Shown: positions 1 through 64,000 of the stretch, one piece after another
Layout: each line of letters opens with the position of its first letter
Numbering within the stretch: the stretch's first letter is position 1
DNA from: Methanomethylovorans hollandica DSM 15978
Lineage (GTDB): Archaea > Halobacteriota > Methanosarcinia > Methanosarcinales > Methanosarcinaceae
NCBI RefSeq assembly: GCF_000328665.1
Contig: NC_019977.1
Coordinates: 868,001-932,000, forward strand
DNA: 64,000 nt
Direction of reading: 5' to 3'
The notes under the pieces: generated by a model
The model's input: the letters and a program-made list of their open reading frames with translations, nothing else
Told to the model about the DNA's origin: nothing
The model's database searches: none
Made by a program: the position numbers and the translations under genes

Positions 1-1
1 C

Positions 2-97
2 ACGGGCAAACCCATTCTGTTCCTGGGCATGGGCCAGGGGTACGACGACCTGCAAAAGTTCGATCCCAAGTGGTTCGTGGATCAGATATTTGAGTAA
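2..97 (+). CDS. ftsY: Signal recognition particle receptor FtsY, C-terminal end (partial)
   Basis: Only the last 31 codons are in the window; the gene begins upstream. The visible tail reads [16 protein letters not shown] followed by a Phe-Asp-Pro stretch and WFVDQIF, the typical end of the FtsY NG GTPase domain, including the GQGYDDL segment of the guanine-specificity region. FtsY is the membrane-side GTPase that docks ribosome-SRP complexes for co-translational insertion. It converges on trpA, with an A/T-rich stretch between the two stops. The identification rests on a short fragment but the motif is distinctive. Confidence 0.85.
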
Positions 98-116
98 AAA
101 ATTTTATTTTTTATGG
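98..116. terminator. A/T-rich convergent termination region
   Basis: Immediately after the ftsY stop the sequence is a run of A then T residues, between the convergent ends of ftsY and trpA. Archaeal RNA polymerase terminates at oligo-T tracts, so this is a plausible bidirectional terminator. No strong hairpin is seen. Confidence 0.4.
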
Positions 117-140
117 TCTTGTAAACGTATGCATTCGCCT

Positions 141-920
141 TTATTGGCCACTGCATCCGGCCTTCAGTTCCCGGGCCAATTGTTCTAATCTTTCTTCCAC
201 GTTGTTCTTAGAAGCGATTATATTCACGAAGGCCGATCCCACTATTACGGCATCGGCACCGGCTGCTATGACCTCTGCAGCCTGCTTGCCATCGGAGATG
301 CCAAAGCCTACTGCTCTGGGAAGTTTTGTGCTCACTTTCTCCAGGATCTCTTTTGTGGACTTTGCCACATCAACACGGGTTCCTGTGACTCCCAGACGGG
401 ATACTATATAAATGAATCCCGAACCTTTGCTGAATATCTTTTGCATCCTGTCCTTGTCCGTTACAGGGGTTACCATGAATATCATGTCAACGTCATATGT
501 TTTACAGGCTTTGAGGATGTCATCGGCTTCCTCTATGGGCAGGTCAGGCACTATTATGCCGGTGATGCCTGATGCAGCACAGTCCTTCACGAATTTTTCC
601 ACCCCTCTTCTGAAGATGAGGTTATAGTATGTCATACATACTAGTGGAATGTGTTCTTTAATAGATGCTGCAAGAGAGAAATACACATCTGTGTTCATAC
701 CGGCTTCCAGGGCCCTGTCAGATGCTGCCTGTATAGTCGGTCCGTCTGCCACAGGGTCCGAGAAAGGCAAGCCCAGTTCCACTATGTCAGCTCCACCCTT
801 TACAAGTGCATGCACATATTCTCTCGTGGCATCTGTACTTGGGTCACCTGCACATAAGTAAGCAATGAGGGCTTTCTCATTCTTTGCTTTCAGTTCCCGG
901 AACTTATCTGCTATCCTCAT
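141..920 (-). CDS. trpA: Tryptophan synthase alpha subunit
   Basis: This 259-aa protein is the TIM-barrel alpha subunit, cleaving indole-3-glycerol phosphate to indole and glyceraldehyde-3-phosphate, with indole channelled to TrpB. The N-terminus has the family pattern [11 protein letters not shown] and [15 protein letters not shown], which carries the catalytic Glu and Asp; late in the chain GFGISDG and VIVGSAFV form the phosphate-binding loops. Length is normal. Its start overlaps the trpB stop by 4 nt (ATGA), so the two subunits are probably translationally coupled. Confidence 0.97.
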
Positions 921-2116
921 AATTTCTCATCACCTGCAGTTGCTTTTACCTTTAATACAGTTTCAAGGTCTTTATCCCCTCTTCCTGAAAGGCTCACTAC
1001 CACCAGGTCCCCAAGTTCACCTGTGTCTGCCATTTTCTTTATGTATGCCAGTGCATGAGATGATTCCAGCGCCGGGATTATACCTTCAAGCCTGCAAAGT
1101 TCATGGAATGCATCCAGAGCTTCCTGATCATTCACACTGCCTGGCTGAATTCTGCCTGTCTCTGCCAGGTGCGCAAGTTCAGGTCCCACTCCTGAATAAT
1201 CCAGTCCGGCAGACACAGATGTAGATTCAAGGATCTGTCCGTACTTGTCCTGCAGGATAAGCGTTCTTGCACCCTGCAAGATCCCCTCCTCACCCGCTCC
1301 AAGGGAAGCAGAATGCATTGCAGTCTTCCCCTGCACCTGCATACCGCAACCTCCCGCCTCCACCGGTAAGAGCTTCACATCAGTATCTTCTACAAAGGGG
1401 TGGAATATACCCATGGCATTGCTTCCCCCACCTGCGCAGGCAACAATGGAGTCAGGAAGCCTTCCCTCTTTTTCCATGATCTGCTGTTTGACTTCCGTGC
1501 CAATCACACTCTGGAAGTCCCTCACGATCATAGGATAAGGATGCGGTCCCACTACAGAGCCTATAAGATAGTGTGTATTTTCCACATTGGTTACCCAATC
1601 TCTCAGAGCCTCATTTATCGCATCTTTCAGGGTCATTGATCCGGACCTCACAGGATGCACCTTTGTACCCATAAGTTCCATGCGATACACATTCATTCTC
1701 TGCCTTTCCACATCCTTGGCACCCATATATACAACAGTCTCAAATCCCATGTTAGCTCCGGCCATAGCGGTTGCAGTGCCATGCTGCCCGGCTCCCGTCT
1801 CAGCAATAAGTCTTTTCTTACCCATGTATTTTGCAAGCAATGCCTGTCCTATCGTATTGTTAAGTTTGTGAGCACCACCGTGTACCAGATCCTCACGTTT
1901 GAGATATATCTTTGTACCATATTTTTTACTTAGGTTCCTTGCATGGTACAGAGGTGTGCTTCGACCGGCGAACTCTGTGAGATAGTAGTTAAGCTCCCTG
2001 AGAAACTCGGGAGCCTCCTTATATCGCTCGTATTCCTCTTCCAGTTCATTTAATGCCGGCATCAGCACTTCGGGCACGAACTGGCCACCGAACCTCCCAT
2101 AAGTAGGCTTTTGCAT
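917..2116 (-). CDS. trpB: Tryptophan synthase beta subunit
   Basis: The 399-aa PLP enzyme condenses indole with serine to tryptophan. It starts with the typical [17 protein letters not shown], has the PLP-lysine segment [10 protein letters not shown] (schiff-base Lys in HKLNN), the glycine-rich phosphate loop [10 protein letters not shown], and [12 protein letters not shown]. This is the TrpB1 type that partners TrpA, not the longer archaeal TrpB2. It lies downstream of trpC and the small PspC gene and overlaps trpA by 4 nt. Confidence 0.97.
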
Positions 2117-2185
2117 AGTTTACACTCCAGTTATCTGTATTGATCCTAATTTAGTAATAGGCCGTTTTTAATTATCTTGATCGCT

Positions 2186-2371
2186 TTAATATTCTTCAGG
2201 AATTATCAGCCAGGCTATAAAATACGCTGGAATCCCTCCGCCACCCAGGAATATCAGAAATATCCACAGGAGCCTTACCAGAGTCGGGTCGATATTCAGA
2301 TATGCTCCGATTCCTCCACATACTCCTGCAATGATTCTTTCACTTTTGGACCTGGAAAGTTTTTTGTACAT
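2186..2371 (-). CDS. PspC-domain small membrane protein
   Basis: The 61-aa protein carries a complete PspC domain: KLSRSKSERIIAGVCGGIGAY, then a membrane helix LLWIFLIFLGGGGIPAYFI and a short tail WLIIPEEY. PspC proteins act at the membrane in envelope-stress responses in bacteria; archaeal stand-alone versions are common but their role is unknown. The start has a GGAGA ribosome-binding site inside the end of trpC, and the gene overlaps trpC by 32 nt out of frame. It sits between trpC and trpB, an unusual insertion in a trp operon. Confidence 0.85.
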   Translation of the reverse strand: MYKKLSRSKSERIIAGVCGGIGAYLNIDPTLVRLLWIFLIFLGGGGIPAYFIAWLIIPEEY

Positions 2372-3164
2372 TTTTTGTCTCCACTAGCTCCTTTGTCTTA
2401 TGGTATATATCATCGCTTTTAATTATAGCGGTCCCTATGAGGAGAGCATCGGCACCAGCCTCTGTTACCGTTCTCACATCTGCGCCTGAATGTATTCCAC
2501 TTTCGCTGATGATAATGTGGTCAGTGCCATGGTCAATATCGTATTTCCTTACAAGCGGAGCCAGTGCTATGGTGTTGTTAAGGCTCACTTCCATAGTATG
2601 GAAATTCCTGTTATTGATGCCTATTAGTTTTGCATTTGTTGCAAGGGCTATGTATAGTTCTTCTTCGCTTTGTGTTTCCACCAGTGGCTCCATGCCCTTT
2701 GCAATAGCAAGGTTTACAAATTCTCCGAGTCTTGCTCCAAGTACGCTTGTTATTAATAATATGATGTCACAGGATATTTCCCCAAGCTGTTTTTCATCAA
2801 TGATGAAGTCCTTCCGGAGCACCGGTATATCCACTTCTCTTCTGACATTTTCTAAGTTAGCAAGCGATCCGTGAAAGAATTTTGGCTCAGTCAGTACCGA
2901 AATAGCAACAGCTCCCGCTCTTTCCATTTGCATTGCTATGGCGGCTGCCTTTTCCGGTGGTATATCCATATATTTATGTGAGGGTGATGCAGGCTTCACT
3001 TCCGAGATAACTGGTATATGACCTTCTGTTTGTTTTTTCCGTATAGCAGCTAATATATCTCTTTTCTTGTCCTTTTTCATGTCACGTTCATTCTGATCAG
3101 GAATCTTTATAGCAGCTGCTCTTTTAGACGTTTCATTAAGGATCTGATTAACAACATCGTGCAT
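2340..3164 (-). CDS. trpC: Indole-3-glycerol phosphate synthase
   Basis: The 274-aa TIM-barrel enzyme closes the ring of carboxyphenylaminodeoxyribulose-5-phosphate to give indole-3-glycerol phosphate, the substrate of TrpA. Visible motifs are PVISEVKPASPS (catalytic Lys and phosphate loop), ISVLTEPKFFHGS, VLRKDFIID (catalytic Lys), IGINNRN and IISESGI. The start at 3164 follows an AGAGGA ribosome-binding site. It is the first gene of the visible trp cluster; other trp genes are not nearby. Confidence 0.96.
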   Translation of the reverse strand: MHDVVNQILNETSKRAAAIKIPDQNERDMKKDKKRDILAAIRKKQTEGHIPVISEVKPASPSHKYMDIPPEKAAAIAMQMERAGAVAISVLTEPKFFHGSLANLENVRREVDIPVLRKDFIIDEKQLGEISCDIILLITSVLGARLGEFVNLAIAKGMEPLVETQSEEELYIALATNAKLIGINNRNFHTMEVSLNNTIALAPLVRKYDIDHGTDHIIISESGIHSGADVRTVTEAGADALLIGTAIIKSDDIYHKTKELVETKNVQKTFQVQK

Positions 3165-3197
3165 TATATCCTCTTTATCTACATTGGTGTATAACTA

Positions 3198-3203
3198 TGT
3201 ACA
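3198..3203. promoter_or_regulatory. Possible TRP-box-like hexamer upstream of trpC
   Basis: TGTACA lies about 35 nt upstream of the trpC start. In Methanothermobacter the repressor TrpY binds TGTACA boxes at trp promoters. Here a single perfect copy is seen and no trpY gene is in the window, so chance occurrence is quite possible. Confidence 0.2.
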
Positions 3204-3384
3204 TGCCATACTTTGTACTTAAAGATTTTGCCAGAGGGTGGTAATAAAATCTATGTCGGGATGGCACTTCTTTTCACGATGAATTTTTGTGGTATTCTTT
3301 GGCTTATTTACGAATCTGTTTACGCTTCAATTATTACAAAAGATAAGTCTGGGATGTTTAATTTTTGGATTTGCAACCATATCT

Positions 3385-3400
3385 TTTTTATATATTAACT
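3385..3400 (+). promoter_or_regulatory. TATA-box promoter for the first archaellin pair
   Basis: A T-rich TATA element (TTTATATATTAA core) lies about 50-60 nt upstream of the archaellin start at 3450, a spacing close to that of the TATA element before the second pair. The rest of 3165-3449 is A/T-rich and shows no convincing gene. Confidence 0.5.
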
Positions 3401-3449
3401 AGTAATATAATTTTATTCGTATACTATAGGTGTTGAAAGGAGAACATAC

Positions 3450-4256
3450 ATGAAAGCAAACAGAAGAAAAACATTATTTAAAAACACAGGTGCCCAGGTG
3501 GGTATAGGCACTCTTATTATCTTTATTGCAATGGTGCTTGTTGCAGCCGTGGCTGCGGCTGTACTCATCCAGACATCGGGTACATTGCAGCAGAAGGCTC
3601 AGTCTACAGGTAAGCAGGCCACTCAGGAAGTATCTTCAAACCTGATTGTTAAAAACATTGAGGGTGTACGCGCAAAGAACAGTGCTACTGATATGTCCTC
3701 TACCATAGATCTGCTAAAGCTAAAAGTTGGTTTGAATGTAGGAAGTGCCTCAGTAGATGTAAACCAGGTGGTTGTCTCTATTACTGATGGTACCACTGCA
3801 AATAACCTCGTTTATGCAGCCAATCAGAAAACATATGCAAACATTGGTGCTTCCGATGGAGCTATGGATGGGTTTAATGTCTCTGATTCAGCCAATAATC
3901 TGCAACTCCTTCTTGTAAATACAACTACGGCAAGCACCACGTTCAACAATTGTGATCACTTCTTTACAGTAGACAGGATACGTGATGAAGACGCTTCGTT
4001 CTCCCAGTCCAATCCTGTGATGAACACCGGTGATCTTATCAACTTATACCTGGCTACAACCTCTGCCAGCTCAACCGGCTTTAACTATGTAAGTACCATA
4101 GATACTTCAGCAGGTCTTAAGAATTCACGCCTTAACCTGGTGCCGAGGACAATTGTTAATATAATTCTTACTCCCGAGTCTGGTGTAGTGACAAATGCTG
4201 ATTTTGTGACGCCTTCATCATACGGTGTGAAAGAGGCCGTACAGCTTTATCCATAA
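3450..4256 (+). CDS. flaB: Archaellin (flagellin), type A copy 1
   Basis: The 268-aa protein is a filament subunit of the archaellum. It has a short basic leader (MKANRRKTLFKNTG), then the class III signal/hydrophobic core [20 protein letters not shown] followed by [19 protein letters not shown], highly conserved in euryarchaeal archaellins. Prepilin-type peptidase (ArlK/PibD family) would cleave just before the hydrophobic core. The body is Ser/Thr/Asn-rich and contains N-x-S/T sequons, in keeping with N-glycosylation. A GGAG ribosome-binding site precedes the start. It pairs with the next gene and is closest to the copy at 6835. Confidence 0.95.
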   Translation: MKANRRKTLFKNTGAQVGIGTLIIFIAMVLVAAVAAAVLIQTSGTLQQKAQSTGKQATQEVSSNLIVKNIEGVRAKNSATDMSSTIDLLKLKVGLNVGSASVDVNQVVVSITDGTTANNLVYAANQKTYANIGASDGAMDGFNVSDSANNLQLLLVNTTTASTTFNNCDHFFTVDRIRDEDASFSQSNPVMNTGDLINLYLATTSASSTGFNYVSTIDTSAGLKNSRLNLVPRTIVNIILTPESGVVTNADFVTPSSYGVKEAVQLYP

Positions 4257-4287
4257 TATCTTCGGGTTTGTTAAAGGAGACGATCTT

Positions 4288-5073
4288 ATGAAATCTAACC
4301 GAAAATATAATTTATACAGGAACAGTAGTGCTCAGGTGGGCATTGGTACCCTTATCATCTTCATTGCCATGGTACTTGTAGCCGCAGTGGCAGCTGCTGT
4401 GCTCATCCAAACATCTGGTACACTGCAGCAGAAAGCCCAATCCACAGGCAAGGAGGCCACTCAGGAGGTTTCATCCAATCTGATCGTGAAGGGCATAGAC
4501 GGTATCAGGGCCAAGAATTCTACTGCCGATCTGGCAGGCAATATTTCTCTGCTCAAGTTAAAGGTAGGTCTTAATGTTGGTAGCTCCTCGGTGGATGTCA
4601 ACCAGGTGGTCATTTCTATCACTGATGGAACTGGTACGAATAACCTGATCTATGCCAACAATCATAAGACATATGGGTATACCATGAAGGATTTTGATGT
4701 TTCTGCAACTGCAGCTGACAATCTGCATGATCTGCTTACAGGCACACAGGCTGCACCTGGCGCAAATGCGAAATATTACTTCACTGTGGAAAAGATCCGT
4801 GACGAAGATGGGTCTTTCACTCAGGGAAAGCCGGTAATGAATACAGGTGACCTGGCTATCTTTTATGTTTCAACCGTATGTGCAGGAGACACGACCTTTG
4901 ACAAGATTGGTACAACTACTGTAAGTAAGGCCCAGAAAGATTCAGGGCTGGAAGTAGGACCCAGAGCAACTATAAGTATTGTGCTCACGCCTGAATCAGG
5001 TGTAGTGACAAATGCTGATTTCATAACACCTTCTTCCTACGGTACCAAGGAAACGGTTGTTCTGTATCCATAA
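4288..5073 (+). CDS. flaB: Archaellin (flagellin), type B copy 1
   Basis: The 261-aa archaellin follows copy A1 by 31 nt with a GGAG ribosome-binding site. The leader and hydrophobic core are almost identical to the other three copies, while the middle differs (NLIYANNHKTYG, MKDFDVSA) and matches the copy at 7677, so it belongs to a second subtype. The conserved end [21 protein letters not shown] is present. A strong hairpin plus T-run follows directly, so this pair forms its own transcription unit. Having several archaellin subtypes is common where major and minor filament subunits are specialised. Confidence 0.95.
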   Translation: MKSNRKYNLYRNSSAQVGIGTLIIFIAMVLVAAVAAAVLIQTSGTLQQKAQSTGKEATQEVSSNLIVKGIDGIRAKNSTADLAGNISLLKLKVGLNVGSSSVDVNQVVISITDGTGTNNLIYANNHKTYGYTMKDFDVSATAADNLHDLLTGTQAAPGANAKYYFTVEKIRDEDGSFTQGKPVMNTGDLAIFYVSTVCAGDTTFDKIGTTTVSKAQKDSGLEVGPRATISIVLTPESGVVTNADFITPSSYGTKETVVLYP

Positions 5074-5103
5074 GGTGAGTATTCTCACCTTTGATCTTTT
5101 TTT
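5072..5103 (+). terminator. Intrinsic terminator after archaellin pair 1
   Basis: A perfect 8-bp stem, AAGGTGAG / CTCACCTT around a TATT loop, starts at the archaellin stop codon and is followed by a run of seven T residues at about 5097-5103. It should end the transcript of the first archaellin pair. Confidence 0.8.
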
Positions 5104-5540
5104 ATTCGGCATTTTCTTCAATATTGGTATTGTGTCTATTTCCTTTCTAAATTGACCTCTTTTTGATCTAAGATCACTTTTTGGTCAACAGCATTTCACT
5201 TATCACATCTTCTTGCTTTTCTGGATCTTTTATAACCCCTCGATTCAAAGCAAAGAAGAAAATACAAGCCTCATCTTATTGGTACGGCGAGGTGAGCCAC
5301 AAAACCCACAAATTGAGCAATTACATGAACAAAAATCTTAACGCAGGTAAAAGAAGCAGTATGCAGTCTTTAGATGTGTATTTTATGAGCCTTAGCAAGC
5401 ATGGGGTAATTTTTAACTTCACGTGATGAATAAGTAACCTCTCTGATCCATAGTTCTAAATCAATGCTTTTAGGCGGAAGAATAAATGATAGTTGCGGGT
5501 CGATATTTTTCCGATCATTGATAAATCACGTGAATATGCT
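5104..5540. other. Intergenic region, no gene recognised
   Basis: About 430 nt between archaellin B1 and the convergent regulator gene. An open frame exists on the plus strand but its translation lacks domain character, a ribosome-binding site and codon bias like its neighbours. Nothing else convincing was seen. Confidence 0.5.
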
Positions 5541-5903
5541 TCAGGGCATTCTTTCGATAATATCTTCCATACGTTTTGTCTTTTTATAGAAATCAGTGGT
5601 GTCTTTGAGAAAATTGGCAGCTATGATCCCTTTATCAGTGATGATGTATCCTCCTCTTTTAACCTTCTCGACCAACCCCTCAAGCTGAAAGACCGTTTTC
5701 ATTTTGCTTCCAATACTTCCTTTATCTGCAAAACGGTCAGTGTACTCTCTTATATCAGCAAACTCAGTGACTTCCCCTTCATTCTTGTTCAGAACAAGCA
5801 GAATGAGCCTGTACTGGATGTCTCCTGGACCTTGGTTTATACCAAGGGACTGATAGAAATCAGCAGCTTTTTGTTCCATCTCGACATCTATCTCATAAGT
5901 CAT
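5541..5903 (-). CDS. Winged-helix regulator, candidate archaellin regulator
   Basis: The roughly 120-aa protein begins MTYEIDVEMEQKAADFYQSL; the start at 5903 is chosen for the GGAGG ribosome-binding site seven bases upstream, inside the end of the preceding gene. The body DIQYRLILLVLNKNEGEVTE, then a KMKTVFQLEGLVEKVKRGGY segment and ITDKGI, has the helix-turn-helix and beta-wing pattern of archaeal winged-helix (PadR/MarR-like) regulators. It is translationally coupled to a membrane protein and lies between two archaellin pairs. Known archaeal examples (EarA in Methanococcus, ArnR in Sulfolobus) are winged-helix archaellum regulators, so a similar role is reasonable but inferred from position only. 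Confidence 0.65.
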   Translation of the reverse strand: MTYEIDVEMEQKAADFYQSLGINQGPGDIQYRLILLVLNKNEGEVTEFADIREYTDRFADKGSIGSKMKTVFQLEGLVEKVKRGGYIITDKGIIAANFLKDTTDFYKKTKRMEDIIERMP

Positions 5904-6669
5904 TTTCATCCTCCTCTTCTTCTTCATATCTCTCATGCTGGGATTTTTTTATGCCGAGTGTTTTTTGCAAAGTTGAGGGAGGGAAGTAAGCGAGGAATGC
6001 CAGCACGGTACCAATGAGAACAAAGATCCTTGCAGCCATTTGCATAACATCCAGGTTTGTTATCATATCCGTAAGCATAAAATCAAAGACAAAGGAGATT
6101 GACACCAGGGGAAGGGTAGTCCTATATCTCAGGTGGCGGGGCATGCGCTGGAGGAATATCAACAGCATCATTCCCAGCATCATTGCTATGGGAATGACAA
6201 AAAGTCCAACAAGATATATATTAATGGCAATATCACTGTTGATGCTGAACATTGAGGAATATCCGGTGATAGTGGGTCCAATGACACCATTGGAGTAAAG
6301 CAACGCCAGATATGTCGCTCCGAAAAGTATGAACAGGAAAGAAATATAACTACTTCTCTTCTGATTACCTGTTATTACATATAGTATAAAGAACACGAGG
6401 GGAACAGTGACCGTTGAAAAAGGCACTGCTGCAAGGTTATACATGATCAGGTCAAGGGATGGATGACCTGTAAATGCTGCTGCCATGCGAATGGTAGTAG
6501 GCAGATATGTTAAGGCCACCAGTGACCAGAGAATTACAAGAGCCCATAGAGCAGGCTTGCTTTTTTCATTGTGTTTATCCTCACTGCTTGCAAGCACCCA
6601 TGCAAAAGCAAATGAGGAAACAGTTATTGCAAAGCATATTGTTGCATTAAGTATCAATCCTGCTATCAT
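5893..6669 (-). CDS. Polytopic (about seven-helix) membrane protein of unknown function
   Basis: The 258-aa protein starts at 6669, where a GGGGA ribosome-binding site fits better than at the upstream in-frame codon. About seven hydrophobic segments are visible (for example LILNATICFAITVSSFAFAW, ALVILWSLVALTYLPT, YISFLFILFGATYLALL, YLVGLFVIPIAMMLGMMLL), ending in an acidic cytoplasmic tail rich in Glu/Asp (YEEEEEDENDL). No retinal-lysine or kinase domain is recognised. It overlaps the winged-helix gene by 11 nt, suggesting a membrane sensor paired with a DNA-binding protein; that is inference. Confidence 0.7.
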   Translation of the reverse strand: MIAGLILNATICFAITVSSFAFAWVLASSEDKHNEKSKPALWALVILWSLVALTYLPTTIRMAAAFTGHPSLDLIMYNLAAVPFSTVTVPLVFFILYVITGNQKRSSYISFLFILFGATYLALLYSNGVIGPTITGYSSMFSINSDIAINIYLVGLFVIPIAMMLGMMLLIFLQRMPRHLRYRTTLPLVSISFVFDFMLTDMITNLDVMQMAARIFVLIGTVLAFLAYFPPSTLQKTLGIKKSQHERYEEEEEDENDL

Positions 6670-6774
6670 TTTACATCCCCTGTCAGGCATATTATTATAT
6701 AATGTTTTTTATATATATATATATCTATTACGCAAGGGGCTATTTGATGCTTTTTGTTGAGATTCCCCTCCAAA

Positions 6775-6786
6775 CTTATATATACT
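6775..6786 (+). promoter_or_regulatory. TATA-box promoter for second archaellin pair and downstream train
   Basis: CTTATATATACT lies 49-60 nt upstream of the archaellin start at 6835, similar spacing to the element before the first pair. The region also carries alternating TA runs at 6708-6726 that could serve the divergent membrane-protein gene. Confidence 0.5.
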
Positions 6787-6834
6787 ATTATTTTTATATA
6801 AAAAAACAACAAATAGTCGTGTAGAGGATTGTAC

Positions 6835-7647
6835 ATGAAAGCAAACAAAACACTTACCATGAAGAAAGATACCAATGCTCAGGTAGGCATTGGTACACTG
6901 ATCATCTTCATCGCAATGGTGCTCGTTGCAGCTGTGGCAGCAGCAGTGCTCATTCAGACATCAGGTACACTGCAGCAGAAGGCACAGTCAACTGGTAAAC
7001 AGGCAACTCAGGAAGTATCTTCAAATCTCATCGTTAAGAATATTGAAGGTGTGCGTGCAAAGGATAGTGCCGTAGTTCTGTCGTCAACTATCGACCTTTT
7101 AAGGCTGAAAGTTGGTCTGAATGTAGGTAGTCAATCTGTGGACGTAAATCAGGTAGTTATCTCTATTACTGACGGTACCACTGCCAACAATCTCGTGTAC
7201 GCAGCCAATGATAAAACATATGCAACTGTCGGTGCGGCCGATGGGGCAATGGATGGTTTTAGTTCCTCCAGTCCTGCCACGAATCTTCAGAAGTTACTTA
7301 CAGCCAATACTACAGCAAACAGCAATTTTAACAACTCCGACCATTACTTTACAGTAGATAAGATCCGTGATGAAGACGCCTCTTTCTCCCAGTCTAATCC
7401 AGTGATGAACACTGGCGATCTTATAAACGTATACATAGCAACAACTTCATCATCAGCAGCTTCAGCTGGGTATGACTATGTGAGTACCACGGTTACTTCG
7501 GGGGTCCTTAAACAATCCGGCCTTAACCTGGTGCCGAGGTCAGTTGTCAATATCATTCTTACTCCGGAGTCTGGTGTAGTGACAAATGCTGATTTCGTGA
7601 CACCTTCGTCATATGGTGTTAAGGAAACAGTGCAGTTGTATCCATGA
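6835..7647 (+). CDS. flaB: Archaellin (flagellin), type A copy 2
   Basis: The 270-aa archaellin starts at ATG 6835 (AGAGGAT upstream), not at the in-frame TTG six bases earlier. It is the sister of copy A1: the same leader and core, the same [21 protein letters not shown] and [19 protein letters not shown] blocks, and the same end SYGVKE-VQLYP. DNA identity with A1 is clearly lower than protein identity, with many synonymous changes, so the duplication is old and the protein is under constraint. No terminator is seen behind it; the next archaellin starts 29 nt on. Confidence 0.95.
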
Positions 7648-7676
7648 TCATGCAGTGAGCAAAAAGAGGCAATACA

Positions 7677-8459
7677 ATGGCCAGAGAAAGATCCTCTTTA
7701 AGAGATAATACCAGTGCCCAGATAGGCATTGGTACTCTTATCATTTTCATTGCCATGGTACTGATAGCCGCAGTTGCTGCCTCTGTGCTCATACAAACGT
7801 CCGGTGTGTTACAACAAATGGCACATGCTACCGGAAAGCAGGCTACCCAGGAAGTTTCATCTAATCTGGTCCTCAAAAGTATAGAAGGTATAAGGGCTAA
7901 GAACAGTTCAACCTCCATGGCTCAGAATATCTCTCTCCTTAAAATGAAGGTCGGACTTAATGTTGGCAGTTCTCCTGTCGATCTGAACCAGTTGGTTATT
8001 TCAGTCTCAGACGGCACTAATTATAATGATCTTATTTATGGTAACAACGAAAAATTATATGGGATTCTGATGAGCGATTTTTCCAGCAACTCCAGTGCAG
8101 ATACTAACCTGGAAAAATTGCTTACCTCTACTCAGGCTTCTCCGGGAGACAATGCAGCTTACTTTTTTACTGTGTCCAAGATCCGTGATGAGGACGTATC
8201 CTTTTCGCAAGGCTCTCCTATTATGAATACAGGGGATCTCGCGACGATCTATGTGTCAACAGTTTCCGGTGGAGACCTTGGGTATACGACAATTGGTCCT
8301 ATAGCTACGCACAGTTCTCAGAAGGCTTCAGGTCTGTACATTGGACCAAGAACAACTATAAACCTGGTCTTTACTCCGGAAGCCGGAACAATAACTATTG
8401 CAGAGCTCGTTACTCCCTCTTCCTACGGTATCAAAGAAACAATAAAATTATATCCATAA
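7677..8459 (+). CDS. flaB: Archaellin (flagellin), type B copy 2
   Basis: The 260-aa archaellin is the sister of copy B1 (similar YGNNEKLYG and RDEDVSFSQGSPIMNTGDLA) but the most diverged of the four: the C-terminal block reads PEAGTITIAELVTPSSYG instead of the [11 protein letters not shown] shared by the others. The class III signal sequence [19 protein letters not shown] is intact. It is followed after 35 nt by the secreted-protein gene with no visible terminator, so transcription probably continues into the downstream train. Confidence 0.94.
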   Translation: MARERSSLRDNTSAQIGIGTLIIFIAMVLIAAVAASVLIQTSGVLQQMAHATGKQATQEVSSNLVLKSIEGIRAKNSSTSMAQNISLLKMKVGLNVGSSPVDLNQLVISVSDGTNYNDLIYGNNEKLYGILMSDFSSNSSADTNLEKLLTSTQASPGDNAAYFFTVSKIRDEDVSFSQGSPIMNTGDLATIYVSTVSGGDLGYTTIGPIATHSSQKASGLYIGPRTTINLVFTPEAGTITIAELVTPSSYGIKETIKLYP

Positions 8460-8494
8460 ATTAATATTAATTTCTATTTGGAGGTGCTCATATC

Positions 8495-9202
8495 TTGAAA
8501 GGATCAATTTTCTTAATTGCATTACTCCTTCTGGTTTCCCATGCCATGGCAGAAGCAGTCTATGAGAATGATGTACTGCTGGAAAAGAACAGTGTAAGTT
8601 TAACTATATTTGAAACATACAATTTAACTGATGCAAGTGAATTCAGAGCATCTCTGGATAGTGATAATGATTCTCAGGTAACGGAACCGGAGGTCTCTTC
8701 TTTTAAAGGATCATATCTTGCATCGAGATCTCCACAGTTCATGGAGTATGTAAAGGTGGATGATGGTAATGTGACCTTGTATATGGATTCCGTCACTATG
8801 AACCTTTACAACGCCACAGGCAAAGTCACCCAAGATCCTCTTTATGTAAGTACAACCATTAATTACGGTCTTACTCCGCAGCTAGGTGCCGATGACCATT
8901 TTATATGGGTCATGGGCCATCCCCTGATAGAAAGAATGCGTATACAGCTTCCCAAGGGTGCAGTTCTTGTTTCCAGCAATGGTCTTGAGAATATGACCAC
9001 ATTGGAAACAGACCCTGTTCTACTGGAAGGTAAGAGTGGAATCCGTAGCTTTATGGCGGATAACAGATCCACCTTTGAATATGCTACAACTGTAGAGTTC
9101 CGTGATCCTTATTTGTATGAGCATGGATATGTTCTGCCTTTTCTGTTAGGCGTAGAATTACTTTTGATCATTCTTGTCCTTCATGTGAGAAGAAAGCGTT
9201 AA
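8495..9202 (+). CDS. Secreted membrane-anchored protein with EF-hand-like loop
   Basis: The 235-aa protein uses a TTG start supported by a strong GGAGGTG ribosome-binding site eight bases upstream. It has an N-terminal signal peptide (FLIALLLLVSHAMA), an extracellular domain, and a C-terminal membrane helix VLPFLLGVELLLIILVLHV followed by RRKR, so the body lies outside the cell. Residues 55-66, DSDNDSQVTEPE, fit the 12-residue calcium loop of EF hands or dockerins. No family was recognised. Its place directly behind archaellin B2 suggests a role at the cell surface near the archaellum, which is inference. Confidence 0.7.
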   Translation: MKGSIFLIALLLLVSHAMAEAVYENDVLLEKNSVSLTIFETYNLTDASEFRASLDSDNDSQVTEPEVSSFKGSYLASRSPQFMEYVKVDDGNVTLYMDSVTMNLYNATGKVTQDPLYVSTTINYGLTPQLGADDHFIWVMGHPLIERMRIQLPKGAVLVSSNGLENMTTLETDPVLLEGKSGIRSFMADNRSTFEYATTVEFRDPYLYEHGYVLPFLLGVELLLIILVLHVRRKR

Positions 9203-9226
9203 ATAATATATTTGCTTTATTATAAT

Positions 9227-10183
9227 ATGAGTTTAATGAGATCTCCAAACTTATTCCTCATATTGGTCCTTTTCATTTTTTCCATATGCGGAAGTGGCTG
9301 TTCAAGCCAGGATCCTTCAGGAACAGTGAACACTACAGTAATTGAATTTCTGGAAGCTGTTAATGCCGGCAATAAAGATCTTGCTTTCAGTATGTATCAA
9401 GGCAAGGATTTTCTGGTCCCTGCCAGCATAGAGATGTCCTTCAAGAACAAGAAATTCTCTCCAGGTGGTCTTCAAGAAGTGGTGATCACTTCAGAGGGGC
9501 ATACTGACAATGTTGCGGTTGCTACGGCGGAATGTACAGTGGCAAAACTCGATGATGATGGTAACGAGATCGAAAGAACTCTTCTTCCTGTATACTTCAA
9601 GCTTCAGGACACAGAAATTGGATGGATCATAATCAGAGTCACTTTCTCTGCTCCCCTTGAACTCTCTGAAGATGGTCTTGTCAGCATTGAGGTTCCAAAG
9701 ACTCCTATTGATCCTATCACAGAGAACGCTGTACCTATAAGTATATTTTCGGTAATGCTTTTCGGTACTGGTATATATCTCAACCAGAAGGAAAAACAAA
9801 AACACAATAATAGTAGCAGGACTGTGGATACCAGCAATGCTGCTTCCATACCCAAGGAATCTCTTGTTCAGTTCATCAGGATCGTTCCTTCACAACAAGT
9901 TGTGGCGGGCGGGAAGACAACTATTGGTGTATGGGTAAAGAATTTCTCTCAGCAGCCATACGAGAAATTCGCTGTAAAAGCCAGATTTCCTAATACTGTG
10001 GATATCAAAGAGCTCTCTCTTTTCTTTGGTTCCATAGCTGCTGGTCAGACAGTGAAGCAAAGCTGGACATTTGTGCCCAAGATGCAAGGATGGCTTGGGG
10101 TGGAAGAGCCCACTATTGTGTTCGAGTATCTGGGTACTAAATATGCCGGAACTTTAGATACGGTATGGGTCCCGGTTCAATAA
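9227..10183 (+). CDS. Lipoprotein/membrane protein with Ig-like C-terminal domain
   Basis: About 318 aa; the start is uncertain between 9227 and 9236 because no clear ribosome-binding site is seen. It begins with a signal sequence ending in a Cys-containing lipobox-like site (SICGSGCSS). The next ~120 residues (NTTVIEFLEAVNAGNKDLAF and so on) resemble NTF2-like extracytoplasmic DUF4878-type domains. A second hydrophobic stretch (VPISIFSVMLFGTGIYL) is followed by a Lys-rich linker and a beta-rich domain (VWVKNFSQQPYEKFAVKA, FGSIAAGQTVKQSWTF) like Ig-fold or CARDB domains. Function unknown. Confidence 0.65.
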   Translation: MSLMRSPNLFLILVLFIFSICGSGCSSQDPSGTVNTTVIEFLEAVNAGNKDLAFSMYQGKDFLVPASIEMSFKNKKFSPGGLQEVVITSEGHTDNVAVATAECTVAKLDDDGNEIERTLLPVYFKLQDTEIGWIIIRVTFSAPLELSEDGLVSIEVPKTPIDPITENAVPISIFSVMLFGTGIYLNQKEKQKHNNSSRTVDTSNAASIPKESLVQFIRIVPSQQVVAGGKTTIGVWVKNFSQQPYEKFAVKARFPNTVDIKELSLFFGSIAAGQTVKQSWTFVPKMQGWLGVEEPTIVFEYLGTKYAGTLDTVWVPVQ

Positions 10184-10204
10184 ATACTGATACACGGAGG
10201 CATT

Positions 10205-12115
10205 ATGATCAAGGAAGATGGAACTGGCGCTCTGGAAAAAGGATATGATGCAAAGGACGCTATGTCAAAATTTAACAAGCTGATCGCATTACGTTTTAAC
10301 GATAGCTCAGGAAATATCTTCAAAGATCAGGATGACATCTCTCTTATGTCTGTTGTGGAAGAGGTCATTGCCTCACCAGAAAAAGGAAGTACAGAGGATA
10401 CTGTAGTTTGTGCTGATCCCAACAATAATGCTGATTCATCTGCAAATGATGCTGTGAGCTATCAACAGGAGCAACGATCATCTGTTGTGACTATGGGAAC
10501 AGATCATGGGCAGGAATGGTATAATAAACTAAACGAATTGGCTTCCACCAGTTTTGAGGGAGTGTCTTATGAGTCATGTGCAATAAAGCTGGAAGATCCT
10601 AAAAATACAAGTACAATTGTTCGTGAGCCAGCTGGACAATCAGTGATCGATCAAAAATTGAATGCAATATTGAAAAAGAACGAAGATGCAATAAAGTCTA
10701 TTCCGGATAAGGAACAAGAAAGTGCCGTTTTTGTCCAAAATGGGAAAGGAAAAGCAGCATCATTTCCGGATCGAGAAAAACAAACACAAACCTCAGATCA
10801 GATCACAAAGGGCATTACCAGGGATGTGGGTGACAAGCCTCTCGTAACCGAGGATATTGTCAGCATTATGGATAAGCTGGATTCAATTGAATCCGAGATG
10901 AAGAAGAAAGAGCTTTCACGGGCTGAAACTATGCGCATGCCAGCGGCTGAAAAGCATATTCCTCGGCAGCAAATGAATGGGAATATGAAACAATCTTCCT
11001 TTGAGGCTCAGTTCAAAAAAGCTCATGGAGTTAAAAATGATCTGCCTGCAAAAGTGGCTGTGTTGTACTCCGAAGCTCACGTTGCACATTCACCTAAAAA
11101 CACCAGTGTTCAGGACTTGGAACGCCCCGAGCGTCTTACGAGGGCTATGGATTATCTGCAACGCAGTGGTGTTTTTGGTGAACGATGTGATCTTATCACT
11201 GAAAAATATCCTGCTTCAGAAGAAGACCTTTTACTGGTCCATTCAAATGATTATATCAGGTTCGTCAGATCATACTCTGCTTCAGGTGGGGGTTTTCTGG
11301 GTGACAGCACTTACATGACTTCCGAGACCTTCGAAGTTGCTCGACTTGCTGTGGGTTCGGCCATAAAGGCCGGCGAACTTGTGCTGTCAGGGCAATACGC
11401 CGCAGCCATGGTGATGATACGACCTCCTGGTCACCATGCGAGTGTTGATAAATACAGAGGATTTTGTATTTTTAATAATGTGGCTGTTCTGGCTCGTTAT
11501 CTGCAGAAGAAAAAAGGTCTGTCCAAAATAATGATCATTGACTGGGACGCCCATGCAGGTGATGGCACCATGGAGATATTCTACAATGATCCCACTGTAA
11601 TGTTTGTATCCCTGCATCGTGACCCATATGATTTCTATCCACGCAGAGGTTTCAGTTCCCAGATAGGAGAAGGGCCGGGTTTGGGTTACACTGTCAACGT
11701 GGAAATACCTGTGGGAGCAGGAGACGAAGAATATGCTTTTGCTTTTGACGAATTGGTGATCCCTCTTTTGCATAACTTCTCACCGGATTTTGTAATATGC
11801 AGCTGTGGGTTCGATGCCTATTACAAGGAACAGCACATAAAGCTGAATCTTACTTCTGCTGGCTATCACATGATGACACAGAAGATCATGTCTGCCATAA
11901 ATGGAAACTTTGTGCTCGTAATGGAAGGTGGTTATCATAAGTTCAATGGCCATCTTACGCATGTGGTCATCAATTCGCTGCTTGACCTCCCGAATCCTAT
12001 AGACGATATACTTAAAACTACTGAATATGAAAGCAATCAGCAGAATATGATCCTTAAAGAGACAGAGAAAAATATCTCCTATGTTAAGAATAAATTAGCA
12101 TTCAAGGACCGCTAA
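10205..12115 (+). CDS. Histone-deacetylase-family enzyme with long disordered N-terminus
   Basis: Of the 636 aa, roughly residues 1-280 are low-complexity, charged and probably disordered; residues ~282-600 form an arginase-fold HDAC/acetoin-utilisation domain. Active-site elements are all visible: RPPGHHAS (~405, the catalytic His pair), IDWDAHAGDGT (~445, zinc ligands Asp and His), GFDA (~534, third zinc ligand) and MEGGY (~573, catalytic Tyr). It should therefore be an active zinc-dependent deacetylase of acetyl-lysine or a small acetyl-amine. The family is usually 300-450 aa, so the N-terminal extension is unusual. It lies in a train with two GNAT proteins and signalling genes. Confidence 0.9.
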   Translation: MIKEDGTGALEKGYDAKDAMSKFNKLIALRFNDSSGNIFKDQDDISLMSVVEEVIASPEKGSTEDTVVCADPNNNADSSANDAVSYQQEQRSSVVTMGTDHGQEWYNKLNELASTSFEGVSYESCAIKLEDPKNTSTIVREPAGQSVIDQKLNAILKKNEDAIKSIPDKEQESAVFVQNGKGKAASFPDREKQTQTSDQITKGITRDVGDKPLVTEDIVSIMDKLDSIESEMKKKELSRAETMRMPAAEKHIPRQQMNGNMKQSSFEAQFKKAHGVKNDLPAKVAVLYSEAHVAHSPKNTSVQDLERPERLTRAMDYLQRSGVFGERCDLITEKYPASEEDLLLVHSNDYIRFVRSYSASGGGFLGDSTYMTSETFEVARLAVGSAIKAGELVLSGQYAAAMVMIRPPGHHASVDKYRGFCIFNNVAVLARYLQKKKGLSKIMIIDWDAHAGDGTMEIFYNDPTVMFVSLHRDPYDFYPRRGFSSQIGEGPGLGYTVNVEIPVGAGDEEYAFAFDELVIPLLHNFSPDFVICSCGFDAYYKEQHIKLNLTSAGYHMMTQKIMSAINGNFVLVMEGGYHKFNGHLTHVVINSLLDLPNPIDDILKTTEYESNQQNMILKETEKNISYVKNKLAFKDR

Positions 12116-12124
12116 AGAGGAAGA

Positions 12125-12256
12125 ATGCGCAGCACAGGTGTGATATTCAATACTAATCATGAGCTCCATGATTATATGCTGAAAGGTGGTTATCATGATG
12201 ATCTTGGCCTCCCGGCAAAGTTCTTGCAGGTGCATGTTCGGGGAGAAGCTGAATGA
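12125..12256 (+). CDS. Small 43-aa protein, translationally coupled to GNAT gene
   Basis: A short frame begins at ATG 12125 with an AGAGG ribosome-binding site overlapping the end of the deacetylase gene, and its TGA overlaps the next start (ATGA at 12253-12256). The product (MRSTGVIFNTNHELHDYMLK, then GGYHDDLGLPAKFLQVHVRG and EAE) has no recognised family and could also be a leader peptide. The perfect coupling on both sides is the argument that it is translated. Confidence 0.5.
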   Translation: MRSTGVIFNTNHELHDYMLKGGYHDDLGLPAKFLQVHVRGEAE

Positions 12257-13230
12257 ACTTAAGAACCTGTGTCATATTACTGGGAATTTTAACATGTAGA
12301 TTTGGTGTTCATATGATAGAACTTGCTTATTATAATAGTGGATTAAGGTTCTTTAAGCTGAAATATCCATATGAGCTGGATAAGCTGAAAATTGGCAGAT
12401 TTGATTATTTCAATAAACATCTGGGTATGAACGACTACATGGGTAACTTTAGCAGTTGGCTCAAAAGACAATCAGTGACCCTTATAGTTGGAATAGATAA
12501 TGTTACCATCGTGGGTTGGGTAATGGCAGAGAGATGGAAGCAAAATGCTAAGGATGGCCATCCTGTCTATGTATTGAGGGCTATCGAGGTTTCTCCGTCT
12601 ATTGCGCGTACAGGTATTGGTAGAACTCTATTCGTACTAAGCTTCAAAGCCTGTCCCGGACATATGCTGACCAAGCCTGTGAACTCTGTAGCAAAGACTT
12701 TTTTTCTTTCCCTGGGTTTCCAGGAACCCGACAGAAATTGTCCAGTTGATCTGAGTAGTTATCCTGGTTATCTTTTTCTTCCTGAAGCTTACGAATTGCA
12801 GAGCATTCCCCATGAACTTATAATGATCAAAGGGGGACTTGTGGAGTGCCAGAATGAAACTTCTGTGAAGGATATTCTCCGCCCGGCCTTCACTTTAAAT
12901 TCTCTTCAGGATGCTGAAGTGACTCCTGAAAAAGAAGATACGCTCATCAGAAGCATTGGTCTGAATAACATAGCCAAAGCTGAACCAAAAGCAGAAACAG
13001 ATTGCAATTGTGCCGGATACTCCAAACTCTCTTCCATTCCTGTGATCGCAGATGTTGCAGACCAAGCTGATTCTCAGAGCAGAGAGTTCTTAAAAGAACA
13101 CAAAATGATGACCTCTTGCTGTTGTGGTGAGTATATGACCCATAAATATGTAGTATCAGGTAGCTCCCGGGGTTTTCTTTTTGTATGCACTTCGTGCGGA
13201 AAAGAACGATATTTTCTTAAAAATCAATGA
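12253..13230 (+). CDS. GNAT-type N-acetyltransferase with C-terminal zinc ribbon
   Basis: In this 325-aa protein residues ~60-165 form a GNAT fold: a beta strand TLIVGIDNVTIVGWVMAE, then AIEVSPSIARTGIGRTLF with the acetyl-CoA pyrophosphate-binding R-x-x-G-x-G (~118-124), and NSVAKTFFLSLGF at the end. After a variable linker, residues ~287-316 hold CCCGEY...CTSCG, a zinc-ribbon-like Cys cluster. A GGGAG ribosome-binding site supports ATG 12253; an in-frame ATG at 12313 is possible and would remove a hydrophobic stretch. It is a paralogue of the GNAT at 18661. Substrate unknown; a protein lysine or N-terminus is plausible because a deacetylase is encoded next door. Confidence 0.75.
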   Translation: MNLRTCVILLGILTCRFGVHMIELAYYNSGLRFFKLKYPYELDKLKIGRFDYFNKHLGMNDYMGNFSSWLKRQSVTLIVGIDNVTIVGWVMAERWKQNAKDGHPVYVLRAIEVSPSIARTGIGRTLFVLSFKACPGHMLTKPVNSVAKTFFLSLGFQEPDRNCPVDLSSYPGYLFLPEAYELQSIPHELIMIKGGLVECQNETSVKDILRPAFTLNSLQDAEVTPEKEDTLIRSIGLNNIAKAEPKAETDCNCAGYSKLSSIPVIADVADQADSQSREFLKEHKMMTSCCCGEYMTHKYVVSGSSRGFLFVCTSCGKERYFLKNQ

Positions 13231-13322
13231 TATTCTTATTTTTCCATTCATCATCTTCTTTCATGATCTTAAATGGTTGCATTCACCTGCAAACTCATAG
13301 AAACTGTTTTATTTGTTTAATT

Positions 13323-13333
13323 CTATATATTAT
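13323..13333 (+). promoter_or_regulatory. TATA-box promoter before the CheF-like gene
   Basis: The sequence CTATATATTAT lies 37-47 nt upstream of ATG 13370, in the only sizeable gap (139 nt) of the downstream train, so a second promoter may drive the CheF/V4R/KaiC group separately from the archaellin-HDAC part. Confidence 0.45.
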
Positions 13334-13369
13334 CTACTTATACTAAAAACAATTAAGGATAGGTAAAAC

Positions 13370-13957
13370 ATGGCTCAGGAGCAGGGTATTGCAAAAGTGG
13401 ATCTTAATTATATCTTCAAAGCTGTCATTATGGGAACTTCTCTCTACTCTGATAACTGGGAGAAAGGAGTACTTTATCTCACTAATCTAAATCTGTGGTT
13501 CTCTGAAGGTAAAGGCTGGTTCACTATTCCACTTAAGAACATAACAATGGTGGGTCGGGAGGTTCCTAATACCATACGTATGAAAGCACAGCGTGCCATA
13601 GGTACAACCCAAGTACTGATCATCGACTATCTTCAGGCTTCCAGTATAAGTGCTGATTCATATGCATCATCAGTGGCACTATTAGGTGGTAACGAAGTAG
13701 TCGTTAACACCTTGAAAGCTTATCTGCAGCCGATGTGTGGAACTCCTCCCAGGGCTCAGTCCCTTTCAGACATTGATAAGAAACTGCTTTACATGCTTTA
13801 CACAGGTATCAATGATATGCTTAAACTTTCCTTCCTCATAGGAACGGATGCAGAAACCCTTGCCGGGAGTTTCAAAAATCTCAGGGATCAGGGACTCTGT
13901 GATACAATGGGAAAACTGACACAAGAAGGTATGACAAGGATCAAAGAGCTGATGTAA
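13370..13957 (+). CDS. CheF-like (DUF439) chemotaxis-archaellum adaptor
   Basis: The 195-aa protein has an N-terminal beta-rich part (GVLYLTNLNLWFSEGKGWFT, then IPLKNITMVGREV) resembling the PH/GRAM-like fold of CheF, and a C-terminal winged helix (LSDIDKKLLYMLYTGINDML, then LRDQGLCDTMGKLTQEG). CheF proteins (DUF439) link the CheY/CheC/CheD chemotaxis proteins to the archaellum motor in Halobacterium. This copy is shorter than haloarchaeal CheF (~280 aa) and is assigned from pattern only. It heads a run of signalling genes beside archaellins, which agrees with such a role. Confidence 0.6.
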   Translation: MAQEQGIAKVDLNYIFKAVIMGTSLYSDNWEKGVLYLTNLNLWFSEGKGWFTIPLKNITMVGREVPNTIRMKAQRAIGTTQVLIIDYLQASSISADSYASSVALLGGNEVVVNTLKAYLQPMCGTPPRAQSLSDIDKKLLYMLYTGINDMLKLSFLIGTDAETLAGSFKNLRDQGLCDTMGKLTQEGMTRIKELM

Positions 13958-14000
13958 TGGTCTTGTTTCTGACAATTTTTACTGGCAGGGGGTCTAGGAT

Positions 14001-14984
14001 ATGAGTTATATACCCCCAGGATTGCCCCCTTTTATGACCTCACAGGCAGGTGGTCCTCCACCCATGGCTTCAGGTGGCAGTTTTGCTCAGTCTCTTGGTG
14101 CTTTTGGTACCATGCTAAAGATACAGGAAACGATCAGCACCAGATTCCCAAAATCCAAGGTACCATGGAAGGATACCCGGATCTTTCTGCGTGCACATAC
14201 CATTGAATCGATCAGGTCCACTCCTTTGTATGGTTTTATGATGTATTTGTTCAAAGAAGTGGGTCTGGGAGACATGCAACTCGTAGGATATGCGCCAATG
14301 CATTATGTGTTCGCAGTTCCTGGCTGTCCTGTTTGTAGCATATATCCTGCTCTTCACGATCAGAAAGTATGCGTAGCTACGACCGATGCCTTACACAGGT
14401 TCTTCAAAGAGGATCTAGAGTTGGAATGCATGGTCGAGGAGACAGAATGTGCGAAAGACAGTGGAGCGGTTTGCAAGTTCAAAATATCATTGCAGCCCAT
14501 TTCTGCTTATCAGATCCTCCTTGATGATAATGACAAATTGATCCTCTCCGGGAAAAGACCTCAGGCTATAGAACAGCCTGAACTTGTCAGCAGGGTAGAG
14601 ATTCTTACCATCTATAAACTTCTTGATCGAGGCAAACTTTCTGATATCGGTGAAGCTTACATGCAGTTTGCAGGCAGTATGCCGGTAAAAGAAAAAATAT
14701 TCGATCCACCATGGAAGACAGCCGAGGAGCTCAAATCCATAATTTCTAAACATGGTGCCTTTGGTGCCGCTTTTGGGGAAATGGCTGCTAAAGTTCAGTC
14801 TGTACAGCCTTCCGCTACAAAGATGCCTCCAACTCCATCTGTACCGTCTACATCGTCTGTTTTGCCATCATCGTCCGTTCCTCCTGTGCCATCGATCCAG
14901 GAGGAGGTATCGAAGATCAAAGATGAAGCAAAGAATGCAGGAAGCTTTGCTGAGCTCATAGCAAAGATGAAAAAACAAAACTGA
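14001..14984 (+). CDS. V4R-domain sensor-like protein
   Basis: The 327-aa protein begins with a Pro/Gly-rich tail, then residues ~60-200 look like a V4R (4-vinyl reductase-like) small-molecule-binding domain: TPLYGFMMYLFKEVGLGDMQ, CPVCSIYPALHD, and VEETECAKDSGAVCKFKI with the conserved Cys pattern. A Pro/Ser-rich linker (~270-295) leads to a short C-terminal helix (EEVSKIKDEAKNAGSFAELI). V4R domains bind hydrophobic ligands or metal centres and act as sensors in archaeal and bacterial regulators. The linker-plus-helix tail looks like a docking peptide. Ligand and partner are unknown. Confidence 0.6.
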   Translation: MSYIPPGLPPFMTSQAGGPPPMASGGSFAQSLGAFGTMLKIQETISTRFPKSKVPWKDTRIFLRAHTIESIRSTPLYGFMMYLFKEVGLGDMQLVGYAPMHYVFAVPGCPVCSIYPALHDQKVCVATTDALHRFFKEDLELECMVEETECAKDSGAVCKFKISLQPISAYQILLDDNDKLILSGKRPQAIEQPELVSRVEILTIYKLLDRGKLSDIGEAYMQFAGSMPVKEKIFDPPWKTAEELKSIISKHGAFGAAFGEMAAKVQSVQPSATKMPPTPSVPSTSSVLPSSSVPPVPSIQEEVSKIKDEAKNAGSFAELIAKMKKQN

Positions 14985-14993
14985 GGATTCAAA

Positions 14994-15335
14994 ATGGTTC
15001 GCGATTCACTAAATCTTAAATGTGACCTGATCTCCCGCTTTACCGGCGAGATGGTACGTGTCATCACCGGCAGTTCTCATTATAGAGGAGAATGCCTGAT
15101 GGTAGATATACGATCAAATGATATCTTTCTCAAAGATGTCGTACGTAAGGTAGATTCCGGCTGGGCCAAAGTAACTGACCTCATGTTTATAGGTGGGCCT
15201 TCCGTTGAGGTCATTTATGTTGAATTGGGTTATCCGTTTGAGTTGAACGAATCGCTGATCCTCTCTGTGGAGAACGGCCAGATAAGTCATAGCTCTGATA
15301 TGGACGATGATCATGATTTGGAGGGACTGTTATGA
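14994..15335 (+). CDS. Sm/LSm-like fold protein
   Basis: The 113-aa protein starts with a TGAGGA ribosome-binding site. Residues ~14-47 (RFTGEMVRVITGSSHYRGEC, then LMVDIRSNDIFLKDV) fit the Sm1 motif pattern (G..V.V..g..Y.G.L...D...N..L.d), and LMFIGGPSVEVIYV resembles Sm2 (IrG..I..I). A long acidic tail follows (SDMDDDHDLEG). It is distinct from canonical archaeal SmAP proteins. Its last codons overlap the KaiC start by 4 nt, so the two are likely co-translated. An RNA-binding or purely structural ring role is possible; this is a fold guess from sequence pattern. Confidence 0.5.
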   Translation: MVRDSLNLKCDLISRFTGEMVRVITGSSHYRGECLMVDIRSNDIFLKDVVRKVDSGWAKVTDLMFIGGPSVEVIYVELGYPFELNESLILSVENGQISHSSDMDDDHDLEGLL

Positions 15336-16411
15336 GCGAAGAGGTTAGGATCCCTACAGGCATATTGGGCCTGGACAGGGTGATAGAAGGCGGTGTGCGC
15401 GATAATACCACATTGCTAGTTGTGGGCTCAAGCGGTACTGGTAAATCTACTTTTGCAATGCAGTATCTTGCTTATGGGCTTGAACATGGGGAGAATGCTC
15501 TTTATGTCAGCATGGAAGAACCGGCAGAACAGATCCTCAGGGAAGCCCGTATGCTGGGTTTCAATTTAGATAGATACTATAACAAAGAACTTTTCTTCTT
15601 CCACTCCAAGGGAAAGGATTTTGTCAAGCTGGTCGACGAACAGTTGCCAGCTCTTGTGGAGGCTAATAAGGACTATGCTGTAAAGACACGGGTGGTCATT
15701 GACCCCCTTACTCCCCTTATCTGGGCCATTCAGGATAAGCAGGAACAGCGAGATATCATCACCAAGCTGTTCTATACATTGAAGCAGCTTGGCCCAGTGC
15801 TTATCACGACCGAAGAACATGCATCTCCGGGAGAAACGGTAGGTGAGGATGTGCTCATCCCTATCTATATGTCCGATGGCGCTGTTCATCTTTCCTACAG
15901 GCCTATTGGCGGCGCTTTTAACCGGGCTCTTGAGATCATAAAAATGCGTGCTACAAGGCACGGGGAAGAAGTCTACCCGTATATATTTGTCCGTGGAATA
16001 GGTGTTGTCGTCAGAACCACTCCTCTTATTTCAGCTGAAGATGCAAATAAATACGATGATCTATTCGACAAAGCGATAAGAACGGCAGGTGATCTCGGTG
16101 CTTCTGAAAGCCTGCTTGAACGTATAGAATATGTGAAGAAGAACTGGGCATATTCCTTCTCGCCCAAGGAAACTCTCCAGATATTCTTTGAATCCCAGGG
16201 GCTTACCGGTTCCATTCGAAAAGAGGATGTTGAAAGACGGAAACAGGAAGCTCAGCATATTGCCGAGCATGCAAGTGAGCAGTCTGCTTTCCTTGCAGAT
16301 GTTGAAAAGACACTTGTTGGTCCAGAACAGACATCCTGTTTTACAAAACAGAAATCTGAAGGTCTTATTGATATCGAGGAGCTTAAGGAACTTGAACAGC
16401 TTGTGAAATAA
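15332..16411 (+). CDS. KaiC/RAD55-family RecA-like ATPase
   Basis: The 359-aa protein has a single KaiC-type RecA domain: IPTGILGLDRVIEGG, Walker A GSSGTGKST (residues 32-40), the YVSMEEPAEQ segment and Walker B-like TRVVIDPLTPL, followed by a C-terminal helical extension unique to this protein. KaiC-like ATPases in archaea have been proposed as signal-transduction hubs linked to motility and chemotaxis. It is not ArlH: it lacks the archaellum-operon context and carries the C-terminal extension. It is translationally coupled with the Sm-like gene and followed by a roadblock-like protein, a common partner of archaeal small signalling ATPases. Confidence 0.85.
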   Translation: MSEEVRIPTGILGLDRVIEGGVRDNTTLLVVGSSGTGKSTFAMQYLAYGLEHGENALYVSMEEPAEQILREARMLGFNLDRYYNKELFFFHSKGKDFVKLVDEQLPALVEANKDYAVKTRVVIDPLTPLIWAIQDKQEQRDIITKLFYTLKQLGPVLITTEEHASPGETVGEDVLIPIYMSDGAVHLSYRPIGGAFNRALEIIKMRATRHGEEVYPYIFVRGIGVVVRTTPLISAEDANKYDDLFDKAIRTAGDLGASESLLERIEYVKKNWAYSFSPKETLQIFFESQGLTGSIRKEDVERRKQEAQHIAEHASEQSAFLADVEKTLVGPEQTSCFTKQKSEGLIDIEELKELEQLVK

Positions 16412-16431
16412 GCATATCTGATGTGGTGCCG

Positions 16432-17202
16432 ATGGCAGTGAAAAAAACAAAAGAGGATCTTGAGGACGTATCTCTGCTAAAGTTTGCACTGGTATCCCAG
16501 TTGAAGAGGACCTACGAAACAAGCGATGTGGATATATTGCTGTTTGCGGGAGCAGATGGAAAGATATATGCTTCGTATATCCCAGACAGTATTGGCCCTA
16601 AGATATTCGAACTGACAAATCTCATTACCAGCAACTTATTGCATATAAATCAGCAACTCTCCATGGGTTTGCAGCAATCAGTGATCGAATATGATTTCGG
16701 TACTGTAATTTTCTCATCTGTGGGAAGAGGCGCACTGTTGATCTCATTGTTCACCACCAAAGTGGACCTTTCTCAGAACATGCGAAAAATAGAGATCACA
16801 AGGGAAGTCATGCAGCATCTTTTCGAGCAGCGGCCGATGACAAAGGATCAGCTCTCAACATACCCCGCAGATGTTTCCCGGGAACTGAGGGAACTTGCAA
16901 AGTGTGTGTTCAATGAAATGTACACACAATCTTCTGAATATAAAAAGAATATGGAGATACTTACAGATATCAAAAAGAAGATAACAGGTGTCATGGGACG
17001 CGGAGAGGTTGATCAGGTATTGGCCATGGCCTTTAATGAAATTGCTTCTTCTCCAAAATGGATGACAGAAAAACTCTGGCTCCTTTTACTGGAACTGGTT
17101 ATTAATGACCAGATACGTCCTCTTCATGGTGATTATATTGCTGATGTTTGTATGGCCGAGTGGATGCCTGATATCAAACGTAAGCTTGAGTCTTTTGTAT
17201 GA
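16432..17202 (+). CDS. Roadblock/LC7-like regulatory protein
   Basis: The ~256-aa protein (start at ATG 16432; an upstream GTG is possible) has an N-terminal ~120 residues with roadblock/LC7 features: VDILLFAGADGKIYASYIPD, then IEYDFGTVIFSSVGRGALLI and a C-terminal helix region. A helical domain follows (~130-256). Roadblock proteins modulate small GTPases and ATPases and often occur beside KaiC-like ATPases. Its TGA overlaps the next ATG (ATGA). Confidence 0.6.
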   Translation: MAVKKTKEDLEDVSLLKFALVSQLKRTYETSDVDILLFAGADGKIYASYIPDSIGPKIFELTNLITSNLLHINQQLSMGLQQSVIEYDFGTVIFSSVGRGALLISLFTTKVDLSQNMRKIEITREVMQHLFEQRPMTKDQLSTYPADVSRELRELAKCVFNEMYTQSSEYKKNMEILTDIKKKITGVMGRGEVDQVLAMAFNEIASSPKWMTEKLWLLLLELVINDQIRPLHGDYIADVCMAEWMPDIKRKLESFV

Positions 17203-18644
17203 AAAACGGATGTGGAAGTATGGTGAAAGTCACTGATCTGAAAAACAAGCAGGAAGAAAGTTCATGTTGTATCGGTTCACACGATGATACTGGCACTGGG
17301 TGCCAGCCTGATAACGGAATGTCAGTTACAGATATTCTGCTCCCATCCCTTTCATCAGTACAGGCAGATGTATCAGAGACAACTGATGGTTGCAATTTCT
17401 CTGAAAAGGTTGTTGAAAATACATCTGGAGACAGATCAACGATCATTTATGATGATACAGCTTTTCAGCTTATTCAGCAAAAACTTGCTTATTTTGAAGT
17501 CATGTTCTCTGAAGTACAGCTCAAGATCGAAGAGGGCCTTTTGCAGAATTCTGGTTCTTTAAATGCTTTGAAAGATGAGATGTCCTCTCTTGCTTCAAAT
17601 AAGGAATTAGCTAAATTGAGGAAAGAATTCGATTCATTACACAAAAAACTAAGTAGAGTGGTAAAGGAAGAAGACACCTTCAGCAGTCAGTCCCTAAATG
17701 CTTCCAAAATCCCCCCGGATGTGCTCCAGATTACCTATTCAAAAACCTTGAATGATCTTTACAGAGCAATATTGAATATCTATGGTGACAGTGAAGCAGA
17801 AGCGATCGTTAATTCTATCAGGGACAAAGTCCGAGGGTTCTGTGCAGGTGTAGATTTTTTCCGGTTCGAAGAGGGTACCTTTGTTGTAAAGGAGCTTTCA
17901 GATGCAATACAGTCCAGGCTGGTTTCCACTAAGCAGATACATGGTACTTATATAGAGATATTTAAAAGAATGGCAGAATACGCTCCAAATTATGAATCCC
18001 AGGATTTCAGATCGTTTGTGGAAACAGGCAGCAGGGAATATTCAGTTGAGAAAATAGCCGAACATAATCGTCGTCTTAAGGACTTGGAATGTCTTGTAAA
18101 CAAATACTTGCAGGAGTTAAACAATGTTTCTGAGAACATGGGATTTATGGCACAGTTACAGAACCAGCAGCTTGAGGAGATAAAAGCCAAATCAGAGGAT
18201 ATTATCAATTTAAAGGACCAGATATCAAGCCTTTCGCATGCTGTAAATTTACATACGCGTCTTTTCAAGAAACTCAATAACAATTTGGAAAATATACACT
18301 CTCAGCTAGAATTAATAGAGTCTGGTTCTGATAACAAAGTGGTGGCACAGAATGTTCTGTCGATCTCTTCTATAATTTCTCCGGCTGTACCCTCACAGGC
18401 CGAGCTTGCAGCTCTGGCTGCATCTTTGAATGATCTGAGGGAACAAACATCACTGATGGTGTCAGAGCTGTATTCACGTGTAGATTCGGTTTTCTCAGAC
18501 GTGCATGGTACTGAAAGCGTTTCAAAAGAAGTGGCTTTATTACAAGAACAGCTTCAGAAGCTACGTTCAGACATACAGGAAGATGTGATGTATATAGATC
18601 TGGGTGACATTGAAGACTTTAATATTAATGAAGATGAAGAATAA
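17199..18644 (+). CDS. Coiled-coil protein of unknown function
   Basis: The 481-aa protein begins with a Cys-containing, low-complexity segment of ~80 residues, has predicted coiled coils at ~95-150 and ~285-395 (heptad-rich stretches such as LQNQQLEEIKAKSEDIINLK), and a globular middle part (~165-285, SKTLNDLYRAILNIYGDSEA onward) that was not recognised. The tail is acidic (DLGDIEDFNINEDEE). It is not a recognisable ArlC/D/E protein. Translational coupling to the roadblock gene suggests a scaffold of the same complex; inference. Confidence 0.65.
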   Translation: MKNGCGSMVKVTDLKNKQEESSCCIGSHDDTGTGCQPDNGMSVTDILLPSLSSVQADVSETTDGCNFSEKVVENTSGDRSTIIYDDTAFQLIQQKLAYFEVMFSEVQLKIEEGLLQNSGSLNALKDEMSSLASNKELAKLRKEFDSLHKKLSRVVKEEDTFSSQSLNASKIPPDVLQITYSKTLNDLYRAILNIYGDSEAEAIVNSIRDKVRGFCAGVDFFRFEEGTFVVKELSDAIQSRLVSTKQIHGTYIEIFKRMAEYAPNYESQDFRSFVETGSREYSVEKIAEHNRRLKDLECLVNKYLQELNNVSENMGFMAQLQNQQLEEIKAKSEDIINLKDQISSLSHAVNLHTRLFKKLNNNLENIHSQLELIESGSDNKVVAQNVLSISSIISPAVPSQAELAALAASLNDLREQTSLMVSELYSRVDSVFSDVHGTESVSKEVALLQEQLQKLRSDIQEDVMYIDLGDIEDFNINEDEE

Positions 18645-18660
18645 CTTATGGAGATACTGG

Positions 18661-19527
18661 ATGAGACTTTATCTTCGGGATCGGTCACTTCGCAGAGAAA
18701 AGGAAGATACCTGTACTACGGTGCTTGCAAAAAATAGAGAGCGCTCCATTACAACATATACATGGGATAGTATAATGCAGGGAATAGAGAAAATTCATCA
18801 GGCCGGAGATATCTCTTATGCTCTTTTCGTATCTTCAGAGGCAGTTGATTATCTTTATATAGAGATAGGAACTGCTGACCAGGAGGGTTTTAGTTATTTC
18901 CATCAGAAATTTGGGATGCCCTATAAATTCCTGCTCAAGAAATCCATTGAATCAGGCCATTTCCTGTTCGTGTCCATATCAGGAAAAGATAAACTCATAG
19001 GATTTGCAAGATTTGAGAAACTGGAAGAGCACATTGATAAAGAGATCAAGGGCAAAATGAATGTCGTACAACCTTCTTTATTCCTCTTGCGTAGTATGGA
19101 GGTTCATTCTTCTTTCCGCAACTGCGGAATTGGCAGGGTCTTATTCTCGACAGCTGTCTATTATCTTCAGGGTAATGTTCTCACAGTTCCAGATAATAAG
19201 GAAGCTGCAAACTTCTTCAAAAAAAAGCTTGGTTTCACTGAAATCACAGACACTGTTGGAATTTACAAACAAAAGTATGAAGGGCATTTGATATTGCCAT
19301 ATCCCAAAGCTGTTACTTTATGGCATGAGATAGCAAGCAAATATCCAAGGATCTTATATCCTGAGTTGATAGACCTCTATGAATCATTAAAATTTCGTCA
19401 TAACATGGGTAAGGCAATACCCTGTAATGATATTTACAGGTTTGAGAACTTGCTTGCGCAGTGTAATGGTATGCTAGCCAATGTAATGGAAAATGATATG
19501 CACCGTATGCTCATTGAATTGCGCTGA
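18661..19527 (+). CDS. GNAT-type N-acetyltransferase, paralogue of the one at 12253
   Basis: About 288 aa with the start placed at ATG 18661, which has GGAG seven bases upstream; in-frame codons further 5' would overlap the coiled-coil gene. The GNAT core has SMEVHSSFRNCGIGRVLF (R-x-x-G-x-G at ~153-159) and NKEAANFFKKKLGF. Pattern and order match the GNAT at 12253: a YF-x-K/QK-LGM/FGM block before the core and a Y-x-G-x-L-x-LP block after it; the zinc ribbon is missing here. Last gene of the train. Substrate unknown. Confidence 0.7.
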   Translation: MRLYLRDRSLRREKEDTCTTVLAKNRERSITTYTWDSIMQGIEKIHQAGDISYALFVSSEAVDYLYIEIGTADQEGFSYFHQKFGMPYKFLLKKSIESGHFLFVSISGKDKLIGFARFEKLEEHIDKEIKGKMNVVQPSLFLLRSMEVHSSFRNCGIGRVLFSTAVYYLQGNVLTVPDNKEAANFFKKKLGFTEITDTVGIYKQKYEGHLILPYPKAVTLWHEIASKYPRILYPELIDLYESLKFRHNMGKAIPCNDIYRFENLLAQCNGMLANVMENDMHRMLIELR

Positions 19528-19934
19528 CAGTTTTACATCATAAGGTCAATGTCATGTGACTGGAACAAGTATCATCTGCTGTCAGGTCCGCTGTCATCAT
19601 AAGTATCGTATTTGAAGCCTCAAAGGCCCGAAGCAAATTCACACAGAAAGCTCTTTTTTCTAAAGGCATAAATTCTCTTCTATCCTCAAAGGATGGAGAT
19701 TTCAGTCATATTTTTCCCGCAAAGGTTTTTATAATTGATATCATCCACAATTTGTTACCATAATTACTTTGTCTATAATATTTAGTAGTATGTTTGTGTA
19801 GTAATTATATTTTACTGTTCTCTCCATCTTTTTATCATTTCGCTCATTCAATTTTCCGTGCAGTGAATACTAAAGTATGGCTTTGCGAAAAGGTTAATAG
19901 TGATAGTAGCAGATTAATTCTGAGGTGGCATTGT
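19528..19934. other. Intergenic region, possible promoter only
   Basis: About 400 nt between the second GNAT gene and the 47-aa gene. An A/T-rich element (CTATAATATT around 19771-19781) may be a promoter. No gene, tRNA or clear hairpin was recognised. Confidence 0.4.
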
Positions 19935-20078
19935 ATGTCAAAATTCCTAAAGAGAAATAACGAAAGAAAAGGCGAAAAGAAAAATGAGGAATTGGAATCA
20001 AAATTAATACAAGATAACCTCTCTGAGCTCAAAGAAGAGCTGGTAGAACTTCCAGGCGGTGAAGACTTCGAGGAGTGA
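19935..20078 (+). CDS. Small charged 47-aa protein
   Basis: The start at ATG 19935 follows a strong GAGGTGG ribosome-binding site. The product is highly charged and helical (KRNNERKGEKKNEELESKLI then LKEELVELPGGEDFEE) with no known domain. Its end overlaps the beginning of the ubiquitin-like frame by 20 nt, so the two are probably co-expressed. Function unknown. Confidence 0.55.
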   Translation: MSKFLKRNNERKGEKKNEELESKLIQDNLSELKEELVELPGGEDFEE

Positions 20079-20301
20079 GCACATATCTTCTACGGTATCT
20101 CTTCGTATATCTGTGGAACCGTCAGAAGAACCGCCAAAAACCATGGTATTTCTAAGCGGAACGAAATACGAAGATGTGCTCAGGGAACTCAGGATCAACC
20201 AGGAAACAGTACTTCTGTTTAAGGATGGGGAACTAGTCCCATCAGATGGTGTTGCCAGTCCTGGCAACTTATCCATCATAAAAATAACTTCAAAAGGATA
20301 A
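20059..20301 (+). CDS. ThiS/MoaD/SAMP-like beta-grasp protein
   Basis: The ~80-aa protein has the beta-grasp order: a first strand SSTVSLRISVE, a second strand KTMVFLSGTKYEDVLRELRI, then NQETVLLFKDGELVPSDG and a last strand LSIIKITSKG. This closely follows ThiS/MoaD/archaeal ubiquitin-like small modifiers (pattern YEDVLRELGINPETVLVF-DG). Those proteins normally end in Gly-Gly, which is adenylated; here the end is Ser-Lys-Gly with a single Gly. The GTG at 20059 is the only upstream start giving a full first strand; a GAGGAG site at 20069-20074 lacks a standard start codon at the right distance, so the 5' end is uncertain. Confidence 0.65.
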   Translation: MKTSRSEHISSTVSLRISVEPSEEPPKTMVFLSGTKYEDVLRELRINQETVLLFKDGELVPSDGVASPGNLSIIKITSKG

Positions 20302-20327
20302 GTTTGTCCTCTTACAGAGAACAAACC
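20302..20327 (+). terminator. Hairpin after the ubiquitin-like gene
   Basis: GTTTGT and ACAAAC (20302-20307 / 20321-20326) pair, continued by CTCT/AGAG across a single mismatch, with a tiny TAC loop and an A/T-rich tail (TATTTTTAAA). It lies directly after the stop and is likely a terminator. Confidence 0.6.
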
Positions 20328-20347
20328 TTCATATTTTTAAAAAAAAT

Positions 20348-20560
20348 GGTTCTCTTCAACATCGTGTGGGTAATTTTAGCACCAATACATCACTGATCTT
20401 CTATAGGAGAACAATTCTCTGTATGCTAAATGCCTGTTGATATTAAGAATCGGAATCATATGACAGTACTTATCCTGATAGCCCAGATATGCTCAGTAAA
20501 TAAGAACACTCATTTATTCCAAATTCCATAGTATTTACCCACTCAATGTTGTGGAGATCC
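20348..20560 (+). repeat. 213-bp inverted-repeat element, copy 1
   Basis: The element begins near GGTTCTCTTCAACATC and ends near ACTCAATGTTGTGGAGATCC. The ends are imperfect inverted repeats (AACAT...GTGGGTAA on the left, TTTACCCACTCAATGTT on the right), the layout of a miniature inverted-repeat transposable element. It is non-coding and is similar to copies at 34635 (truncated) and 39226 (same length). It touches the end of aksA and may supply its 3' region. The parent transposase is not in the window. Confidence 0.75.
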
Positions 20561-20567
20561 GAAAAAG

Positions 20568-21740
20568 TCAAGTTCCCTTGACTTCTTTGATCATCTCTTC
20601 AAGTCTTGTACTGGAAATGCCATATTTTGTTTCTGCACTGTTCTTTACCTTTTCTATAAGTGTACATAGTGCTTCCTGGCTAAGGTCATAGCCCATACTT
20701 CTCACAATGCCTTTTAGTGCTTTTATTCCAGTGTGTTTACCAACTATCAGACGGCGCTGGCCACCGACCATCTCGGGACTGAACAGTTCATAGGTCCTTG
20801 GTTCTTCCAGTATGGCACATACATGTATACCAGATTCATGAGAAAATGCATGTTCACCTATGACTGCTTTTGTAACCCCGGGCTTAATACCGGAATATCT
20901 TTCCACTTTCTTTGAAAGGCCGGTAAGTTTTCTGGTATCATATCTGTCAATATCATATTGTACCCTGAGGGCTACAAGCACTTCTTCCAGTGAAGCATTA
21001 CCTGCCCTCTCTCCAATTCCGTTAACAGTTGTATGCAGTTGTTTGGCACCTGCCTCTGCAGCAGCCAGTGTATTGGCCGTAGCCATGCCCATGTCATCAT
21101 GGCAATGTATGCATACAGGGGTTTTAACAATTTTTTTTATTTCTTTAACAAGGTAATAGGTGGTGCTTGGGTTAAGAATGCCGATAGTATCTGCAATACT
21201 CACATAGTCCACCTTGTACTCTTCTGCGGCAAGGAAAGCACGTTTCAGTGTCTCTATATCCGTTCTGCTCCCGTCCTCTGCAGCAAACCGCACTCCAAGG
21301 CCATGGTCCTTTGCATACTGTACAGCTTCCATAGCAAGTCCGAACATCTCTTCATAGCTTTTATGGTATTTGTGTTTGAGATGAAGTTCTGACATGGCAA
21401 TGAAAATACTCACAAAGTCCACATCACATTCAATGGCAGCCTCTACATCGCTCACCCTGGAACGTGCCAGACAACACGTTTTTGCATTGAGACCCATGCT
21501 GGCTATCTCTTTTACAATTTCCTTTTCAGTCTGTGAGACAACCGGAAAACCGGATTCTATTATCTCGACTCCGATAGCATCCAGTTCAGATGCAATGTCT
21601 GTTTTCTCCTCCCTCGTAAACACCACACCGGGAGTCTGTTCCCCATCGCGCAGTGTCACATCGCAGATCTCTATATCCAAGGTCTTAAGATCAAGGAACT
21701 GCATCAATCCATTCAGTGAATAATCTTTTGTTAGCACCAT
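20568..21740 (-). CDS. aksA: Homocitrate synthase (coenzyme B synthesis)
   Basis: The 390-aa enzyme belongs to the LeuA/NifV/AksA family. The start region has CDVTLRDGEQTPGV (metal-binding Asp and catalytic Arg), the metal-binding HCHDDMGMAT motif and the downstream VNGIGERAGNASLEEV block. In methanogens AksA makes homocitrate and its longer homologues for the heptanoyl chain of coenzyme B; citramalate or isopropylmalate synthase would usually show a C-terminal regulatory domain, absent here. The gene appears isolated, with no aksD/E/F nearby. No unusual features. Confidence 0.85.
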   Translation of the reverse strand: MVLTKDYSLNGLMQFLDLKTLDIEICDVTLRDGEQTPGVVFTREEKTDIASELDAIGVEIIESGFPVVSQTEKEIVKEIASMGLNAKTCCLARSRVSDVEAAIECDVDFVSIFIAMSELHLKHKYHKSYEEMFGLAMEAVQYAKDHGLGVRFAAEDGSRTDIETLKRAFLAAEEYKVDYVSIADTIGILNPSTTYYLVKEIKKIVKTPVCIHCHDDMGMATANTLAAAEAGAKQLHTTVNGIGERAGNASLEEVLVALRVQYDIDRYDTRKLTGLSKKVERYSGIKPGVTKAVIGEHAFSHESGIHVCAILEEPRTYELFSPEMVGGQRRLIVGKHTGIKALKGIVRSMGYDLSQEALCTLIEKVKNSAETKYGISSTRLEEMIKEVKGT

Positions 21741-21872
21741 ATATCTATCACTTTCAAAAGGGCCTTAAGTTTATATAACTGCAAATGTGTGAAGATGTTA
21801 AATATAATTTTCGCAATCAAGCGATAACATTATATTCAAAATGACCGGTATGCCACTACCAACTCAAATAAA

Positions 21873-22703
21873 TCAGGCAAGCTTGTTCTTCACTTTCTCG
21901 TAGAAGCCATCGATGGGCATTTTTACAAAACATGCCGGATTTCTGGCCCTTGTAAGCGTTATCACATCATGTTCATGAATATGATATGTGTGCTGCCCGT
22001 CCAATACGATCACAGCCTCTTTTTCAGGCATTGTCATTGTAAGTCTTATCTTGCTGCCGCCTGGTACAACCCATGGTCTTGCTGAGAGCTTAAATGGAGC
22101 AAGAGGTACTATCAATGTTGCATCCACCCTTGGATCGATTATAGGTCCACCCGCGCTCATCGCGTAGGCCGTTGAACCTGTTGGGGTTGCTATTACAACT
22201 CCATCTGCACGCATTTCATCGATCTGGGATTCATCCACACATACACTGAATGACAGTATCTTTGCAGGCCTAGAAGTGATCAGCACCAGTTCGTTAGTAG
22301 CACACGGAAGATAATCCTCATTGAGCTGGACAGCAAGTCTGGAGCGCTCCGTGCATGTAAAGCCTTGCAACACATCCGCTATAGCTTCCATAGCTTCCTC
22401 AGGTTTGACATCCACCAGAAAACCCAGTGTACCCATGTTGATAGGAAGTAATGGCAGAGGATCATCCATTTTGGAAATGGTCCGAAGTACAGTTCCATCC
22501 CCGCCGACCGAAATAATGAGCTCCACACCCTCCTCCCGCATAGTGTCTATTGGAATACACGGATACTTATTTTCCAGATGTTCAGCAGTCCTGGGGGAAA
22601 GGAATATATCAACTTCTTCCCTGAAACGGGCAATTATTTTTTCTACCATCTCAAGGGCTTCATGCTTGTCATATCTTGATACGACCCCTATCTTCTTTAT
22701 CAT
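21873..22703 (-). CDS. nadK: NAD kinase
   Basis: The 276-aa protein has the diagnostic GGDGTVLRT loop (in LIISVGGDGTVLRTI), NMGTLGFLVDV, and ATPTGSTAYAMSAGGPI, all family markers for phosphorylation of NAD to NADP. Length is normal. It ends 4 nt after the phosphatase gene upstream, and the two are probably co-transcribed; some archaea encode NAD kinase fused to an inositol-phosphatase-type domain, so adjacency fits a functional link in NADP(H) control. Confidence 0.95.
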   Translation of the reverse strand: MIKKIGVVSRYDKHEALEMVEKIIARFREEVDIFLSPRTAEHLENKYPCIPIDTMREEGVELIISVGGDGTVLRTISKMDDPLPLLPINMGTLGFLVDVKPEEAMEAIADVLQGFTCTERSRLAVQLNEDYLPCATNELVLITSRPAKILSFSVCVDESQIDEMRADGVVIATPTGSTAYAMSAGGPIIDPRVDATLIVPLAPFKLSARPWVVPGGSKIRLTMTMPEKEAVIVLDGQHTYHIHEHDVITLTRARNPACFVKMPIDGFYEKVKNKLA

Positions 22704-22707
22704 CTAA

Positions 22708-23508
22708 TTATCTCCTGGTAATATCAAGGATTTGCTGATGCGACCTGCCATTCGTGGCCACCATATATACACGGTTCAAAACATTATCCTGAAGCAGCAG
22801 CTTGCTTCCTTTTTCATCACTGACGATACCTCCTGCCTCCTCCAGTATGAGTGTCCCGGCAGCAACATCCGTAAGACGCAAAGAGCCTCGCACATCCACG
22901 AACGCATCCAGTTTTCCGCAAGCAACATAGCACAGTTCAAGGGAAACACAGCCAAGGATGCGGATCCTGCGCACTGCCTGACAAAGACTGGTCGTCTCGG
23001 TCACATGAGGATGATAACCATATACACTGACACAGAAGTCCATAAGGTCCGATCTAGCTGATGTATATATCCTGTGTCCGTTCAGATACGCCCCTTTGCC
23101 GAGCTGCGCACAGTACACATCACCTGTAGCAAAGTCTTTAACATACCCAAAACTGACCCTGGAAAGAGAGGGATTGGCAATAGCTATGGAAATACTGTAG
23201 AAAGGGATTCCCATTGCAGCATTATGAGTTCCATCAAGGGGGTCCATGATCAGAGCAATTTCTGGATTGCAACCGACAATCCTTTCTCCACACTCCTCAC
23301 TAATTATGCGTAACGAGCAACTATCTTTTTCTAATTCCCGGATAATTGCGCTTTCAGATACGTCATCAATGAGTTTTGTGGGAGTACCATCGGCACCAAT
23401 GTACAGGGTAGTATATGCTTCGGGCGTCCCCACAAGATCCTTGATGGCTTTGTATGAGGCTGCAGAAACCCTTTCGCAGAGTTCCAACAGCTCTCTATCT
23501 ACCTGCAT
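22708..23508 (-). CDS. suhB: Inositol monophosphatase / fructose-1,6-bisphosphatase family protein
   Basis: The 266-aa protein is an IMPase-fold phosphatase with the metal-binding series: ISEECGER (Glu), IMDPLDGTHNA (Asp-Pro-Leu-Asp-Gly-Thr) and LTDVAAGTLILEEAGG. Archaeal members often act on both inositol-1-phosphate and fructose-1,6-bisphosphate, and some have NADP phosphatase activity, fitting its position next to nadK. It follows the GAPDH gene by 13 nt, giving a gap-suhB-nadK group. Confidence 0.9.
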   Translation of the reverse strand: MQVDRELLELCERVSAASYKAIKDLVGTPEAYTTLYIGADGTPTKLIDDVSESAIIRELEKDSCSLRIISEECGERIVGCNPEIALIMDPLDGTHNAAMGIPFYSISIAIANPSLSRVSFGYVKDFATGDVYCAQLGKGAYLNGHRIYTSARSDLMDFCVSVYGYHPHVTETTSLCQAVRRIRILGCVSLELCYVACGKLDAFVDVRGSLRLTDVAAGTLILEEAGGIVSDEKGSKLLLQDNVLNRVYMVATNGRSHQQILDITRR

Positions 23509-23521
23509 AAGAAAATGGGTT

Positions 23522-24529
23522 TCAGATACCCATTGCCTTATTTGTCTTCTCTATGGACCTTGCACCATTGCTCTCAAGTTCCATCATTGCCCGGATAGCA
23601 TCCACGTTCTCAGGGATCACATCTGATTCCTGGTGGATGCCCTGGAAGAAGTACAGCTCTCCTTCGTCTATTGTGACGGACTGCTCCCATATGCAGTTCT
23701 CCCACATGTCCCCGCGTGGGCGTCCCAGGTCTTTTCCAAGCTCCATTATTTCGGCGGTGGAGGTAATTCCCTGACCAATGAACCTTATACGAGATTGGGC
23801 AGCCAGCAGATCTGCCACTTCTTCTGCAGTGCACTGCTTGTCCATTTCTATGTTCAGGCTGTGCAGGTGCATAAGGGTGGTAGACAGTACCACAGCCGTA
23901 GAGGTGATATTGATGTGAGGAATGACAGATTTCACATCAGGTCCGTGGTGTGAGGGCAGTTTGATAGGACTTGGAACAATAGCATTTATTGGCCCTTTCT
24001 TGACATCGTTGGGATCGGCGGCTCTGCGCATAAGTGTCACACGGACCTTCTTTATTCCAAACTCCTGATCCAGCGGATAGATCACCCTGCACAGTCCTGT
24101 AGTATTACAGGAGACAACCCTTACAAAATCCCTACCCAGGGCTTCCTCATAATTGGCATCAGCGTTGAAAGAGCAACCTGCAAGCTCGTGCTCCTCTCCT
24201 CCCTGCCAGATGGCCTTAACACCCGCTTTTGTATACAGTGCCTTGTTCTCGTCACCAAATCCCCCGGGGGTGCAGTCAACAACTATGTCTGCAGTCTGTA
24301 TCATGTCCTCAATGGTTCCGGAAGCGTCTACACCGCCTGTTTCCATACCTTTTAACTTGTCTGCAGGGGCATATACCTGATAGCCTTTATCCAGAGCCAC
24401 AAAAGCCTCGAAGTTGGGCTTTGTCTTGGAGATGCCTACGATTTCCATGTCCTTCTGCATTTGCACAGCGTCTGCAACACGTTTGCCTATTGTTCCATAG
24501 CCATTTATAGCAACTTTTACTTTTGACAT
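23522..24529 (-). CDS. gap: Type II (archaeal) glyceraldehyde-3-phosphate dehydrogenase
   Basis: The start is taken at ATG 24529 (MSKVKVAINGYGTIGKRVAD) with AGAGGT upstream; an in-frame codon 57 nt further up lacks this. The ~335-aa protein has the N-terminal Rossmann GYGTIGKRVAD and the catalytic SCNTTGLCR (nucleophilic Cys). Archaeal type II GAPDH is NADP-tolerant and works in gluconeogenesis in methanogens. It is the first gene of the gap-suhB-nadK group. Confidence 0.97.
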   Translation of the reverse strand: MSKVKVAINGYGTIGKRVADAVQMQKDMEIVGISKTKPNFEAFVALDKGYQVYAPADKLKGMETGGVDASGTIEDMIQTADIVVDCTPGGFGDENKALYTKAGVKAIWQGGEEHELAGCSFNADANYEEALGRDFVRVVSCNTTGLCRVIYPLDQEFGIKKVRVTLMRRAADPNDVKKGPINAIVPSPIKLPSHHGPDVKSVIPHINITSTAVVLSTTLMHLHSLNIEMDKQCTAEEVADLLAAQSRIRFIGQGITSTAEIMELGKDLGRPRGDMWENCIWEQSVTIDEGELYFFQGIHQESDVIPENVDAIRAMMELESNGARSIEKTNKAMGI

Positions 24530-24687
24530 TGACAATACCTCTTTTCTTTTTATTGCAAGTACATTATATTGACAAAACCTGTTCATCCAAACTTGTATTA
24601 TTCAATATTTGCATTGAATAAATCATTTGATAATTAAATGTCATTAAATGTAATTATATGTATTTTTACTTATTAACTAAACAATGG

Positions 24688-24876
24688 TTATTTACTAAGT
24701 ATAACGATTTCCCCTTTTGAGAAGTCTATCGATCTGATAAAACCCTTTAAGTTTGTCCTGTCTCCAAGTATACCTGTCAGTTCTATGGAATCTCCTTCCA
24801 CCATCACCTTTGTGACGGATTCCATAACCATCTGCCGGGTACTATCCTTTAGAAGTATTACATTCAATTCGCACAT
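24688..24876 (-). CDS. CooT-family small nickel-binding-type protein
   Basis: The 62-aa protein starts MCELNVILLKDSTRQMVMES; ATG 24876 is chosen because it gives the family start MCE with an AGGTGA ribosome-binding site. The body (VEGDSIELTGILGDRT, then IRSIDFSKGEIVIL) matches CooT/DUF2097-like beta-barrels; in Rhodospirillum CooT binds nickel through the second-residue Cys for CO dehydrogenase maturation. Family assignment from pattern; metal binding is inferred. Placed right after the DUF89 gene. Confidence 0.7.
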   Translation of the reverse strand: MCELNVILLKDSTRQMVMESVTKVMVEGDSIELTGILGDRTNLKGFIRSIDFSKGEIVILSK

Positions 24877-24892
24877 AAAGGTCACCTGATTT

Positions 24893-25768
24893 TTATTCAC
24901 ACAGTCTTGCCACAGAATGGCCCACATCCACGCCTATGTGTCTTGCCACAGGTTTGCACTTGGCCTTAAGCAGATATGCTATGGGCCCCATTTCATGTTC
25001 TGTGAGAGTTTCATAGTTTGCCATTCCTTTGCTGATTATTAAAGATGCATCCCTGAAAGCATCCAGAAGTTCCTGGGGCGCTTGTGACATGTCCACTCCT
25101 ATTGAACCGGAACCTGTGGTAAGGACCCTGTCAACCTTTTCATCGATCCCCAGCTCTATTATATCCTTCATTGTAACATCAGTAAGTATAGGTTTTCCCC
25201 TTACCACCAGAGTTACATGACCCCCCAATTTTTTAATAATATCGAATACCAGAGTATCAAGCAATATCTCGCCACAATTGTCTGCTATATATACTACATT
25301 ATCCAGCATATCAAACATTCTGGATGTATCATCTATATTCAGTCCCCTTATAAAATGCTGCCTGAAGGTCTCATCGAACAAACTGATGGGAACTTCAAGC
25401 CCCATTACTCCGAAATCAAAGAAGTTACCGATCACAGCTGCAAGTACAGCCCGCCTGAACAGTTCATTGTCCGAAGGATCACCATCATAGACCATAGACA
25501 TTGCAATGGGAAAAACATTTTCAGCGGTCCTGTTGCAGACTTCTTTCATATCTCTGTAAGGATCGCTGTCATTGAGCAGCTCATAGGCCCTCTGATGCAT
25601 AGAAGTGGATACTGAAGCTGCCGGGACACCTGGGGCATACGTATCATTAAGTACCCGGATGCATTCCTGCATGATCCTGCCTATAAGTATTTCATCGTCA
25701 GTGGACAGTTCTGATTCATAGTGGACCCTTGAAAGCAGACAGTATGAGCATTGTGGATCGACTTTCAT
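24893..25768 (-). CDS. DUF89-family metal-dependent phosphatase
   Basis: The 291-aa protein has the DUF89/AF1104 features: N-terminal CSYCLL, then VVYIADNCGEILLDTLVFD with the acidic metal-binding motif, LVVRGKPILTDVTM, and LIISKGMANYETLTEH near the end. Members are Co/Ni/Mn-dependent phosphatases thought to clear damaged phosphometabolites. It overlaps no gene but lies 16 nt upstream of the CooT-like gene. Confidence 0.85.
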   Translation of the reverse strand: MKVDPQCSYCLLSRVHYESELSTDDEILIGRIMQECIRVLNDTYAPGVPAASVSTSMHQRAYELLNDSDPYRDMKEVCNRTAENVFPIAMSMVYDGDPSDNELFRRAVLAAVIGNFFDFGVMGLEVPISLFDETFRQHFIRGLNIDDTSRMFDMLDNVVYIADNCGEILLDTLVFDIIKKLGGHVTLVVRGKPILTDVTMKDIIELGIDEKVDRVLTTGSGSIGVDMSQAPQELLDAFRDASLIISKGMANYETLTEHEMGPIAYLLKAKCKPVARHIGVDVGHSVARLCE

Positions 25769-25922
25769 GATTAGTTCCTGCTTAAAGCGTTTTTATAATC
25801 AGATGCATCCAAAATAAGTCTGTTGTCCGGTTAATACCATGCAACTAAAAAGTTCTTTATATTAAAAGGCAGCTGAGGATAATGTTTATTGTAATTTGTA
25901 ATATTGGCCAAACCTGATAGGA

Positions 25923-26450
25923 ATGAAACTTAAGATCGAACATGGAAGATATATCATACTGGGCAGTATCGATGGGATACTGGCAGTTTTGGGTGTAGTT
26001 ATAGGAACCTCTCATGTTGCCAGTGACCCTTCCATAATAATCAATGCTGCTTTTGGAGGGGCTGTGGCACTTGCTCTTACCAACGGTGTGGGATCATACC
26101 TTGCCGAAAGTGCTGTAGAGTATGGAAAACTTGCAGAACTTGAAAAACCCCTTCTTCGAAGTCTGGCCTGCACTGCTATTGAAAAGCAGACCAAGCAGAA
26201 GATATGGAGCGATTCGTTCTTTCACGGCGGTGCCAGTTTCCTGGGATCAATGGTCCCTATAACGCCGTTTTTACTTTTAGATGAACATATGCTTACGGTT
26301 TCTATAATTCTGAGCATTGCCGTGCTTTCTATCCTCGGAATGTACTCCGGAAAACTTGCAAAGCAAAGTCTCATCAAACATTCTGCCCGCATGGTGGGTC
26401 TTGGAATAATTATTGTTATTGCCGTAACGTCTCTTGGACTTGAACACTAA
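25923..26450 (+). CDS. VIT1/CCC1-family (TIGR00267) membrane protein
   Basis: The 175-aa protein has five predicted helices and the family start YIILGSIDGILAVLGVVIGT (the G-x-x-DG motif of VIT transporters), followed by NAAFGGAVALALTNGVGSYL and AESAVEYGKLAELE. VIT1/CCC1 proteins move Fe2+ or Mn2+ across membranes; archaeal TIGR00267 members lack the cytoplasmic metal-binding domain, as here. The start has only a weak ribosome-binding site. Confidence 0.75.
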   Translation: MKLKIEHGRYIILGSIDGILAVLGVVIGTSHVASDPSIIINAAFGGAVALALTNGVGSYLAESAVEYGKLAELEKPLLRSLACTAIEKQTKQKIWSDSFFHGGASFLGSMVPITPFLLLDEHMLTVSIILSIAVLSILGMYSGKLAKQSLIKHSARMVGLGIIIVIAVTSLGLEH

Positions 26451-26526
26451 GTCTATCGGTATACTCTACAACTTTGAGTTCAGCCCCCTCTTTCACCCTT
26501 CATTTTAAATCCAATGTGGCTATATC

Positions 26527-27480
26527 ATGTTCAACATGATCGCTATTACAGTATTGCTCTTCATACTCAGCTTGCTTATGATAACCAAGGGAGCTGACTG
26601 GTTCGTGGAATCAGCTGTTTCCATTTCTGAAAAAAGCGGCATACCAAAAGTGATAGTCGGAGCAACTATTGTGAGTTTTGCCACAACCTCGCCCGAGTTT
26701 GCTGTTTCTGCAACAGCAGCGCTGCTTGGTCATACTGATATGACAGTTGGAAATGCTGTTGGTTCGGTGACGTGTAACATTGGTCTGATCCTGGGATCCG
26801 TCCTAGCGGTGAAGGCTGCTTCAGTAGATGTTGAAAGCTTTATACGTAAAGGCTTTTTCATGGCACTTGCAGGCATAACCCTTATTGTGGTCAGCCTGGA
26901 CCAGCATATTTCAAAGACAGATGGGATCATATTACTGATAATTTTTGTTGGGTTCCTTTATTACAATTACAAGTTGCAGCGTGCCATTTTTGATGGACCT
27001 GAAAAAGTGGAAAGGACACCCCTTAGAGAGATGCAAAAGGATATTGCGTATTTTCTTATAGGAGCTATCCTGGTTGTTATCGGAAGCAGGATAATGGTGA
27101 ATTCGGGAATCGAACTTGCCCGCATAGTGGGGATCCCTGAAATGATCATCAGTCTGACCCTGGTGGCTTTTGGCACATCTTTGCCGGAGTTCATAACCGC
27201 TATATCTTCCACCATGAAAGGACATCAGGATCTGTCCATTGGCAATATAATCGGAGCTAATACCATGGACATCACTTTGATACTGGGTGTGTGCGCTCAG
27301 ATAACCAGTCTTGAAATCCTGGACCAATCACTAAGCTACGATTTCCCGGCTATGCTGGCATTCGTATTCCTGCTACTCATATTCGGTGTGACAAAAAAAC
27401 GCCTTGAACGCTGGGAGGGAGCTTCCATGGTGCTGCTGTATGGCCTGTACGTTGCCGGATTGATGAGATGGTATGCGTAA
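26527..27480 (+). CDS. CaCA-family Ca2+/cation antiporter (YrbG type)
   Basis: The 317-aa membrane protein has the two inverted alpha repeats of CaCA exchangers: GATIVSFATTSPEFAVSATA with NAVGSVTCNIGLILG in the first half and SLTLVAFGTSLPEFITAISS with NIIGANTMDITLILG in the second, with the conserved acidic residues in both. About ten helices. It exchanges Na+ or H+ for Ca2+. It stands alone, next to the lipoprotein gene. Confidence 0.93.
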   Translation: MFNMIAITVLLFILSLLMITKGADWFVESAVSISEKSGIPKVIVGATIVSFATTSPEFAVSATAALLGHTDMTVGNAVGSVTCNIGLILGSVLAVKAASVDVESFIRKGFFMALAGITLIVVSLDQHISKTDGIILLIIFVGFLYYNYKLQRAIFDGPEKVERTPLREMQKDIAYFLIGAILVVIGSRIMVNSGIELARIVGIPEMIISLTLVAFGTSLPEFITAISSTMKGHQDLSIGNIIGANTMDITLILGVCAQITSLEILDQSLSYDFPAMLAFVFLLLIFGVTKKRLERWEGASMVLLYGLYVAGLMRWYA

Positions 27481-27551
27481 AATACAGACGCAGCGTAAAA
27501 CTACATCGATAAAGTTAAATCCTATTAACCAAGACTCATCTTGGGATCAAT

Positions 27552-27989
27552 ATGAATCTAAAATGGCTGATCGTTGCAATACTGTTGATAGCTGTGGCCG
27601 CTTCCGGCTGTGGCGATAAAGATACCGAGACCTATGAAACAGAAGACGGACAAAAAGTCCAGGTAACAACAGGGGATGAAGATGGCTGGTGTCCCGTGGG
27701 TACTTCATGGAAAACATCTAACCCCACAACAGGAGAGGAAGTTTCCATGGTCTATACCGGCACCAAGGAGATAGATGGCATAAGTATGTGTGTAATGGAG
27801 TATAAATCCACCAATCCTGATGATGAGGTTGCCAGAGTAGAATACATATTCTCAGAAGATAGCGAAACATTCAGCTGGAAAAGCTACTATGAGAATGGCA
27901 CTATTCAGAGCGAAATGACCATGAAAGATGGTAAAATGACCATGGTCGACGAAAACGGTCAGATCACTGAGTACGAATCTAACCAGTGA
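27552..27989 (+). CDS. Lipoprotein, hydrophilic, function unknown
   Basis: The 145-aa protein has a signal peptide (LKWLIVAILLIAVAASG) with a lipobox AASGC, then a hydrophilic, acidic domain (DTETYETEDGQKVQVTT... YTGTKEIDGISMCVMEYKS). The pattern is that of archaeal surface lipoproteins. No enzymatic motif is seen. Confidence 0.75.
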   Translation: MNLKWLIVAILLIAVAASGCGDKDTETYETEDGQKVQVTTGDEDGWCPVGTSWKTSNPTTGEEVSMVYTGTKEIDGISMCVMEYKSTNPDDEVARVEYIFSEDSETFSWKSYYENGTIQSEMTMKDGKMTMVDENGQITEYESNQ

Positions 27990-28270
27990 TTTTATTTTTT
28001 ATTTTTTTCAGATCAGTTGTTTTGGATCCGGTTAGATCGGTTTTAACTATAAAACAGTTGCTATTGTGATCCTTTCATGATCAATGTAAAGAGGCTAACT
28101 GAATGGGGTATATTTGAAATCCTGTCTTTATGAACTAGTACCCCCTGCTTCGTATTATCTGGTTTTATGTCGGCATACCTGGTCCTTGATTTTACGGGTG
28201 CATCACATTCGCTCAAAGACCGGGGTCAAAAGAGATCTATCAATTTATGCTCCTTCTGGCAATTTCCTGA

Positions 28271-28320
28271 GTATAAAAGAAAGTTTGATAAAGGAGGATG
28301 GTATTTCAATAAATATTGAA
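28271..28320 (+). promoter_or_regulatory. TATA box and palindromic operator before 28362
   Basis: A TATA-like GTATAAAAG (28271-28279) is followed about 30 nt on by TTCAATAAATATTGAA (28305-28320), a perfect inverted repeat with a 4-bp centre, at the expected transcription start. The same half-sites (TTCAA / TTGAA) appear at acr3 and at the 43.4-kb and 46-kb promoters, pointing to ArsR-type control. Confidence 0.6.
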
Positions 28321-28361
28321 GCATCTCGTACTTGAGGCATTACAAACAAAGAGGACTGAAA

Positions 28362-28658
28362 ATGAGAGTTGCACATACAGAAAAGATCCTTCCCTGTATA
28401 GCTGATCCCTGGAAGCTGAGGATCATTGCGCAACTGGATGAAGAGCCAGACCTCCCTCTGATAGCCAGATATCTTGATGGCAAGTATTCCGAGAAACTGG
28501 GTATGGTGGTCGTAAGAAGCGGCATTGTAGAAATGAACTTTTTTCAGAATGGCCAGATCACAATCAGAATGGTCGACTCGGAAGAAGAGGCTATCAGCTT
28601 CGTAAATAAGATACTTGCAATGGCATACCACAAAGCAATGATAGCAGGAGACCTTTGA
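28362..28658 (+). CDS. Conserved-looking small protein under ArsR-like operator
   Basis: The start at ATG 28362 follows GAGGACTG. The 98-aa product (MRVAHTEKILPCIADPWKLR, a segment GMVVVRSGIVEMNFFQNGQI, DSEEEAISFVNKILAMAYH) is soluble with a mix of strands and helices; no family was recognised. A single Cys near the N-terminus could bind a metal(loid). The operator upstream links it to the metal(loid) genes around it. It converges on the ArsG-like gene. Confidence 0.7.
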   Translation: MRVAHTEKILPCIADPWKLRIIAQLDEEPDLPLIARYLDGKYSEKLGMVVVRSGIVEMNFFQNGQITIRMVDSEEEAISFVNKILAMAYHKAMIAGDL

Positions 28659-28688
28659 GGATGGTATGCAATTTGTATCAGTCCTCAC

Positions 28689-29399
28689 TTAAGGAATAAA
28701 GATCCTTGAATAGTACAAGCCTACAACTATGAAGATCAATGCTACTACTTTTCTCATAATCTTTTCAACAATCTGAAGCTTATTTACGAATGCCCCTACT
28801 CTGGAAACAGAGTATGCCAGCAGCATTGAGAAGAACAACACCGGCAAAGCTGTTGCTATGGCAAAGACCGAGGGTATGATGATCGCATCACCTGCTGCCA
28901 TTGCTACGGGTATAAGCATTCCAAAGAACAGCACTGCACTGAAAGGACAGAACGAGAGAGCGAAAACAAAGCCCAATAGGAATCCACCCAGATAACCTTT
29001 ATCTGCGTATTTTTGAACCAGACCACTGATCATACCGCATCCTTTGGAAAACTGGAGCCTGTCGGCTGTTAGCATGAGAACTCCAAGGAGAATAAGGAAT
29101 GGTCCCAGTAAAATCTCTCCATATTGCTGCAACAATTGAGCAAGATTCTGGCTGCTCAGGCCGATCCAAAGGATCAATGATGCTACCAGCACGTATGCGA
29201 CCATTCGCCCTAATGTGTAGACTAAGCCAACAGCCAGCGTATGACTGCCCTGATCGATCCTTTTGGAGATATACGCTATAGCTGTAATGTTCGTTGTAAG
29301 AGGACAGGGACTTATTGCAGTCATAAGACCAATGAAAAATGCGGCAACCAGTGGAATATCACTGGAACCCATAGACTGCATGAATTCGAGGAGAGTCAT
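28689..29399 (-). CDS. ArsG-like membrane transporter (CcdA/DsbD superfamily)
   Basis: The 236-aa protein has six helices and the DsbD/CcdA-type Pro-Cys-Pro elements: LMTAISPCPLTTNITAIA and FALSFCPFSAVLFFGML. The ArsG subgroup of this family is described with ArsE/ArsF in Shewanella as exporter of aromatic arsenicals and partner in nitrophenyl-arsenical reduction. It is the last gene of a four-gene minus-strand group that starts with an ArsF-like protein. Assignment to ArsG is from context plus fold; the substrate here is unknown. Confidence 0.75.
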   Translation of the reverse strand: MTLLEFMQSMGSSDIPLVAAFFIGLMTAISPCPLTTNITAIAYISKRIDQGSHTLAVGLVYTLGRMVAYVLVASLILWIGLSSQNLAQLLQQYGEILLGPFLILLGVLMLTADRLQFSKGCGMISGLVQKYADKGYLGGFLLGFVFALSFCPFSAVLFFGMLIPVAMAAGDAIIIPSVFAIATALPVLFFSMLLAYSVSRVGAFVNKLQIVEKIMRKVVALIFIVVGLYYSRIFIP

Positions 29400-29418
29400 T
29401 TTTATTTACCTTTGATTT

Positions 29419-29949
29419 TTATGCCTTTCCATCTTTTACTTCAAAACTGCTTCCAATGAGATATTCCATTAGATACCCCACAAGAATGAATAAGGGTAAT
29501 GAAATTAATGTTCTTAAAATACTGAATTTGATACCAAGGTATCCGACCTCGATTCCCAGCATGGGAAGCTTCAGTGATGAGAAGGCCCCAAGATAAATGA
29601 AGATGTTCCTGACAGATGCACCTTTCTTATGTAAGATATATGCAACAGGAAAGGCTCCGTAAAGCGGACCTGCCTGCAGCATTGCCAGTAAAATTACTAA
29701 AAAAATACCTTTTGCTCCGGATTCCCTGCCTATGTGTTTTTCAAGCACTTCTTTCGGAAACCAAACATCAAAGAGTCCGATTATAATGAAAAGGAAAGGA
29801 ATGAATGAGATCATCTCTATAAAGAACTCTGTAAAATTTGAATCTATGACCTGGCCAGGTTTGAATCCTAGGAGATATGAGACTATGGAAAAGATAACAA
29901 ACAGGATTACCCACACATAATTCTTTATGTGTTTATTCACATTAACCAT
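29419..29949 (-). CDS. Permease, C-terminal-half-like subunit of a split DUF318 permease
   Basis: The 176-aa membrane protein resembles one half of DUF318/ArsP-type permeases (segments FIPFLFIIIGLFDVWFPKEV and LQAGPLYGAFPVAYILHKKG), with about five helices. It lacks the CSC motif seen in full-length homologues elsewhere in this window. It overlaps the upstream half-permease by 13 nt, so the two probably assemble. ORF length and start are supported by the overlap. Confidence 0.7.
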   Translation of the reverse strand: MVNVNKHIKNYVWVILFVIFSIVSYLLGFKPGQVIDSNFTEFFIEMISFIPFLFIIIGLFDVWFPKEVLEKHIGRESGAKGIFLVILLAMLQAGPLYGAFPVAYILHKKGASVRNIFIYLGAFSSLKLPMLGIEVGYLGIKFSILRTLISLPLFILVGYLMEYLIGSSFEVKDGKA

Positions 29950-30422
29950 CCCACTAAAATACCTATCAATATTGCTGCGATCAAATTCAAAAAATTTCTC
30001 AATAACGCTGTTTTCTTGCCAAAATACCTGATCTCAAGCGGCAATGTAACAACTCCCACCATCATCATTGTTGTCATAAAAACAGTAACAACAGCATATG
30101 TTGCCCCTTGACTAAGTAACGTAGCGGCCAAGGGATATGAAATAAATCCGGGTATTAGACTAATTGACCCAATAAAAGCAGCTATTGTAAAACCAAGCCA
30201 TCCTGAATTTGCTCCTAGATATTGCACAATAAAATGCTCTGGGATAAAGAAGAGCACGATGCTGATCAGGATCAATATGTTAAGGAACGGATGAAGAATA
30301 TTGAAAAGCATTTTGCCGCCTTTCTTTAAACCAAGAATAGTTTTGTCTTTGTCCAGAATATAGGATAAAAGTAAACTTACTCCGGTCAGCGATCCAAAAA
30401 TAATGCTGTTGTTAAAGGTCAT
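29937..30422 (-). CDS. Permease, N-terminal-half-like subunit of a split DUF318 permease
   Basis: The 161-aa membrane protein has the half-permease pattern FFIPEHFIVQYLGANSGW, GSISLIPGFISYPLAATLLS, then VTVFMTTMMMVGVVTLPLEI. Its ATG overlaps the ArsF-like stop (ATGA at 30419-30422) and its end overlaps the next half by 13 nt. It seems to be one of two separately encoded halves that in DUF318 permeases are fused. Confidence 0.7.
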   Translation of the reverse strand: MTFNNSIIFGSLTGVSLLLSYILDKDKTILGLKKGGKMLFNILHPFLNILILISIVLFFIPEHFIVQYLGANSGWLGFTIAAFIGSISLIPGFISYPLAATLLSQGATYAVVTVFMTTMMMVGVVTLPLEIRYFGKKTALLRNFLNLIAAILIGILVGWLM

Positions 30423-30871
30423 TGATCATTAACCTCGACTAGTTTTTTAGTTATAATTTCGCTCAAATAGGACATGTAAGCGTTCCTATCGTCGATCTTA
30501 TACCAGACATTCGTGTCCTGCTCAGCAGAAAAACCATCTTCAGTATATGTGCCTATCCACAACGAAGAATATGCAGCTCCATACCTTTGAGATAATTCTT
30601 TGTTTTCGGGTAGATCGAAGTTCACATGCTTGAACACAAGCTTGCCAGACTTAAGTTCATCTGAGAAATAAGTATTCACCGTCTCTTCAGCATAAGCTCC
30701 CACTGCTTGACAACTATAACATTGGTTTGTTCCATGGAAGTGAATAACTTCAATATGAGGCGATTCCTGCAAAGTTCTATCGACAACTTTCGTAGTCCCA
30801 CTATCATTATTTCCAACGCATCCTGCTGAAAATAAAGTCAGGACGAGTAACACAAAAAGTAACTTATTCAT
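30419..30871 (-). CDS. ArsF-like thioredoxin-fold lipoprotein
   Basis: The 150-aa lipoprotein has a signal peptide with lipobox SAGC, then a thioredoxin-like domain with IEVIHFHGTNQCYSCQAVG, in which C-Y-S-C is the redox motif, and a beta strand LVFKHVNFDLPENKEL. ArsF-family proteins (nitrophenyl-compound nitroreductase subunit) carry such a domain at the membrane. It is the first gene of the minus-strand group. The electron donor is probably the ArsG-like membrane protein, by analogy with DsbD; inference. Confidence 0.75.
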   Translation of the reverse strand: MNKLLFVLLVLTLFSAGCVGNNDSGTTKVVDRTLQESPHIEVIHFHGTNQCYSCQAVGAYAEETVNTYFSDELKSGKLVFKHVNFDLPENKELSQRYGAAYSSLWIGTYTEDGFSAEQDTNVWYKIDDRNAYMSYLSEIITKKLVEVNDQ

Positions 30872-30935
30872 CTGAACACCATATTAAATATATTTTTGTT
30901 GACTTTTTTTAATTAAAAAGAAAAAAAGGTTGGTA

Positions 30936-32120
30936 TCAATTCGCAAACCAACCTTTTGTTCTCAGACAAAATTTTACCAGCATCAACATCACAGGCACCT
31001 CAATAAGTACACCTACTACAGTTGCAAGTGCTGCACCTGAGGATAGACCAAACAGGATTGTAGCAGTCGCAATTGCAACCTCAAAATGATTTGATGCGCC
31101 GATCATAGCCGAAGGAGCAGCATCTTCGTAGCTCAGATGCAGACCCTTAGAGAGCACATATCCCAACAGGAAGATGAATGTAGTCTGTATGAACAGAGGA
31201 ATAGCTATCCAAAGAATCGTAAGAGGCTGTGAAATTATAGTTTCACCCTTGAAACTGAACAACAGGATAAGTGTGATCAACAAGGCTATAATGGTCACCG
31301 GAGTCAGAAAGTGTACAAAACTTGTGTTGAACCACGCTTCGCCTTTGCTCTTAATGATGAGCTTCCTAGAGATATATCCGGCAGCAAGTGGAAGTGCTAC
31401 ATATATCCCAATGGAAAGAGCCAATGCCTGCCAGGGAACCGGAAGTTTTCCTACTCCAAGCAGAAACCCTCCCAGAGGACCGTAAAAGAAGAGCATTGTA
31501 AGAGAGTTAATGGCGACCATCACAAGAGTATGGGCATCATTGCCCTTTGCAAGAAAACCCCAGACAAGTACCATCGCTGTACACGGAGCAATGCCCAAGA
31601 GGATACAACCGGCCAGATAACTGCGCCATAGGGGTATCTCAAGCATTTTTACACCATCTGACATCACAACAGTACCTTCACCATAGGTCGCACCTACTGG
31701 CAGATCAAGACTAAAGGGCATTTTAACAAGGTCCATAGCCTCCGGTCCTATAAAACCCAGGAAAAGCGTGCCCAGGAAAAAGACTGAAATAGCATACATG
31801 GTAAAAGGTTTTATTGCCCAGTTGATGAACAATGTGAGGGCCACAGGTTTGATGTGCTTTCCTGCTTTAAGCACCTCTCCAAAATCTATCTTTACCATTA
31901 TGGGATACATCATGAAGAACAGACATATGGCTATAGGTATCGAAACTACAGGGGCTTCACCAACATAAATGGATAGGCTGTCCAGATACAAAGCCACACC
32001 AGGAGCAAATCTTCCCAGTAGTATACCTGCGATGATACACAGAATGACCCATATAGTAAGGTATCTTTCAAAAACCCCCAGACCTTTGGGTTCTTTAGTA
32101 ATACAAGCTTCTGTTACCAT
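30936..32120 (-). CDS. acr3: Acr3-family arsenite efflux transporter
   Basis: The 394-aa membrane protein has ten helices. The key Cys lies in [20 protein letters not shown] and the conserved Glu in [23 protein letters not shown]-like segment [20 protein letters not shown] is typical of Acr3. It exports arsenite (and perhaps antimonite) using the proton gradient. The start has AAAGGAG upstream, a TATA element and a palindromic operator at 32155-32172, consistent with ArsR repression. Confidence 0.95.
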
Positions 32121-32154
32121 ATCACTAAGTCTCCTTTATTTTATCATGAGAGGA

Positions 32155-32187
32155 TTTCAAATGAAATTGAAACACCTCTCGTATATA
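32155..32187 (-). promoter_or_regulatory. acr3 promoter: TATA and palindromic operator
   Basis: On the minus strand a TATA element (CTATATATACG, 32178-32188) lies just upstream of TTTCAA-N6-TTGAAA at 32155-32172, so a bound repressor would cover the expected transcription start. The half-sites match those at 28305, 43448 and 45976. Confidence 0.65.
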
Positions 32188-32382
32188 TAGTTGTGTATTT
32201 GTTGTCAACTAGCATTTCCTTTGAACTTTCAAGTCAGTCATTAAGATCAATTCCATTCTCAGCAGAAATCCCTAATGCTGAAGAGAGTGATTATGATAGT
32301 TCCCACTGGCTTTGTTCAAAATGAAATGCATTTTCTCCTATGAAATTTAGGTAGTCGCTGAATATAACAGTACAAGTTTAAT

Positions 32383-32414
32383 ATCAAGATAAGTTGATGT
32401 GAGTGCATATATAG
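32383..32414 (+). promoter_or_regulatory. arsR promoter: operator-like palindrome and TATA
   Basis: ATCAA-N6-TTGAT (32383-32398) precedes a TATA element CATATATAG (32406-32414) located 23-31 nt before ATG 32437. The short distance suggests a leaderless transcript. The palindrome resembles the TTTCAA-N6-TTGAAA sites, so autoregulation by ArsR is plausible. Confidence 0.45.
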
Positions 32415-32436
32415 TGTTTATTTCTTATTTAAATCC

Positions 32437-32769
32437 ATGAAATGCTGTCCTTCTGACAAAGAAATAAAAGAAAAATGGGAGCAAAATATGGAACAGGAAG
32501 TTGCTATAGATGAAAATGAAATCAAACAAATGTGTAACCTTTTCAAGGTGCTGAGTAGTCCTATCAGATTAAGAATCGCGTATTATCTTTCAAAGCAGGA
32601 TTATTGCGTTGAGGCACTGGTTCATGCGTTAAATGAGAAGCAAAACCTTGTATCTCATCATTTATCCGTTATGAAACAAAATGGGGCTGTTGATTCTTAT
32701 AGAAATTCCAGATACACATATTACAGATTAAAACCGGAAGTAAGTCAACTACTGAACAGGAAGAACTGA
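32437..32769 (+). CDS. arsR: ArsR/SmtB-family metalloregulator
   Basis: The 110-aa winged-helix protein has the ArsR pattern LFKVLSSPIRLRIAYYLSKQ, the recognition helix NLVSHHLSVMKQNGAV and the wing RYTYYRLKPE. The classic ELCVCDL metal-binding motif is replaced by DYCVEAL, with a single Cys; an N-terminal pair (MKCCPSD) could supply other thiol ligands. It diverges from acr3 and probably controls it. The TATA position suggests leaderless translation from ATG 32437. Confidence 0.9.
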   Translation: MKCCPSDKEIKEKWEQNMEQEVAIDENEIKQMCNLFKVLSSPIRLRIAYYLSKQDYCVEALVHALNEKQNLVSHHLSVMKQNGAVDSYRNSRYTYYRLKPEVSQLLNRKN

Positions 32770-32805
32770 AAGTTTCTATCTGCCTGCAGGAGTTAATTAA
32801 TCTAC

Positions 32806-33783
32806 TCAACATACCTCATCCTCGCACACCCATCCTTTTCGGACCCACAACAGTATATGAGCTATGATACCAAGTACTGGCAGTTCTATAAGCGGTCCTA
32901 TCACAAGTGCCAGTGATATCAAAGGTTCCTGCGGGAAGGCTGTAAGTGCAATAGCCAGGACTATAGGGGAATTACGGGCAAGTGTTGTCAGATTAAGACT
33001 GGCCGTATCCTGGTATGAGAAACCAATGTATCTTCCGATCATCTGTCCGACAATGAACACTATTACAAAGAAAATTAAGACCGGAGTAATGAGTTTCAGC
33101 AGCATAAGGGGATTTTGGACCAATTGTTCACCCTGGGAAGCAAACATGGAAATGATAGCAAGGTTCAAAAACAGGAATTGTACATATTCAAGTTTCGGAA
33201 ACACCTTTTTTTCAAGCCAGTATTCTCCTTTTAGTCTGGGAACAAAGGTCTTTGAGACAAGGGAAAAGATAAAAGGAATGAACAGGACAAGGATAACGCT
33301 CTCCATAAGCAGGGCCGGGTCAATAGTTGCAATGGACCCTGCAAAGATCAAAAGGTACACTGGTAATAAAACCAACTGGAGAATAAGGTTCATGGGAAGT
33401 ATGGATGCTGACAGGGGTACGTTACCTCGCGCAATCCCTGTAAAGAGCAAATACCAGTCAGTGCAGGGAGTGACCATGAGCATAATAAAACCTATCCACA
33501 GTGCAGGTGTGTCCCTTAAGAACAAAAATCCCAGAGAAAATGCCAGAATTGGATTAAATATGAAATTAATGCTCGCGCTTATGCCTGCAAATCGCCAGTT
33601 CTTAAAAGAATTGCCCAGTTGTCTGAGAGGGACCTGTAAAAAGATACCCAGCAACATCACCATAAGAAAAGGAACGATGAAAAGATCAGCATAATCTCTA
33701 ACGATTGCACTTTGACCAAGGATAAGACCCAAGGCCACTGACATCAATATGAAGAAAGACTGGTATTTTTCTATGGAGCTCAT
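32806..33783 (-). CDS. Acr3/BASS-like arsenic resistance transporter
   Basis: The 325-aa membrane protein has about ten helices and the Acr3-related segment MLMVTPCTDWYLLFTGIARG, with the key Cys, plus GPLIELPVLGIIAHIL containing the conserved Glu. It is shorter and diverged from the Acr3 at 30936 and belongs to the arsenic-resistance branch of the bile-acid/arsenite superfamily. Two such exporters in one locus suggest different substrates, for example arsenite versus another metalloid or an organoarsenical. Confidence 0.8.
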   Translation of the reverse strand: MSSIEKYQSFFILMSVALGLILGQSAIVRDYADLFIVPFLMVMLLGIFLQVPLRQLGNSFKNWRFAGISASINFIFNPILAFSLGFLFLRDTPALWIGFIMLMVTPCTDWYLLFTGIARGNVPLSASILPMNLILQLVLLPVYLLIFAGSIATIDPALLMESVILVLFIPFIFSLVSKTFVPRLKGEYWLEKKVFPKLEYVQFLFLNLAIISMFASQGEQLVQNPLMLLKLITPVLIFFVIVFIVGQMIGRYIGFSYQDTASLNLTTLARNSPIVLAIALTAFPQEPLISLALVIGPLIELPVLGIIAHILLWVRKGWVCEDEVC

Positions 33784-33847
33784 AAAACACCTGATACCAT
33801 TTAATTCACACCGTTAACAATTGGTTATTCTGTATTTATAGTTATAG

Positions 33848-34597
33848 TTAGTATCCAAACAACAGCATTTGTAGACCTATTATGCATAACAATGTCCCGA
33901 CCAACTTATTGAATTTGTCTCTTGGGATATTTACTATTATTTTCATTCCTGCCCACGTTCCAAGAACCATAGAGACACCCATAAAGAAACCGATCGACAA
34001 AGCTGGCAATCCTATGCCCAGATATCGTTCATACACTATGGTTTTAGTGAGATGCATCGCTATTGCAGTCATTGCCTCACTTGCTATGTAAGATACCGGG
34101 GGCAGATCTAAAGATAAGAACAACGCTGCACCTATTGGTCCTGCACTGCCGACGAGTCCTGAAACAAAACCTGTTATTCCCCCACCTAGGATCATTGTAC
34201 TATTAGTGGGATGGAATTTCAATATCTTTAAATATTTCAATATCACGAACAGGATAATTGTAAATCCTATTAGGCGGGATATTATTTCTTTTGGCACTTC
34301 TACAAATGAATAGGCTCCTAAAACACTCATAGGCACAGCACCTAATATGAACAATAGAACAGGTTTCCATTTAATTTGCCTGAACCCAAAAAAAGCTCTT
34401 GAAAGGTTACCTATCAACTGTGCAATTGTCAGAACCGGGACTGCTATCGTTGTTCCTATTGTCTTTGTCAATAGCGGCAATAATAGCAATGCCCCGCCAA
34501 ACCCTGCTGCACCTGATATTGCAGCGGCTGTGAAACCACCAATAAATAGTATCAACAGGTCAATGGGATCAAGCATTAAAAAGACCTCTTTCATCAA
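33848..34597 (-). CDS. TauE/SafE-family anion exporter
   Basis: The 249-aa membrane protein has the family segments FIGGFTAAAISGAAGFGGAL (N-terminal) and FVSGLVGSAGPIGAALFLSL (second repeat), typical of TauE/SafE sulfite or sulfur-anion exporters with two internally related halves. Substrate unknown; its location next to the arsenic exporters is suggestive only. Confidence 0.85.
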   Translation of the reverse strand: MMKEVFLMLDPIDLLILFIGGFTAAAISGAAGFGGALLLLPLLTKTIGTTIAVPVLTIAQLIGNLSRAFFGFRQIKWKPVLLFILGAVPMSVLGAYSFVEVPKEIISRLIGFTIILFVILKYLKILKFHPTNSTMILGGGITGFVSGLVGSAGPIGAALFLSLDLPPVSYIASEAMTAIAMHLTKTIVYERYLGIGLPALSIGFFMGVSMVLGTWAGMKIIVNIPRDKFNKLVGTLLCIIGLQMLLFGY

Positions 34598-34634
34598 TTG
34601 AATAGACTGTCATTTAATACCAATCCTCTATTTT

Positions 34635-34806
34635 GGCTCTATTGAACATCGTGTGGGTAATTGCAGCAACAGCACATTACAATTCCCCATAAAATAACAA
34701 TTCACTGCATACTAAATATCCGCTGAAATCAGGAATCCACACCATGCGATCTAGTTGTCATGAACACAAAAATCGTTTCTGTAAATCAGAATACTCTATT
34801 TCTATA
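34635..34806 (+). repeat. Inverted-repeat element, copy 2 (3' truncated)
   Basis: The left end (GAACATCGTGTGGGTAATTG) and interior match the copies at 20348 and 39226, but the right terminal repeat (CCCACTCAATGTTGTGGAG) is missing; the match fades at about 34806 in A/T-rich sequence before corA. It is a decayed copy between the tauE-like and corA genes. Confidence 0.65.
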
Positions 34807-34834
34807 AAATAATAGAAATGAAATGCTTTGACAT

Positions 34835-35920
34835 TTATAACCATTTCTTCTTGCGGAAATAGAAGAACATGGTAATTCCTATTGTTATCATGATTAACCA
34901 GAGGAAAGGATATCCCCACTTCCATGAAAGTTCCGGCATATATCGAAAGTTCATGCCATACACGCCCGCAAGAAAGGTCAACGGAATGAATATGGTAGCG
35001 ATGATGGTAAGCACTTTCATCACTTCATTCATCCTGTTGCTTATGCTGGACAGATATATATCCAGCATTCCGGAAAGCATATCCCTGTATGTTTCAATGG
35101 TATCAATCACCTGTATGATGTGGTCATATATATCTTTAATATAGATTTGTGTGGTCCTTGAAATAAGCCCCGATTCTTCCCTTAAAAGCCTGTTCAATAC
35201 TTCACGCAGGGGCCATGCGGATTTGCGCAAGAATATCATTTCATTTCTCAGAACATGTAACTTTTCAAGGGTATCAGGCCCGGGATCGGCGAGTAGTTCG
35301 TCCTCCAGCATTTCTATTAGTTCACCCAGTTTTTCCAGAATGACAAAATAATTATCAACTATGGAATCAATGAGTGCATACGCAAGATAATCAGCTCCCA
35401 TCTCTCGTATGCGGCCTTTTGAAGCTTTTAACCTCATACGTATGGGATCAAAGGTGTCGCCTCCTGCCTCTTGCAAAGATATTACAAAATTGGGGCCAAG
35501 GATAAGGCTTACCTGTTCGGATATGACCTCAGGGCCGGCATCATGTTCACCTTTCCTATCACTGAGATAGAACATCTGCAGAACTATGTAGATATAACCT
35601 TCAAAGTCCTCTATCTTTGGGCGCTGGGTGGTATGGAGAATATCTTCAAGAACAAGAGGATGGATACTAAAAGATCTCCCCAGGCGCTCAATGATCGTTA
35701 CATCATGTACCCCATCTATATTGATCCATGTTACAGTGGGATTGTCCCTGAAAGATAATAGTTCTTCTACATCTGTTATTTCCTTCATCTGGCAATGGTC
35801 TTTATCGTAATCAATAACTGTTATTTTTACTGCCTCTGTCCGTTTATCGCCTACATGAACGATAGTTCCGGGAGGCAGGCCGGATTTTTCGGAAGCCCGC
35901 TTTACGAATCTGTTTGACAT
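34835..35920 (-). CDS. corA: CorA-family Mg2+/Co2+ transporter
   Basis: The 361-aa protein has a large soluble N-terminal domain and two C-terminal helices, with the diagnostic GMN signature in LAGVYGMNFRYMPELSWKW. It forms a pentameric channel for Mg2+ (also Co2+/Ni2+). A GGTGA ribosome-binding site precedes ATG 35920. A 6-bp GC-rich hairpin lies 28-43 nt upstream. Confidence 0.95.
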   Translation of the reverse strand: MSNRFVKRASEKSGLPPGTIVHVGDKRTEAVKITVIDYDKDHCQMKEITDVEELLSFRDNPTVTWINIDGVHDVTIIERLGRSFSIHPLVLEDILHTTQRPKIEDFEGYIYIVLQMFYLSDRKGEHDAGPEVISEQVSLILGPNFVISLQEAGGDTFDPIRMRLKASKGRIREMGADYLAYALIDSIVDNYFVILEKLGELIEMLEDELLADPGPDTLEKLHVLRNEMIFLRKSAWPLREVLNRLLREESGLISRTTQIYIKDIYDHIIQVIDTIETYRDMLSGMLDIYLSSISNRMNEVMKVLTIIATIFIPLTFLAGVYGMNFRYMPELSWKWGYPFLWLIMITIGITMFFYFRKKKWL

Positions 35921-35947
35921 CAGTCACCATTCCTTAAGCCAAAAAGA

Positions 35948-35963
35948 TGGGCCGTTGGGCCCA
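35948..35963. promoter_or_regulatory. GC-rich hairpin upstream of corA
   Basis: TGGGCC and GGCCCA pair around a GTTG loop, 28-43 nt upstream of the corA start, so it could lie in the corA leader. It is short; a role in Mg2+ response is not supported by anything else. Confidence 0.3.
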
Positions 35964-36308
35964 CTAATAATATAATTAAAATAGAATTATTTAATAGTAC
36001 CCCTATTCTGCTGTAAATTCTCCTGTACTTCTGTATGGTCTTAATCTTTCACAGATAAATACCTGTTTTCAGTGAAACACTTATCATGGATATCAATCAA
36101 GATTTCCTCACACCGGCAGCTACATACCTGGTCATTTTCAATATTCTACTGACGTGCAGGACTATAAGATTTTACAGCAAAATAGATACGCTGCCACATA
36201 TGCTAAATAGCATCTTCACTTCTCAACTTGAAGATGACTGTTGTGTTTTCCATATCAACTATATTTTTAAACCCGTCTGTCCTAACAATACCTATATATC
36301 ATATTGAT

Positions 36309-36324
36309 TCTCATAGATATGAGA
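36309..36324. promoter_or_regulatory. Palindrome near promoter of the 36.3-kb gene group
   Basis: TCTCAT-AGAT-ATGAGA lies just after a TATA-like CTATATATCA (36291-36300) and before the Cys-rich gene at 36360. It differs from the TTTCAA palindromes, so a different regulator, possibly the ArsR protein at 36920, may act here. Confidence 0.4.
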
Positions 36325-36359
36325 TGGGTGTAATCAATTCTGAACCGGGGCATGTTAAA

Positions 36360-36665
36360 ATGAGTAAAATAGGTAAAAGCTTGCTTGGAAAACTCACAGG
36401 AAACAATAATAATTGCTGTTGTGGTACTACTTGTATCGTTAGTGTCAAAAATATCTCCGTTGATGGCAAGGATATGGAAATTGCCGGAATGGATGAGGAA
36501 TTTGGAAAATACATTGCTGCAGATAAAACACCCGAGAATGGGGATGATGAAAAACTGTTTAGTAATCTGTTGAGTATGAATGCGATTCCTGAAAATGAAC
36601 AGGAAAAGTTCAAAGCTGCAATTCTCAGAGAGTACAGAACATACTGGCAGCAGAATAAGAAGTAG
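36360..36665 (+). CDS. Small Cys-cluster protein
   Basis: About 101 aa, start uncertain (ATG 36360 chosen; an upstream in-frame ATG is possible). It has an N-terminal NNNNCCCGTTC cluster that could bind metal or metalloid, followed by an acidic helical body (EIAGMDEEFGKYIAADKTPE, then ENEQEKFKAAILREYRTYW). No family recognised. It is followed by a zinc-finger-like gene, an ArsR gene and a permease, suggesting a metal- or thiol-handling unit. Confidence 0.55.
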   Translation: MSKIGKSLLGKLTGNNNNCCCGTTCIVSVKNISVDGKDMEIAGMDEEFGKYIAADKTPENGDDEKLFSNLLSMNAIPENEQEKFKAAILREYRTYWQQNKK

Positions 36666-36731
36666 GTCATATCGATATTTGTAGATACAATCGTGTACGT
36701 ATCAAATACGATTTGTTGTGAGGCTTCAAAA

Positions 36732-36893
36732 ATGGGCATTAAGTGCACAATATGTGGGAAAGAAGAAGATTCGCTACTGAGGACTAATCACAAAGAATTA
36801 GGAACCATAAAGCTCTGTGTTGATTGCTGGTCTAAAGAGAATTATAAAAAAAAACTGCTTAATTTAGAAGACTTTTGTGGTTGTTGCAGGTAA
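36732..36893 (+). CDS. Small zinc-finger-like protein
   Basis: The 53-aa protein starts at ATG 36732 with GAGGC upstream. Two C-x2-C pairs (KCTICGK and LCVDCWS) make a rubredoxin/zinc-ribbon-like knuckle and the C-terminus ends DFCGCCR, adding three more Cys. Likely metal-binding; exact role unknown. Lies in the small-Cys-protein/ArsR/permease group. Confidence 0.6.
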   Translation: MGIKCTICGKEEDSLLRTNHKELGTIKLCVDCWSKENYKKKLLNLEDFCGCCR

Positions 36894-36919
36894 CTGCAGA
36901 GAAAAGGAAGTGAGTCCCT

Positions 36920-37309
36920 GTGAATATAGCAAAGAGTGAAGTCGAAATCGGAAGATTGAAGCGTTTCATCTCTGACAAGGATCAGTATGATTCAAGGGCA
37001 CAAAGACTCAGCTCTCTTGTTGAGAGATTAGATGGAGACAGCTTATCTTCTGAAGTAAAAATATTCAAGGCTCTCGCAGACAACAATCGTCTCAAGATAA
37101 TAAAATTATTGAAAGAAGGAGAACTTTGTGCCTGTGAACTGACAATTGCACTTCCCAATTCTCAATCAACAGTTTCTCATCATCTTTCGGTACTGAAAAG
37201 TGCGGGTCTGATCAAAGAAAGAAAAGAAGGGAAGTGGTCATATTTCCGCCTCTCCGATGGCGCTGTGATCGAGCTGCTTAACCAGGCAGATCTGCTTGCT
37301 GGAAATTGA
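36920..37309 (+). CDS. ArsR/SmtB-family metalloregulator
   Basis: The 129-aa regulator has an N-terminal helical extension (~1-45), then the ArsR core: IFKALADNNRLKIIKLLKEG, the metal-binding helix ELCACEL, which matches the ArsR ELCVCDL motif for As(III)/Sb(III), the recognition helix STVSHHLSVLKSAGLI and the wing KEGKWSYFRL. GTG start at 36920 with AAGGAAG upstream. It precedes the DUF318 permease by 48 nt and probably controls it. Confidence 0.9.
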   Translation: MNIAKSEVEIGRLKRFISDKDQYDSRAQRLSSLVERLDGDSLSSEVKIFKALADNNRLKIIKLLKEGELCACELTIALPNSQSTVSHHLSVLKSAGLIKERKEGKWSYFRLSDGAVIELLNQADLLAGN

Positions 37310-37357
37310 ACTCCACATATGAGAACATAGGTTTGAAAGAAGGATGATTTTTGAAGG

Positions 37358-38266
37358 ATGATCAATATGTTTTGGGATAATTTTGTTGTAGCGGCTGGTT
37401 TTTTCATAGAGATTGCCGTAGAGCTTACTGTCCTATTTATTGGCATAACCTTTCTCGTGGGGCTGATCCAGGAGTATGTGCCGGATGAGACCATAAAAAA
37501 GGCCATGGGAGGACGGAACAAAGTTGTAGGCAGTATTCTTGGGGCAGGATTTGGTGCTCTCACTCCTTTTTGCTCTTGCTCAACCATTCCGCTTCTGTTA
37601 GGAATGCTCAGGGCCGGTGTGCCTTTCGCCGCTGCAATGGCATTCCTGTTCTCATCACCCTTGCTAAACCCTGTGATAATATCCCTCTTCATTATCCTGA
37701 TGGGCTGGAAAGTAGCTGCTCTCTACTTTGCTGTCACCTTCACGACTACGATTATTATTGGTCTGTTGCTAGATGGGCTGGGCTTCGCCGGTCAGATCAA
37801 AACCGTGGCAGCTGTACGAAACTGCTGTGACTCCCAACAGGGAACGGATGCGAGATCGAGGATAGAGCGCTCTGCGGGATTCGCATTAAGCTTGTTCCGT
37901 CAGCTCATGCCTTATCTTCTCCTTGGAGCTGCAATAGGTGCATTTATTCACGGATTCGTGCCCACGGAGATCATCTCCCGCCTGGCTGGACCTGATAACC
38001 CCCTGGCAATTCCTGTGGCTGCAATCATTGGTATCCCTATCTACATCCGGGCTGAGACCATGATCCCTATCGGACTTGCGCTCATTGAAAAGGGAATGAG
38101 TATAGGAGCAGTCCTGGCATTGATAATCGGCGGTGCAGGAGCCAGCATACCCGAACTGACACTTCTTTCAGCTATATTCAGAAAGAGGCTTCTCGCAGCC
38201 TTCGTGGCGACCGTCTTCACAATAGCTGTAACCGCTGGATATTTAGCCAATATACTCGTAATTTGA
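37358..38266 (+). CDS. DUF318 permease (ArsP/metal(loid) efflux type)
   Basis: The ~302-aa membrane protein (start 37358 or 37367) has about eight helices and the family CSC motif in GALTPFCSCSTIPLLLGMLR, followed by AMAFLFSSPLLNPVIISLFI. DUF318 permeases export methylarsenicals (ArsP) or, in related groups, Cu/Zn. Controlled probably by the adjacent ArsR. The relation to the split version at 29.4-30.4 kb and the copy at 42.4 kb gives three members in one region. Confidence 0.85.
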   Translation: MINMFWDNFVVAAGFFIEIAVELTVLFIGITFLVGLIQEYVPDETIKKAMGGRNKVVGSILGAGFGALTPFCSCSTIPLLLGMLRAGVPFAAAMAFLFSSPLLNPVIISLFIILMGWKVAALYFAVTFTTTIIIGLLLDGLGFAGQIKTVAAVRNCCDSQQGTDARSRIERSAGFALSLFRQLMPYLLLGAAIGAFIHGFVPTEIISRLAGPDNPLAIPVAAIIGIPIYIRAETMIPIGLALIEKGMSIGAVLALIIGGAGASIPELTLLSAIFRKRLLAAFVATVFTIAVTAGYLANILVI

Positions 38267-38320
38267 AAGTTATCAAATACAAGCCAAGAATGATGACAGA
38301 TAAGGATAACAATCCTGGCA

Positions 38321-38605
38321 TCATTTCCCAGCTACCTTCTGCACCTCTTTGGTTATATCTTTCATCATCTCCCCCACAAGATTTGCTTTATCGCAATGAG
38401 ACGCTTCTTTCGGTTTACAGTTAAGCAGAACACTCATTAATCTGTCAGCCAGCCTGTAAAATTCCATATCTTCAAGTGTGATCAGAAGCCCGGATAAATT
38501 TTCACTGAACTCCCTGCATTTATCATGATTGCAGACTGCCTGTTCATGGAGCTGACAGGCAAACTGAATCTCATTTACGATATCTTCCGGGATATTCTCT
38601 GCCAT
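38321..38605 (-). CDS. Small Cys/His-containing helical protein
   Basis: The 94-aa protein is helical (DIVNEIQFACQLHEQAV, ENLSGLLITLEDMEFYRLAD) with Cys at spaced positions (FACQLHEQAVCNHDKCREF and LNCKPKEASHCDKAN), suggesting a metal or cofactor site. No family recognised. It converges on the DUF318 permease gene and has no obvious operator. Confidence 0.55.
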   Translation of the reverse strand: MAENIPEDIVNEIQFACQLHEQAVCNHDKCREFSENLSGLLITLEDMEFYRLADRLMSVLLNCKPKEASHCDKANLVGEMMKDITKEVQKVAGK

Positions 38606-38711
38606 ATGGATCGATCCGGTTAAGCACTTATCTTCGCAATCAAAACCCTAAGTAAGAGGTAAACCATATATTTCAAAAAGTCACTCAATATTGCTTTGTT
38701 AGTTAAAAAAA

Positions 38712-39182
38712 TTATTTTTTCTCAGCTTCCTTCAAGAAATTCAACCATCTGCGTATCTCTTCTGTCCTTTGTGTTGAAAACATCTCATGAAACTCTTTTT
38801 CCCTCTTTTTGGAGACCCCTTCTTTTATCTCTCTAAGATCCATTATTGCACGCAACAACCCGGCAGTCTCATCAGAAAGAGTTTTGGCCTCTTCACGGGT
38901 CATTTCTTTAGTTTCCAGCTCAAGTTCATCTACACTTTCTTTTTCCTTAAGTACGGCGATGCATTTTTCTATCTGCTTATTTTCATCATCTGATAATGTT
39001 TCCTTATTGATCAAGTCCCATACTCTGTCATGAGGCTTGCATTTTTTCCCATTAATCTCCACAAAATAGGGTATCTTTTCCCCCACCCAGAAAAGACGGG
39101 TACGTAATTCGGCAAGAAGCTTCTTTCTTTCGCTTTCAGTGATGAGCAGGCTACTGCCCCCATTATCTGTGCCATCATCCAT
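38712..39182 (-). CDS. DUF5788-like helical protein
   Basis: The 156-aa protein is helical and charged (SERKKLLAELRTRLFWVGEK, IPYFVEINGKKCKPHDRVWD, then a long coiled coil). The first block matches a group of archaeal proteins of unknown function (DUF5788). No catalytic motif seen. It is bounded by the repeat at 39226. Confidence 0.6.
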   Translation of the reverse strand: MDDGTDNGGSSLLITESERKKLLAELRTRLFWVGEKIPYFVEINGKKCKPHDRVWDLINKETLSDDENKQIEKCIAVLKEKESVDELELETKEMTREEAKTLSDETAGLLRAIMDLREIKEGVSKKREKEFHEMFSTQRTEEIRRWLNFLKEAEKK

Positions 39183-39225
39183 GATTATACCCTCATATCT
39201 AAATGTATTGATGAATATTAGTTTA

Positions 39226-39438
39226 GGCTCTCTTCAACATCTTGTGGGTAATTGCAGCACCAGTACATCACCAATCCCCCATAAAATAACAATTCACTGT
39301 ATACTAAATATCTGCTGAAATTAGGAATCCACATCGTGTGACATAGTTGTTATGACCGCCAAAATCAGTTCAGTAAATCAGAATACTCTTTTACTCCAAA
39401 TCCCTTCCGAATTTACCCACTCAATGTTGTGGAGATCC
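39226..39438 (+). repeat. 213-bp inverted-repeat element, copy 3
   Basis: A full-length copy, same size as copy 1: left end CTCTCTTCAACATCTTGTGG, right end TTACCCACTCAATGTTGTGG followed by AGATCC. Imperfect terminal inverted repeats as in copy 1. It lies in the 330-nt gap between two genes and holds no coding sequence. Confidence 0.75.
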
Positions 39439-39513
39439 AGAAAAAGAAGAGTTTTGAGATATGATCCTTCAATAATTTTCATTTTTTAGTTCTAATGCAG
39501 GCATCCGGATATT

Positions 39514-40101
39514 TTAACTGCGCGAGGAATCAAAATCGAATCCCAGCAGGAAAGTACCTGTCCCGTGGGGATATTCAAGTCCCATCTTCCCCTTCAGATA
39601 TTCATCGCTTGGCGTGGAAGGTGATGCGAGGACTACATTGCATACCTTATCTACACACTCTAATTCCTTACAGGTCTTCGGTGGCATTACAACAACCAAC
39701 GGGTTGGTCTTGGCATTCATTCCTTTGAGGACACTGGTGTCGTATATGACAATGTTAGCAATCACGAGTTTATCCTTGCATGCCCTCATTTCCTCGAGTT
39801 TAGTCTCATCGTCAAGGTCATGGCCTACAACACGCTCGCCGTGCATGAGGATTATATTTGGGCCCTCTGGCCAGTTGAAGTCCATGTTTGTGGTAAAAGC
39901 GAAGACTACATTATTTTTAAGGACTGCCTTGACACCTTTGTTGTCACCCCTGCCAAGTCCCATCAGGGTCATCTCATCAGCTTTCTTCTCAAGTTCCCTG
40001 ACAATCTCCCGATTCTCTTCATTGAGCAAATAGGTAGTTTCTACACCCTCCATATGGACAATAACATTTTTTACATTATCAATGATATTCTCATGTTCCA
40101 C
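39514..40101 (-). CDS. Protein of unknown function next to MtrA-like gene
   Basis: A GTG start at 40101 is supported by AAGGAG five bases upstream; longer in-frame starts lack this. The ~195-aa product has an alpha/beta pattern (VVFAFTTNMDFNWPEGPNII, KLVIANIVIYDTSVLKGMNA, LVVVMPPKTCKELECVDKVC) with several Cys and a hydrophilic end. No family was recognised. It follows the MtrA-like gene after a 240-nt gap. Confidence 0.6.
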   Translation of the reverse strand: MEHENIIDNVKNVIVHMEGVETTYLLNEENREIVRELEKKADEMTLMGLGRGDNKGVKAVLKNNVVFAFTTNMDFNWPEGPNIILMHGERVVGHDLDDETKLEEMRACKDKLVIANIVIYDTSVLKGMNAKTNPLVVVMPPKTCKELECVDKVCNVVLASPSTPSDEYLKGKMGLEYPHGTGTFLLGFDFDSSRS

Positions 40102-40341
40102 GTATACTCCTTCCTTGGTACTGTGCAGTTGAAGCCTTACAGCAATCAAAACCCCTCATACAACTATTGTATGAAGTTGTATTTATGCTTTTGAAACGAG
40201 TTCAATAGAAAAAGAAAGTGTTTTCAAAGATGCCCATCACTCTTTATACTGAAATCAAGTTCATCTCTTTTGCTTTCAAACTCCTTCCTTACAGCCTGAA
40301 GTTCAAATGATAGAGATCATCGTTAATCTGAAATGTTATCC

Positions 40342-40920
40342 CTATTTTTTCATTTTAGACATCACATTCTGCTGGATAATTTGCTCATATTTTCTCCAGC
40401 TATTCTCATCAATTTCCGACATGAGATATTTTGGAGCTTCACTCCTTTCCTTACCCCTATAGGAGTCAATTGCCTCCTGAATTATTTCTTGGTCTGTAGT
40501 ACCAATAAGATCTATAACCTCTATTTCCCGTATGAACCGGTTGATTGCAGCCAGAGGGATCTCGTCAAGGTAAGGTATTACTCCGTTTGAACCAATTATC
40601 TTCTTGTAACCACCTAAAGTAGAAACCCCGTTTTCTACAAGTGCCAGTATGGACTGGCCTGCAAAGTGACTGCTTTCTTTTCCACAGACTATCAGACAGC
40701 TTATTTTAGGATTAGAGAGAATATTGACAATTACTTTCTGAATTCCAAAATTCTCTGTAAAACATGTTCCACAGATGGCATAGTTATGCAAGCCCAGCTT
40801 TTTATAGTCAGAAGCAAGCGTCACGACCGCAACCGGGGAATCCGGATCCCCTATGACATAATCACCGTCAGTTAAGGGCCAGCCGTTCATATCTATTGAC
40901 TCTGTTGCAGTTATGGACAT
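40342..40920 (-). CDS. Soluble MtrA-like corrinoid protein
   Basis: The ~192-aa protein matches the soluble domain of methyl-H4MPT:CoM methyltransferase subunit A: NGWPLTDGDYVIGDP, then ENFGIQKVIVNILSNPKISC, VCGKESSHFAGQSILALVEN. The His in SSHFAGQS (residue ~85) aligns with the cobalt-ligating His84 of MtrA. The C-terminal membrane helix of true MtrA is absent and the other mtr genes are not here, so it is a soluble orphan, perhaps a methyl carrier for another reaction. Start 40920 is tentative; GTG/TTG-type codons occur upstream. It lies in a detoxification-like cluster. Confidence 0.75.
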   Translation of the reverse strand: MSITATESIDMNGWPLTDGDYVIGDPDSPVAVVTLASDYKKLGLHNYAICGTCFTENFGIQKVIVNILSNPKISCLIVCGKESSHFAGQSILALVENGVSTLGGYKKIIGSNGVIPYLDEIPLAAINRFIREIEVIDLIGTTDQEIIQEAIDSYRGKERSEAPKYLMSEIDENSWRKYEQIIQQNVMSKMKK

Positions 40921-40957
40921 CCACCTATATTTGATAGTTATTTTATTCAATTAAGTT

Positions 40958-41356
40958 TCAATTAACCAAAGCATTTTCTACTTTGGCAATGATATCATTT
41001 ACCTCAGTTTCTTCCAGATCCAGCTTTCCTTCCTTTTTCATACCAAATTCGGTTATTACTATGCTTTTATCGACTGTGAATCCTGCACGTTCAAGTGTTT
41101 TTTTTGCACATACAAGGGCGCAGCCGTCGATGGCAATGATCTCATCGGTTCCCTCAGTGCTTTTTATGATACCAGGGACACCGCCTCCAATCCCGACGGT
41201 GCACATCATCTTGCCTTTTCCTTTTTTCGTGAGTTCAACAGCTACTTTATTTGCCATCTGTCCAACATTACATGCGCCAGCGCATGCATACAGTCCGACG
41301 ATCGCAGCTTCACACGCACATTTTACTCCGTCTGCCATTTTAATTTCTCCTGCCAT
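40958..41356 (-). CDS. DGC-domain putative zinc-binding protein
   Basis: The 132-aa protein starts at ATG 41356 after AAAGGAGG. It carries the DGC pattern: CACEAAIVGLYACAGACNVG near the N-terminus, MMCTVGIGGGVPGIIKST, and IAIDGCALVCAKKTLERAGF (DGC). DGC proteins are small Cys-rich metal-binding proteins found with permeases and thioredoxins in archaea. Between the mini-thioredoxin and the MtrA-like gene. Confidence 0.85.
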   Translation of the reverse strand: MAGEIKMADGVKCACEAAIVGLYACAGACNVGQMANKVAVELTKKGKGKMMCTVGIGGGVPGIIKSTEGTDEIIAIDGCALVCAKKTLERAGFTVDKSIVITEFGMKKEGKLDLEETEVNDIIAKVENALVN

Positions 41357-41369
41357 GATATTGCCTCCT

Positions 41370-41603
41370 TTATTTAGAGAGCCATTCCTTAACTTTCTCA
41401 ACTGTCGGGATCTTCCCTGCTATCTTTACATCACCATCGACCACAACGGCAGGAGTGATCATCACACCATAATCAAGTGCAGCGTTCATGTCTTCAACCT
41501 TCACGACCTCGGCAACGATGCCAAGTTCAGCAACCGCCTGTTCAACGATCTCTTTTGTTTTCTTACATTTTGCACAACCGGTTCCAAGTATTTCTATTTT
41601 CAT
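41370..41603 (-). CDS. Mini-thioredoxin (MTH895-type, redox-active disulfide protein)
   Basis: The 77-aa protein is a short thioredoxin-fold: MKIEILGTGCAKCKKTKEIV with the C-x-x-C redox motif, then YGVMITPAVVVDGDVKIAGK with the cis-Pro. Such proteins (MTH895, TM0979) accompany permeases and metal(loid) genes and probably shuttle electrons to thiols. Start at ATG 41603 with a GGTGAT ribosome-binding site. Confidence 0.9.
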   Translation of the reverse strand: MKIEILGTGCAKCKKTKEIVEQAVAELGIVAEVVKVEDMNAALDYGVMITPAVVVDGDVKIAGKIPTVEKVKEWLSK

Positions 41604-41656
41604 GTGATCACCTTTCTAAATAATATCTAAGTAATGTACTAATAAAAACCAACTGA

Positions 41657-42346
41657 TTAATACCCTCTTTTCAATATTAAGATCAATTCATCGGTATTTG
41701 GCATGTTTGCCCTTATCTTCCCGAAAACGTCCTCCATATCATATTCAACTCTAACGATCTCGGCCTCCAATGTATCTGTATTGAATATTGCACAGCTTGC
41801 ACGAGTATCTCCATCCCTGGGCTGACCCACTGAACCCGGATTCACCAATGTTACATCTCCTATCTTCCTGATGAATGGAAGATGAGAATGACCTATGAAT
41901 ATAAAGTCTGCTTCAACTTCTTTTATATACTCTTGAATTGTCGCTTCCGGAGTATCCGGCTTGATGTAATCATGAAAGGATAATGGGCTACCGTGTGTGA
42001 AGTAGAGCTTTTTCCCTTTCTGGGTCCTTTCAAAACTTTGAGGAAGCTTGCGAAGGAACTCTATCTGCTCATCATTCAAGACATTCCATGTGTATTCTCT
42101 CGTTGATTGGGAGAGGTGCTTATATGCATAGCCACAGCCACAATCCATCCTGAAAGCCACTGCACTGTCATGATTTCCCATGATGGTAGTTATCTTTTGT
42201 TCCGTCAGCACATCGATGCACTCGCCTGGGGAGGGGCCATAGTCTACGAGGTCCCCCAGACAGATAACTTCATCATGGGGTACAGCCATGACCGCGTCCA
42301 GGGCTTCTTTGTTTCCATGGACATCCGAAATGATCAGCAATCTCAT
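41657..42346 (-). CDS. Metallophosphoesterase (YfcE-like)
   Basis: The 229-aa protein starts at ATG 42346 (MRLLIISDVHGNKEALDAVM), with AGAGGT upstream. It has the dinuclear metal motifs: ISDVHGN, GDLVDYGPSP, MGNHDSAV, HGSPL and IFIGHSHLP. YfcE-type enzymes hydrolyse phosphodiesters or cyclic nucleotides. It lies 20 nt after the permease gene, in the same transcriptional direction. Confidence 0.9.
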   Translation of the reverse strand: MRLLIISDVHGNKEALDAVMAVPHDEVICLGDLVDYGPSPGECIDVLTEQKITTIMGNHDSAVAFRMDCGCGYAYKHLSQSTREYTWNVLNDEQIEFLRKLPQSFERTQKGKKLYFTHGSPLSFHDYIKPDTPEATIQEYIKEVEADFIFIGHSHLPFIRKIGDVTLVNPGSVGQPRDGDTRASCAIFNTDTLEAEIVRVEYDMEDVFGKIRANMPNTDELILILKRGY

Positions 42347-42366
42347 AGATCTACCTCTTTTTCTTA

Positions 42367-43407
42367 TCAAAGCATATAATAGTCAAATACAATTCCCGAG
42401 ATCATTGCCATTATGACTACCAGTCCGATATATGAAAGTCCTTTTTTAACTCCCATGATCCTGCTGATCACTATCATGCTGGGAAGGCTAAGTGCAGGAC
42501 CTGCCAAGAGCATTGAAAGAGCAGGACCTTTAGCCATGCCGAGCAATGTCAGCGCACTGATAATAGGAACTTCTGTAAGTGTGGAGAAATACATTAGCGC
42601 TGCAGTAACAGAAGCGATGAAGTAAGAGAGCAGGTTGTTACCACCCACATATTTGACCACTATCTCGGAGGGAAGCAGCTCTACCAGAATGCCTGCAAAG
42701 AATACTCCTACGAGCAAAAGGGGAGCTATCATCTTTACAAGGAACCAGGTCTCCTGCATCCAGCTAGCCCGCTCTTCTGCGGTATACCACTTGAAAGACA
42801 GGTACACAGTAGCAGCTATGAGCGGGATCTCCACCAGAGCAAGATATGTCCAGGATTTAATGATCTCAGGGATGACAAGTATTGCAAGCAGCAGCATGAA
42901 AAGCTGAACGGTGTGGGCGTGCTCTTCTGAGTTAAAGGTCTTTATGCCATTGTGGCCACCATTGTTCTTCTCATATACTACATGCATTATCAATCCAATG
43001 ATAACCGACAGAAGAATTGCACCCACTGCCCTGGCTACTCCGATATCATAACCCAGGATCTTTGCAGTATAGACAATAGCCAGGATATTGATAGCAGGTG
43101 CAGAGAAAAGAAAAGTGGTGGCTGGTCCTATGCCAGCTCCCCTTTTATAGATGCCGGCGAACAACGGGAGCACAGTACAGCTGCATACTGCAAGGAGACA
43201 GCCGGATACTGCAGCGACGGAATAGGAAATATATTTTGGCGTACTTGCACCAAAGTATTTTAGCACCGACTCCTTTGAGAAGAGCGATGCAATAGCACCT
43301 GCCAGGAAAAAGGCCGGGATCAGGCAGAGCAGCACATGCAATGCCAGGTATTCCTGGACCGATTGCAGACCAACATTTATTAGGTGTATAAGAGAATCTT
43401 GTAGCAT
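42367..43407 (-). CDS. DUF318-type permease (ArsP family)
   Basis: About 346 aa; the start is placed at ATG 43407 because a TATA-like CTTTAAATA lies ~30 nt upstream, fitting a leaderless transcript, whereas longer frames would read through the operator. It has ~9 helices and CSC in CLLAVCSCTVLPLFAGIYKR, then ATTFLFSAPAINILAIVYTA. It resembles the copy at 37358. The 16-bp operator at 43412-43427 sits directly ahead of the start. Confidence 0.8.
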   Translation of the reverse strand: MLQDSLIHLINVGLQSVQEYLALHVLLCLIPAFFLAGAIASLFSKESVLKYFGASTPKYISYSVAAVSGCLLAVCSCTVLPLFAGIYKRGAGIGPATTFLFSAPAINILAIVYTAKILGYDIGVARAVGAILLSVIIGLIMHVVYEKNNGGHNGIKTFNSEEHAHTVQLFMLLLAILVIPEIIKSWTYLALVEIPLIAATVYLSFKWYTAEERASWMQETWFLVKMIAPLLLVGVFFAGILVELLPSEIVVKYVGGNNLLSYFIASVTAALMYFSTLTEVPIISALTLLGMAKGPALSMLLAGPALSLPSMIVISRIMGVKKGLSYIGLVVIMAMISGIVFDYYML

Positions 43408-43411
43408 ATAT

Positions 43412-43478
43412 TTCAAATATATTTGAAGCATTGTATTTAAAGCTTGTTGTTTCAAAAATAATTGAAACACATATATAT
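43412..43478. promoter_or_regulatory. Divergent promoter with two palindromic operators
   Basis: Two palindromes: TTCAAATATATTTGAA (43412-43427, perfect) and TGTTTCAA-AAATAA-TTGAAACA (43448-43469, perfect 8-bp arms). Between and beside them are a minus-strand TATA-like element (around 43433-43441) for the permease and a plus-strand TATATATAT (43471-43478) for the 43530 gene. They match the acr3 operator at 32155 and probably bind the same ArsR-type repressor. Confidence 0.7.
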
Positions 43479-43529
43479 GAGAACTACCATGAATTAAGTG
43501 ATCATCAATTCAAAGAATGGAGTATCGGT

Positions 43530-43844
43530 ATGGCAAATGTAACTGTAAATTCGAATATATGTGGTTTTGTGCATAAGATCCATGGAGAAAAAGCTGGTAA
43601 AAATATAGTCATAGACATCGAAACTGATTGTGGGAAGATCAAAAAGATGTCGCATATGGAAATACCCATGGACCAGACGCTTGACATCAGGGACAATTAT
43701 GTTATGATAAAAGCCCAAGAGGCGCAATGCTCTTCAAACTGCCTTGTACCTTGTGGAATATTGCATGTATGCAGAATAGAAATGGGACTTCTGTCTTCAT
43801 CATTAGCTAAAAAGTCAGGAGATATCAACATTTCCTTTGAATAA
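43530..43844 (+). CDS. DUF6951-like small Cys-containing protein
   Basis: The 104-aa protein starts at ATG 43530 with GGAG seven bases upstream. Pattern: MANVTVNSNICGFVHKIHGE, DIETDCGKIKKM, then CSSNCLVPCGILHVCRIEMG with a Cys-rich cluster. It resembles a family of small archaeal/bacterial proteins (DUF6951) seen near corrinoid and Fe-S enzymes; recognition from memory of pattern, moderate certainty. Divergent from the permease, sharing the operator region. Confidence 0.65.
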   Translation: MANVTVNSNICGFVHKIHGEKAGKNIVIDIETDCGKIKKMSHMEIPMDQTLDIRDNYVMIKAQEAQCSSNCLVPCGILHVCRIEMGLLSSSLAKKSGDINISFE

Positions 43845-43898
43845 CTTGATCCTTTAAAAATACAAAGATCAGAACACATGTTTTATCTGAGGAAAAGA

Positions 43899-45869
43899 TC
43901 ATAGGAAAACTGCCTTGTTATTGTATGTTCCTCTGATAGCCATCATGGGATCTCCAACTCCCACGACTGTAATTCTTGTCTCTATCGGAGGATGAGGCCA
44001 GTTGTCAGGAGATGTTGTGTGCTTTGATACATTTATGATCGTATCTTCTTTTATTATACCGCATCGTTTCTCATAGTTAAGTACCTGGGAGTGACCCATT
44101 TTCGTAGCATAATCCACAGCATCACTATATCTTTCAAAACGTTCCCTGCCTTCAGAGGAAAATACAAGAAAGTCACTATCCGGATTCATCAAAGAAGCCG
44201 GTTTTATCATTATTTCCACCCTTTTTACACTTTTCCCGACAAGTGCCCCGACAGCATTCCCCACACTGGCAAATTGCGGAACCTGCACATCTGCATCGAT
44301 CAGGGATTTCAATTCATCCACATATGCAGAAACCGGCCCTCCAAGCAATACCACAGGAATATCTGTCTTGAACCTTGCAGGATAGTTACCGCTCAGAACT
44401 TCATCGATTGCATTTTGTGGAATAGTAGGTATAAGGAAGGACATTAGATCATGGGCCATATTAAAGGCAAAAAGGTCTTTGACATGTCTGCAGAACTCGT
44501 ATTTGCCCATGTTCGCATATTTTGACAGGTAAGTAGCTCCTGTTTCCGATGCTTCTTTGTTCCATTGCCCATATTCCCCAAGTACATGGAGCACATCTGT
44601 AGGCGTAAAGCCGATGGACTGTACAAGCCTTTTATTTATGAGCGAATCAATCGCTTTATCAACGAGCATCATTTCTCTTGCATCTGCCATATCAGTGAGT
44701 TCAACAATGGAAACCGGCTCATCACCTATTGAACTGAGTATCTCCTTTTCCTTTACCTGCAGGCCGGTAGCTTCATACTCAGTTCTGATCACAAACTTGG
44801 TCTGCTGATAGTTTTCGCCTGTGTCCTTACGCAAGACCATTTTACTATGTTTCAGTAAATGAAGAAAACCAGGGAAAAGCTCTGCTGCAACACACAGAGG
44901 AATAACTCTTCTGGGACCGATATGCACATTTTTATCTTTGACCCACACATGACTATCCCCTCCCAGAGCTGAAGTTTCCATAGTCATGGCTTTTACCCGT
45001 GTTTTCCAGCCACCCACCATGCAACCTTCGGAACTGATCTGGGGGATACCACCTTTTATTGATGATACGTCCGTGCTTGTTCCCCCCACATCAATAACTG
45101 CACAAGTGTCTACCTTTGCAAGGTAGGAGGCGCCGAGGATGCTTGCAGCCGGTCCTGAAAATATGGTTTCGATGGGCCTCTCCAATGCATCCTCTATATT
45201 GTAGACCGAACCATCACACTTGAGCATCAAGAGCCTTCCATCGATCCCTCTCTTCTTGATATCTAAAGCTACACCATTGACAAATTGACATGTGACAGGG
45301 ATCAGCTGCGCATTGAGAGCTGCAGTTACAGCTCTTTCATAAACTCCCAGTTCCTGTGAAAGCTCGTGCCCACACACGACCGGCAGGTCTGTGATACTAT
45401 GGATCATGCTCTTTACAGCAAGTTCATGCTCAGGGTTGCGGGTGCCAAAGTAAGCGGATACAGCATAGGCTGAAACCCAGGACCTGGATGCTTCTACATA
45501 CTCTCTGACAGCTTCAATGTCTAAGGGATACTCTTCTTCACCGTTAGTATCATGGCCCCCTGAAACAAAAATAATACTTTCAGCAGGATATACTTGATCG
45601 GTTGCCTGTTCTCCTACTAATATAAGTCCTACAGGCCTGCCGGTGTTTTCAAGAAGCGCATTTGTGGAAAGTGTCGTGGATACTGATACAAGATTAACAT
45701 CTTTCAGATATTGCTGGTCCAGTGAATCCAGAACATTCGTAATTCCCTGCTGGATGTCAGGGTAAGTGGTAAAAGATTTTTTTGCATCAATGACCGCTCC
45801 ATCAGACCCTCGTACAATAACAGCATCAGTATAAGTTCCCCCGGCATCAATCCCTAAACCATAATGCAT
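43899..45869 (-). CDS. Hydantoinase/oxoprolinase-family ATPase
   Basis: The ~656-aa protein starts at ATG 45869 (MHYGLGIDAGGTYTDAVIVR, AAGGTGG upstream). The ASKHA ATPase fold shows GIDAGGTYTDAV (phosphate 1), FSGPAASILGASYL, VIDVGGTSTDVSSI (phosphate 2) and VVLLGGPVSAYVDE (adenosine motif). It resembles the HyuA/OPLAH N-terminal half, stand-alone in many methanogens. Its substrate is unknown; related ATPases (RamA-like, MfnF) act in corrinoid reactivation and cofactor synthesis. A palindromic operator lies 107 nt upstream. Confidence 0.8.
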   Translation of the reverse strand: MHYGLGIDAGGTYTDAVIVRGSDGAVIDAKKSFTTYPDIQQGITNVLDSLDQQYLKDVNLVSVSTTLSTNALLENTGRPVGLILVGEQATDQVYPAESIIFVSGGHDTNGEEEYPLDIEAVREYVEASRSWVSAYAVSAYFGTRNPEHELAVKSMIHSITDLPVVCGHELSQELGVYERAVTAALNAQLIPVTCQFVNGVALDIKKRGIDGRLLMLKCDGSVYNIEDALERPIETIFSGPAASILGASYLAKVDTCAVIDVGGTSTDVSSIKGGIPQISSEGCMVGGWKTRVKAMTMETSALGGDSHVWVKDKNVHIGPRRVIPLCVAAELFPGFLHLLKHSKMVLRKDTGENYQQTKFVIRTEYEATGLQVKEKEILSSIGDEPVSIVELTDMADAREMMLVDKAIDSLINKRLVQSIGFTPTDVLHVLGEYGQWNKEASETGATYLSKYANMGKYEFCRHVKDLFAFNMAHDLMSFLIPTIPQNAIDEVLSGNYPARFKTDIPVVLLGGPVSAYVDELKSLIDADVQVPQFASVGNAVGALVGKSVKRVEIMIKPASLMNPDSDFLVFSSEGRERFERYSDAVDYATKMGHSQVLNYEKRCGIIKEDTIINVSKHTTSPDNWPHPPIETRITVVGVGDPMMAIRGTYNNKAVFL

Positions 45870-45975
45870 TCTTACCACCTTTTAAATGAGATATTGTTGA
45901 TCACCTTATTTTTTAGCTGTAACCAGATAAACAAAAAAGGGGAGAGTAAATATCGTTAATCTTTATACTTAAATA

Positions 45976-45999
45976 GTGTTTCAAAGATATTTAAAACAC
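45976..45999. promoter_or_regulatory. Palindromic operator upstream of hydantoinase-like gene
   Basis: GTGTTTCAAA-GATA-TTTAAAACAC (arms match 9 of 10) lies next to a TATA-like element (ATTTAAGTATAAAG on the minus strand, around 45961-45974). The half-site TTTCAA is shared with the operators at 28305, 32155 and 43448, so the gene is probably in the same regulon. Confidence 0.6.
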
Positions 46000-46205
46000 T
46001 TGCTTGAACTCTTGAAAAGGAAATTAGTGCAAAGTAGTTTATGGTACAAACCCTATGACCACTTTTTCTTATAGTCCTTAAATAGTGACATGCGTTCACA
46101 AATTTAATGTACTATATAATTTCTTGTGGATGATTGTTCACTGGTATTTAAAAGAAGATATTATATGATTACATATAAATAGCATAATTACTATGAGTAA
46201 TATTT

Positions 46206-46766
46206 ATGCACCTTCCCACACCAGATAGTATCCGGCAGAAAAGGAACGAACTTGGGCTTACCCAGAGTGAACTGGCAAAACGGGCAGGTGTAAGCCAGCC
46301 ACTGATAGCACGTATCGAAGCAGGCGATGTTGATCCGCGCCTTTCCGCTCTTAAACGCATTTTTGCCGCTTTCGATGAGAGCGAGAATGAAAGTCAAGTG
46401 GTGGCAAGGAATATTATGAACACCATGGTTATATCCATCAGTGCTGAAGAGCCGGTAGATGCCGCCGTTAAGATCATGGAAGAGAACGACATTTCGCAGA
46501 TCCCTGTGGTGGAGAATGGAGTGCCCATAGGGAGTATATCGGAAGAGACTATCGTTCGATCCATGACTGATAAAAAAGCTATGGAAGTCTCAAAGATGAA
46601 GATACGAGACCTCATGGGTGATACTTTCCCTGTTATCTCGCCCGGGACCCATGTAAAAGTGGTGTCCCATCTTCTCGAAACAACACCTGCAGTGATAGTT
46701 TTGGAAAGCGGGCAGATAGCAGGTGTTGTCACAAAACACGATCTTATGAAATTATTGCGCGGATGA
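46206..46766 (+). CDS. XRE-family regulator with two CBS domains
   Basis: The 186-aa protein has an N-terminal XRE helix-turn-helix (IRQKRNELGLTQSELAKRAG, VSQPLIARIEAGDVDPRLSA) and a C-terminal CBS pair (TMVISISAEEPVDAAVKIME, VENGVPIGSISEETIVRS, then GDTFPVISPGTHVKVVSHLL). CBS pairs bind adenosyl ligands, so this is probably a regulator sensing AMP/ATP/SAM. It heads a plus-strand run with the class V aminotransferase; target unknown. Confidence 0.9.
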   Translation: MHLPTPDSIRQKRNELGLTQSELAKRAGVSQPLIARIEAGDVDPRLSALKRIFAAFDESENESQVVARNIMNTMVISISAEEPVDAAVKIMEENDISQIPVVENGVPIGSISEETIVRSMTDKKAMEVSKMKIRDLMGDTFPVISPGTHVKVVSHLLETTPAVIVLESGQIAGVVTKHDLMKLLRG

Positions 46767-46879
46767 AGATATCCGCATTCATTATATATAAGGTATACAT
46801 TAAACAGGTCAAATCTTCAACAAATAGAAAAACATATCTTACAGCAAGATCCTTTTATCCAAGATTTCAGGCGATATAT

Positions 46880-48031
46880 ATGAATTTAGAAGATACTTTG
46901 CTTATGATGCCGGGGCCTGTGCCCGTTGCACCAAGGGTATTGAGAGCTATGTCAAAACCTATGATCAATCACAGGAGTAATGCATTCTCTGACATATATG
47001 ATGACTGCAGGCAGATATTAGCCGATGTTTTCAACACCAAGAACGATATTTTTGTACTCAGTGGGTCAGGCACTGCAGCTATGGAAGCTGCTGTGGGCTG
47101 CATCACAAACCCTGAAGACCGTATCATTGCTCTTGAGAATGGTAAATTCGGTGAAAGGTTCAAGAACATCGCAAAAAGGTATGGAAAGGTAGAGCCTCTT
47201 GCATATGAGTGGGGTGACTCCATAGATCTTGGACAGCTGGAAGAGAAGCTGGAGGAAGGAGCAAAGGCAGTCACATTAGTGCACAATGAAACATCAACGG
47301 GAATACTTAACCCTGCAAAAGAAGTAGGGAAACTTGCTAAGGAATACGGTGCACTCTTTATAATGGATGGTGTCACTTCTCTGGGTGGCGACCTTGTCAA
47401 GGTCGATGAATGGAATGTGGACATCGCTTTGGTAGGGTCACAGAAATGCCTGGCCACACCTCCGGGGCTGTCTGCCGTATCTGTGAGCAAGAAGGCATTT
47501 GAAGCCATGGATGAAATGGAGCGTATGCCTTATTATCTGGATCTTAAGGCCTACAAGAAGAGCAGTGAGAAAACCCTGAGAGAGACCCCCTATACCCCTG
47601 CAATACCCCTTTTCTATGCGCTGCAGGAAGCATTGCATATAATAAAAGAAGAGGGTATGGAAGCCAGGATAAAACGTCACTGTACTGAAGCTGCTGCTGT
47701 GAGGGCCGCTGTGGAGGCAATGGGAATAGAGATGTTGCCCAACCTCAAAGAACATAGTCATTATTCAAACACTGTAAGTGCAATGAAAGCACCCGAAGGT
47801 GTCACAGGCAATGATATCAAGAAGGATATGCAGGCAAGAGGTGTTGTAATCGCCGGTGGTCAGGACAGGCTCAGCGGCAAGATATTCCGCATAGGCAATA
47901 TGGGCAATGTCCAGCCTAAAGACATCCTGCTTACAGTTGCCGAGCTTGAGATAGTGCTCAAGAAGCGTGGTATTGTTTCCAGCGTAGGGGCCGGTATAGA
48001 GGCTGCAAGTGACGTGCTGGATACACTCTGA
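46880..48031 (+). CDS. Class V aminotransferase (serine-/alanine-glyoxylate type)
   Basis: The start is placed at ATG 46880 (MNLEDTLLMMPGPVPVAPRV), since the longer frame has a non-conserved leader. About 383 aa; PLP Lys in LVGSQKCLATPPGLSAVSVS, and VLSGSGTAAMEAAVG and VTLVHNETSTGILNPAKEVG typical of the AGAT/SPT group. In methanogens such enzymes make aspartate, serine or glycine; the specific substrate is not deduced. Followed by ribC after 12 nt. Confidence 0.85.
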   Translation: MNLEDTLLMMPGPVPVAPRVLRAMSKPMINHRSNAFSDIYDDCRQILADVFNTKNDIFVLSGSGTAAMEAAVGCITNPEDRIIALENGKFGERFKNIAKRYGKVEPLAYEWGDSIDLGQLEEKLEEGAKAVTLVHNETSTGILNPAKEVGKLAKEYGALFIMDGVTSLGGDLVKVDEWNVDIALVGSQKCLATPPGLSAVSVSKKAFEAMDEMERMPYYLDLKAYKKSSEKTLRETPYTPAIPLFYALQEALHIIKEEGMEARIKRHCTEAAAVRAAVEAMGIEMLPNLKEHSHYSNTVSAMKAPEGVTGNDIKKDMQARGVVIAGGQDRLSGKIFRIGNMGNVQPKDILLTVAELEIVLKKRGIVSSVGAGIEAASDVLDTL

Positions 48032-48514
<483 letters not shown>

Positions 48515-48568
48515 AAAATAATTTCAAAATATCTACATTGTTAAAACACAAGTAAAGGTGAATGTCAC

Positions 48569-48973
48569 ATGACCATAAATCTTGGATTTGTCATTGCAGA
48601 ATTTAACAGGGACCTTACCTATCAGATGGAACTGCTGGGTGAAGAACATGCCAAATTTCTGGGAGCCACAGTTAAGGAAAAAATACTTGTCCCGGGAGTA
48701 TATGATATGCCACTTGCCATAAAGAAGCTTTGTAAGAGAGAAGACATAGATGCCGTTGTGACCATTGGTTCTGTCATAGAAGGGGCTACTAAGCACGATG
48801 AGATAGTGGTCCAGCATGCTGCAAGAAAGATCACTGATCTTTCTCTGGAATATGAAAAGCCGGTCACTCTTGGGATTGCCGGCCCGGGGATGTCAAGGCT
48901 TGAGGCCCACGAACGTGTGGACTATGCAAAACGTGCCGTAGAGGCAGCAGTAAAATTAGTACAACGCCTCTGA
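48569..48973 (+). CDS. ribH: 6,7-dimethyl-8-ribityllumazine synthase
   Basis: The 134-aa protein has the lumazine synthase pattern [60 protein letters not shown] and [12 protein letters not shown]. It condenses 5-amino-6-ribitylaminouracil with dihydroxybutanone phosphate to lumazine, the substrate of RibC just upstream. Confidence 0.95.
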
Positions 48974-48998
48974 AGAAAAAATGATCCGAGGGATGCCT

Positions 48999-50141
48999 AT
49001 GGTTTCCACAAGACTTGCAAGGATGCAGGAATCTGCCACTATCAAAGCTGCCAACAGGGCCAGCGAGATGCTAAAACAGGGAATAGATGTTATCAATTTT
49101 AATCTTGGAGAGCCGGATTTCGATACTCCCGGGCACATATGTGATGCTGCTGCCGATGCTATGTACAGGGGGGAAACACACTATACTCCGGCAGCAGGTA
49201 TACCTGAACTGAGGGAAGCCATAGCCGAGAAACTGAGAGTCGAAAATGGGCTGGAGGCAAAAACATCGAATGTGCTCGTTACCCCTGGAGCAAAACAGGC
49301 CATATTCTCTATAATGATGTCAGTGCTTGGTGATGGTGAGGAGGCAATCCTTTTTGACCCTGCCTGGGTTTCATACGAAGCATGTATCCGTTTTGCAGGA
49401 GCGGAACCCGTATGGGTGCCCACGGACCCTGAAAATGGTTTTGAGCCCTATGATATAGGGGAATATATTACAGATAAAACGAAGATGATCGTAGTTAACA
49501 GTCCCTGTAATCCCACAGGCGGAGTATACCATAAAAAGATACTAAAATCTATTGCCGATCATGCTATTGACCACGATCTGCTTGTGCTTTCCGATGAGAT
49601 ATATGAAAAGATAACCTATGAAAAGGAACATATAAGCATAGGTGCTATGGATGGGATGCAGGACCGCACCATTACTGTTAATGGTTTTTCCAAGGCTTAC
49701 GCCATGACAGGCTGGAGACTTGGTTATGTATCTGCAGCACCGGATATATTTAAGGGCCTTCTGAAGATCCAGTCAAATTCAGTAAGTGGCGCCACAACAT
49801 TTGTCCAATTCGGAGGGGTGGCTGCATTAGAGGGAACCCAGAAGCCTGTATACGACATGGTGAAGGAATTCCATGCTAGAAGAGATATCCTTGTTGACGG
49901 CTTGAATTCAATTGGATTTAAGTGCCACAAACCAGATGGTGCTTTTTACGTGTTTGCCGATGTGAGTGAATTCGGGGACGGGGATCAGATAACGGATCAG
50001 CTTCTCAATGAAGCACATGTTTCAGTTACCCAGGGTTCATCTTTCGGAGAAAGCGGAAAGCAGTTCATAAGGCTTTCTTATGCGACATCCCAGCAACGCA
50101 TCCATGAAGGGCTGGAACGCATTGATGATATTCTCGGCTGA
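48999..50141 (+). CDS. Class I/II aminotransferase (aspartate-type)
   Basis: About 380 aa, start at ATG 48999 with GAGGG six bases upstream. Markers: INFNLGEPDFDTPGHI, THYTPAAGIPELREAI, VVNSPCNPTGGVY and the PLP Lys in VNGFSKAYAMTGWRLGYVSA. Probably aspartate or aromatic aminotransferase. It follows ribH closely (25 nt) and converges on ribL. Substrate undecided. Confidence 0.9.
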   Translation: MVSTRLARMQESATIKAANRASEMLKQGIDVINFNLGEPDFDTPGHICDAAADAMYRGETHYTPAAGIPELREAIAEKLRVENGLEAKTSNVLVTPGAKQAIFSIMMSVLGDGEEAILFDPAWVSYEACIRFAGAEPVWVPTDPENGFEPYDIGEYITDKTKMIVVNSPCNPTGGVYHKKILKSIADHAIDHDLLVLSDEIYEKITYEKEHISIGAMDGMQDRTITVNGFSKAYAMTGWRLGYVSAAPDIFKGLLKIQSNSVSGATTFVQFGGVAALEGTQKPVYDMVKEFHARRDILVDGLNSIGFKCHKPDGAFYVFADVSEFGDGDQITDQLLNEAHVSVTQGSSFGESGKQFIRLSYATSQQRIHEGLERIDDILG

Positions 50142-50144
50142 TCC

Positions 50145-50564
50145 TCAGCTGCATCTTTCTATTATTTTTTTAACGATCTTTGCACTGCTACACAGGGCAC
50201 ACTGTTCTGATTTTCCTATTCTTACAACAGTAGCGCAAGATCCTCTTTTTTGCAGTTCGCACTTAAGCTCTTTTTCATTGAAGTGCTGATCATACCCTAA
50301 AGCGATAACATCTGGTTTTATTTCTATAAGAGGTAAAAAAATATCTTCATCGCTTCCAAGTATTGCTTTATCTACCATCTTGAGAGCATTGATCATCTCT
50401 AATCTCTGATCTTCAGGTATCACTGGTTTGGGTTTATGCCTGATCATGGAATCCCTTGCAACAATGACATATAACTCATCCCCTAATGCCTTGCATTCTT
50501 TCAGGTATGTCAGATGCCCTGGATGCAACAGATCAAACGTCCCGGTTGCTAAGACCCTTATCAA
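50145..50564 (-). CDS. ribL: Archaeal FAD synthetase
   Basis: The 139-aa protein is a nucleotidyltransferase of the RibL/glycerol-3-phosphate cytidylyltransferase fold: VLATGTFDLLHPGHLTYLKE with the HxGH motif, VIVARDSMIRHKPKPVIPED, and IALGYDQHFNEKELKCELQK. RibL transfers AMP from ATP to FMN. Two Cys near the end (SEQCALCSS) match the RibL redox-sensitive Cys pair. Together with ribC and ribH nearby it completes riboflavin-to-FAD steps. Confidence 0.93.
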   Translation of the reverse strand: MIRVLATGTFDLLHPGHLTYLKECKALGDELYVIVARDSMIRHKPKPVIPEDQRLEMINALKMVDKAILGSDEDIFLPLIEIKPDVIALGYDQHFNEKELKCELQKRGSCATVVRIGKSEQCALCSSAKIVKKIIERCS

Positions 50565-50939
50565 TCATATCACCTGGAATAGTATGAGGTAGACGCATAC
50601 TACCTTTAATAATCTTATGCAGCCATGAAAATGCTTTTCAGATATATTTTTATATAAGGTTTCAGAACGACTCTGAAATATTACACACAAGTAGAAAACT
50701 TAAGAAGCGAGAGTGGGTAAAAGCATTAACCTTTGTTCTAACTGTCAAAGATAGCAAGAAGCAAAAGATGGACCCTCTGAGCCTAATACCGGAAATATAA
50801 TGATGTAGCGATCAACAAATGAGCTTGATATGCACGGCAAATTAATGTTTATTAATACATAATCTCTCTTGTTATAAATTACCGCATGTAATATATAGTT
50901 GTTCTAACTAATTATGTCCGAATTGCAAAGGTAGGTAGC
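50565..50939. other. Intergenic region with promoter for the homocysteine cluster
   Basis: 375 nt between divergent genes. TATA-like sequences are seen (for example TAATATATAGTT at 50889-50900, about 45 nt before ATG 50940). The rest was examined for structure and small genes; nothing convincing was found. Confidence 0.4.
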
Positions 50940-52442
50940 ATGGTAAAAAAATCTATCAGTGAGATCAATGGCAGGATCAAAGATGGAAGCGTCAATGTAG
51001 TTACTGCTGAAGAAATGGTTGGGATAGTTGCAGAGCTTGGCGCACAAGGAGCTGCAAAGGAAGTAGATGTGGTAACAACAGGCACTTTTGGTGCCATGTG
51101 TTCCTCAGGTGTGTTTCTTAACTTAGGTCATTCAGAACCTCCGATCAAGATGCAGAAAGTGTGGCTAAATGATGTGGAAGCATACACAGGAATAGCTGCA
51201 GTGGATGCATATATAGGAGCCACACAGGTATCAGATACACTTGGAATGGAATATGGTGGAGCGCATGTGATAGAAGATCTCATAAGAGGCAATACCATCG
51301 ATGTACATGCTATCTCTGCGGGAACCGATTGTTATCCCAGGAAGATCCTCGATACAACCCTTGACATCAATGACCTGAACCAGGCAATAATGATCAATCC
51401 CCGCAATGCATATCAAAAATATAATGCAGCTACGAACAGCACTTCTCAGAAACTATACACTTATATGGGGTCATTGATGCCTAATTTTGGGAATGTGACA
51501 TATTCAGGCGCAGGTGTATTATCACCTCTCTGCAATGACCCTGAATACAGAACCATTGGAACAGGCACTCGTATTTTCCTTGGAGGAGCAGAGGGGTACA
51601 TAATAGGACAGGGTACTCAACATTCCTCAAAGAGCGGGTTTGGCACGCTTATGGTCCAAGGTGACCTGAAAGAAATGGACCCAGAGTTCATACGGGCTTC
51701 CAGTTTCACAGGATATGGTGTGTCCCTGTATGTCGGAATGGGGATCCCAATACCTGTGCTTGACGAAAAAGTTGCACTGTCCACTGCAGTATCTGATGCT
51801 GACATTATTACCAACGTGATGGATTATGGTATACCCAGTCGTGACAGGCCCGTGGTAAGGCAGGTAACATATGAAGAGCTCAGGTCCGGCTCCATTGATA
51901 TCAAAGGACGTGAAGTTGCAACTTCTTCACTCTCAAGTTTCAAGCGCTCCAGGCAGATAGCATATATTTTGAAAGACTGGATATCCCATGGAGAATTCTT
52001 CCTTTCACAGGCATCAGAGAACTTGCCATCAGATTCTGTATCCAGGCCAATGAAGCAGACAAGAGGGACACCCATGGTAAAAGAGATCATGGCCAGGAAT
52101 GTGACGACCATCCATAAGAATGCCAGTGTATATGAAGCGGCCAAAAAAATCATGGATGTTTCTTTTAATCATTTGCCTGTAGTTACTGAAAACAATAATC
52201 TGGTAGGTATAGTCACTGCATGGGATATTTCAAAAGCTGTCGCACAGAACACATTTGACCTTGTGGAGAATATCATGACCCGGAAAGTAATAACTGCTAT
52301 GGATAGCGAGCAGGTGACCATTGCAGCCAGGAGGCTTGAGCAACATAAAGTATCAGCAATGCCTGTCGTGGATGAACAAAATCGTGTCATAGGCATCATT
52401 ACAAGCGATGATATAAGTATGCTTTTTGCCAGGAGGGACTGA
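50940..52442 (+). CDS. Homocysteine biosynthesis protein (DUF39-CBS, MA1821-type)
   Basis: The 500-aa protein has an N-terminal DUF39 domain (~1-370; TTGTFGAMCSSGVFLNLGHS, AISAGTDCYPRKILDTTLDI, LGGAEGYIIGQGTQHSS) and a C-terminal CBS pair (MVKEIMARNVTTIHKNASVY, VTENNNLVGIVTAWDISKAV). In Methanosarcina acetivorans the MA1821-MA1822 pair converts aspartate semialdehyde to homocysteine with sulfide; a conserved Cys of DUF39 is the likely active site. Followed directly by its ferredoxin partner, order and spacing as in MA1821-MA1822. Confidence 0.9.
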   Translation: MVKKSISEINGRIKDGSVNVVTAEEMVGIVAELGAQGAAKEVDVVTTGTFGAMCSSGVFLNLGHSEPPIKMQKVWLNDVEAYTGIAAVDAYIGATQVSDTLGMEYGGAHVIEDLIRGNTIDVHAISAGTDCYPRKILDTTLDINDLNQAIMINPRNAYQKYNAATNSTSQKLYTYMGSLMPNFGNVTYSGAGVLSPLCNDPEYRTIGTGTRIFLGGAEGYIIGQGTQHSSKSGFGTLMVQGDLKEMDPEFIRASSFTGYGVSLYVGMGIPIPVLDEKVALSTAVSDADIITNVMDYGIPSRDRPVVRQVTYEELRSGSIDIKGREVATSSLSSFKRSRQIAYILKDWISHGEFFLSQASENLPSDSVSRPMKQTRGTPMVKEIMARNVTTIHKNASVYEAAKKIMDVSFNHLPVVTENNNLVGIVTAWDISKAVAQNTFDLVENIMTRKVITAMDSEQVTIAARRLEQHKVSAMPVVDEQNRVIGIITSDDISMLFARRD

Positions 52443-52443
52443 A

Positions 52444-52830
52444 ATGAAGATAAGGATCATCATAAACCAGGACATTGTCACTAGACCGATCTTGGCAGAG
52501 GCTATACTGGAAACAGGCATTCCTCTTAACATTGCACAGGCGCATTTTGATTCAACGGCAGGCGAGATAGTTGCCGACATAAAGGATACCGAATACAAGA
52601 TGATCAAGCAGGCCCTGGTTTCCAGAGGAGCGGAAGTGCGTAAGCTTGACACCCCCATTAACTGGGACGAGGACGAGTGTGTAGAGTGCGGTGCCTGTGT
52701 TTCAGTATGCCCCACAAAGGTATTCTCAATGGATAAGGAATGGAACCTGGCAGTGGACACCACAAAATGTATCCAGTGTGGAACATGCATAGAAATGTGT
52801 CCGCATGATGCACTTTCCCTGGATGTCTAA
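52444..52830 (+). CDS. NIL-ferredoxin protein (MA1822-type)
   Basis: The 128-aa protein starts at ATG 52444 with AGGAGG overlapping the end of the previous gene. It has an N-terminal NIL/ACT-like domain ([20 protein letters not shown]) and two 4Fe-4S clusters, [16 protein letters not shown] and [16 protein letters not shown]. In Methanosarcina this partner is needed with the DUF39 protein for sulfide-dependent homocysteine synthesis. It is coupled to the DUF39 gene. Confidence 0.93.
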
Positions 52831-52865
52831 AGATAATTGAAAGTGATTGTCAGAAAGGAAAGTTA

Positions 52866-53579
52866 ATGAAAGAACATTTTCAGCTTAAGGAGACAATTGT
52901 TACCATTGTGACAGACCGGGAGTCCCATATCAAAAGGGCAAAAGAATCGATACACCACAATCGTGCGGTTCTGGAGAGATTCATTGCCCTTGACCCATTT
53001 TTCAGGTCAACTCTTGAGCCCTATGCTACTGTGGAAAATGTACCGGAAGTGGTGAAAAGAATGATCCTTGCGGGTAATTCCATGGGTATCGGCCCCATGA
53101 GTGCTGTTGCAGGTACTATTGCAGCAATGGCAGTGGAATCTATGGTAGCTGCAGGAGCTACTTTTGCAATTGTTGATAATGGGGGAGACATCGCACTGAT
53201 CAACGACAGGCCTGTAACTATAGGCGTCTATGCAGGTACCTCTCCAGTAAAGGACCTGGCCTTTCAGATGCCTGTCCATGACAATATAACAGGGATCTGT
53301 ACGTCTTCAGGCACTGTAGGTCCATCCATTAGTTTTGGGATGGCCGATGCTGCTATAATTTTTTCCGATGATGTCTCACTGGCCGATGCTGCAGCCACAG
53401 CACTTGGGAATGCAACACAAGTAGGCAAAGAGGCGGTTGAAAAGGCCTTTGACGCTGTGAAACATGTTACTGGTATAAAAGGAGCAGTAGTGATACAGGG
53501 AGAATATATAGGGATGTGGGGTGCCATCCCGGAAATGGTCGAAGCCCATATTGACTACGACTGTATCACTAAAGGTTGA
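52866..53579 (+). CDS. UPF0280 protein (MA1820/MA1715-type)
   Basis: The 237-aa protein has the family pattern [60 protein letters not shown] and [20 protein letters not shown], related to ApbE-like flavin transferases. In Methanosarcina the UPF0280 gene lies beside the MA1821-MA1822 pair and is implicated in sulfur assimilation into homocysteine. Conserved gene order supports the role. Confidence 0.9.
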
Positions 53580-53581
53580 TC

Positions 53582-54277
53582 TCACGTCTGGACAGTGGCT
53601 AAGTAGACTTCCTCATAAGGTTGTATCACTACAAAACCTTCGCCTGTAAAGGCCATCTGCAAGCTTTCTCCGCTTGACCTGCCAACCAATGTCTTCAGGG
53701 ATATGTCTGTGCGCAGATCGGGTTGCAGATTACCTGACCATGCAACAGTAGCGTTAGGATCTGTGAATACAGGTCTGTCTTTTGTAACCTGCAGTGTAAG
53801 TGGATCGTAATGTGTAGTGATGGCAACCATACCTTTACCTTCAAGTAGTACATTGAAAAGGCCACCTGACATGAAACCGGCGATCCTTTTCATCATTTTG
53901 ATGTCCCACTTAACGGTTTCCTCAAAAGCAAGCAAGTCGTTACCATTAACATAAATGGATTGCCCGTCCAGTTCAAGTATGGTGACTTTTTTGCCCATCT
54001 CTGCCAGGTATAGCTTGCCTTTCCCTTCAGCTTTAGTAAGGCTTAGTCCCTCCCCTGTAACAGCTTTCTTTACAAGTTTTCCAAGACCATGTTCAAGAAC
54101 GCCTTCCCTTGTGAATCTGATATCTCCGTTGTATGCAACCATGGTGCCTTTCTTGATCCACACTCTGCCATCGAGATTCACTTCAAGCAGGCGGTCGCGC
54201 TCCAGCTCGAAATTACCTTGTCCGAGGTCTTTTTGTCCTGTATTCTCGACAAATTGTTTTATTGAATAACGTCCCAT
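53582..54277 (-). CDS. AIM24-family protein
   Basis: The 231-aa protein has the beta-helix pattern of AIM24/TerD-like proteins: ERDRLLEVNLDGRVWIKKGT, YVNGNDLLAFEETVKWDIKM, ITTHYDPLTLQVTKDRPVFT, VVIQPYEEVYLATVQT. AIM24 is mitochondrial in yeast; bacterial and archaeal members are of unknown function. It converges on the UPF0280 gene. Confidence 0.85.
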   Translation of the reverse strand: MGRYSIKQFVENTGQKDLGQGNFELERDRLLEVNLDGRVWIKKGTMVAYNGDIRFTREGVLEHGLGKLVKKAVTGEGLSLTKAEGKGKLYLAEMGKKVTILELDGQSIYVNGNDLLAFEETVKWDIKMMKRIAGFMSGGLFNVLLEGKGMVAITTHYDPLTLQVTKDRPVFTDPNATVAWSGNLQPDLRTDISLKTLVGRSSGESLQMAFTGEGFVVIQPYEEVYLATVQT

Positions 54278-54427
54278 ATATTACACCGTAGATTAATTTT
54301 TGATAATTATATTTATATCCTATTATTAATATGTTATGGTAAGTACATGTATTGACATATAACAAACACTAATTTCATATAGAGCTAAGATAATAGATTA
54401 TGATATAATAAAATGGAGTGGTAAATA

Positions 54428-54679
54428 ATGGTAAAAGTCACACTGGTTACTGCCCAATGGTGTCATTTTTGTCCGACGGCAAAAAAACTCTGGAGAGAGC
54501 TTAAGGAAAAATTCAATTTTGAATATGCTGAGGTCGATTATGATTCTCCCGAAGGTGAAAAACTTATAGAGAAGTTTTCTATAGTTTCTGTGCCCACTAC
54601 CATAATCGACGATGAGATCGTATTTGTGGGAGTGCCTGATAAAGACAAGGCAAGCAAGACTCTGGAAAAACCAATTTAA
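54428..54679 (+). CDS. Glutaredoxin/thioredoxin-like small protein
   Basis: The 83-aa protein has MVKVTLVTAQWCHFCPTAKK with C-H-F-C, then EKFSIVSVPTTIIDDEIVF with the cis-Pro, a short thioredoxin fold. The thioredoxin reductase gene starts 20 nt later, so this is probably its redox substrate. Start ATG 54428 with GGAGTGG upstream. Confidence 0.9.
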   Translation: MVKVTLVTAQWCHFCPTAKKLWRELKEKFNFEYAEVDYDSPEGEKLIEKFSIVSVPTTIIDDEIVFVGVPDKDKASKTLEKPI

Positions 54680-54699
54680 TTGAAAATCCGGTTATTAAC

Positions 54700-55614
54700 A
54701 TGTATGACCTGATCATAATAGGCGGAGGGCCTGCAGGACTTACCGCGGGTATATATGCAGTAAGATATGGCCTGAACACTATAGTACTTGAGAAGGATGT
54801 GCTGCCCGGGCAGATAGCAGCAACGGACCTAATAGAGAATTATACTGGTTTTACAGCTATCTCGGGTCCTGAGCTCATGCAGCGGTTCAAAGAGCATGCC
54901 CAGACCGTAGGAGTGAAGATCGAGTCTGCCGAGGTATCTTCGATCATATCTGAGGATGGTAGGAAGGTAGTGATGACAGATACTGGGAACCTTGTATCAA
55001 AAGCCTTAGTCATTGCCACCGGTGCCAATCCAAAGAAACTGGGAATCCCGGGAGAGAAGGAGTTTATGGGCAAGGGTGTATCATATTGTGCTACGTGTGA
55101 TGCACCTTTCTACAAAGGGAAAACAGTGATGGTGATCGGGGGTGGAGAATCTGCACTTACAGACGCACTTATCCTTTCCAATATAGTAAAAAAAGTATAT
55201 ATTGTACATAGAAGGGACAAACTGCGAGCTTCCATGATACTGCAGGAAAGAGTATCCAAAAAGCCTAACATTGAGATCATCTGGGATAATGTTCCTGAAG
55301 AGATACAGGGAAAGACCGGTGTTGAGAACATAATTCTACGGAACCTTAAGACAGGAGAAATGAATACATTACCAGTAGAAGGTGTTTTTGTATATATCGG
55401 AATTCTTCCCAACACAGAGTTCATAGATGTAAAAAAGAATAGTTCAGGTTTCATATTGACAAATGAAAAACTGGAGACTTCCGTACAAGGCATCTATGCA
55501 GCGGGAGACTGCAGGGATACAACTATCTGGCAGGTAGTCACGGCAGTTGCAGATGGTGCAGTAGCTGCGGTGTCTGCACATGAATACATTATGAATCTTG
55601 AGCTTGAACAATGA
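54700..55614 (+). CDS. trxB: Thioredoxin reductase
   Basis: The 304-aa flavoprotein has the FAD dinucleotide loop LIIIGGGPAGLTAGIYAVRY, the redox motif CATCDAPFYKGKTV, the second Rossmann loop VMVIGGGESALTDALIL and the C-terminal FAD motif GIYAAGDCRDTTIWQVVTAV. In methanogens the electron donor may be NADPH, F420H2 or ferredoxin; the NADPH-specific HRRDKLRAS (arginine-rich loop) is present, favouring NADPH. Follows the glutaredoxin-like gene. Confidence 0.95.
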   Translation: MYDLIIIGGGPAGLTAGIYAVRYGLNTIVLEKDVLPGQIAATDLIENYTGFTAISGPELMQRFKEHAQTVGVKIESAEVSSIISEDGRKVVMTDTGNLVSKALVIATGANPKKLGIPGEKEFMGKGVSYCATCDAPFYKGKTVMVIGGGESALTDALILSNIVKKVYIVHRRDKLRASMILQERVSKKPNIEIIWDNVPEEIQGKTGVENIILRNLKTGEMNTLPVEGVFVYIGILPNTEFIDVKKNSSGFILTNEKLETSVQGIYAAGDCRDTTIWQVVTAVADGAVAAVSAHEYIMNLELEQ

Positions 55615-55648
55615 ATTTTACAAATTAAATAAAGTAAGGAGAATTAAG

Positions 55649-56068
55649 ATGAACTGCAAAACTAATGCGGATGGTACATCCTGTCTTAAGGTATGCGAAG
55701 ATTCAACTGCTGAGGATCTGGAACCCATAGCAGAGGCCATACATGCTTTGCTTGGCATACCTGTCACCATTAGAAGCCTCAATAATTATGGCATCCGCAT
55801 GGAAAGAGGAGAAGTGGTGGATCGGAATTATACAGGGCCTGTACTGGAAGAAGTTATTAGGGTCAACAAAATAATTCGCATGGTACCTGCAGAAGGAGCT
55901 TATAAAGGAAAAGCAGTAGTAGTGGCACCTATACGTACTCTGGAGGGGAGTGTTATAGGGGCTGTAGGTGTGGTCGATCTGGTTGCAGCCCTTGACATAT
56001 TATCCATGTTCAGGGAATATCCTGGTATCGTTGATGAGGTAGAGGAATCGAAAAAGAAGCTGCAGTGA
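55649..56068 (+). CDS. DUF2111-family protein
   Basis: The 139-aa protein starts at ATG 55649 with TAAGGAG upstream, not at the earlier in-frame codon. It begins MNCKTNADGTSCLKVCEDST and has the DUF2111 body EPIAEAIHALLGIPVTIRSL, VDRNYTGPVLEEVIRVNKII, then VVVAPIRTLEGSVIGAVGVV. DUF2111 is found mainly in methanogens; function unknown. Placed behind trxB. Confidence 0.85.
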   Translation: MNCKTNADGTSCLKVCEDSTAEDLEPIAEAIHALLGIPVTIRSLNNYGIRMERGEVVDRNYTGPVLEEVIRVNKIIRMVPAEGAYKGKAVVVAPIRTLEGSVIGAVGVVDLVAALDILSMFREYPGIVDEVEESKKKLQ

Positions 56069-56082
56069 TCTCTACAGCTAGA

Positions 56083-56292
56083 TTATATCCTTTTTATCTG
56101 CTGATGCTTGACAAACTTCAAAATAATTATGGCTACTATTGATATCGACATGGAAGTGAGTATGACAAGTACCAGACTGCCCTCATCTGCAAACTTCATC
56201 ATCTCATAGAAGAGAAAAGCGCATATGGCAAATCCGGTTATCAGGACAGCAATGAACTGAGAGGTGAAAAGTGTTTCGTTAGTTTTTTCCAT
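56083..56292 (-). CDS. Small two-helix membrane protein
   Basis: The 69-aa protein has two hydrophobic segments (FIAVLITGFAICAFLFYEMM and LVILTSMSISIVAIIILKFV) and a basic end (KHQQIKRI). No family recognised. It is next to the Maf gene. Confidence 0.6.
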   Translation of the reverse strand: MEKTNETLFTSQFIAVLITGFAICAFLFYEMMKFADEGSLVLVILTSMSISIVAIIILKFVKHQQIKRI

Positions 56293-56316
56293 ATGCTTTT
56301 GACAAAGACTTATCCA

Positions 56317-56931
56317 TTATAAGTTTTCTGTTCCAGCAATATCATCAGTCATCTGCAACACATCGATACCAAAATCAAAGAGCACTTTATTAAGTTTGAA
56401 CAGAGGCAATCCCACCACATTAGAGTAGTCACCATCTATTTTTTCTACAATTATAGCTCCTTTTCCCTGTATGGCAAAAGCACCTGCTTTGTCAAGTGGT
56501 TCTGCAGTCTTCACATAAGCTTCAATTTCAGCATTTGACAGCTGTTTGATAACCACATCTGTCTTTTCCCAAAAGCTCGTGCGTCTTTGTGCATCCAGAT
56601 CCATTACAGTTACGCCTGTGATGACACGCACCTTTTTTCCGCTGATCTGCCTTAACATTTCCCTGGCTTTATCCCCCGTATGAGGTTTTCCAAGTATCCT
56701 TTCATCACAAGTTACCACCGTATCCGCCGCAATGACTATTCCTGAACTGATCATAGAGGCGGAATCTTTTGCTTTCTCGATGGAGTTGTGGATGATAAAG
56801 TCAAACGGCTTCATATCAGGTTGAGTTCTTTCATGATAATTGCTTGAAACAACTTTAAAATTGTTTCCTATCAGTTGCCTGAGCAACTCTTTCCTCCTGG
56901 AGGAGGCGGAAGCAAGGAAAATAGCTCTCAT
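56317..56931 (-). CDS. maf: Maf-family nucleotide pyrophosphatase
   Basis: The 204-aa protein has the Maf pattern FLASASSRRKELLRQLIGNN at the start, ISSGIVIAADTVVTCDERIL with the catalytic Asp, LGKPHTGDKAREMLRQISGK, and AFAIQGKGAIIVEKIDGDYS. Maf proteins hydrolyse UTP/dTTP or modified nucleotides. Stands alone. Confidence 0.93.
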   Translation of the reverse strand: MRAIFLASASSRRKELLRQLIGNNFKVVSSNYHERTQPDMKPFDFIIHNSIEKAKDSASMISSGIVIAADTVVTCDERILGKPHTGDKAREMLRQISGKKVRVITGVTVMDLDAQRRTSFWEKTDVVIKQLSNAEIEAYVKTAEPLDKAGAFAIQGKGAIIVEKIDGDYSNVVGLPLFKLNKVLFDFGIDVLQMTDDIAGTENL

Positions 56932-57245
56932 GATGGTAAGAAGTTACAGTGATAATTTAAATCCATAGTGGTAAGATGCAGGGTGGATGAGTATAGAAAC
57001 CTTAAATATAGTCCGATGATATTAAACGGCTGTAATAGCCATGTACATTAGATCATATTCTAATCGCTTGTATACCATACTGCGAATTCATATGGTATTG
57101 TGCAATATTACTATAAGTTAAGCAACCGGGAAATTATCTATAATCCCGTATGTCTGTGTGATAATTTAAAATTATGAAAAGTACTTTTGTGGATATTGAC
57201 CATATGAATGATTATTAATACATGTGAATGAGGAGGAAGAGTATC
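56932..57245. other. Intergenic region, nothing recognised
   Basis: About 310 A/T-rich nt between the divergent maf and 57246 genes. A short GGCT...AGCC inverted repeat (57028-57040) is seen, too weak to name. No gene or tRNA. Confidence 0.4.
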
Positions 57246-57515
57246 ATGAAGAAATTGATCAATGGAAAGTTATACAACACAAAGAAATTAGTACCAATAG
57301 CAAGTTGGGACAATGGGATAGAAATATCAGACACCAGATATTCTGAAGAAACACTGTGTAGGACCAAAACCGGAGAATATATTATATACAGTAAGGATGC
57401 CAGTGGTCTTGATTTAAGAGAGATAACTCCTGAGGATGCTTTTGAATGGCTGCAAAAACATAGCCTTACAGCAAAAGCTGATATAGAATTAATAGAGTCC
57501 GTCAAAAAAGCTTAA
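57246..57515 (+). CDS. Small protein of unknown function (host-like pattern)
   Basis: The 89-aa protein starts at ATG 57246 with GAGGAGG upstream. Pattern: MKKLINGKLYNTKKLVPIAS, then TKTGEYIIYSKDASGLDLRE and ITPEDAFEWLQKHSLTAKA. It resembles short proteins of unknown function with a beta-hairpin followed by a helix. It is followed by two hairpins and a T-run. Confidence 0.65.
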   Translation: MKKLINGKLYNTKKLVPIASWDNGIEISDTRYSEETLCRTKTGEYIIYSKDASGLDLREITPEDAFEWLQKHSLTAKADIELIESVKKA

Positions 57516-57540
57516 AAGACACTTAAATTCGTGGGGTAAT

Positions 57541-57622
57541 TTGCATTTCAGAGGAAATTGCAAGGTATGAATACGTGCAGACCGGATACTTCGGTACCAA
57601 GTGTTCGGTATCCTGTTTTTTT
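57541..57622 (+). terminator. Two hairpins and T-run (terminator or small structured RNA)
   Basis: First hairpin: TTGCATTTC-AGAG-GAAATTGCAA with one bulge (57541-57563). Second: GGATAC (57584-57589) pairs with GTATCC (57608-57613), with an inner ACTT/AAGT pairing, followed by seven T (57616-57622). The second is a good intrinsic terminator of the 57246 gene; the first makes the whole look like a structured RNA. Confidence 0.6.
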
Positions 57623-57679
57623 ACGAAATAAGTGACTCCAGTTTTTAAAAAATACTTTTAAACTATATAACCTTTTTAA

Positions 57680-57751
57680 TGGACTCGGCGGGATTCGAAC
57701 CCGCGGCCTTTACGTTGCGAACGTAACGATCTTCCCCTGATCTACGAGCCC
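57680..57751 (-). tRNA. tRNA-Ala (CGC anticodon)
   Basis: The 72-nt minus-strand cloverleaf has an acceptor stem GGGCTCG/CGAGTCC with discriminator A and the G3-U70 pair that marks alanine tRNAs. The anticodon stem TTACG/CGTAA encloses TTCGCAA with anticodon CGC, reading GCG. The T arm has GGTTCGAATCC. No CCA is encoded at the 3' end. Confidence 0.95.
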
Positions 57752-57783
57752 GAAAAAAAGAAAATACTGAAAAAAGAGAGGTC

Positions 57784-58053
57784 TTAGAGTGGTCTGCCCA
57801 CTTCTGTGACCTGTACGCTCTCAACACCGGGGACACCAGCAAAAGCAGCTTCTACCTGCTCTGTGCCGCCCTCGAGGTCACCTACCATTATGACCATGAT
57901 AAGTGCTTTAAGGCCAAAAGCAACCGGTTCGATCTTTGAACCGAAGAACGTTGCTCCTTCAGGTATCACCGCTTCAAGTTTGATCTTGAGATCTTCAAGA
58001 TCAGTTTCCACACTTTCCGGCATTATCTTAATAGTTGCTGCTACATCACCCAT
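57784..58053 (-). CDS. ef1b: Translation elongation factor 1-beta
   Basis: The 89-aa protein starts at ATG 58053 with GAGGTG five bases upstream. Pattern: MGDVAATIKIMPESVETDLE, AFGLKALIMVIMVGDLEGGT, EAAFAGVPGVESVQVTEVGR, the small archaeal EF-1B beta that exchanges GDP on EF-1A. Behind the tRNA-Ala and coupled to the zinc-finger gene. Confidence 0.95.
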   Translation of the reverse strand: MGDVAATIKIMPESVETDLEDLKIKLEAVIPEGATFFGSKIEPVAFGLKALIMVIMVGDLEGGTEQVEAAFAGVPGVESVQVTEVGRPL

Positions 58054-58062
58054 TTTCACACC

Positions 58063-58230
58063 TCATGGACCTACAAAACCGCATTTTTGGCAGGTGTAGG
58101 GATTGCTCTGCTGTCTGCAGCTCACACATCTTCCTATCTCTGCACCGCATACGGGACATGGGAAGCGGGCAAAACCACGTTCCTCTAAGTTAACTCCACA
58201 TGAAGTACAGTTTATGACCTTGTTTACCAT
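58063..58230 (-). CDS. Small zinc-finger protein (HVO_2753 type)
   Basis: The 55-aa protein has four Cys pairs: [30 protein letters not shown] and [10 protein letters not shown], matching the HVO_2753-type archaeal two-finger protein that sits directly before EF-1 beta in many euryarchaea. Start ATG 58230 with AAGGAG upstream. Its stop lies nine bases before the EF-1 beta start, so the two are translated as a unit. The function is thought to be in ribosome or motility regulation; not shown here. Confidence 0.9.
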
Positions 58231-58314
58231 TCGATTTCTCCTTCAGTATTTATAAGAGATAATTCACTAATTTCATCAGCATAAGATGATTTGTGTACAT
58301 AATCAGTATACAAT

Positions 58315-58968
58315 TTAAATATTCCCCTTGATAAGAGTACCTATTACAGCTTTCTCCTCAAGAGCGGCAAGCACTCTTTCAGGATACTTGCCGTTGACTA
58401 CCACGCAATCTCTACCCTCCTGCATAAGTAATTCCGGCAGCATCCTGTCCACGCAGCTTTCTCTCATTTCCGTAAGTTTTACAGCATGCACCACTGGTAC
58501 TGTCTCCCCGTTGATACGTACTCCGTCAACATCAGTAACTTTGATCATCCTGGCATTCAGTATTGATGCCACCCATGCAGCAATGCAATCAGAGGTCACA
58601 TCCCATGAGTGAGGCAAAGGATCTCTGTTCAACAGCAGTCTGTAAGGCTTCAGAACAGAAATTCCAGCAACCAGCTCATCCAGATCGTCTGTCATTGCTA
58701 TGCCGCTTTTATCAGACAGGTAATATGCATACTGCTCCATTCCCAGAATAGCCATCCAGTGAGCTGCATCATCACTAATGCATTTATTCTCATGGATATC
58801 TCTGATGTTGTCTGCAAAAACACCACCTCCGGGAACTATCAGTAAAGTGGGCACAGGTGAGTTCATATGCGTTATATGCTCCTGCAAACAGAACAGAAGT
58901 TCGGGAGCAGTTTCTATGAGACTCCCCCCGACTTTAATGACAGTACAATCTTTAACATTTGCAGTCAT
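58315..58968 (-). CDS. mfnE: MfnE, methanofuran synthesis kinase
   Basis: The 217-aa amino-acid-kinase-fold protein has TVIKVGGSLIETAPELL at the start, PTLLIVPGGGVFADNIRDIH, and DVTSDCIAAWVASILNARMI. In Methanocaldococcus MfnE phosphorylates aminomethylfuran phosphate (to the diphosphate) for coupling to tyramine-glutamate. Last of the mfnD-mfnF-mfnE group; the spacing is 9 nt after mfnF. Confidence 0.9.
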   Translation of the reverse strand: MTANVKDCTVIKVGGSLIETAPELLFCLQEHITHMNSPVPTLLIVPGGGVFADNIRDIHENKCISDDAAHWMAILGMEQYAYYLSDKSGIAMTDDLDELVAGISVLKPYRLLLNRDPLPHSWDVTSDCIAAWVASILNARMIKVTDVDGVRINGETVPVVHAVKLTEMRESCVDRMLPELLMQEGRDCVVVNGKYPERVLAALEEKAVIGTLIKGNI

Positions 58969-58977
58969 GTTTTTTTG

Positions 58978-59958
58978 TTATCGTAGATCTGTAATTCTTT
59001 CCATCATCCTGGCTGCAGCATAGGCAGGAAATACGTCAGATATCTCTTTTTCCCATTTCTCAGCCACGGAAATGCACTCCATTCCAAGTCTTTCCGCAGC
59101 TTCGATTATCATGAATTCCCCAACGCCTGCAGCAACTACTCTGCATATATCATGTTCCTTGGATACAGTAGATATCGCCTCAGCAAGCAGTTTTATCTGC
59201 TTTTCCTTTACCTGACGTGCAATTTGTATTATTTCATTCTCTGATATCTCTTCCAGGTCCGCACATACAAGCCTTGCAAGTCTTCTCATGGTTTCAAGCC
59301 TGCTTTTTCCCGCCCCATCTGCAGTCGTACAGGTATATGCTTCCGGAATGATATCTCCAAGCAGCAGATAAACATCACCTGTTGTAGCGAAGAGTTCAGA
59401 GGAAACTCTGCATATACCCTGTTCCAGTTCAACTTTGTCTACCAGAGTAGCAACATTGGTACGCAATGTACCCATATACACCAGTTCACTTGCAAGCAAT
59501 CTCTTAAAATCGGTTTTTGATGCCACATGTTTTGAACTGATTATAGGGATTATATCGCTTGTAGTACTTCCAACATCCACGAAGATGCAATCCCCTATCT
59601 CCTCGCCGATCAGTCTTGAAGAAGCTGCCCAGTTTGCTGCAGCAAGGTTACGCAGATCATCACCCTGTTTAAAAATATCGCCATTGGTATCTATGTAAGA
59701 CACCTCGCACCCAAATGCATCTTCTGTAGCCCGCATGATAAATTTAAGTCCATGCACCTTGTCTTCAAAGCAATCGGCAAGTTCGCCAGTTATGACCACT
59801 CCGAGGATATCGGGTTTAATCCTTTTAGCTATATCTTGAAGTGTTTGTGGAAGGGTAGTATCTTTCCACAGTGGCAGATAGTGTATTTCTACTGTAGTGC
59901 CATCAGAAGTAGCTATTTTTGTATTTGCCCCCCCTATGTCTATTCCAAGGCATTTCAT
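58978..59958 (-). CDS. mfnF: MfnF, methanofuran core-joining enzyme (hydantoinase-like fold)
   Basis: The 326-aa ASKHA-fold protein has GIDIGGANTKIATSDG at the start, ILGVVITGELADCFEDKVHG, and IFVDVGSTTSDIIPIISSKH. MfnF joins the aminomethylfuran diphosphate with gamma-glutamyltyramine. Its ATG overlaps the mfnD stop by 4 nt. It is related in fold to the hydantoinase-like protein at 43899 but much shorter. Confidence 0.92.
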   Translation of the reverse strand: MKCLGIDIGGANTKIATSDGTTVEIHYLPLWKDTTLPQTLQDIAKRIKPDILGVVITGELADCFEDKVHGLKFIMRATEDAFGCEVSYIDTNGDIFKQGDDLRNLAAANWAASSRLIGEEIGDCIFVDVGSTTSDIIPIISSKHVASKTDFKRLLASELVYMGTLRTNVATLVDKVELEQGICRVSSELFATTGDVYLLLGDIIPEAYTCTTADGAGKSRLETMRRLARLVCADLEEISENEIIQIARQVKEKQIKLLAEAISTVSKEHDICRVVAAGVGEFMIIEAAERLGMECISVAEKWEKEISDVFPAYAAARMMERITDLR

Positions 59959-60872
59959 TTGAAATCCTCCTTTGTAAAGGAGTATTCTGCAGCCATGTAT
60001 ACAAAATCAGGTAATTCTCCTAGCCTGTTCTTAAGCAGCAGGTCAGCGATCTCTACATCCATTACCTTGCATATCCCATAAACCGATGTGGTTGGCCTGG
60101 GGTTCACATCTACCACATATGGTGTTCCATCATACACTATGTCCACACCTGTATAACCTCTGCACCCTAATACCTTAGAAGCTTCCACGGCTGCTTTGAA
60201 GAGCTCCTCTTTGTAAGGAGGTGAAAAACAAACTGTATTACCTTTGTATTCAATATGGAGCCCAGAAGGATCATTAACATCCATGAATTCAATAAGTTGT
60301 TTGTTAGCACAAAGTGGTAATGTTTTTTCTCCTGCTATAAGACTCACACTTAGATGTTCCCCGTTTATGAACTCAGTTGCAATGGACCCAGCAGGCACCT
60401 CGGCATCTTGAGTGAGATATGTTGCTTCAGAGGCGCATCCGAATCTGGGTTTTACCACACATTTCGCTTCAGATCCATTTTCAAGGATGCGAGGAGCAGC
60501 TATATTGTGCCTGAGCAGCGCTTCAGTGCATTTTACTTTATCTGCACATAAAGCAATTGCTTCAGGTGTGGAACCCAGGTTAAGCGTGTTCATCTCTATG
60601 AGATCAGTAAGCTCCGCCAGGATCTCATCAGGCCCTATCACAAGTCCGGCATCACTTTTTTTTGCTTCAGCTTCTATGATCATTCTGAAATTGTCTTCAG
60701 TTGAAACGATGGCATTTCCCCTAGGTAATAGAGGACCTGAGGTCAAATATGTAACTTCATGACCCAGCCTTGCGAAACTGCTGACAAGGGTTTTAAGCAT
60801 AGACCTGCCTTCAAGGAAAAAAGTACCACCCATGCCTGTACCCATTGCATATTCTGCAAGTAGTATCTTCAT
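59955..60872 (-). CDS. mfnD: MfnD, tyramine-L-glutamate ligase
   Basis: The 305-aa ATP-grasp ligase has MKILLAEYAMGTGMGGTFFL at the start, the ATP-binding KCVVKPRFGCASEATYLT, and GYTGVDIVYDGTPYVVDVNP with the metal-binding Asp and Asn. It makes gamma-glutamyltyramine for methanofuran. First gene of the operon; a TATA-like element upstream (TTAGATATATTACT, around 60890-60903) is plausible. Confidence 0.92.
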   Translation of the reverse strand: MKILLAEYAMGTGMGGTFFLEGRSMLKTLVSSFARLGHEVTYLTSGPLLPRGNAIVSTEDNFRMIIEAEAKKSDAGLVIGPDEILAELTDLIEMNTLNLGSTPEAIALCADKVKCTEALLRHNIAAPRILENGSEAKCVVKPRFGCASEATYLTQDAEVPAGSIATEFINGEHLSVSLIAGEKTLPLCANKQLIEFMDVNDPSGLHIEYKGNTVCFSPPYKEELFKAAVEASKVLGCRGYTGVDIVYDGTPYVVDVNPRPTTSVYGICKVMDVEIADLLLKNRLGELPDFVYMAAEYSFTKEDFK

Positions 60873-60983
60873 GAAAGGTCCAATCGTTTTATTAGATATA
60901 TTACTAGCGAGTAAGAAATTGGTGTAATTATTCGATAATCAATAAATACTATCATTCACATCTTGGCTATCCAAGGGATGAAT

Positions 60984-61394
60984 ATGGGAATATTATCTGA
61001 AAATCCGTTTGCACAGGCCATAGCAATATCCACTTCCATGGCACTGTTCATGATAGGTGTTGCAATGGGTATTATGACAATGCTCAGTACAAAGTCTACA
61101 CCTCTTCCTTTTGCTGTGATACTTTTGATCTTTGCTGTCATATTCATTGCATCATCTGTATTTTTTGAGAATAGAGGTGCTGATCACGTAGGCTCACTTA
61201 TGGGCGGGGGCATAGCAGGATTTGCTGTAACATTTGCTATAATCGCTTTTTTCACAGGCATATCCTTCGCTGCCCAGGGAGGCATACAGGGAATAGGATG
61301 GGAAAGAATGGTATCGGCTCTCGCCATTTGCATGATCTCAAGCATGCTGATAATAAAAGCCGTGAAGTATAAGATAAGCGGGCAATATCTCTAA
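60984..61394 (+). CDS. Four-helix membrane protein of unknown function
   Basis: The ~136-aa protein starts at ATG 60984 with AAGGGA upstream (an in-frame TTG 21 nt earlier lacks this). Four helices: AQAIAISTSMALFMIGVAMG, FAVILLIFAVIFIASSVFF, GIAGFAVTFAIIAFFTGISF and MVSALAICMISSMLIIKAVK. No family recognised. Located before the grpE-dnaK pair in the same direction but probably independent. Confidence 0.65.
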   Translation: MGILSENPFAQAIAISTSMALFMIGVAMGIMTMLSTKSTPLPFAVILLIFAVIFIASSVFFENRGADHVGSLMGGGIAGFAVTFAIIAFFTGISFAAQGGIQGIGWERMVSALAICMISSMLIIKAVKYKISGQYL

Positions 61395-61436
61395 ATCCTG
61401 TATTCTTCTTTTTGGAGATGTACACCTGCCAAAAAG

Positions 61437-61446
61437 TATTTATAGA
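61437..61446 (+). promoter_or_regulatory. TATA-box promoter for grpE-dnaK
   Basis: TATTTATAGA lies 61-70 nt upstream of ATG 61507. No CIRCE element was found; heat regulation, if any, would be by an archaeal mechanism. Confidence 0.4.
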
Positions 61447-61506
61447 ATATCAAACAATCATAAGCATTGTAGACACACAACCGTACACTAAAAGAGGAAT
61501 GTAAAG

Positions 61507-62091
61507 ATGGACGAAGGATTGGGAAACACCGAAGAAATGAAACCCAAAACCAGTGATAATGATGTGAAGGATGATGTGTCAGTTACGAATGACGCGCCAT
61601 CTTTGGAGGATCAGCTGCGTATGAGAGACGAAGAGGTAGCACAGATAAAGGACAGGCTCTTACGTCTGACCGCAGAGTTCGATAACTTCAGGAAACGCAC
61701 AGCACGAGAAAAAGAAGAGTTCCGTAAATTTGCTTCAGAGGAGCTTCTTCTTGAACTTGTTGAAGTTTATGATAACTTTGAACGTGCCCTGGAATCTGCA
61801 AAGAACACAGATGATGTTAGCTCCGTAGTGAAAGGTGTGGAAATGGTCTTCAAGCAGTTCGTTTCCATCCTGGAGAAAGAAGGTCTTCAAAAGATGGAAT
61901 GTGTGGGTACGGAATTCAATCCCCATGAACATGAGGCCATGATGCATATAGAGCATCCTGATCATGAAGAAAATACCATTGTAGAAGTATACAGACCTGG
62001 ATATTATCTTCATTCCAGAGTGCTGAGGCCCGCTGCTGTGACTGTGTCAAAGCTTCCCGAACTGTCGCTGGAAGATAAGGATTGCAAGTAA
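61507..62091 (+). CDS. grpE: Nucleotide exchange factor GrpE
   Basis: The 194-aa protein has a Glu/Asp-rich N-terminus, a long helix RDEEVAQIKDRLLRLTAEFD, and the conserved LRLTAEFDNFRKRTAREKEE, then ELVEVYDNFERALESA and the C-terminal beta domain YLHSRVLRPAAVTVSKLPEL. It releases ADP from DnaK. The dnaK gene starts 91 nt downstream, the usual archaeal grpE-dnaK order, acquired from bacteria in methanogens. Confidence 0.97.
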   Translation: MDEGLGNTEEMKPKTSDNDVKDDVSVTNDAPSLEDQLRMRDEEVAQIKDRLLRLTAEFDNFRKRTAREKEEFRKFASEELLLELVEVYDNFERALESAKNTDDVSSVVKGVEMVFKQFVSILEKEGLQKMECVGTEFNPHEHEAMMHIEHPDHEENTIVEVYRPGYYLHSRVLRPAAVTVSKLPELSLEDKDCK

Positions 62092-62182
62092 GGCGCATCG
62101 TATTGCGCGACGACCGTACGCACAAAGTCACAAATATTTAGTTATAACAGAATGATCTTATAAAGATTTGAGAGGTAATAAT

Positions 62183-64000
62183 ATGGCAAAGATATTGGGT
62201 ATTGACCTTGGAACTACAAATTCCTGTATGGCTGTAATCGAAGGTGGAGAGCCAACTGTCATCCCGAATGCAGAAGGAGGGAGGACAACACCTTCTGTAG
62301 TAGGTTTTTCCAAGAAAGGGGAGAAACTTGTGGGGCAGGTTGCCAAGAGGCAGATGATTACAAACGCAGATAATACTGTGTATTCCATTAAAAGACACAT
62401 GGGAGAGGCCGGATATAAGGTAGCCCTCAACGGGAAGGACTATACCCCGCAGGAAATATCTGCCATGATCCTGCGTAAAATGAAGGAAGACGCTGAGGCG
62501 TATCTGGGAGAGACCATCACACAGGCTGTCATTACAGTTCCTGCTTACTTCAATGACGCTCAGAGGCAGGCCACCAAAGACGCGGGTGCCATTGCAGGTC
62601 TGGAAGTGATGAGGATCATCAATGAACCTACTGCAGCATCACTTGCATATGGTCTGGACAAGACAGAAGGAGAACACAAGATCCTTGTATATGATCTGGG
62701 GGGAGGTACCTTTGATGTATCTATCCTGGAGCTGGGAGAAGGTGTGTTCGAAGTTCTTTCCACAAGCGGGGATACTCAACTTGGTGGAGATGACTTTGAC
62801 CAGAGGATAGTAGATTATTTTGTTGAACAATTCAATAAAAATGAGGGTATTGATCTCTCCAAGGACAGAGCAGCATTGCAGCGTCTGAGGGATGCTGCAG
62901 AGAAAGCAAAAATCGAGCTTTCTGGTATACCTTCCACCAACGTCAACCTTCCTTTCATCACGGCAGATGCCAACGGGCAGCCAAAGCACATTGATATAGA
63001 TATCACAAGGGCTCAGTTCGAAAAGATGACTGCCGACTTACTGGACAGGACTCTGGTTTCAGTAAGAAGGGCACTTGAAGATGCAAAGCTTAACCCCCAG
63101 GATATCGAGAAGGTGCTGCTGATAGGCGGTTCTACAAGAATGCCTGCAGTGTACGAAGCTGTAAAGAAGATATTCGGCAAAGACCCGTACAAAAATATCA
63201 ACCCGGATGAAGCCGTAGCAGTCGGTGCTGCCGTGCAGGCAGGTGTGCTTACAGGCGAAGTGCACGATGTGTTGCTGCTGGATGTCACACCCCTTACCCT
63301 CGGTATAGAAACCCTGGGTGGCGTGGCAACTCCGCTCATAGAGCGTAACACGACCATACCTGTGAGAAAAAGCCAAATATTCTCTACAGCTGCTGACAGT
63401 CAGCCATCCGTGGAGATCCATGTGCTGCAGGGTGAGAGAGGTATAGCTTCTGCGAATAAGACCCTGGGACGATTCATCCTGGATGGTATCCCGCCAGCTC
63501 CAAGAGGGATTCCCCAGGTAGAAGTTACCTTTGACATAGATGCAAATGGTATACTTCATGTCAAGGCAAAGGACCTGGGTACGGGCAAGGAACAGTCCAT
63601 ATCTATCCAGAAGCCAGGCGGCCTGTCTGATGAAGAGATCAACAAGATGGTAAAGGATGCGGAACTTCATGCTGAGGAGGATCGTAAGCGTAAGGAGCAG
63701 ATAGAGGTAAAGAACACTGGAGAATCCCTGGTGAACGCAGCCGAGAAGACCCTCAAGGAAGCAGGGGATTCTGTGACTGCAGATCAGAGGTCAAAAGTGG
63801 AAAGTGCCATCTCCGAACTTAAGGACGCTCTTCAGAAAGATGATGTTGAAGATATCAAGTCCAAGACAGAAGCTCTTCAAACTGCTATCTATGATATATC
63901 AGCTGCTATGTATCAAAAAGCACAGCAAGAAGCTGCTTCCGGGGCCGGGGCTTCTGAAGGTGCAGCTCCAAAGTCGGATTCCGGCGATGAAGTGGAAGAT
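62183..64000 (+). CDS. dnaK: Molecular chaperone DnaK (partial, 3' end outside the window)
   Basis: The start at ATG 62183 has AGAGGT six bases upstream. The 606 codons seen cover the ATPase domain ([19 protein letters not shown], then [38 protein letters not shown]) and the substrate-binding domain ([40 protein letters not shown]), into the C-terminal helical lid and a Gly/Ala/Ser-rich tail. Only a few tens of residues are missing. Hsp70 chaperones in methanosarcinales are of bacterial origin; grpE lies upstream. Confidence 0.98.

Follow-up and report, generated by a model that had tools for sequence, protein, structure and literature searches.

The window analysed here is a stretch of 64,000 nucleotides of the genome of Methanomethylovorans hollandica DSM 15978 (contig NC_019977.1, positions 868,001 to 932,000). 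Directly downstream of a run of archaellin, archaellin, p235 and p323 genes, nine genes follow in the order HDAC–GNAT1–CheF-like–V4R–Sm–KaiC–roadblock–coiled-coil–GNAT2 (Table 1). All nine plus-strand open reading frames were found where the initial annotation had placed them, apart from the starts of both acetyltransferases. The start given for GNAT1 at 12253 was wrong, and alignment of relatives places the conserved start at ATG 12313; the start at 18604 given for GNAT2 lies inside the coiled-coil gene in a different reading frame and is replaced by a conserved start at about 18775. The 139-nt gap that had been described as the only wide one exists, but it is one of two, at 12116-12312 and 13231-13369, the former holding the relic of a second deacetylase, HDAC2. 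The latter carries a promoter-like block, GAAA...TTTTATT...CTATATATT, that is kept in sister Methanomethylovorans species, and a similar AT-rich TATA block lies upstream of the CheF-like gene in Methanolobus. Because of the gap left by the HDAC2 relic and this conserved block, the cassette probably comprises two transcription units. A search by eye for a promoter motif common to the archaellin and CheF-like genes gave nothing convincing beyond TATA-like AT-rich blocks.

Table 1. Features of the cassette and its surroundings, in window positions
Feature	Position	Strand	Evidence or remark
Archaellin, pair 1 first copy (context)	3450..4253	+	ORF; 82% to ArlB_b
Archaellin, pair 1 second copy (context)	4288..5073	+	PF01917 8.3e-32
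Winged-helix-like 131-aa protein (context)	5541..5936	-	Conserved next to type-1 archaellin loci, whether the module is present or not
Multi-helix membrane protein (context)	5893..6690	-	Conserved beside type-1 archaellin loci; no match in Pfam search
Archaellin, pair 2 first copy	6835..7647	+	PF01917 7.8e-31
Archaellin, pair 2 second copy	7677..8459	+	PF01917 9.4e-29
p235, single-pass exported protein	8495..9202	+	Goes with archaellins, not module; retained in G055 without module
p323, lipoprotein (conserved SGC), beta-sandwich-like C-terminal region	9212..10183	+	Goes with archaellins, not module; retained in G055 and g14 without module
HDAC1, class-II-type zinc deacetylase	10205..12115	+	PF00850 1.9e-87; catalytic domain ~11030-12112
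HDAC2 relic	12116..12309	+	tblastn/blastn matches to HDAC2 of G070
GNAT1, acetyltransferase, CxC/CxxC zinc-ribbon-like C-terminal tail	12313..13230	+	PF00583 2.5e-4; alignment
Promoter-like block upstream of CheF-like gene	13231..13369	+	Conserved in Methanomethylovorans
CheF-like, one PH-like domain and CheF-type C-terminal domain	13370..13957	+	hhalign to CheF
V4R-domain protein, conserved Cys residues, proline-rich N-terminus	14001..14984	+	PF02830 3e-6; alignment
Sm-like protein	14994..15335	+	Profile match SmD3 8.6e-4
KaiC-like ATPase, single-domain, conserved C-terminal extension	15332..16411	+	PF06745 1.7e-45; circadian KaiC 8.5e-43
Roadblock/MglB-fold protein with helical C-terminal domain	16423..17202	+	Profile 9jue 2.7e-4; Foldseek MglB
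Coiled-coil protein, conserved ~110-residue core	17199..18644	+	Alignment
GNAT2, acetyltransferase, RxxGIG acetyl-CoA motif intact	18775..19527	+	PF00583 9.6e-9; alignment
SAMP2-like modifier, right flank of cassette	20059..20301	+	PF21965 1.7e-8; directly follows p323 in module-less G055 locus

The nearest solved relatives of HDAC1 in profile searches are HDAC6, HDAC15 and HDAH, and the solved relatives also include HDAC10 and acetylpolyamine amidohydrolases. The motifs RPPGHH, DWDAH, GFD and EGGYH (His-His dyad, zinc ligands DxH and D, catalytic Tyr) are kept in all intact HDAC1 copies, the N-terminal extension is poorly conserved, and the catalytic part shows a dN/dS of 0.10-0.11. At the position of the HDAC10 Glu gatekeeper the window HDAC1 appears to have His, as read by eye against the HDAC10 motif. 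Most relatives keep an intact tandem HDAC2, which retains the HDAC1 catalytic motifs except for D-to-N at the first Asp of DWDAH. In the relic, the first 23 codons are fused to the C-terminal EGGYH/NELK pieces via an internal deletion, and these remains match HDAC2 of a relative (G070) in both tblastn (1.6e-14 and 3.5e-11) and blastn (2e-27 and 3e-21). A recent HDAC insertion was considered and rejected; HDAC is ancestral at the locus, and the second one was lost in the window genome.

The two GNATs are paralogous, as had been proposed (hhalign E 6.5e-23). The first Arg and both Gly of RxxGIG are invariant in the GNAT2 alignment; in GNAT1 the first R/Q of (R/Q)xxGx(G/A) is absent and GxG is present in nearly all copies. 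Their dN/dS values are 0.15-0.21 for GNAT1 and 0.14-0.19 for GNAT2. Judged from alignments and substitution ratios, the deacetylase and both acetyltransferases are under purifying selection with their active sites retained. Profile searches found no solved relative of GNAT1, and no specific match of either GNAT to any solved protein acetyltransferase. This last result favors an alternative in which the substrate of the HDAC and GNATs is a small molecule: acetyl-polyamine, the osmolyte N-epsilon-acetyl-beta-lysine or a precursor of the archaellin glycan. V4R would sense its level and KaiC would relay it, and protein acetylation would play no part. Metabolites are frequent substrates of GNATs and of HDAC-fold amidohydrolases, HDAC10 and the acetylpolyamine amidohydrolases stand among the solved relatives, and V4R domains bind ligands in known relatives. 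However, the best solved HDAC1 relatives are of the HDAC6/HDAC15/HDAH types and not polyamine enzymes, two HDACs and two paralogous GNATs held with signalling proteins would be unusual for a metabolic pair, and the cassette contains no transporter or pathway genes. A small-molecule substrate is considered rather unlikely.

In the KaiC-like ATPase, the GSSGTGKST Walker A motif and the Glu pair of MEEP are invariant in the alignment. The protein falls into no named NCBIfam KaiC equivalog, all KaiC and ArlH models scoring under cut-off, and it is the probable hub of the module. Association of KaiC families with archaellum/T4P loci is already noted in passages of PMC4858521, and archaeal KaiC-like signalling hubs were described by Makarova et al. 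2017, as cited in PMC5847659. The present locus resembles these systems in that a KaiC-family ATPase with predicted signalling partners lies beside archaellin genes, whereas the searched passages of the two papers name neither a deacetylase/acetyltransferase pair nor a CheF substitute. The PF02830 match of the V4R protein lies under the curated cut-off, and profile search yielded no solved relative for it. The roadblock and Sm-like proteins, as well as p323, had no match in the Pfam search of window proteins; still, the Sm-like assignment holds by the SmD3 profile (8.6e-4), and that of the roadblock protein by the 9jue profile (E 2.7e-4) and by Foldseek, in which the top matches of its structure model (pLDDT 81) are MglB polarity proteins (E 1.3e-5, TM normalised to target 0.72). 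No module protein is more conserved than the roadblock protein (mean column identity 84%), which occurs in 27 of 393 phylum genomes, confined to module-bearing lineages. It shares the fold of MglB of Myxococcus and Thermus but has an extra conserved helical domain. The coiled-coil protein is long and variable, and its Pfam matches were dismissed as coiled-coil noise.

Based on the MglB matches, an alternative can be drawn in which KaiC, the MglB-like roadblock protein and the coiled-coil protein bring archaella, chemoreceptor arrays or both to a single cell pole, while acetylation has a secondary regulatory part. The length and variability of the coiled-coil protein speak for it, as does the influence of the KaiC-like CirA on haloarchaeal motility and cell shape (PMC13286277). 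Nevertheless, the cassette, unlike MglB systems, has no MglA-type GTPase partner, and genomes with type-1 archaella that lack a Che system also lack the module, so that the module is not needed for motor placement. A polarity function is regarded as improbable.

The CheF-like assignment was backed by profile searches. Comparison with CheF by hhalign gave a probability of 96.9 and E 1.8e-10 over 156 columns, against a probability of 0.2 for an unrelated control, and a CheF profile recovers the protein at E 1.1e-8 in a whole-genome search; against the CheF-arch Pfam model PF04283 it reaches E 0.0016 and 18.7 bits, below the curated cut-off of 25 bits. The alignment runs colinearly along CheF residues 96-258, which hold the second PH-like domain and the C-terminal domain. 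The first of the two N-terminal PH-like domains of CheF, a pair proposed to contact ArlCDE, is missing. The C-terminal domain is complete through the last helix: its alignment with residues 247-332 of 7ovp takes in the LTxEG...KL end, at a weak E of 0.036. The AlphaFold model (pLDDT 59.5) is too weak for judging the PH fold. By the profile comparisons the protein is a true CheF homologue; its dN/dS is 0.03-0.06. The part of CheF (PF04283; 7ovp, 7od9; PMC9126983) to which it corresponds comprises, besides the second PH-like domain, all of the CheY-binding C-terminal domain, which is needed in true CheF for CheY-P binding (PMC9126983). In contrast to CheF, it has 195 aa instead of about 266, its gene sits in a KaiC/HDAC/GNAT cassette and not with che genes, and it is never found together with true CheF.

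Genome comparison, which the initial annotation had called for, found the neighbourhood conserved across methylotrophic methanogens of the Methanosarcinaceae, with gene order, and its place right behind the archaellin–archaellin–p235–p323 run, kept in five genera at 51-96% identity, so the clustering is not due to chance. The module KaiC occurs in 38 of 112 family genomes. The module adjoins archaellins in nearly all loci; in Methanosalsum natronophilum an HDAC-GNAT1-V4R-KaiC-roadblock-coiled-coil block and the archaellins are on different contigs. One genome nesting within Methanolobus, G055, lacks exactly the nine cassette genes between p323 and SAMP, and retains archaellins, p235, p323 and motor. 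The nine genes are gained or lost as a unit. The idea of unrelated genes adjoining by accident is refuted by the conservation, the more so as the cassette stays clustered even after parting from archaellins, and it is hardly credible. An undescribed, co-conserved signalling module beside archaellins is supported, and a literature search found no paper on this locus.

Motor genes are absent from the window, as first reported, but their operon is intact elsewhere in the genome, 400 kb away (G000:C2 ~463.8-470.2 kb), and holds ArlC/D/E, F, G, H, I and J. The same genome has CheY, CheA, CheB, CheR, CheC, CheD and CheW; a full CheF was not found in it, the only CheF-related match being the CheF-like protein of the module. 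Full CheF is present in 17 genomes, none of which has the module (0/17). Among 50 genomes with type-1 archaella only, CheA/CheW and the module occur together in 37/37 and are both absent in 13/13, a concordance of 50/50 that is a raw count uncorrected for shared ancestry. G055, without strong CheW, lost the cassette along with its chemotaxis genes and is the one clear case of independent co-loss, with genus g14 as a likely second. Since the module is found where chemotaxis genes are present and CheF is missing, it probably represents an undescribed chemotaxis-to-motor connection.

Reversible acetylation of archaellins or assembly factors, which the initial annotation had offered as another option, would fit the direct adjacency of module and archaellins in nearly all loci. 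Yet G055 keeps archaellins, p235, p323 and motor without the module, g14 (with ArlH as the motor gene) and g7 keep archaellins, p323 and motor without it, and in M. natronophilum archaellins and the block from the HDAC to the coiled-coil gene lie on separate contigs; such targets are very improbable. Control of archaellum assembly is not supported, since G055 and g14 both keep archaellins, p323 and ArlH without the module. What stands of the earlier proposal is a co-conserved signalling module beside archaellins that contains a genuine relative of CheF, an intact deacetylase and a pair of acetyltransferases. Association with the chemotaxis system, not with filament assembly, is the best lead.

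The explanation preferred, with somewhat better than even confidence, is that the nine genes from HDAC1 to GNAT2 form a heritable cassette that, in Methanosarcinaceae, links CheA/CheW/CheY with the type-1 archaellum and replaces the missing CheF. The CheF-like protein would receive CheY-P and dock at ArlCDE, while a hub assembled from the KaiC ATPase and its roadblock (MglB-like), Sm-like, V4R and coiled-coil partners would gate or position this adaptor. GNAT1/GNAT2 and HDAC1 (ancestrally HDAC2 too) would set its sensitivity by adding and removing acetyl groups on the hub, the adaptor or CheY, and in doing so would read acetyl-CoA status. An acetylation switch acting on motility is unproven; a precedent for acetylation in chemotaxis is E. 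coli CobB, which deacetylates CheY (PMC2883070). If the proposal is true, both systems tune chemotaxis output by acetylation state, but CobB is a sirtuin without a dedicated gene cassette, whereas here the enzyme is a zinc HDAC and its substrate conjectural. The full form of the proposal, an undescribed coupling in which a truncated CheF relative replaces CheF and works in a KaiC/roadblock hub, and in which dedicated enzymes (lysine acetyltransferases and deacetylases of the HDAC type) adjust the gain of this hub in response to acetyl-CoA, hence an acetylation-controlled archaeal motor switch, is put forward tentatively, as a possibility.

For archaea that possess CheA/CheY and an archaellum yet lack CheF, the cassette is a candidate for the missing link between the two. 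It is also a natural test system for HDAC/GNAT regulation of archaeal motility, directly testable because of its complementary distribution with CheF and its clean loss in one Methanolobus. Several observations were counted against the preferred explanation. The complete genome G065 has CheW and the remaining module genes but no CheF-like gene; in G109, a 73%-complete MAG in which CheW was not detected, CheF-like and V4R genes lie on a short contig. The missing first PH-like domain was also counted, as was the failure to find GNAT2 at the Methanosalsum loci. M. hollandica has been described as non-motile. Finally, an iKaiC-receiver fusion adjoins the motor operon and could be the true receiver.

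Behind an archaellin pair in the Methanomethylovorans hollandica genome (2,714,013 bases in two contigs, the window covering positions 868001-932000 of contig C2), two genes encode exported proteins, the single-pass p235 and the lipoprotein p323, and are followed by a module of nine plus-strand genes in the order HDAC, GNAT1, CheF-like, V4R, Sm-like, KaiC, roadblock, coiled-coil and GNAT2. The domain assignments of the initial annotation hold, and GNAT1 and GNAT2 are indeed paralogues, as first noted. HDAC, KaiC and GNAT2 were clearly matched by Pfam and V4R and CheF scored under its cut-off; the Sm and roadblock identities required profiles or a model (SmD3, 8.6e-4 by profile search; 9jue, 2.7e-4 by profile, and MglB, 1.3e-5 by Foldseek with a structure model). 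Conserved starts of both GNAT genes were set by comparison with relatives. Ahead of GNAT1 lies a relic of a second, tandem deacetylase (HDAC2) with an internal deletion, in which the first 23 codons, 96% identical to sister-species HDAC2, are joined directly to C-terminal pieces. Most relatives carry an intact HDAC2 in the same place, and in one (G067) it has decayed in another, separate form. The gap before the CheF-like gene holds a block conserved in the sister species, including CTATATATT about 50 nt upstream of the CheF-like start, and a similar TATA-rich block precedes the gene in Methanolobus. This promoter-like block suggests that the train probably forms two transcription units, from the archaellins to GNAT1 and from CheF-like to GNAT2. 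In the relative G060, an opposite-strand gene for a 412-aa membrane protein is inserted at this putative boundary.

Features and their coordinates (window positions unless a locus is named)
Feature	Coordinates	Strand
Winged-helix-like and membrane protein pair	5541-6690	-
Nine-gene module	10205-19527	+
HDAC2 relic	12116-12309	
GNAT1 conserved start	12313	+
GNAT2 conserved start	~18775	+
Gap with promoter-like block	13231-13369	
Inserted membrane protein gene, G060	L105:5173-6411	
KaiC-receiver fusion	L057:5959-7062 (G000:C2 ~461.5-462.6 kb)	
Paralogous-looking pair at che operon end	L108:12883-14125	

No CheF match above the Pfam threshold was found in the whole M. hollandica genome, and a profile from Methanosarcina CheF gave a single match there, the CheF-like gene of the module (E 1.1e-8). 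Profile-profile comparison related this protein to CheF with a probability of 96.9% (E 1.8e-10), colinear with CheF 96-258; the negative control reached 0.2%. Solved CheF consists of two PH-like domains followed by a C-terminal domain that suffices alone for CheY-P binding (PMC9126983). The module protein retains the C-terminal domain and one PH-like part. Full-length CheF occurs in 17 genomes, none of which has the module. Many Methanosarcinaceae, including G060, G061, G062 and G063, have a second protein family, ~365-430 aa long, in which a CheF-like domain is recognised (E ~1e-20); it also occurs without the module.

In M. hollandica itself the motor operon (ArlC/DE fusion, F, G, H, I and J) is intact, and a che operon (CheY, CheB, CheA, several CheC, CheR and CheD) and CheW are also present. 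Among 50 genomes with this ArlH type as the only archaellum, strong CheW (best E below 1e-30, weak matches in G055 and G110 being scored absent) and the module were concordant in all, both being present in 37 and both missing from 13 (Fisher 2.8e-12, shared ancestry not corrected for). Most economically, the module would be a dedicated unit coupling and tuning Che signalling to the type-1 archaellum, in CheF's stead. A rival candidate receiver of Che signals is encoded near the motor-operon start, where a degenerate KaiC carries a fused response-regulator receiver domain. KaiC-receiver fusions in these genera were noted in 2018, when archaeal two-component systems were surveyed (PMC5847659). 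Makarova et al. 2016 had pointed out families of KaiC close to archaellum and pilus loci (PMC4858521), and the KaiC-like CirA affects haloarchaeal motility (PMC13286277). Neither the nine-gene locus nor a CheF substitute was found described in the literature searched, which lay outside the 2017 KaiC hub paper; parts of the neighbourhood may have been mentioned earlier. At the che operon end, two neighbouring genes encode ~205-aa proteins that look paralogous and match nothing in Pfam.

The KaiC orthologue (E below 1e-30) occurs in 38 of 112 Methanosarcinaceae genomes and 5 of 14 genera, namely Methanomethylovorans, Methanolobus, Methanohalobium, Methanosalsum and one further genus, with identical module gene order in all five. 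The same genomes carry HDAC1, the window's deacetylase, mostly with tandem HDAC2; in other genomes the HDACs seen were only of a generic kind (37-42%). The roadblock protein was found in 27 of 393 sampled phylum genomes, every one Methanosarcinaceae. G055, which branches inside Methanolobus (support 0.972), has no strong CheW. Its archaellin locus matches that of the window and includes p235 and p323, but next to p323 come directly the small ORF and the SAMP2-like modifier gene, which in the window are the flank of the module; the nine module genes are absent. In the genus g14, the gene after p323 is a reverse-strand KaiC, a relative of the one flanking the module in Methanolobus. As exceptions, G065 is without CheF-like and retains the remaining module and CheW, and G109, an incomplete MAG, has CheF-like and V4R with CheW undetected. 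A winged-helix-like protein and a membrane protein, encoded as a pair divergent from the archaellins and belonging to no Pfam family, are conserved at type-1 archaellin loci whether or not the module is there, and are a possible archaellin regulator.

Comparisons between Methanomethylovorans species put dN/dS at 0.03-0.08 in CheF-like, KaiC and roadblock and at 0.14-0.21 in the GNATs. Within the HDAC, the catalytic domain had values of 0.10-0.11 and the N-terminal extension 0.36-0.64. Alignments showed preserved active-site residues in every intact HDAC, the Walker A and Glu pair in KaiC and the RxxGIG motif in GNAT2. In Methanosalsum natronophilum, one contig holds archaellins, p235, p323, CheF-like and Sm, and another holds HDAC, GNAT1, V4R, KaiC, roadblock and coiled-coil; the deacetylase and GNAT1 thus travel with the KaiC hub rather than the archaellins. 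The putative role of acetylation is the weakest step of the coupling account. E. coli offers a precedent, in which CobB controls CheY acetylation (PMC2883070), but the HDAC and GNATs may instead act on a small molecule. In Methanolobus the coiled-coil protein finishes with a winged-helix-like C-terminal part that is absent from Methanomethylovorans (alignment A4).
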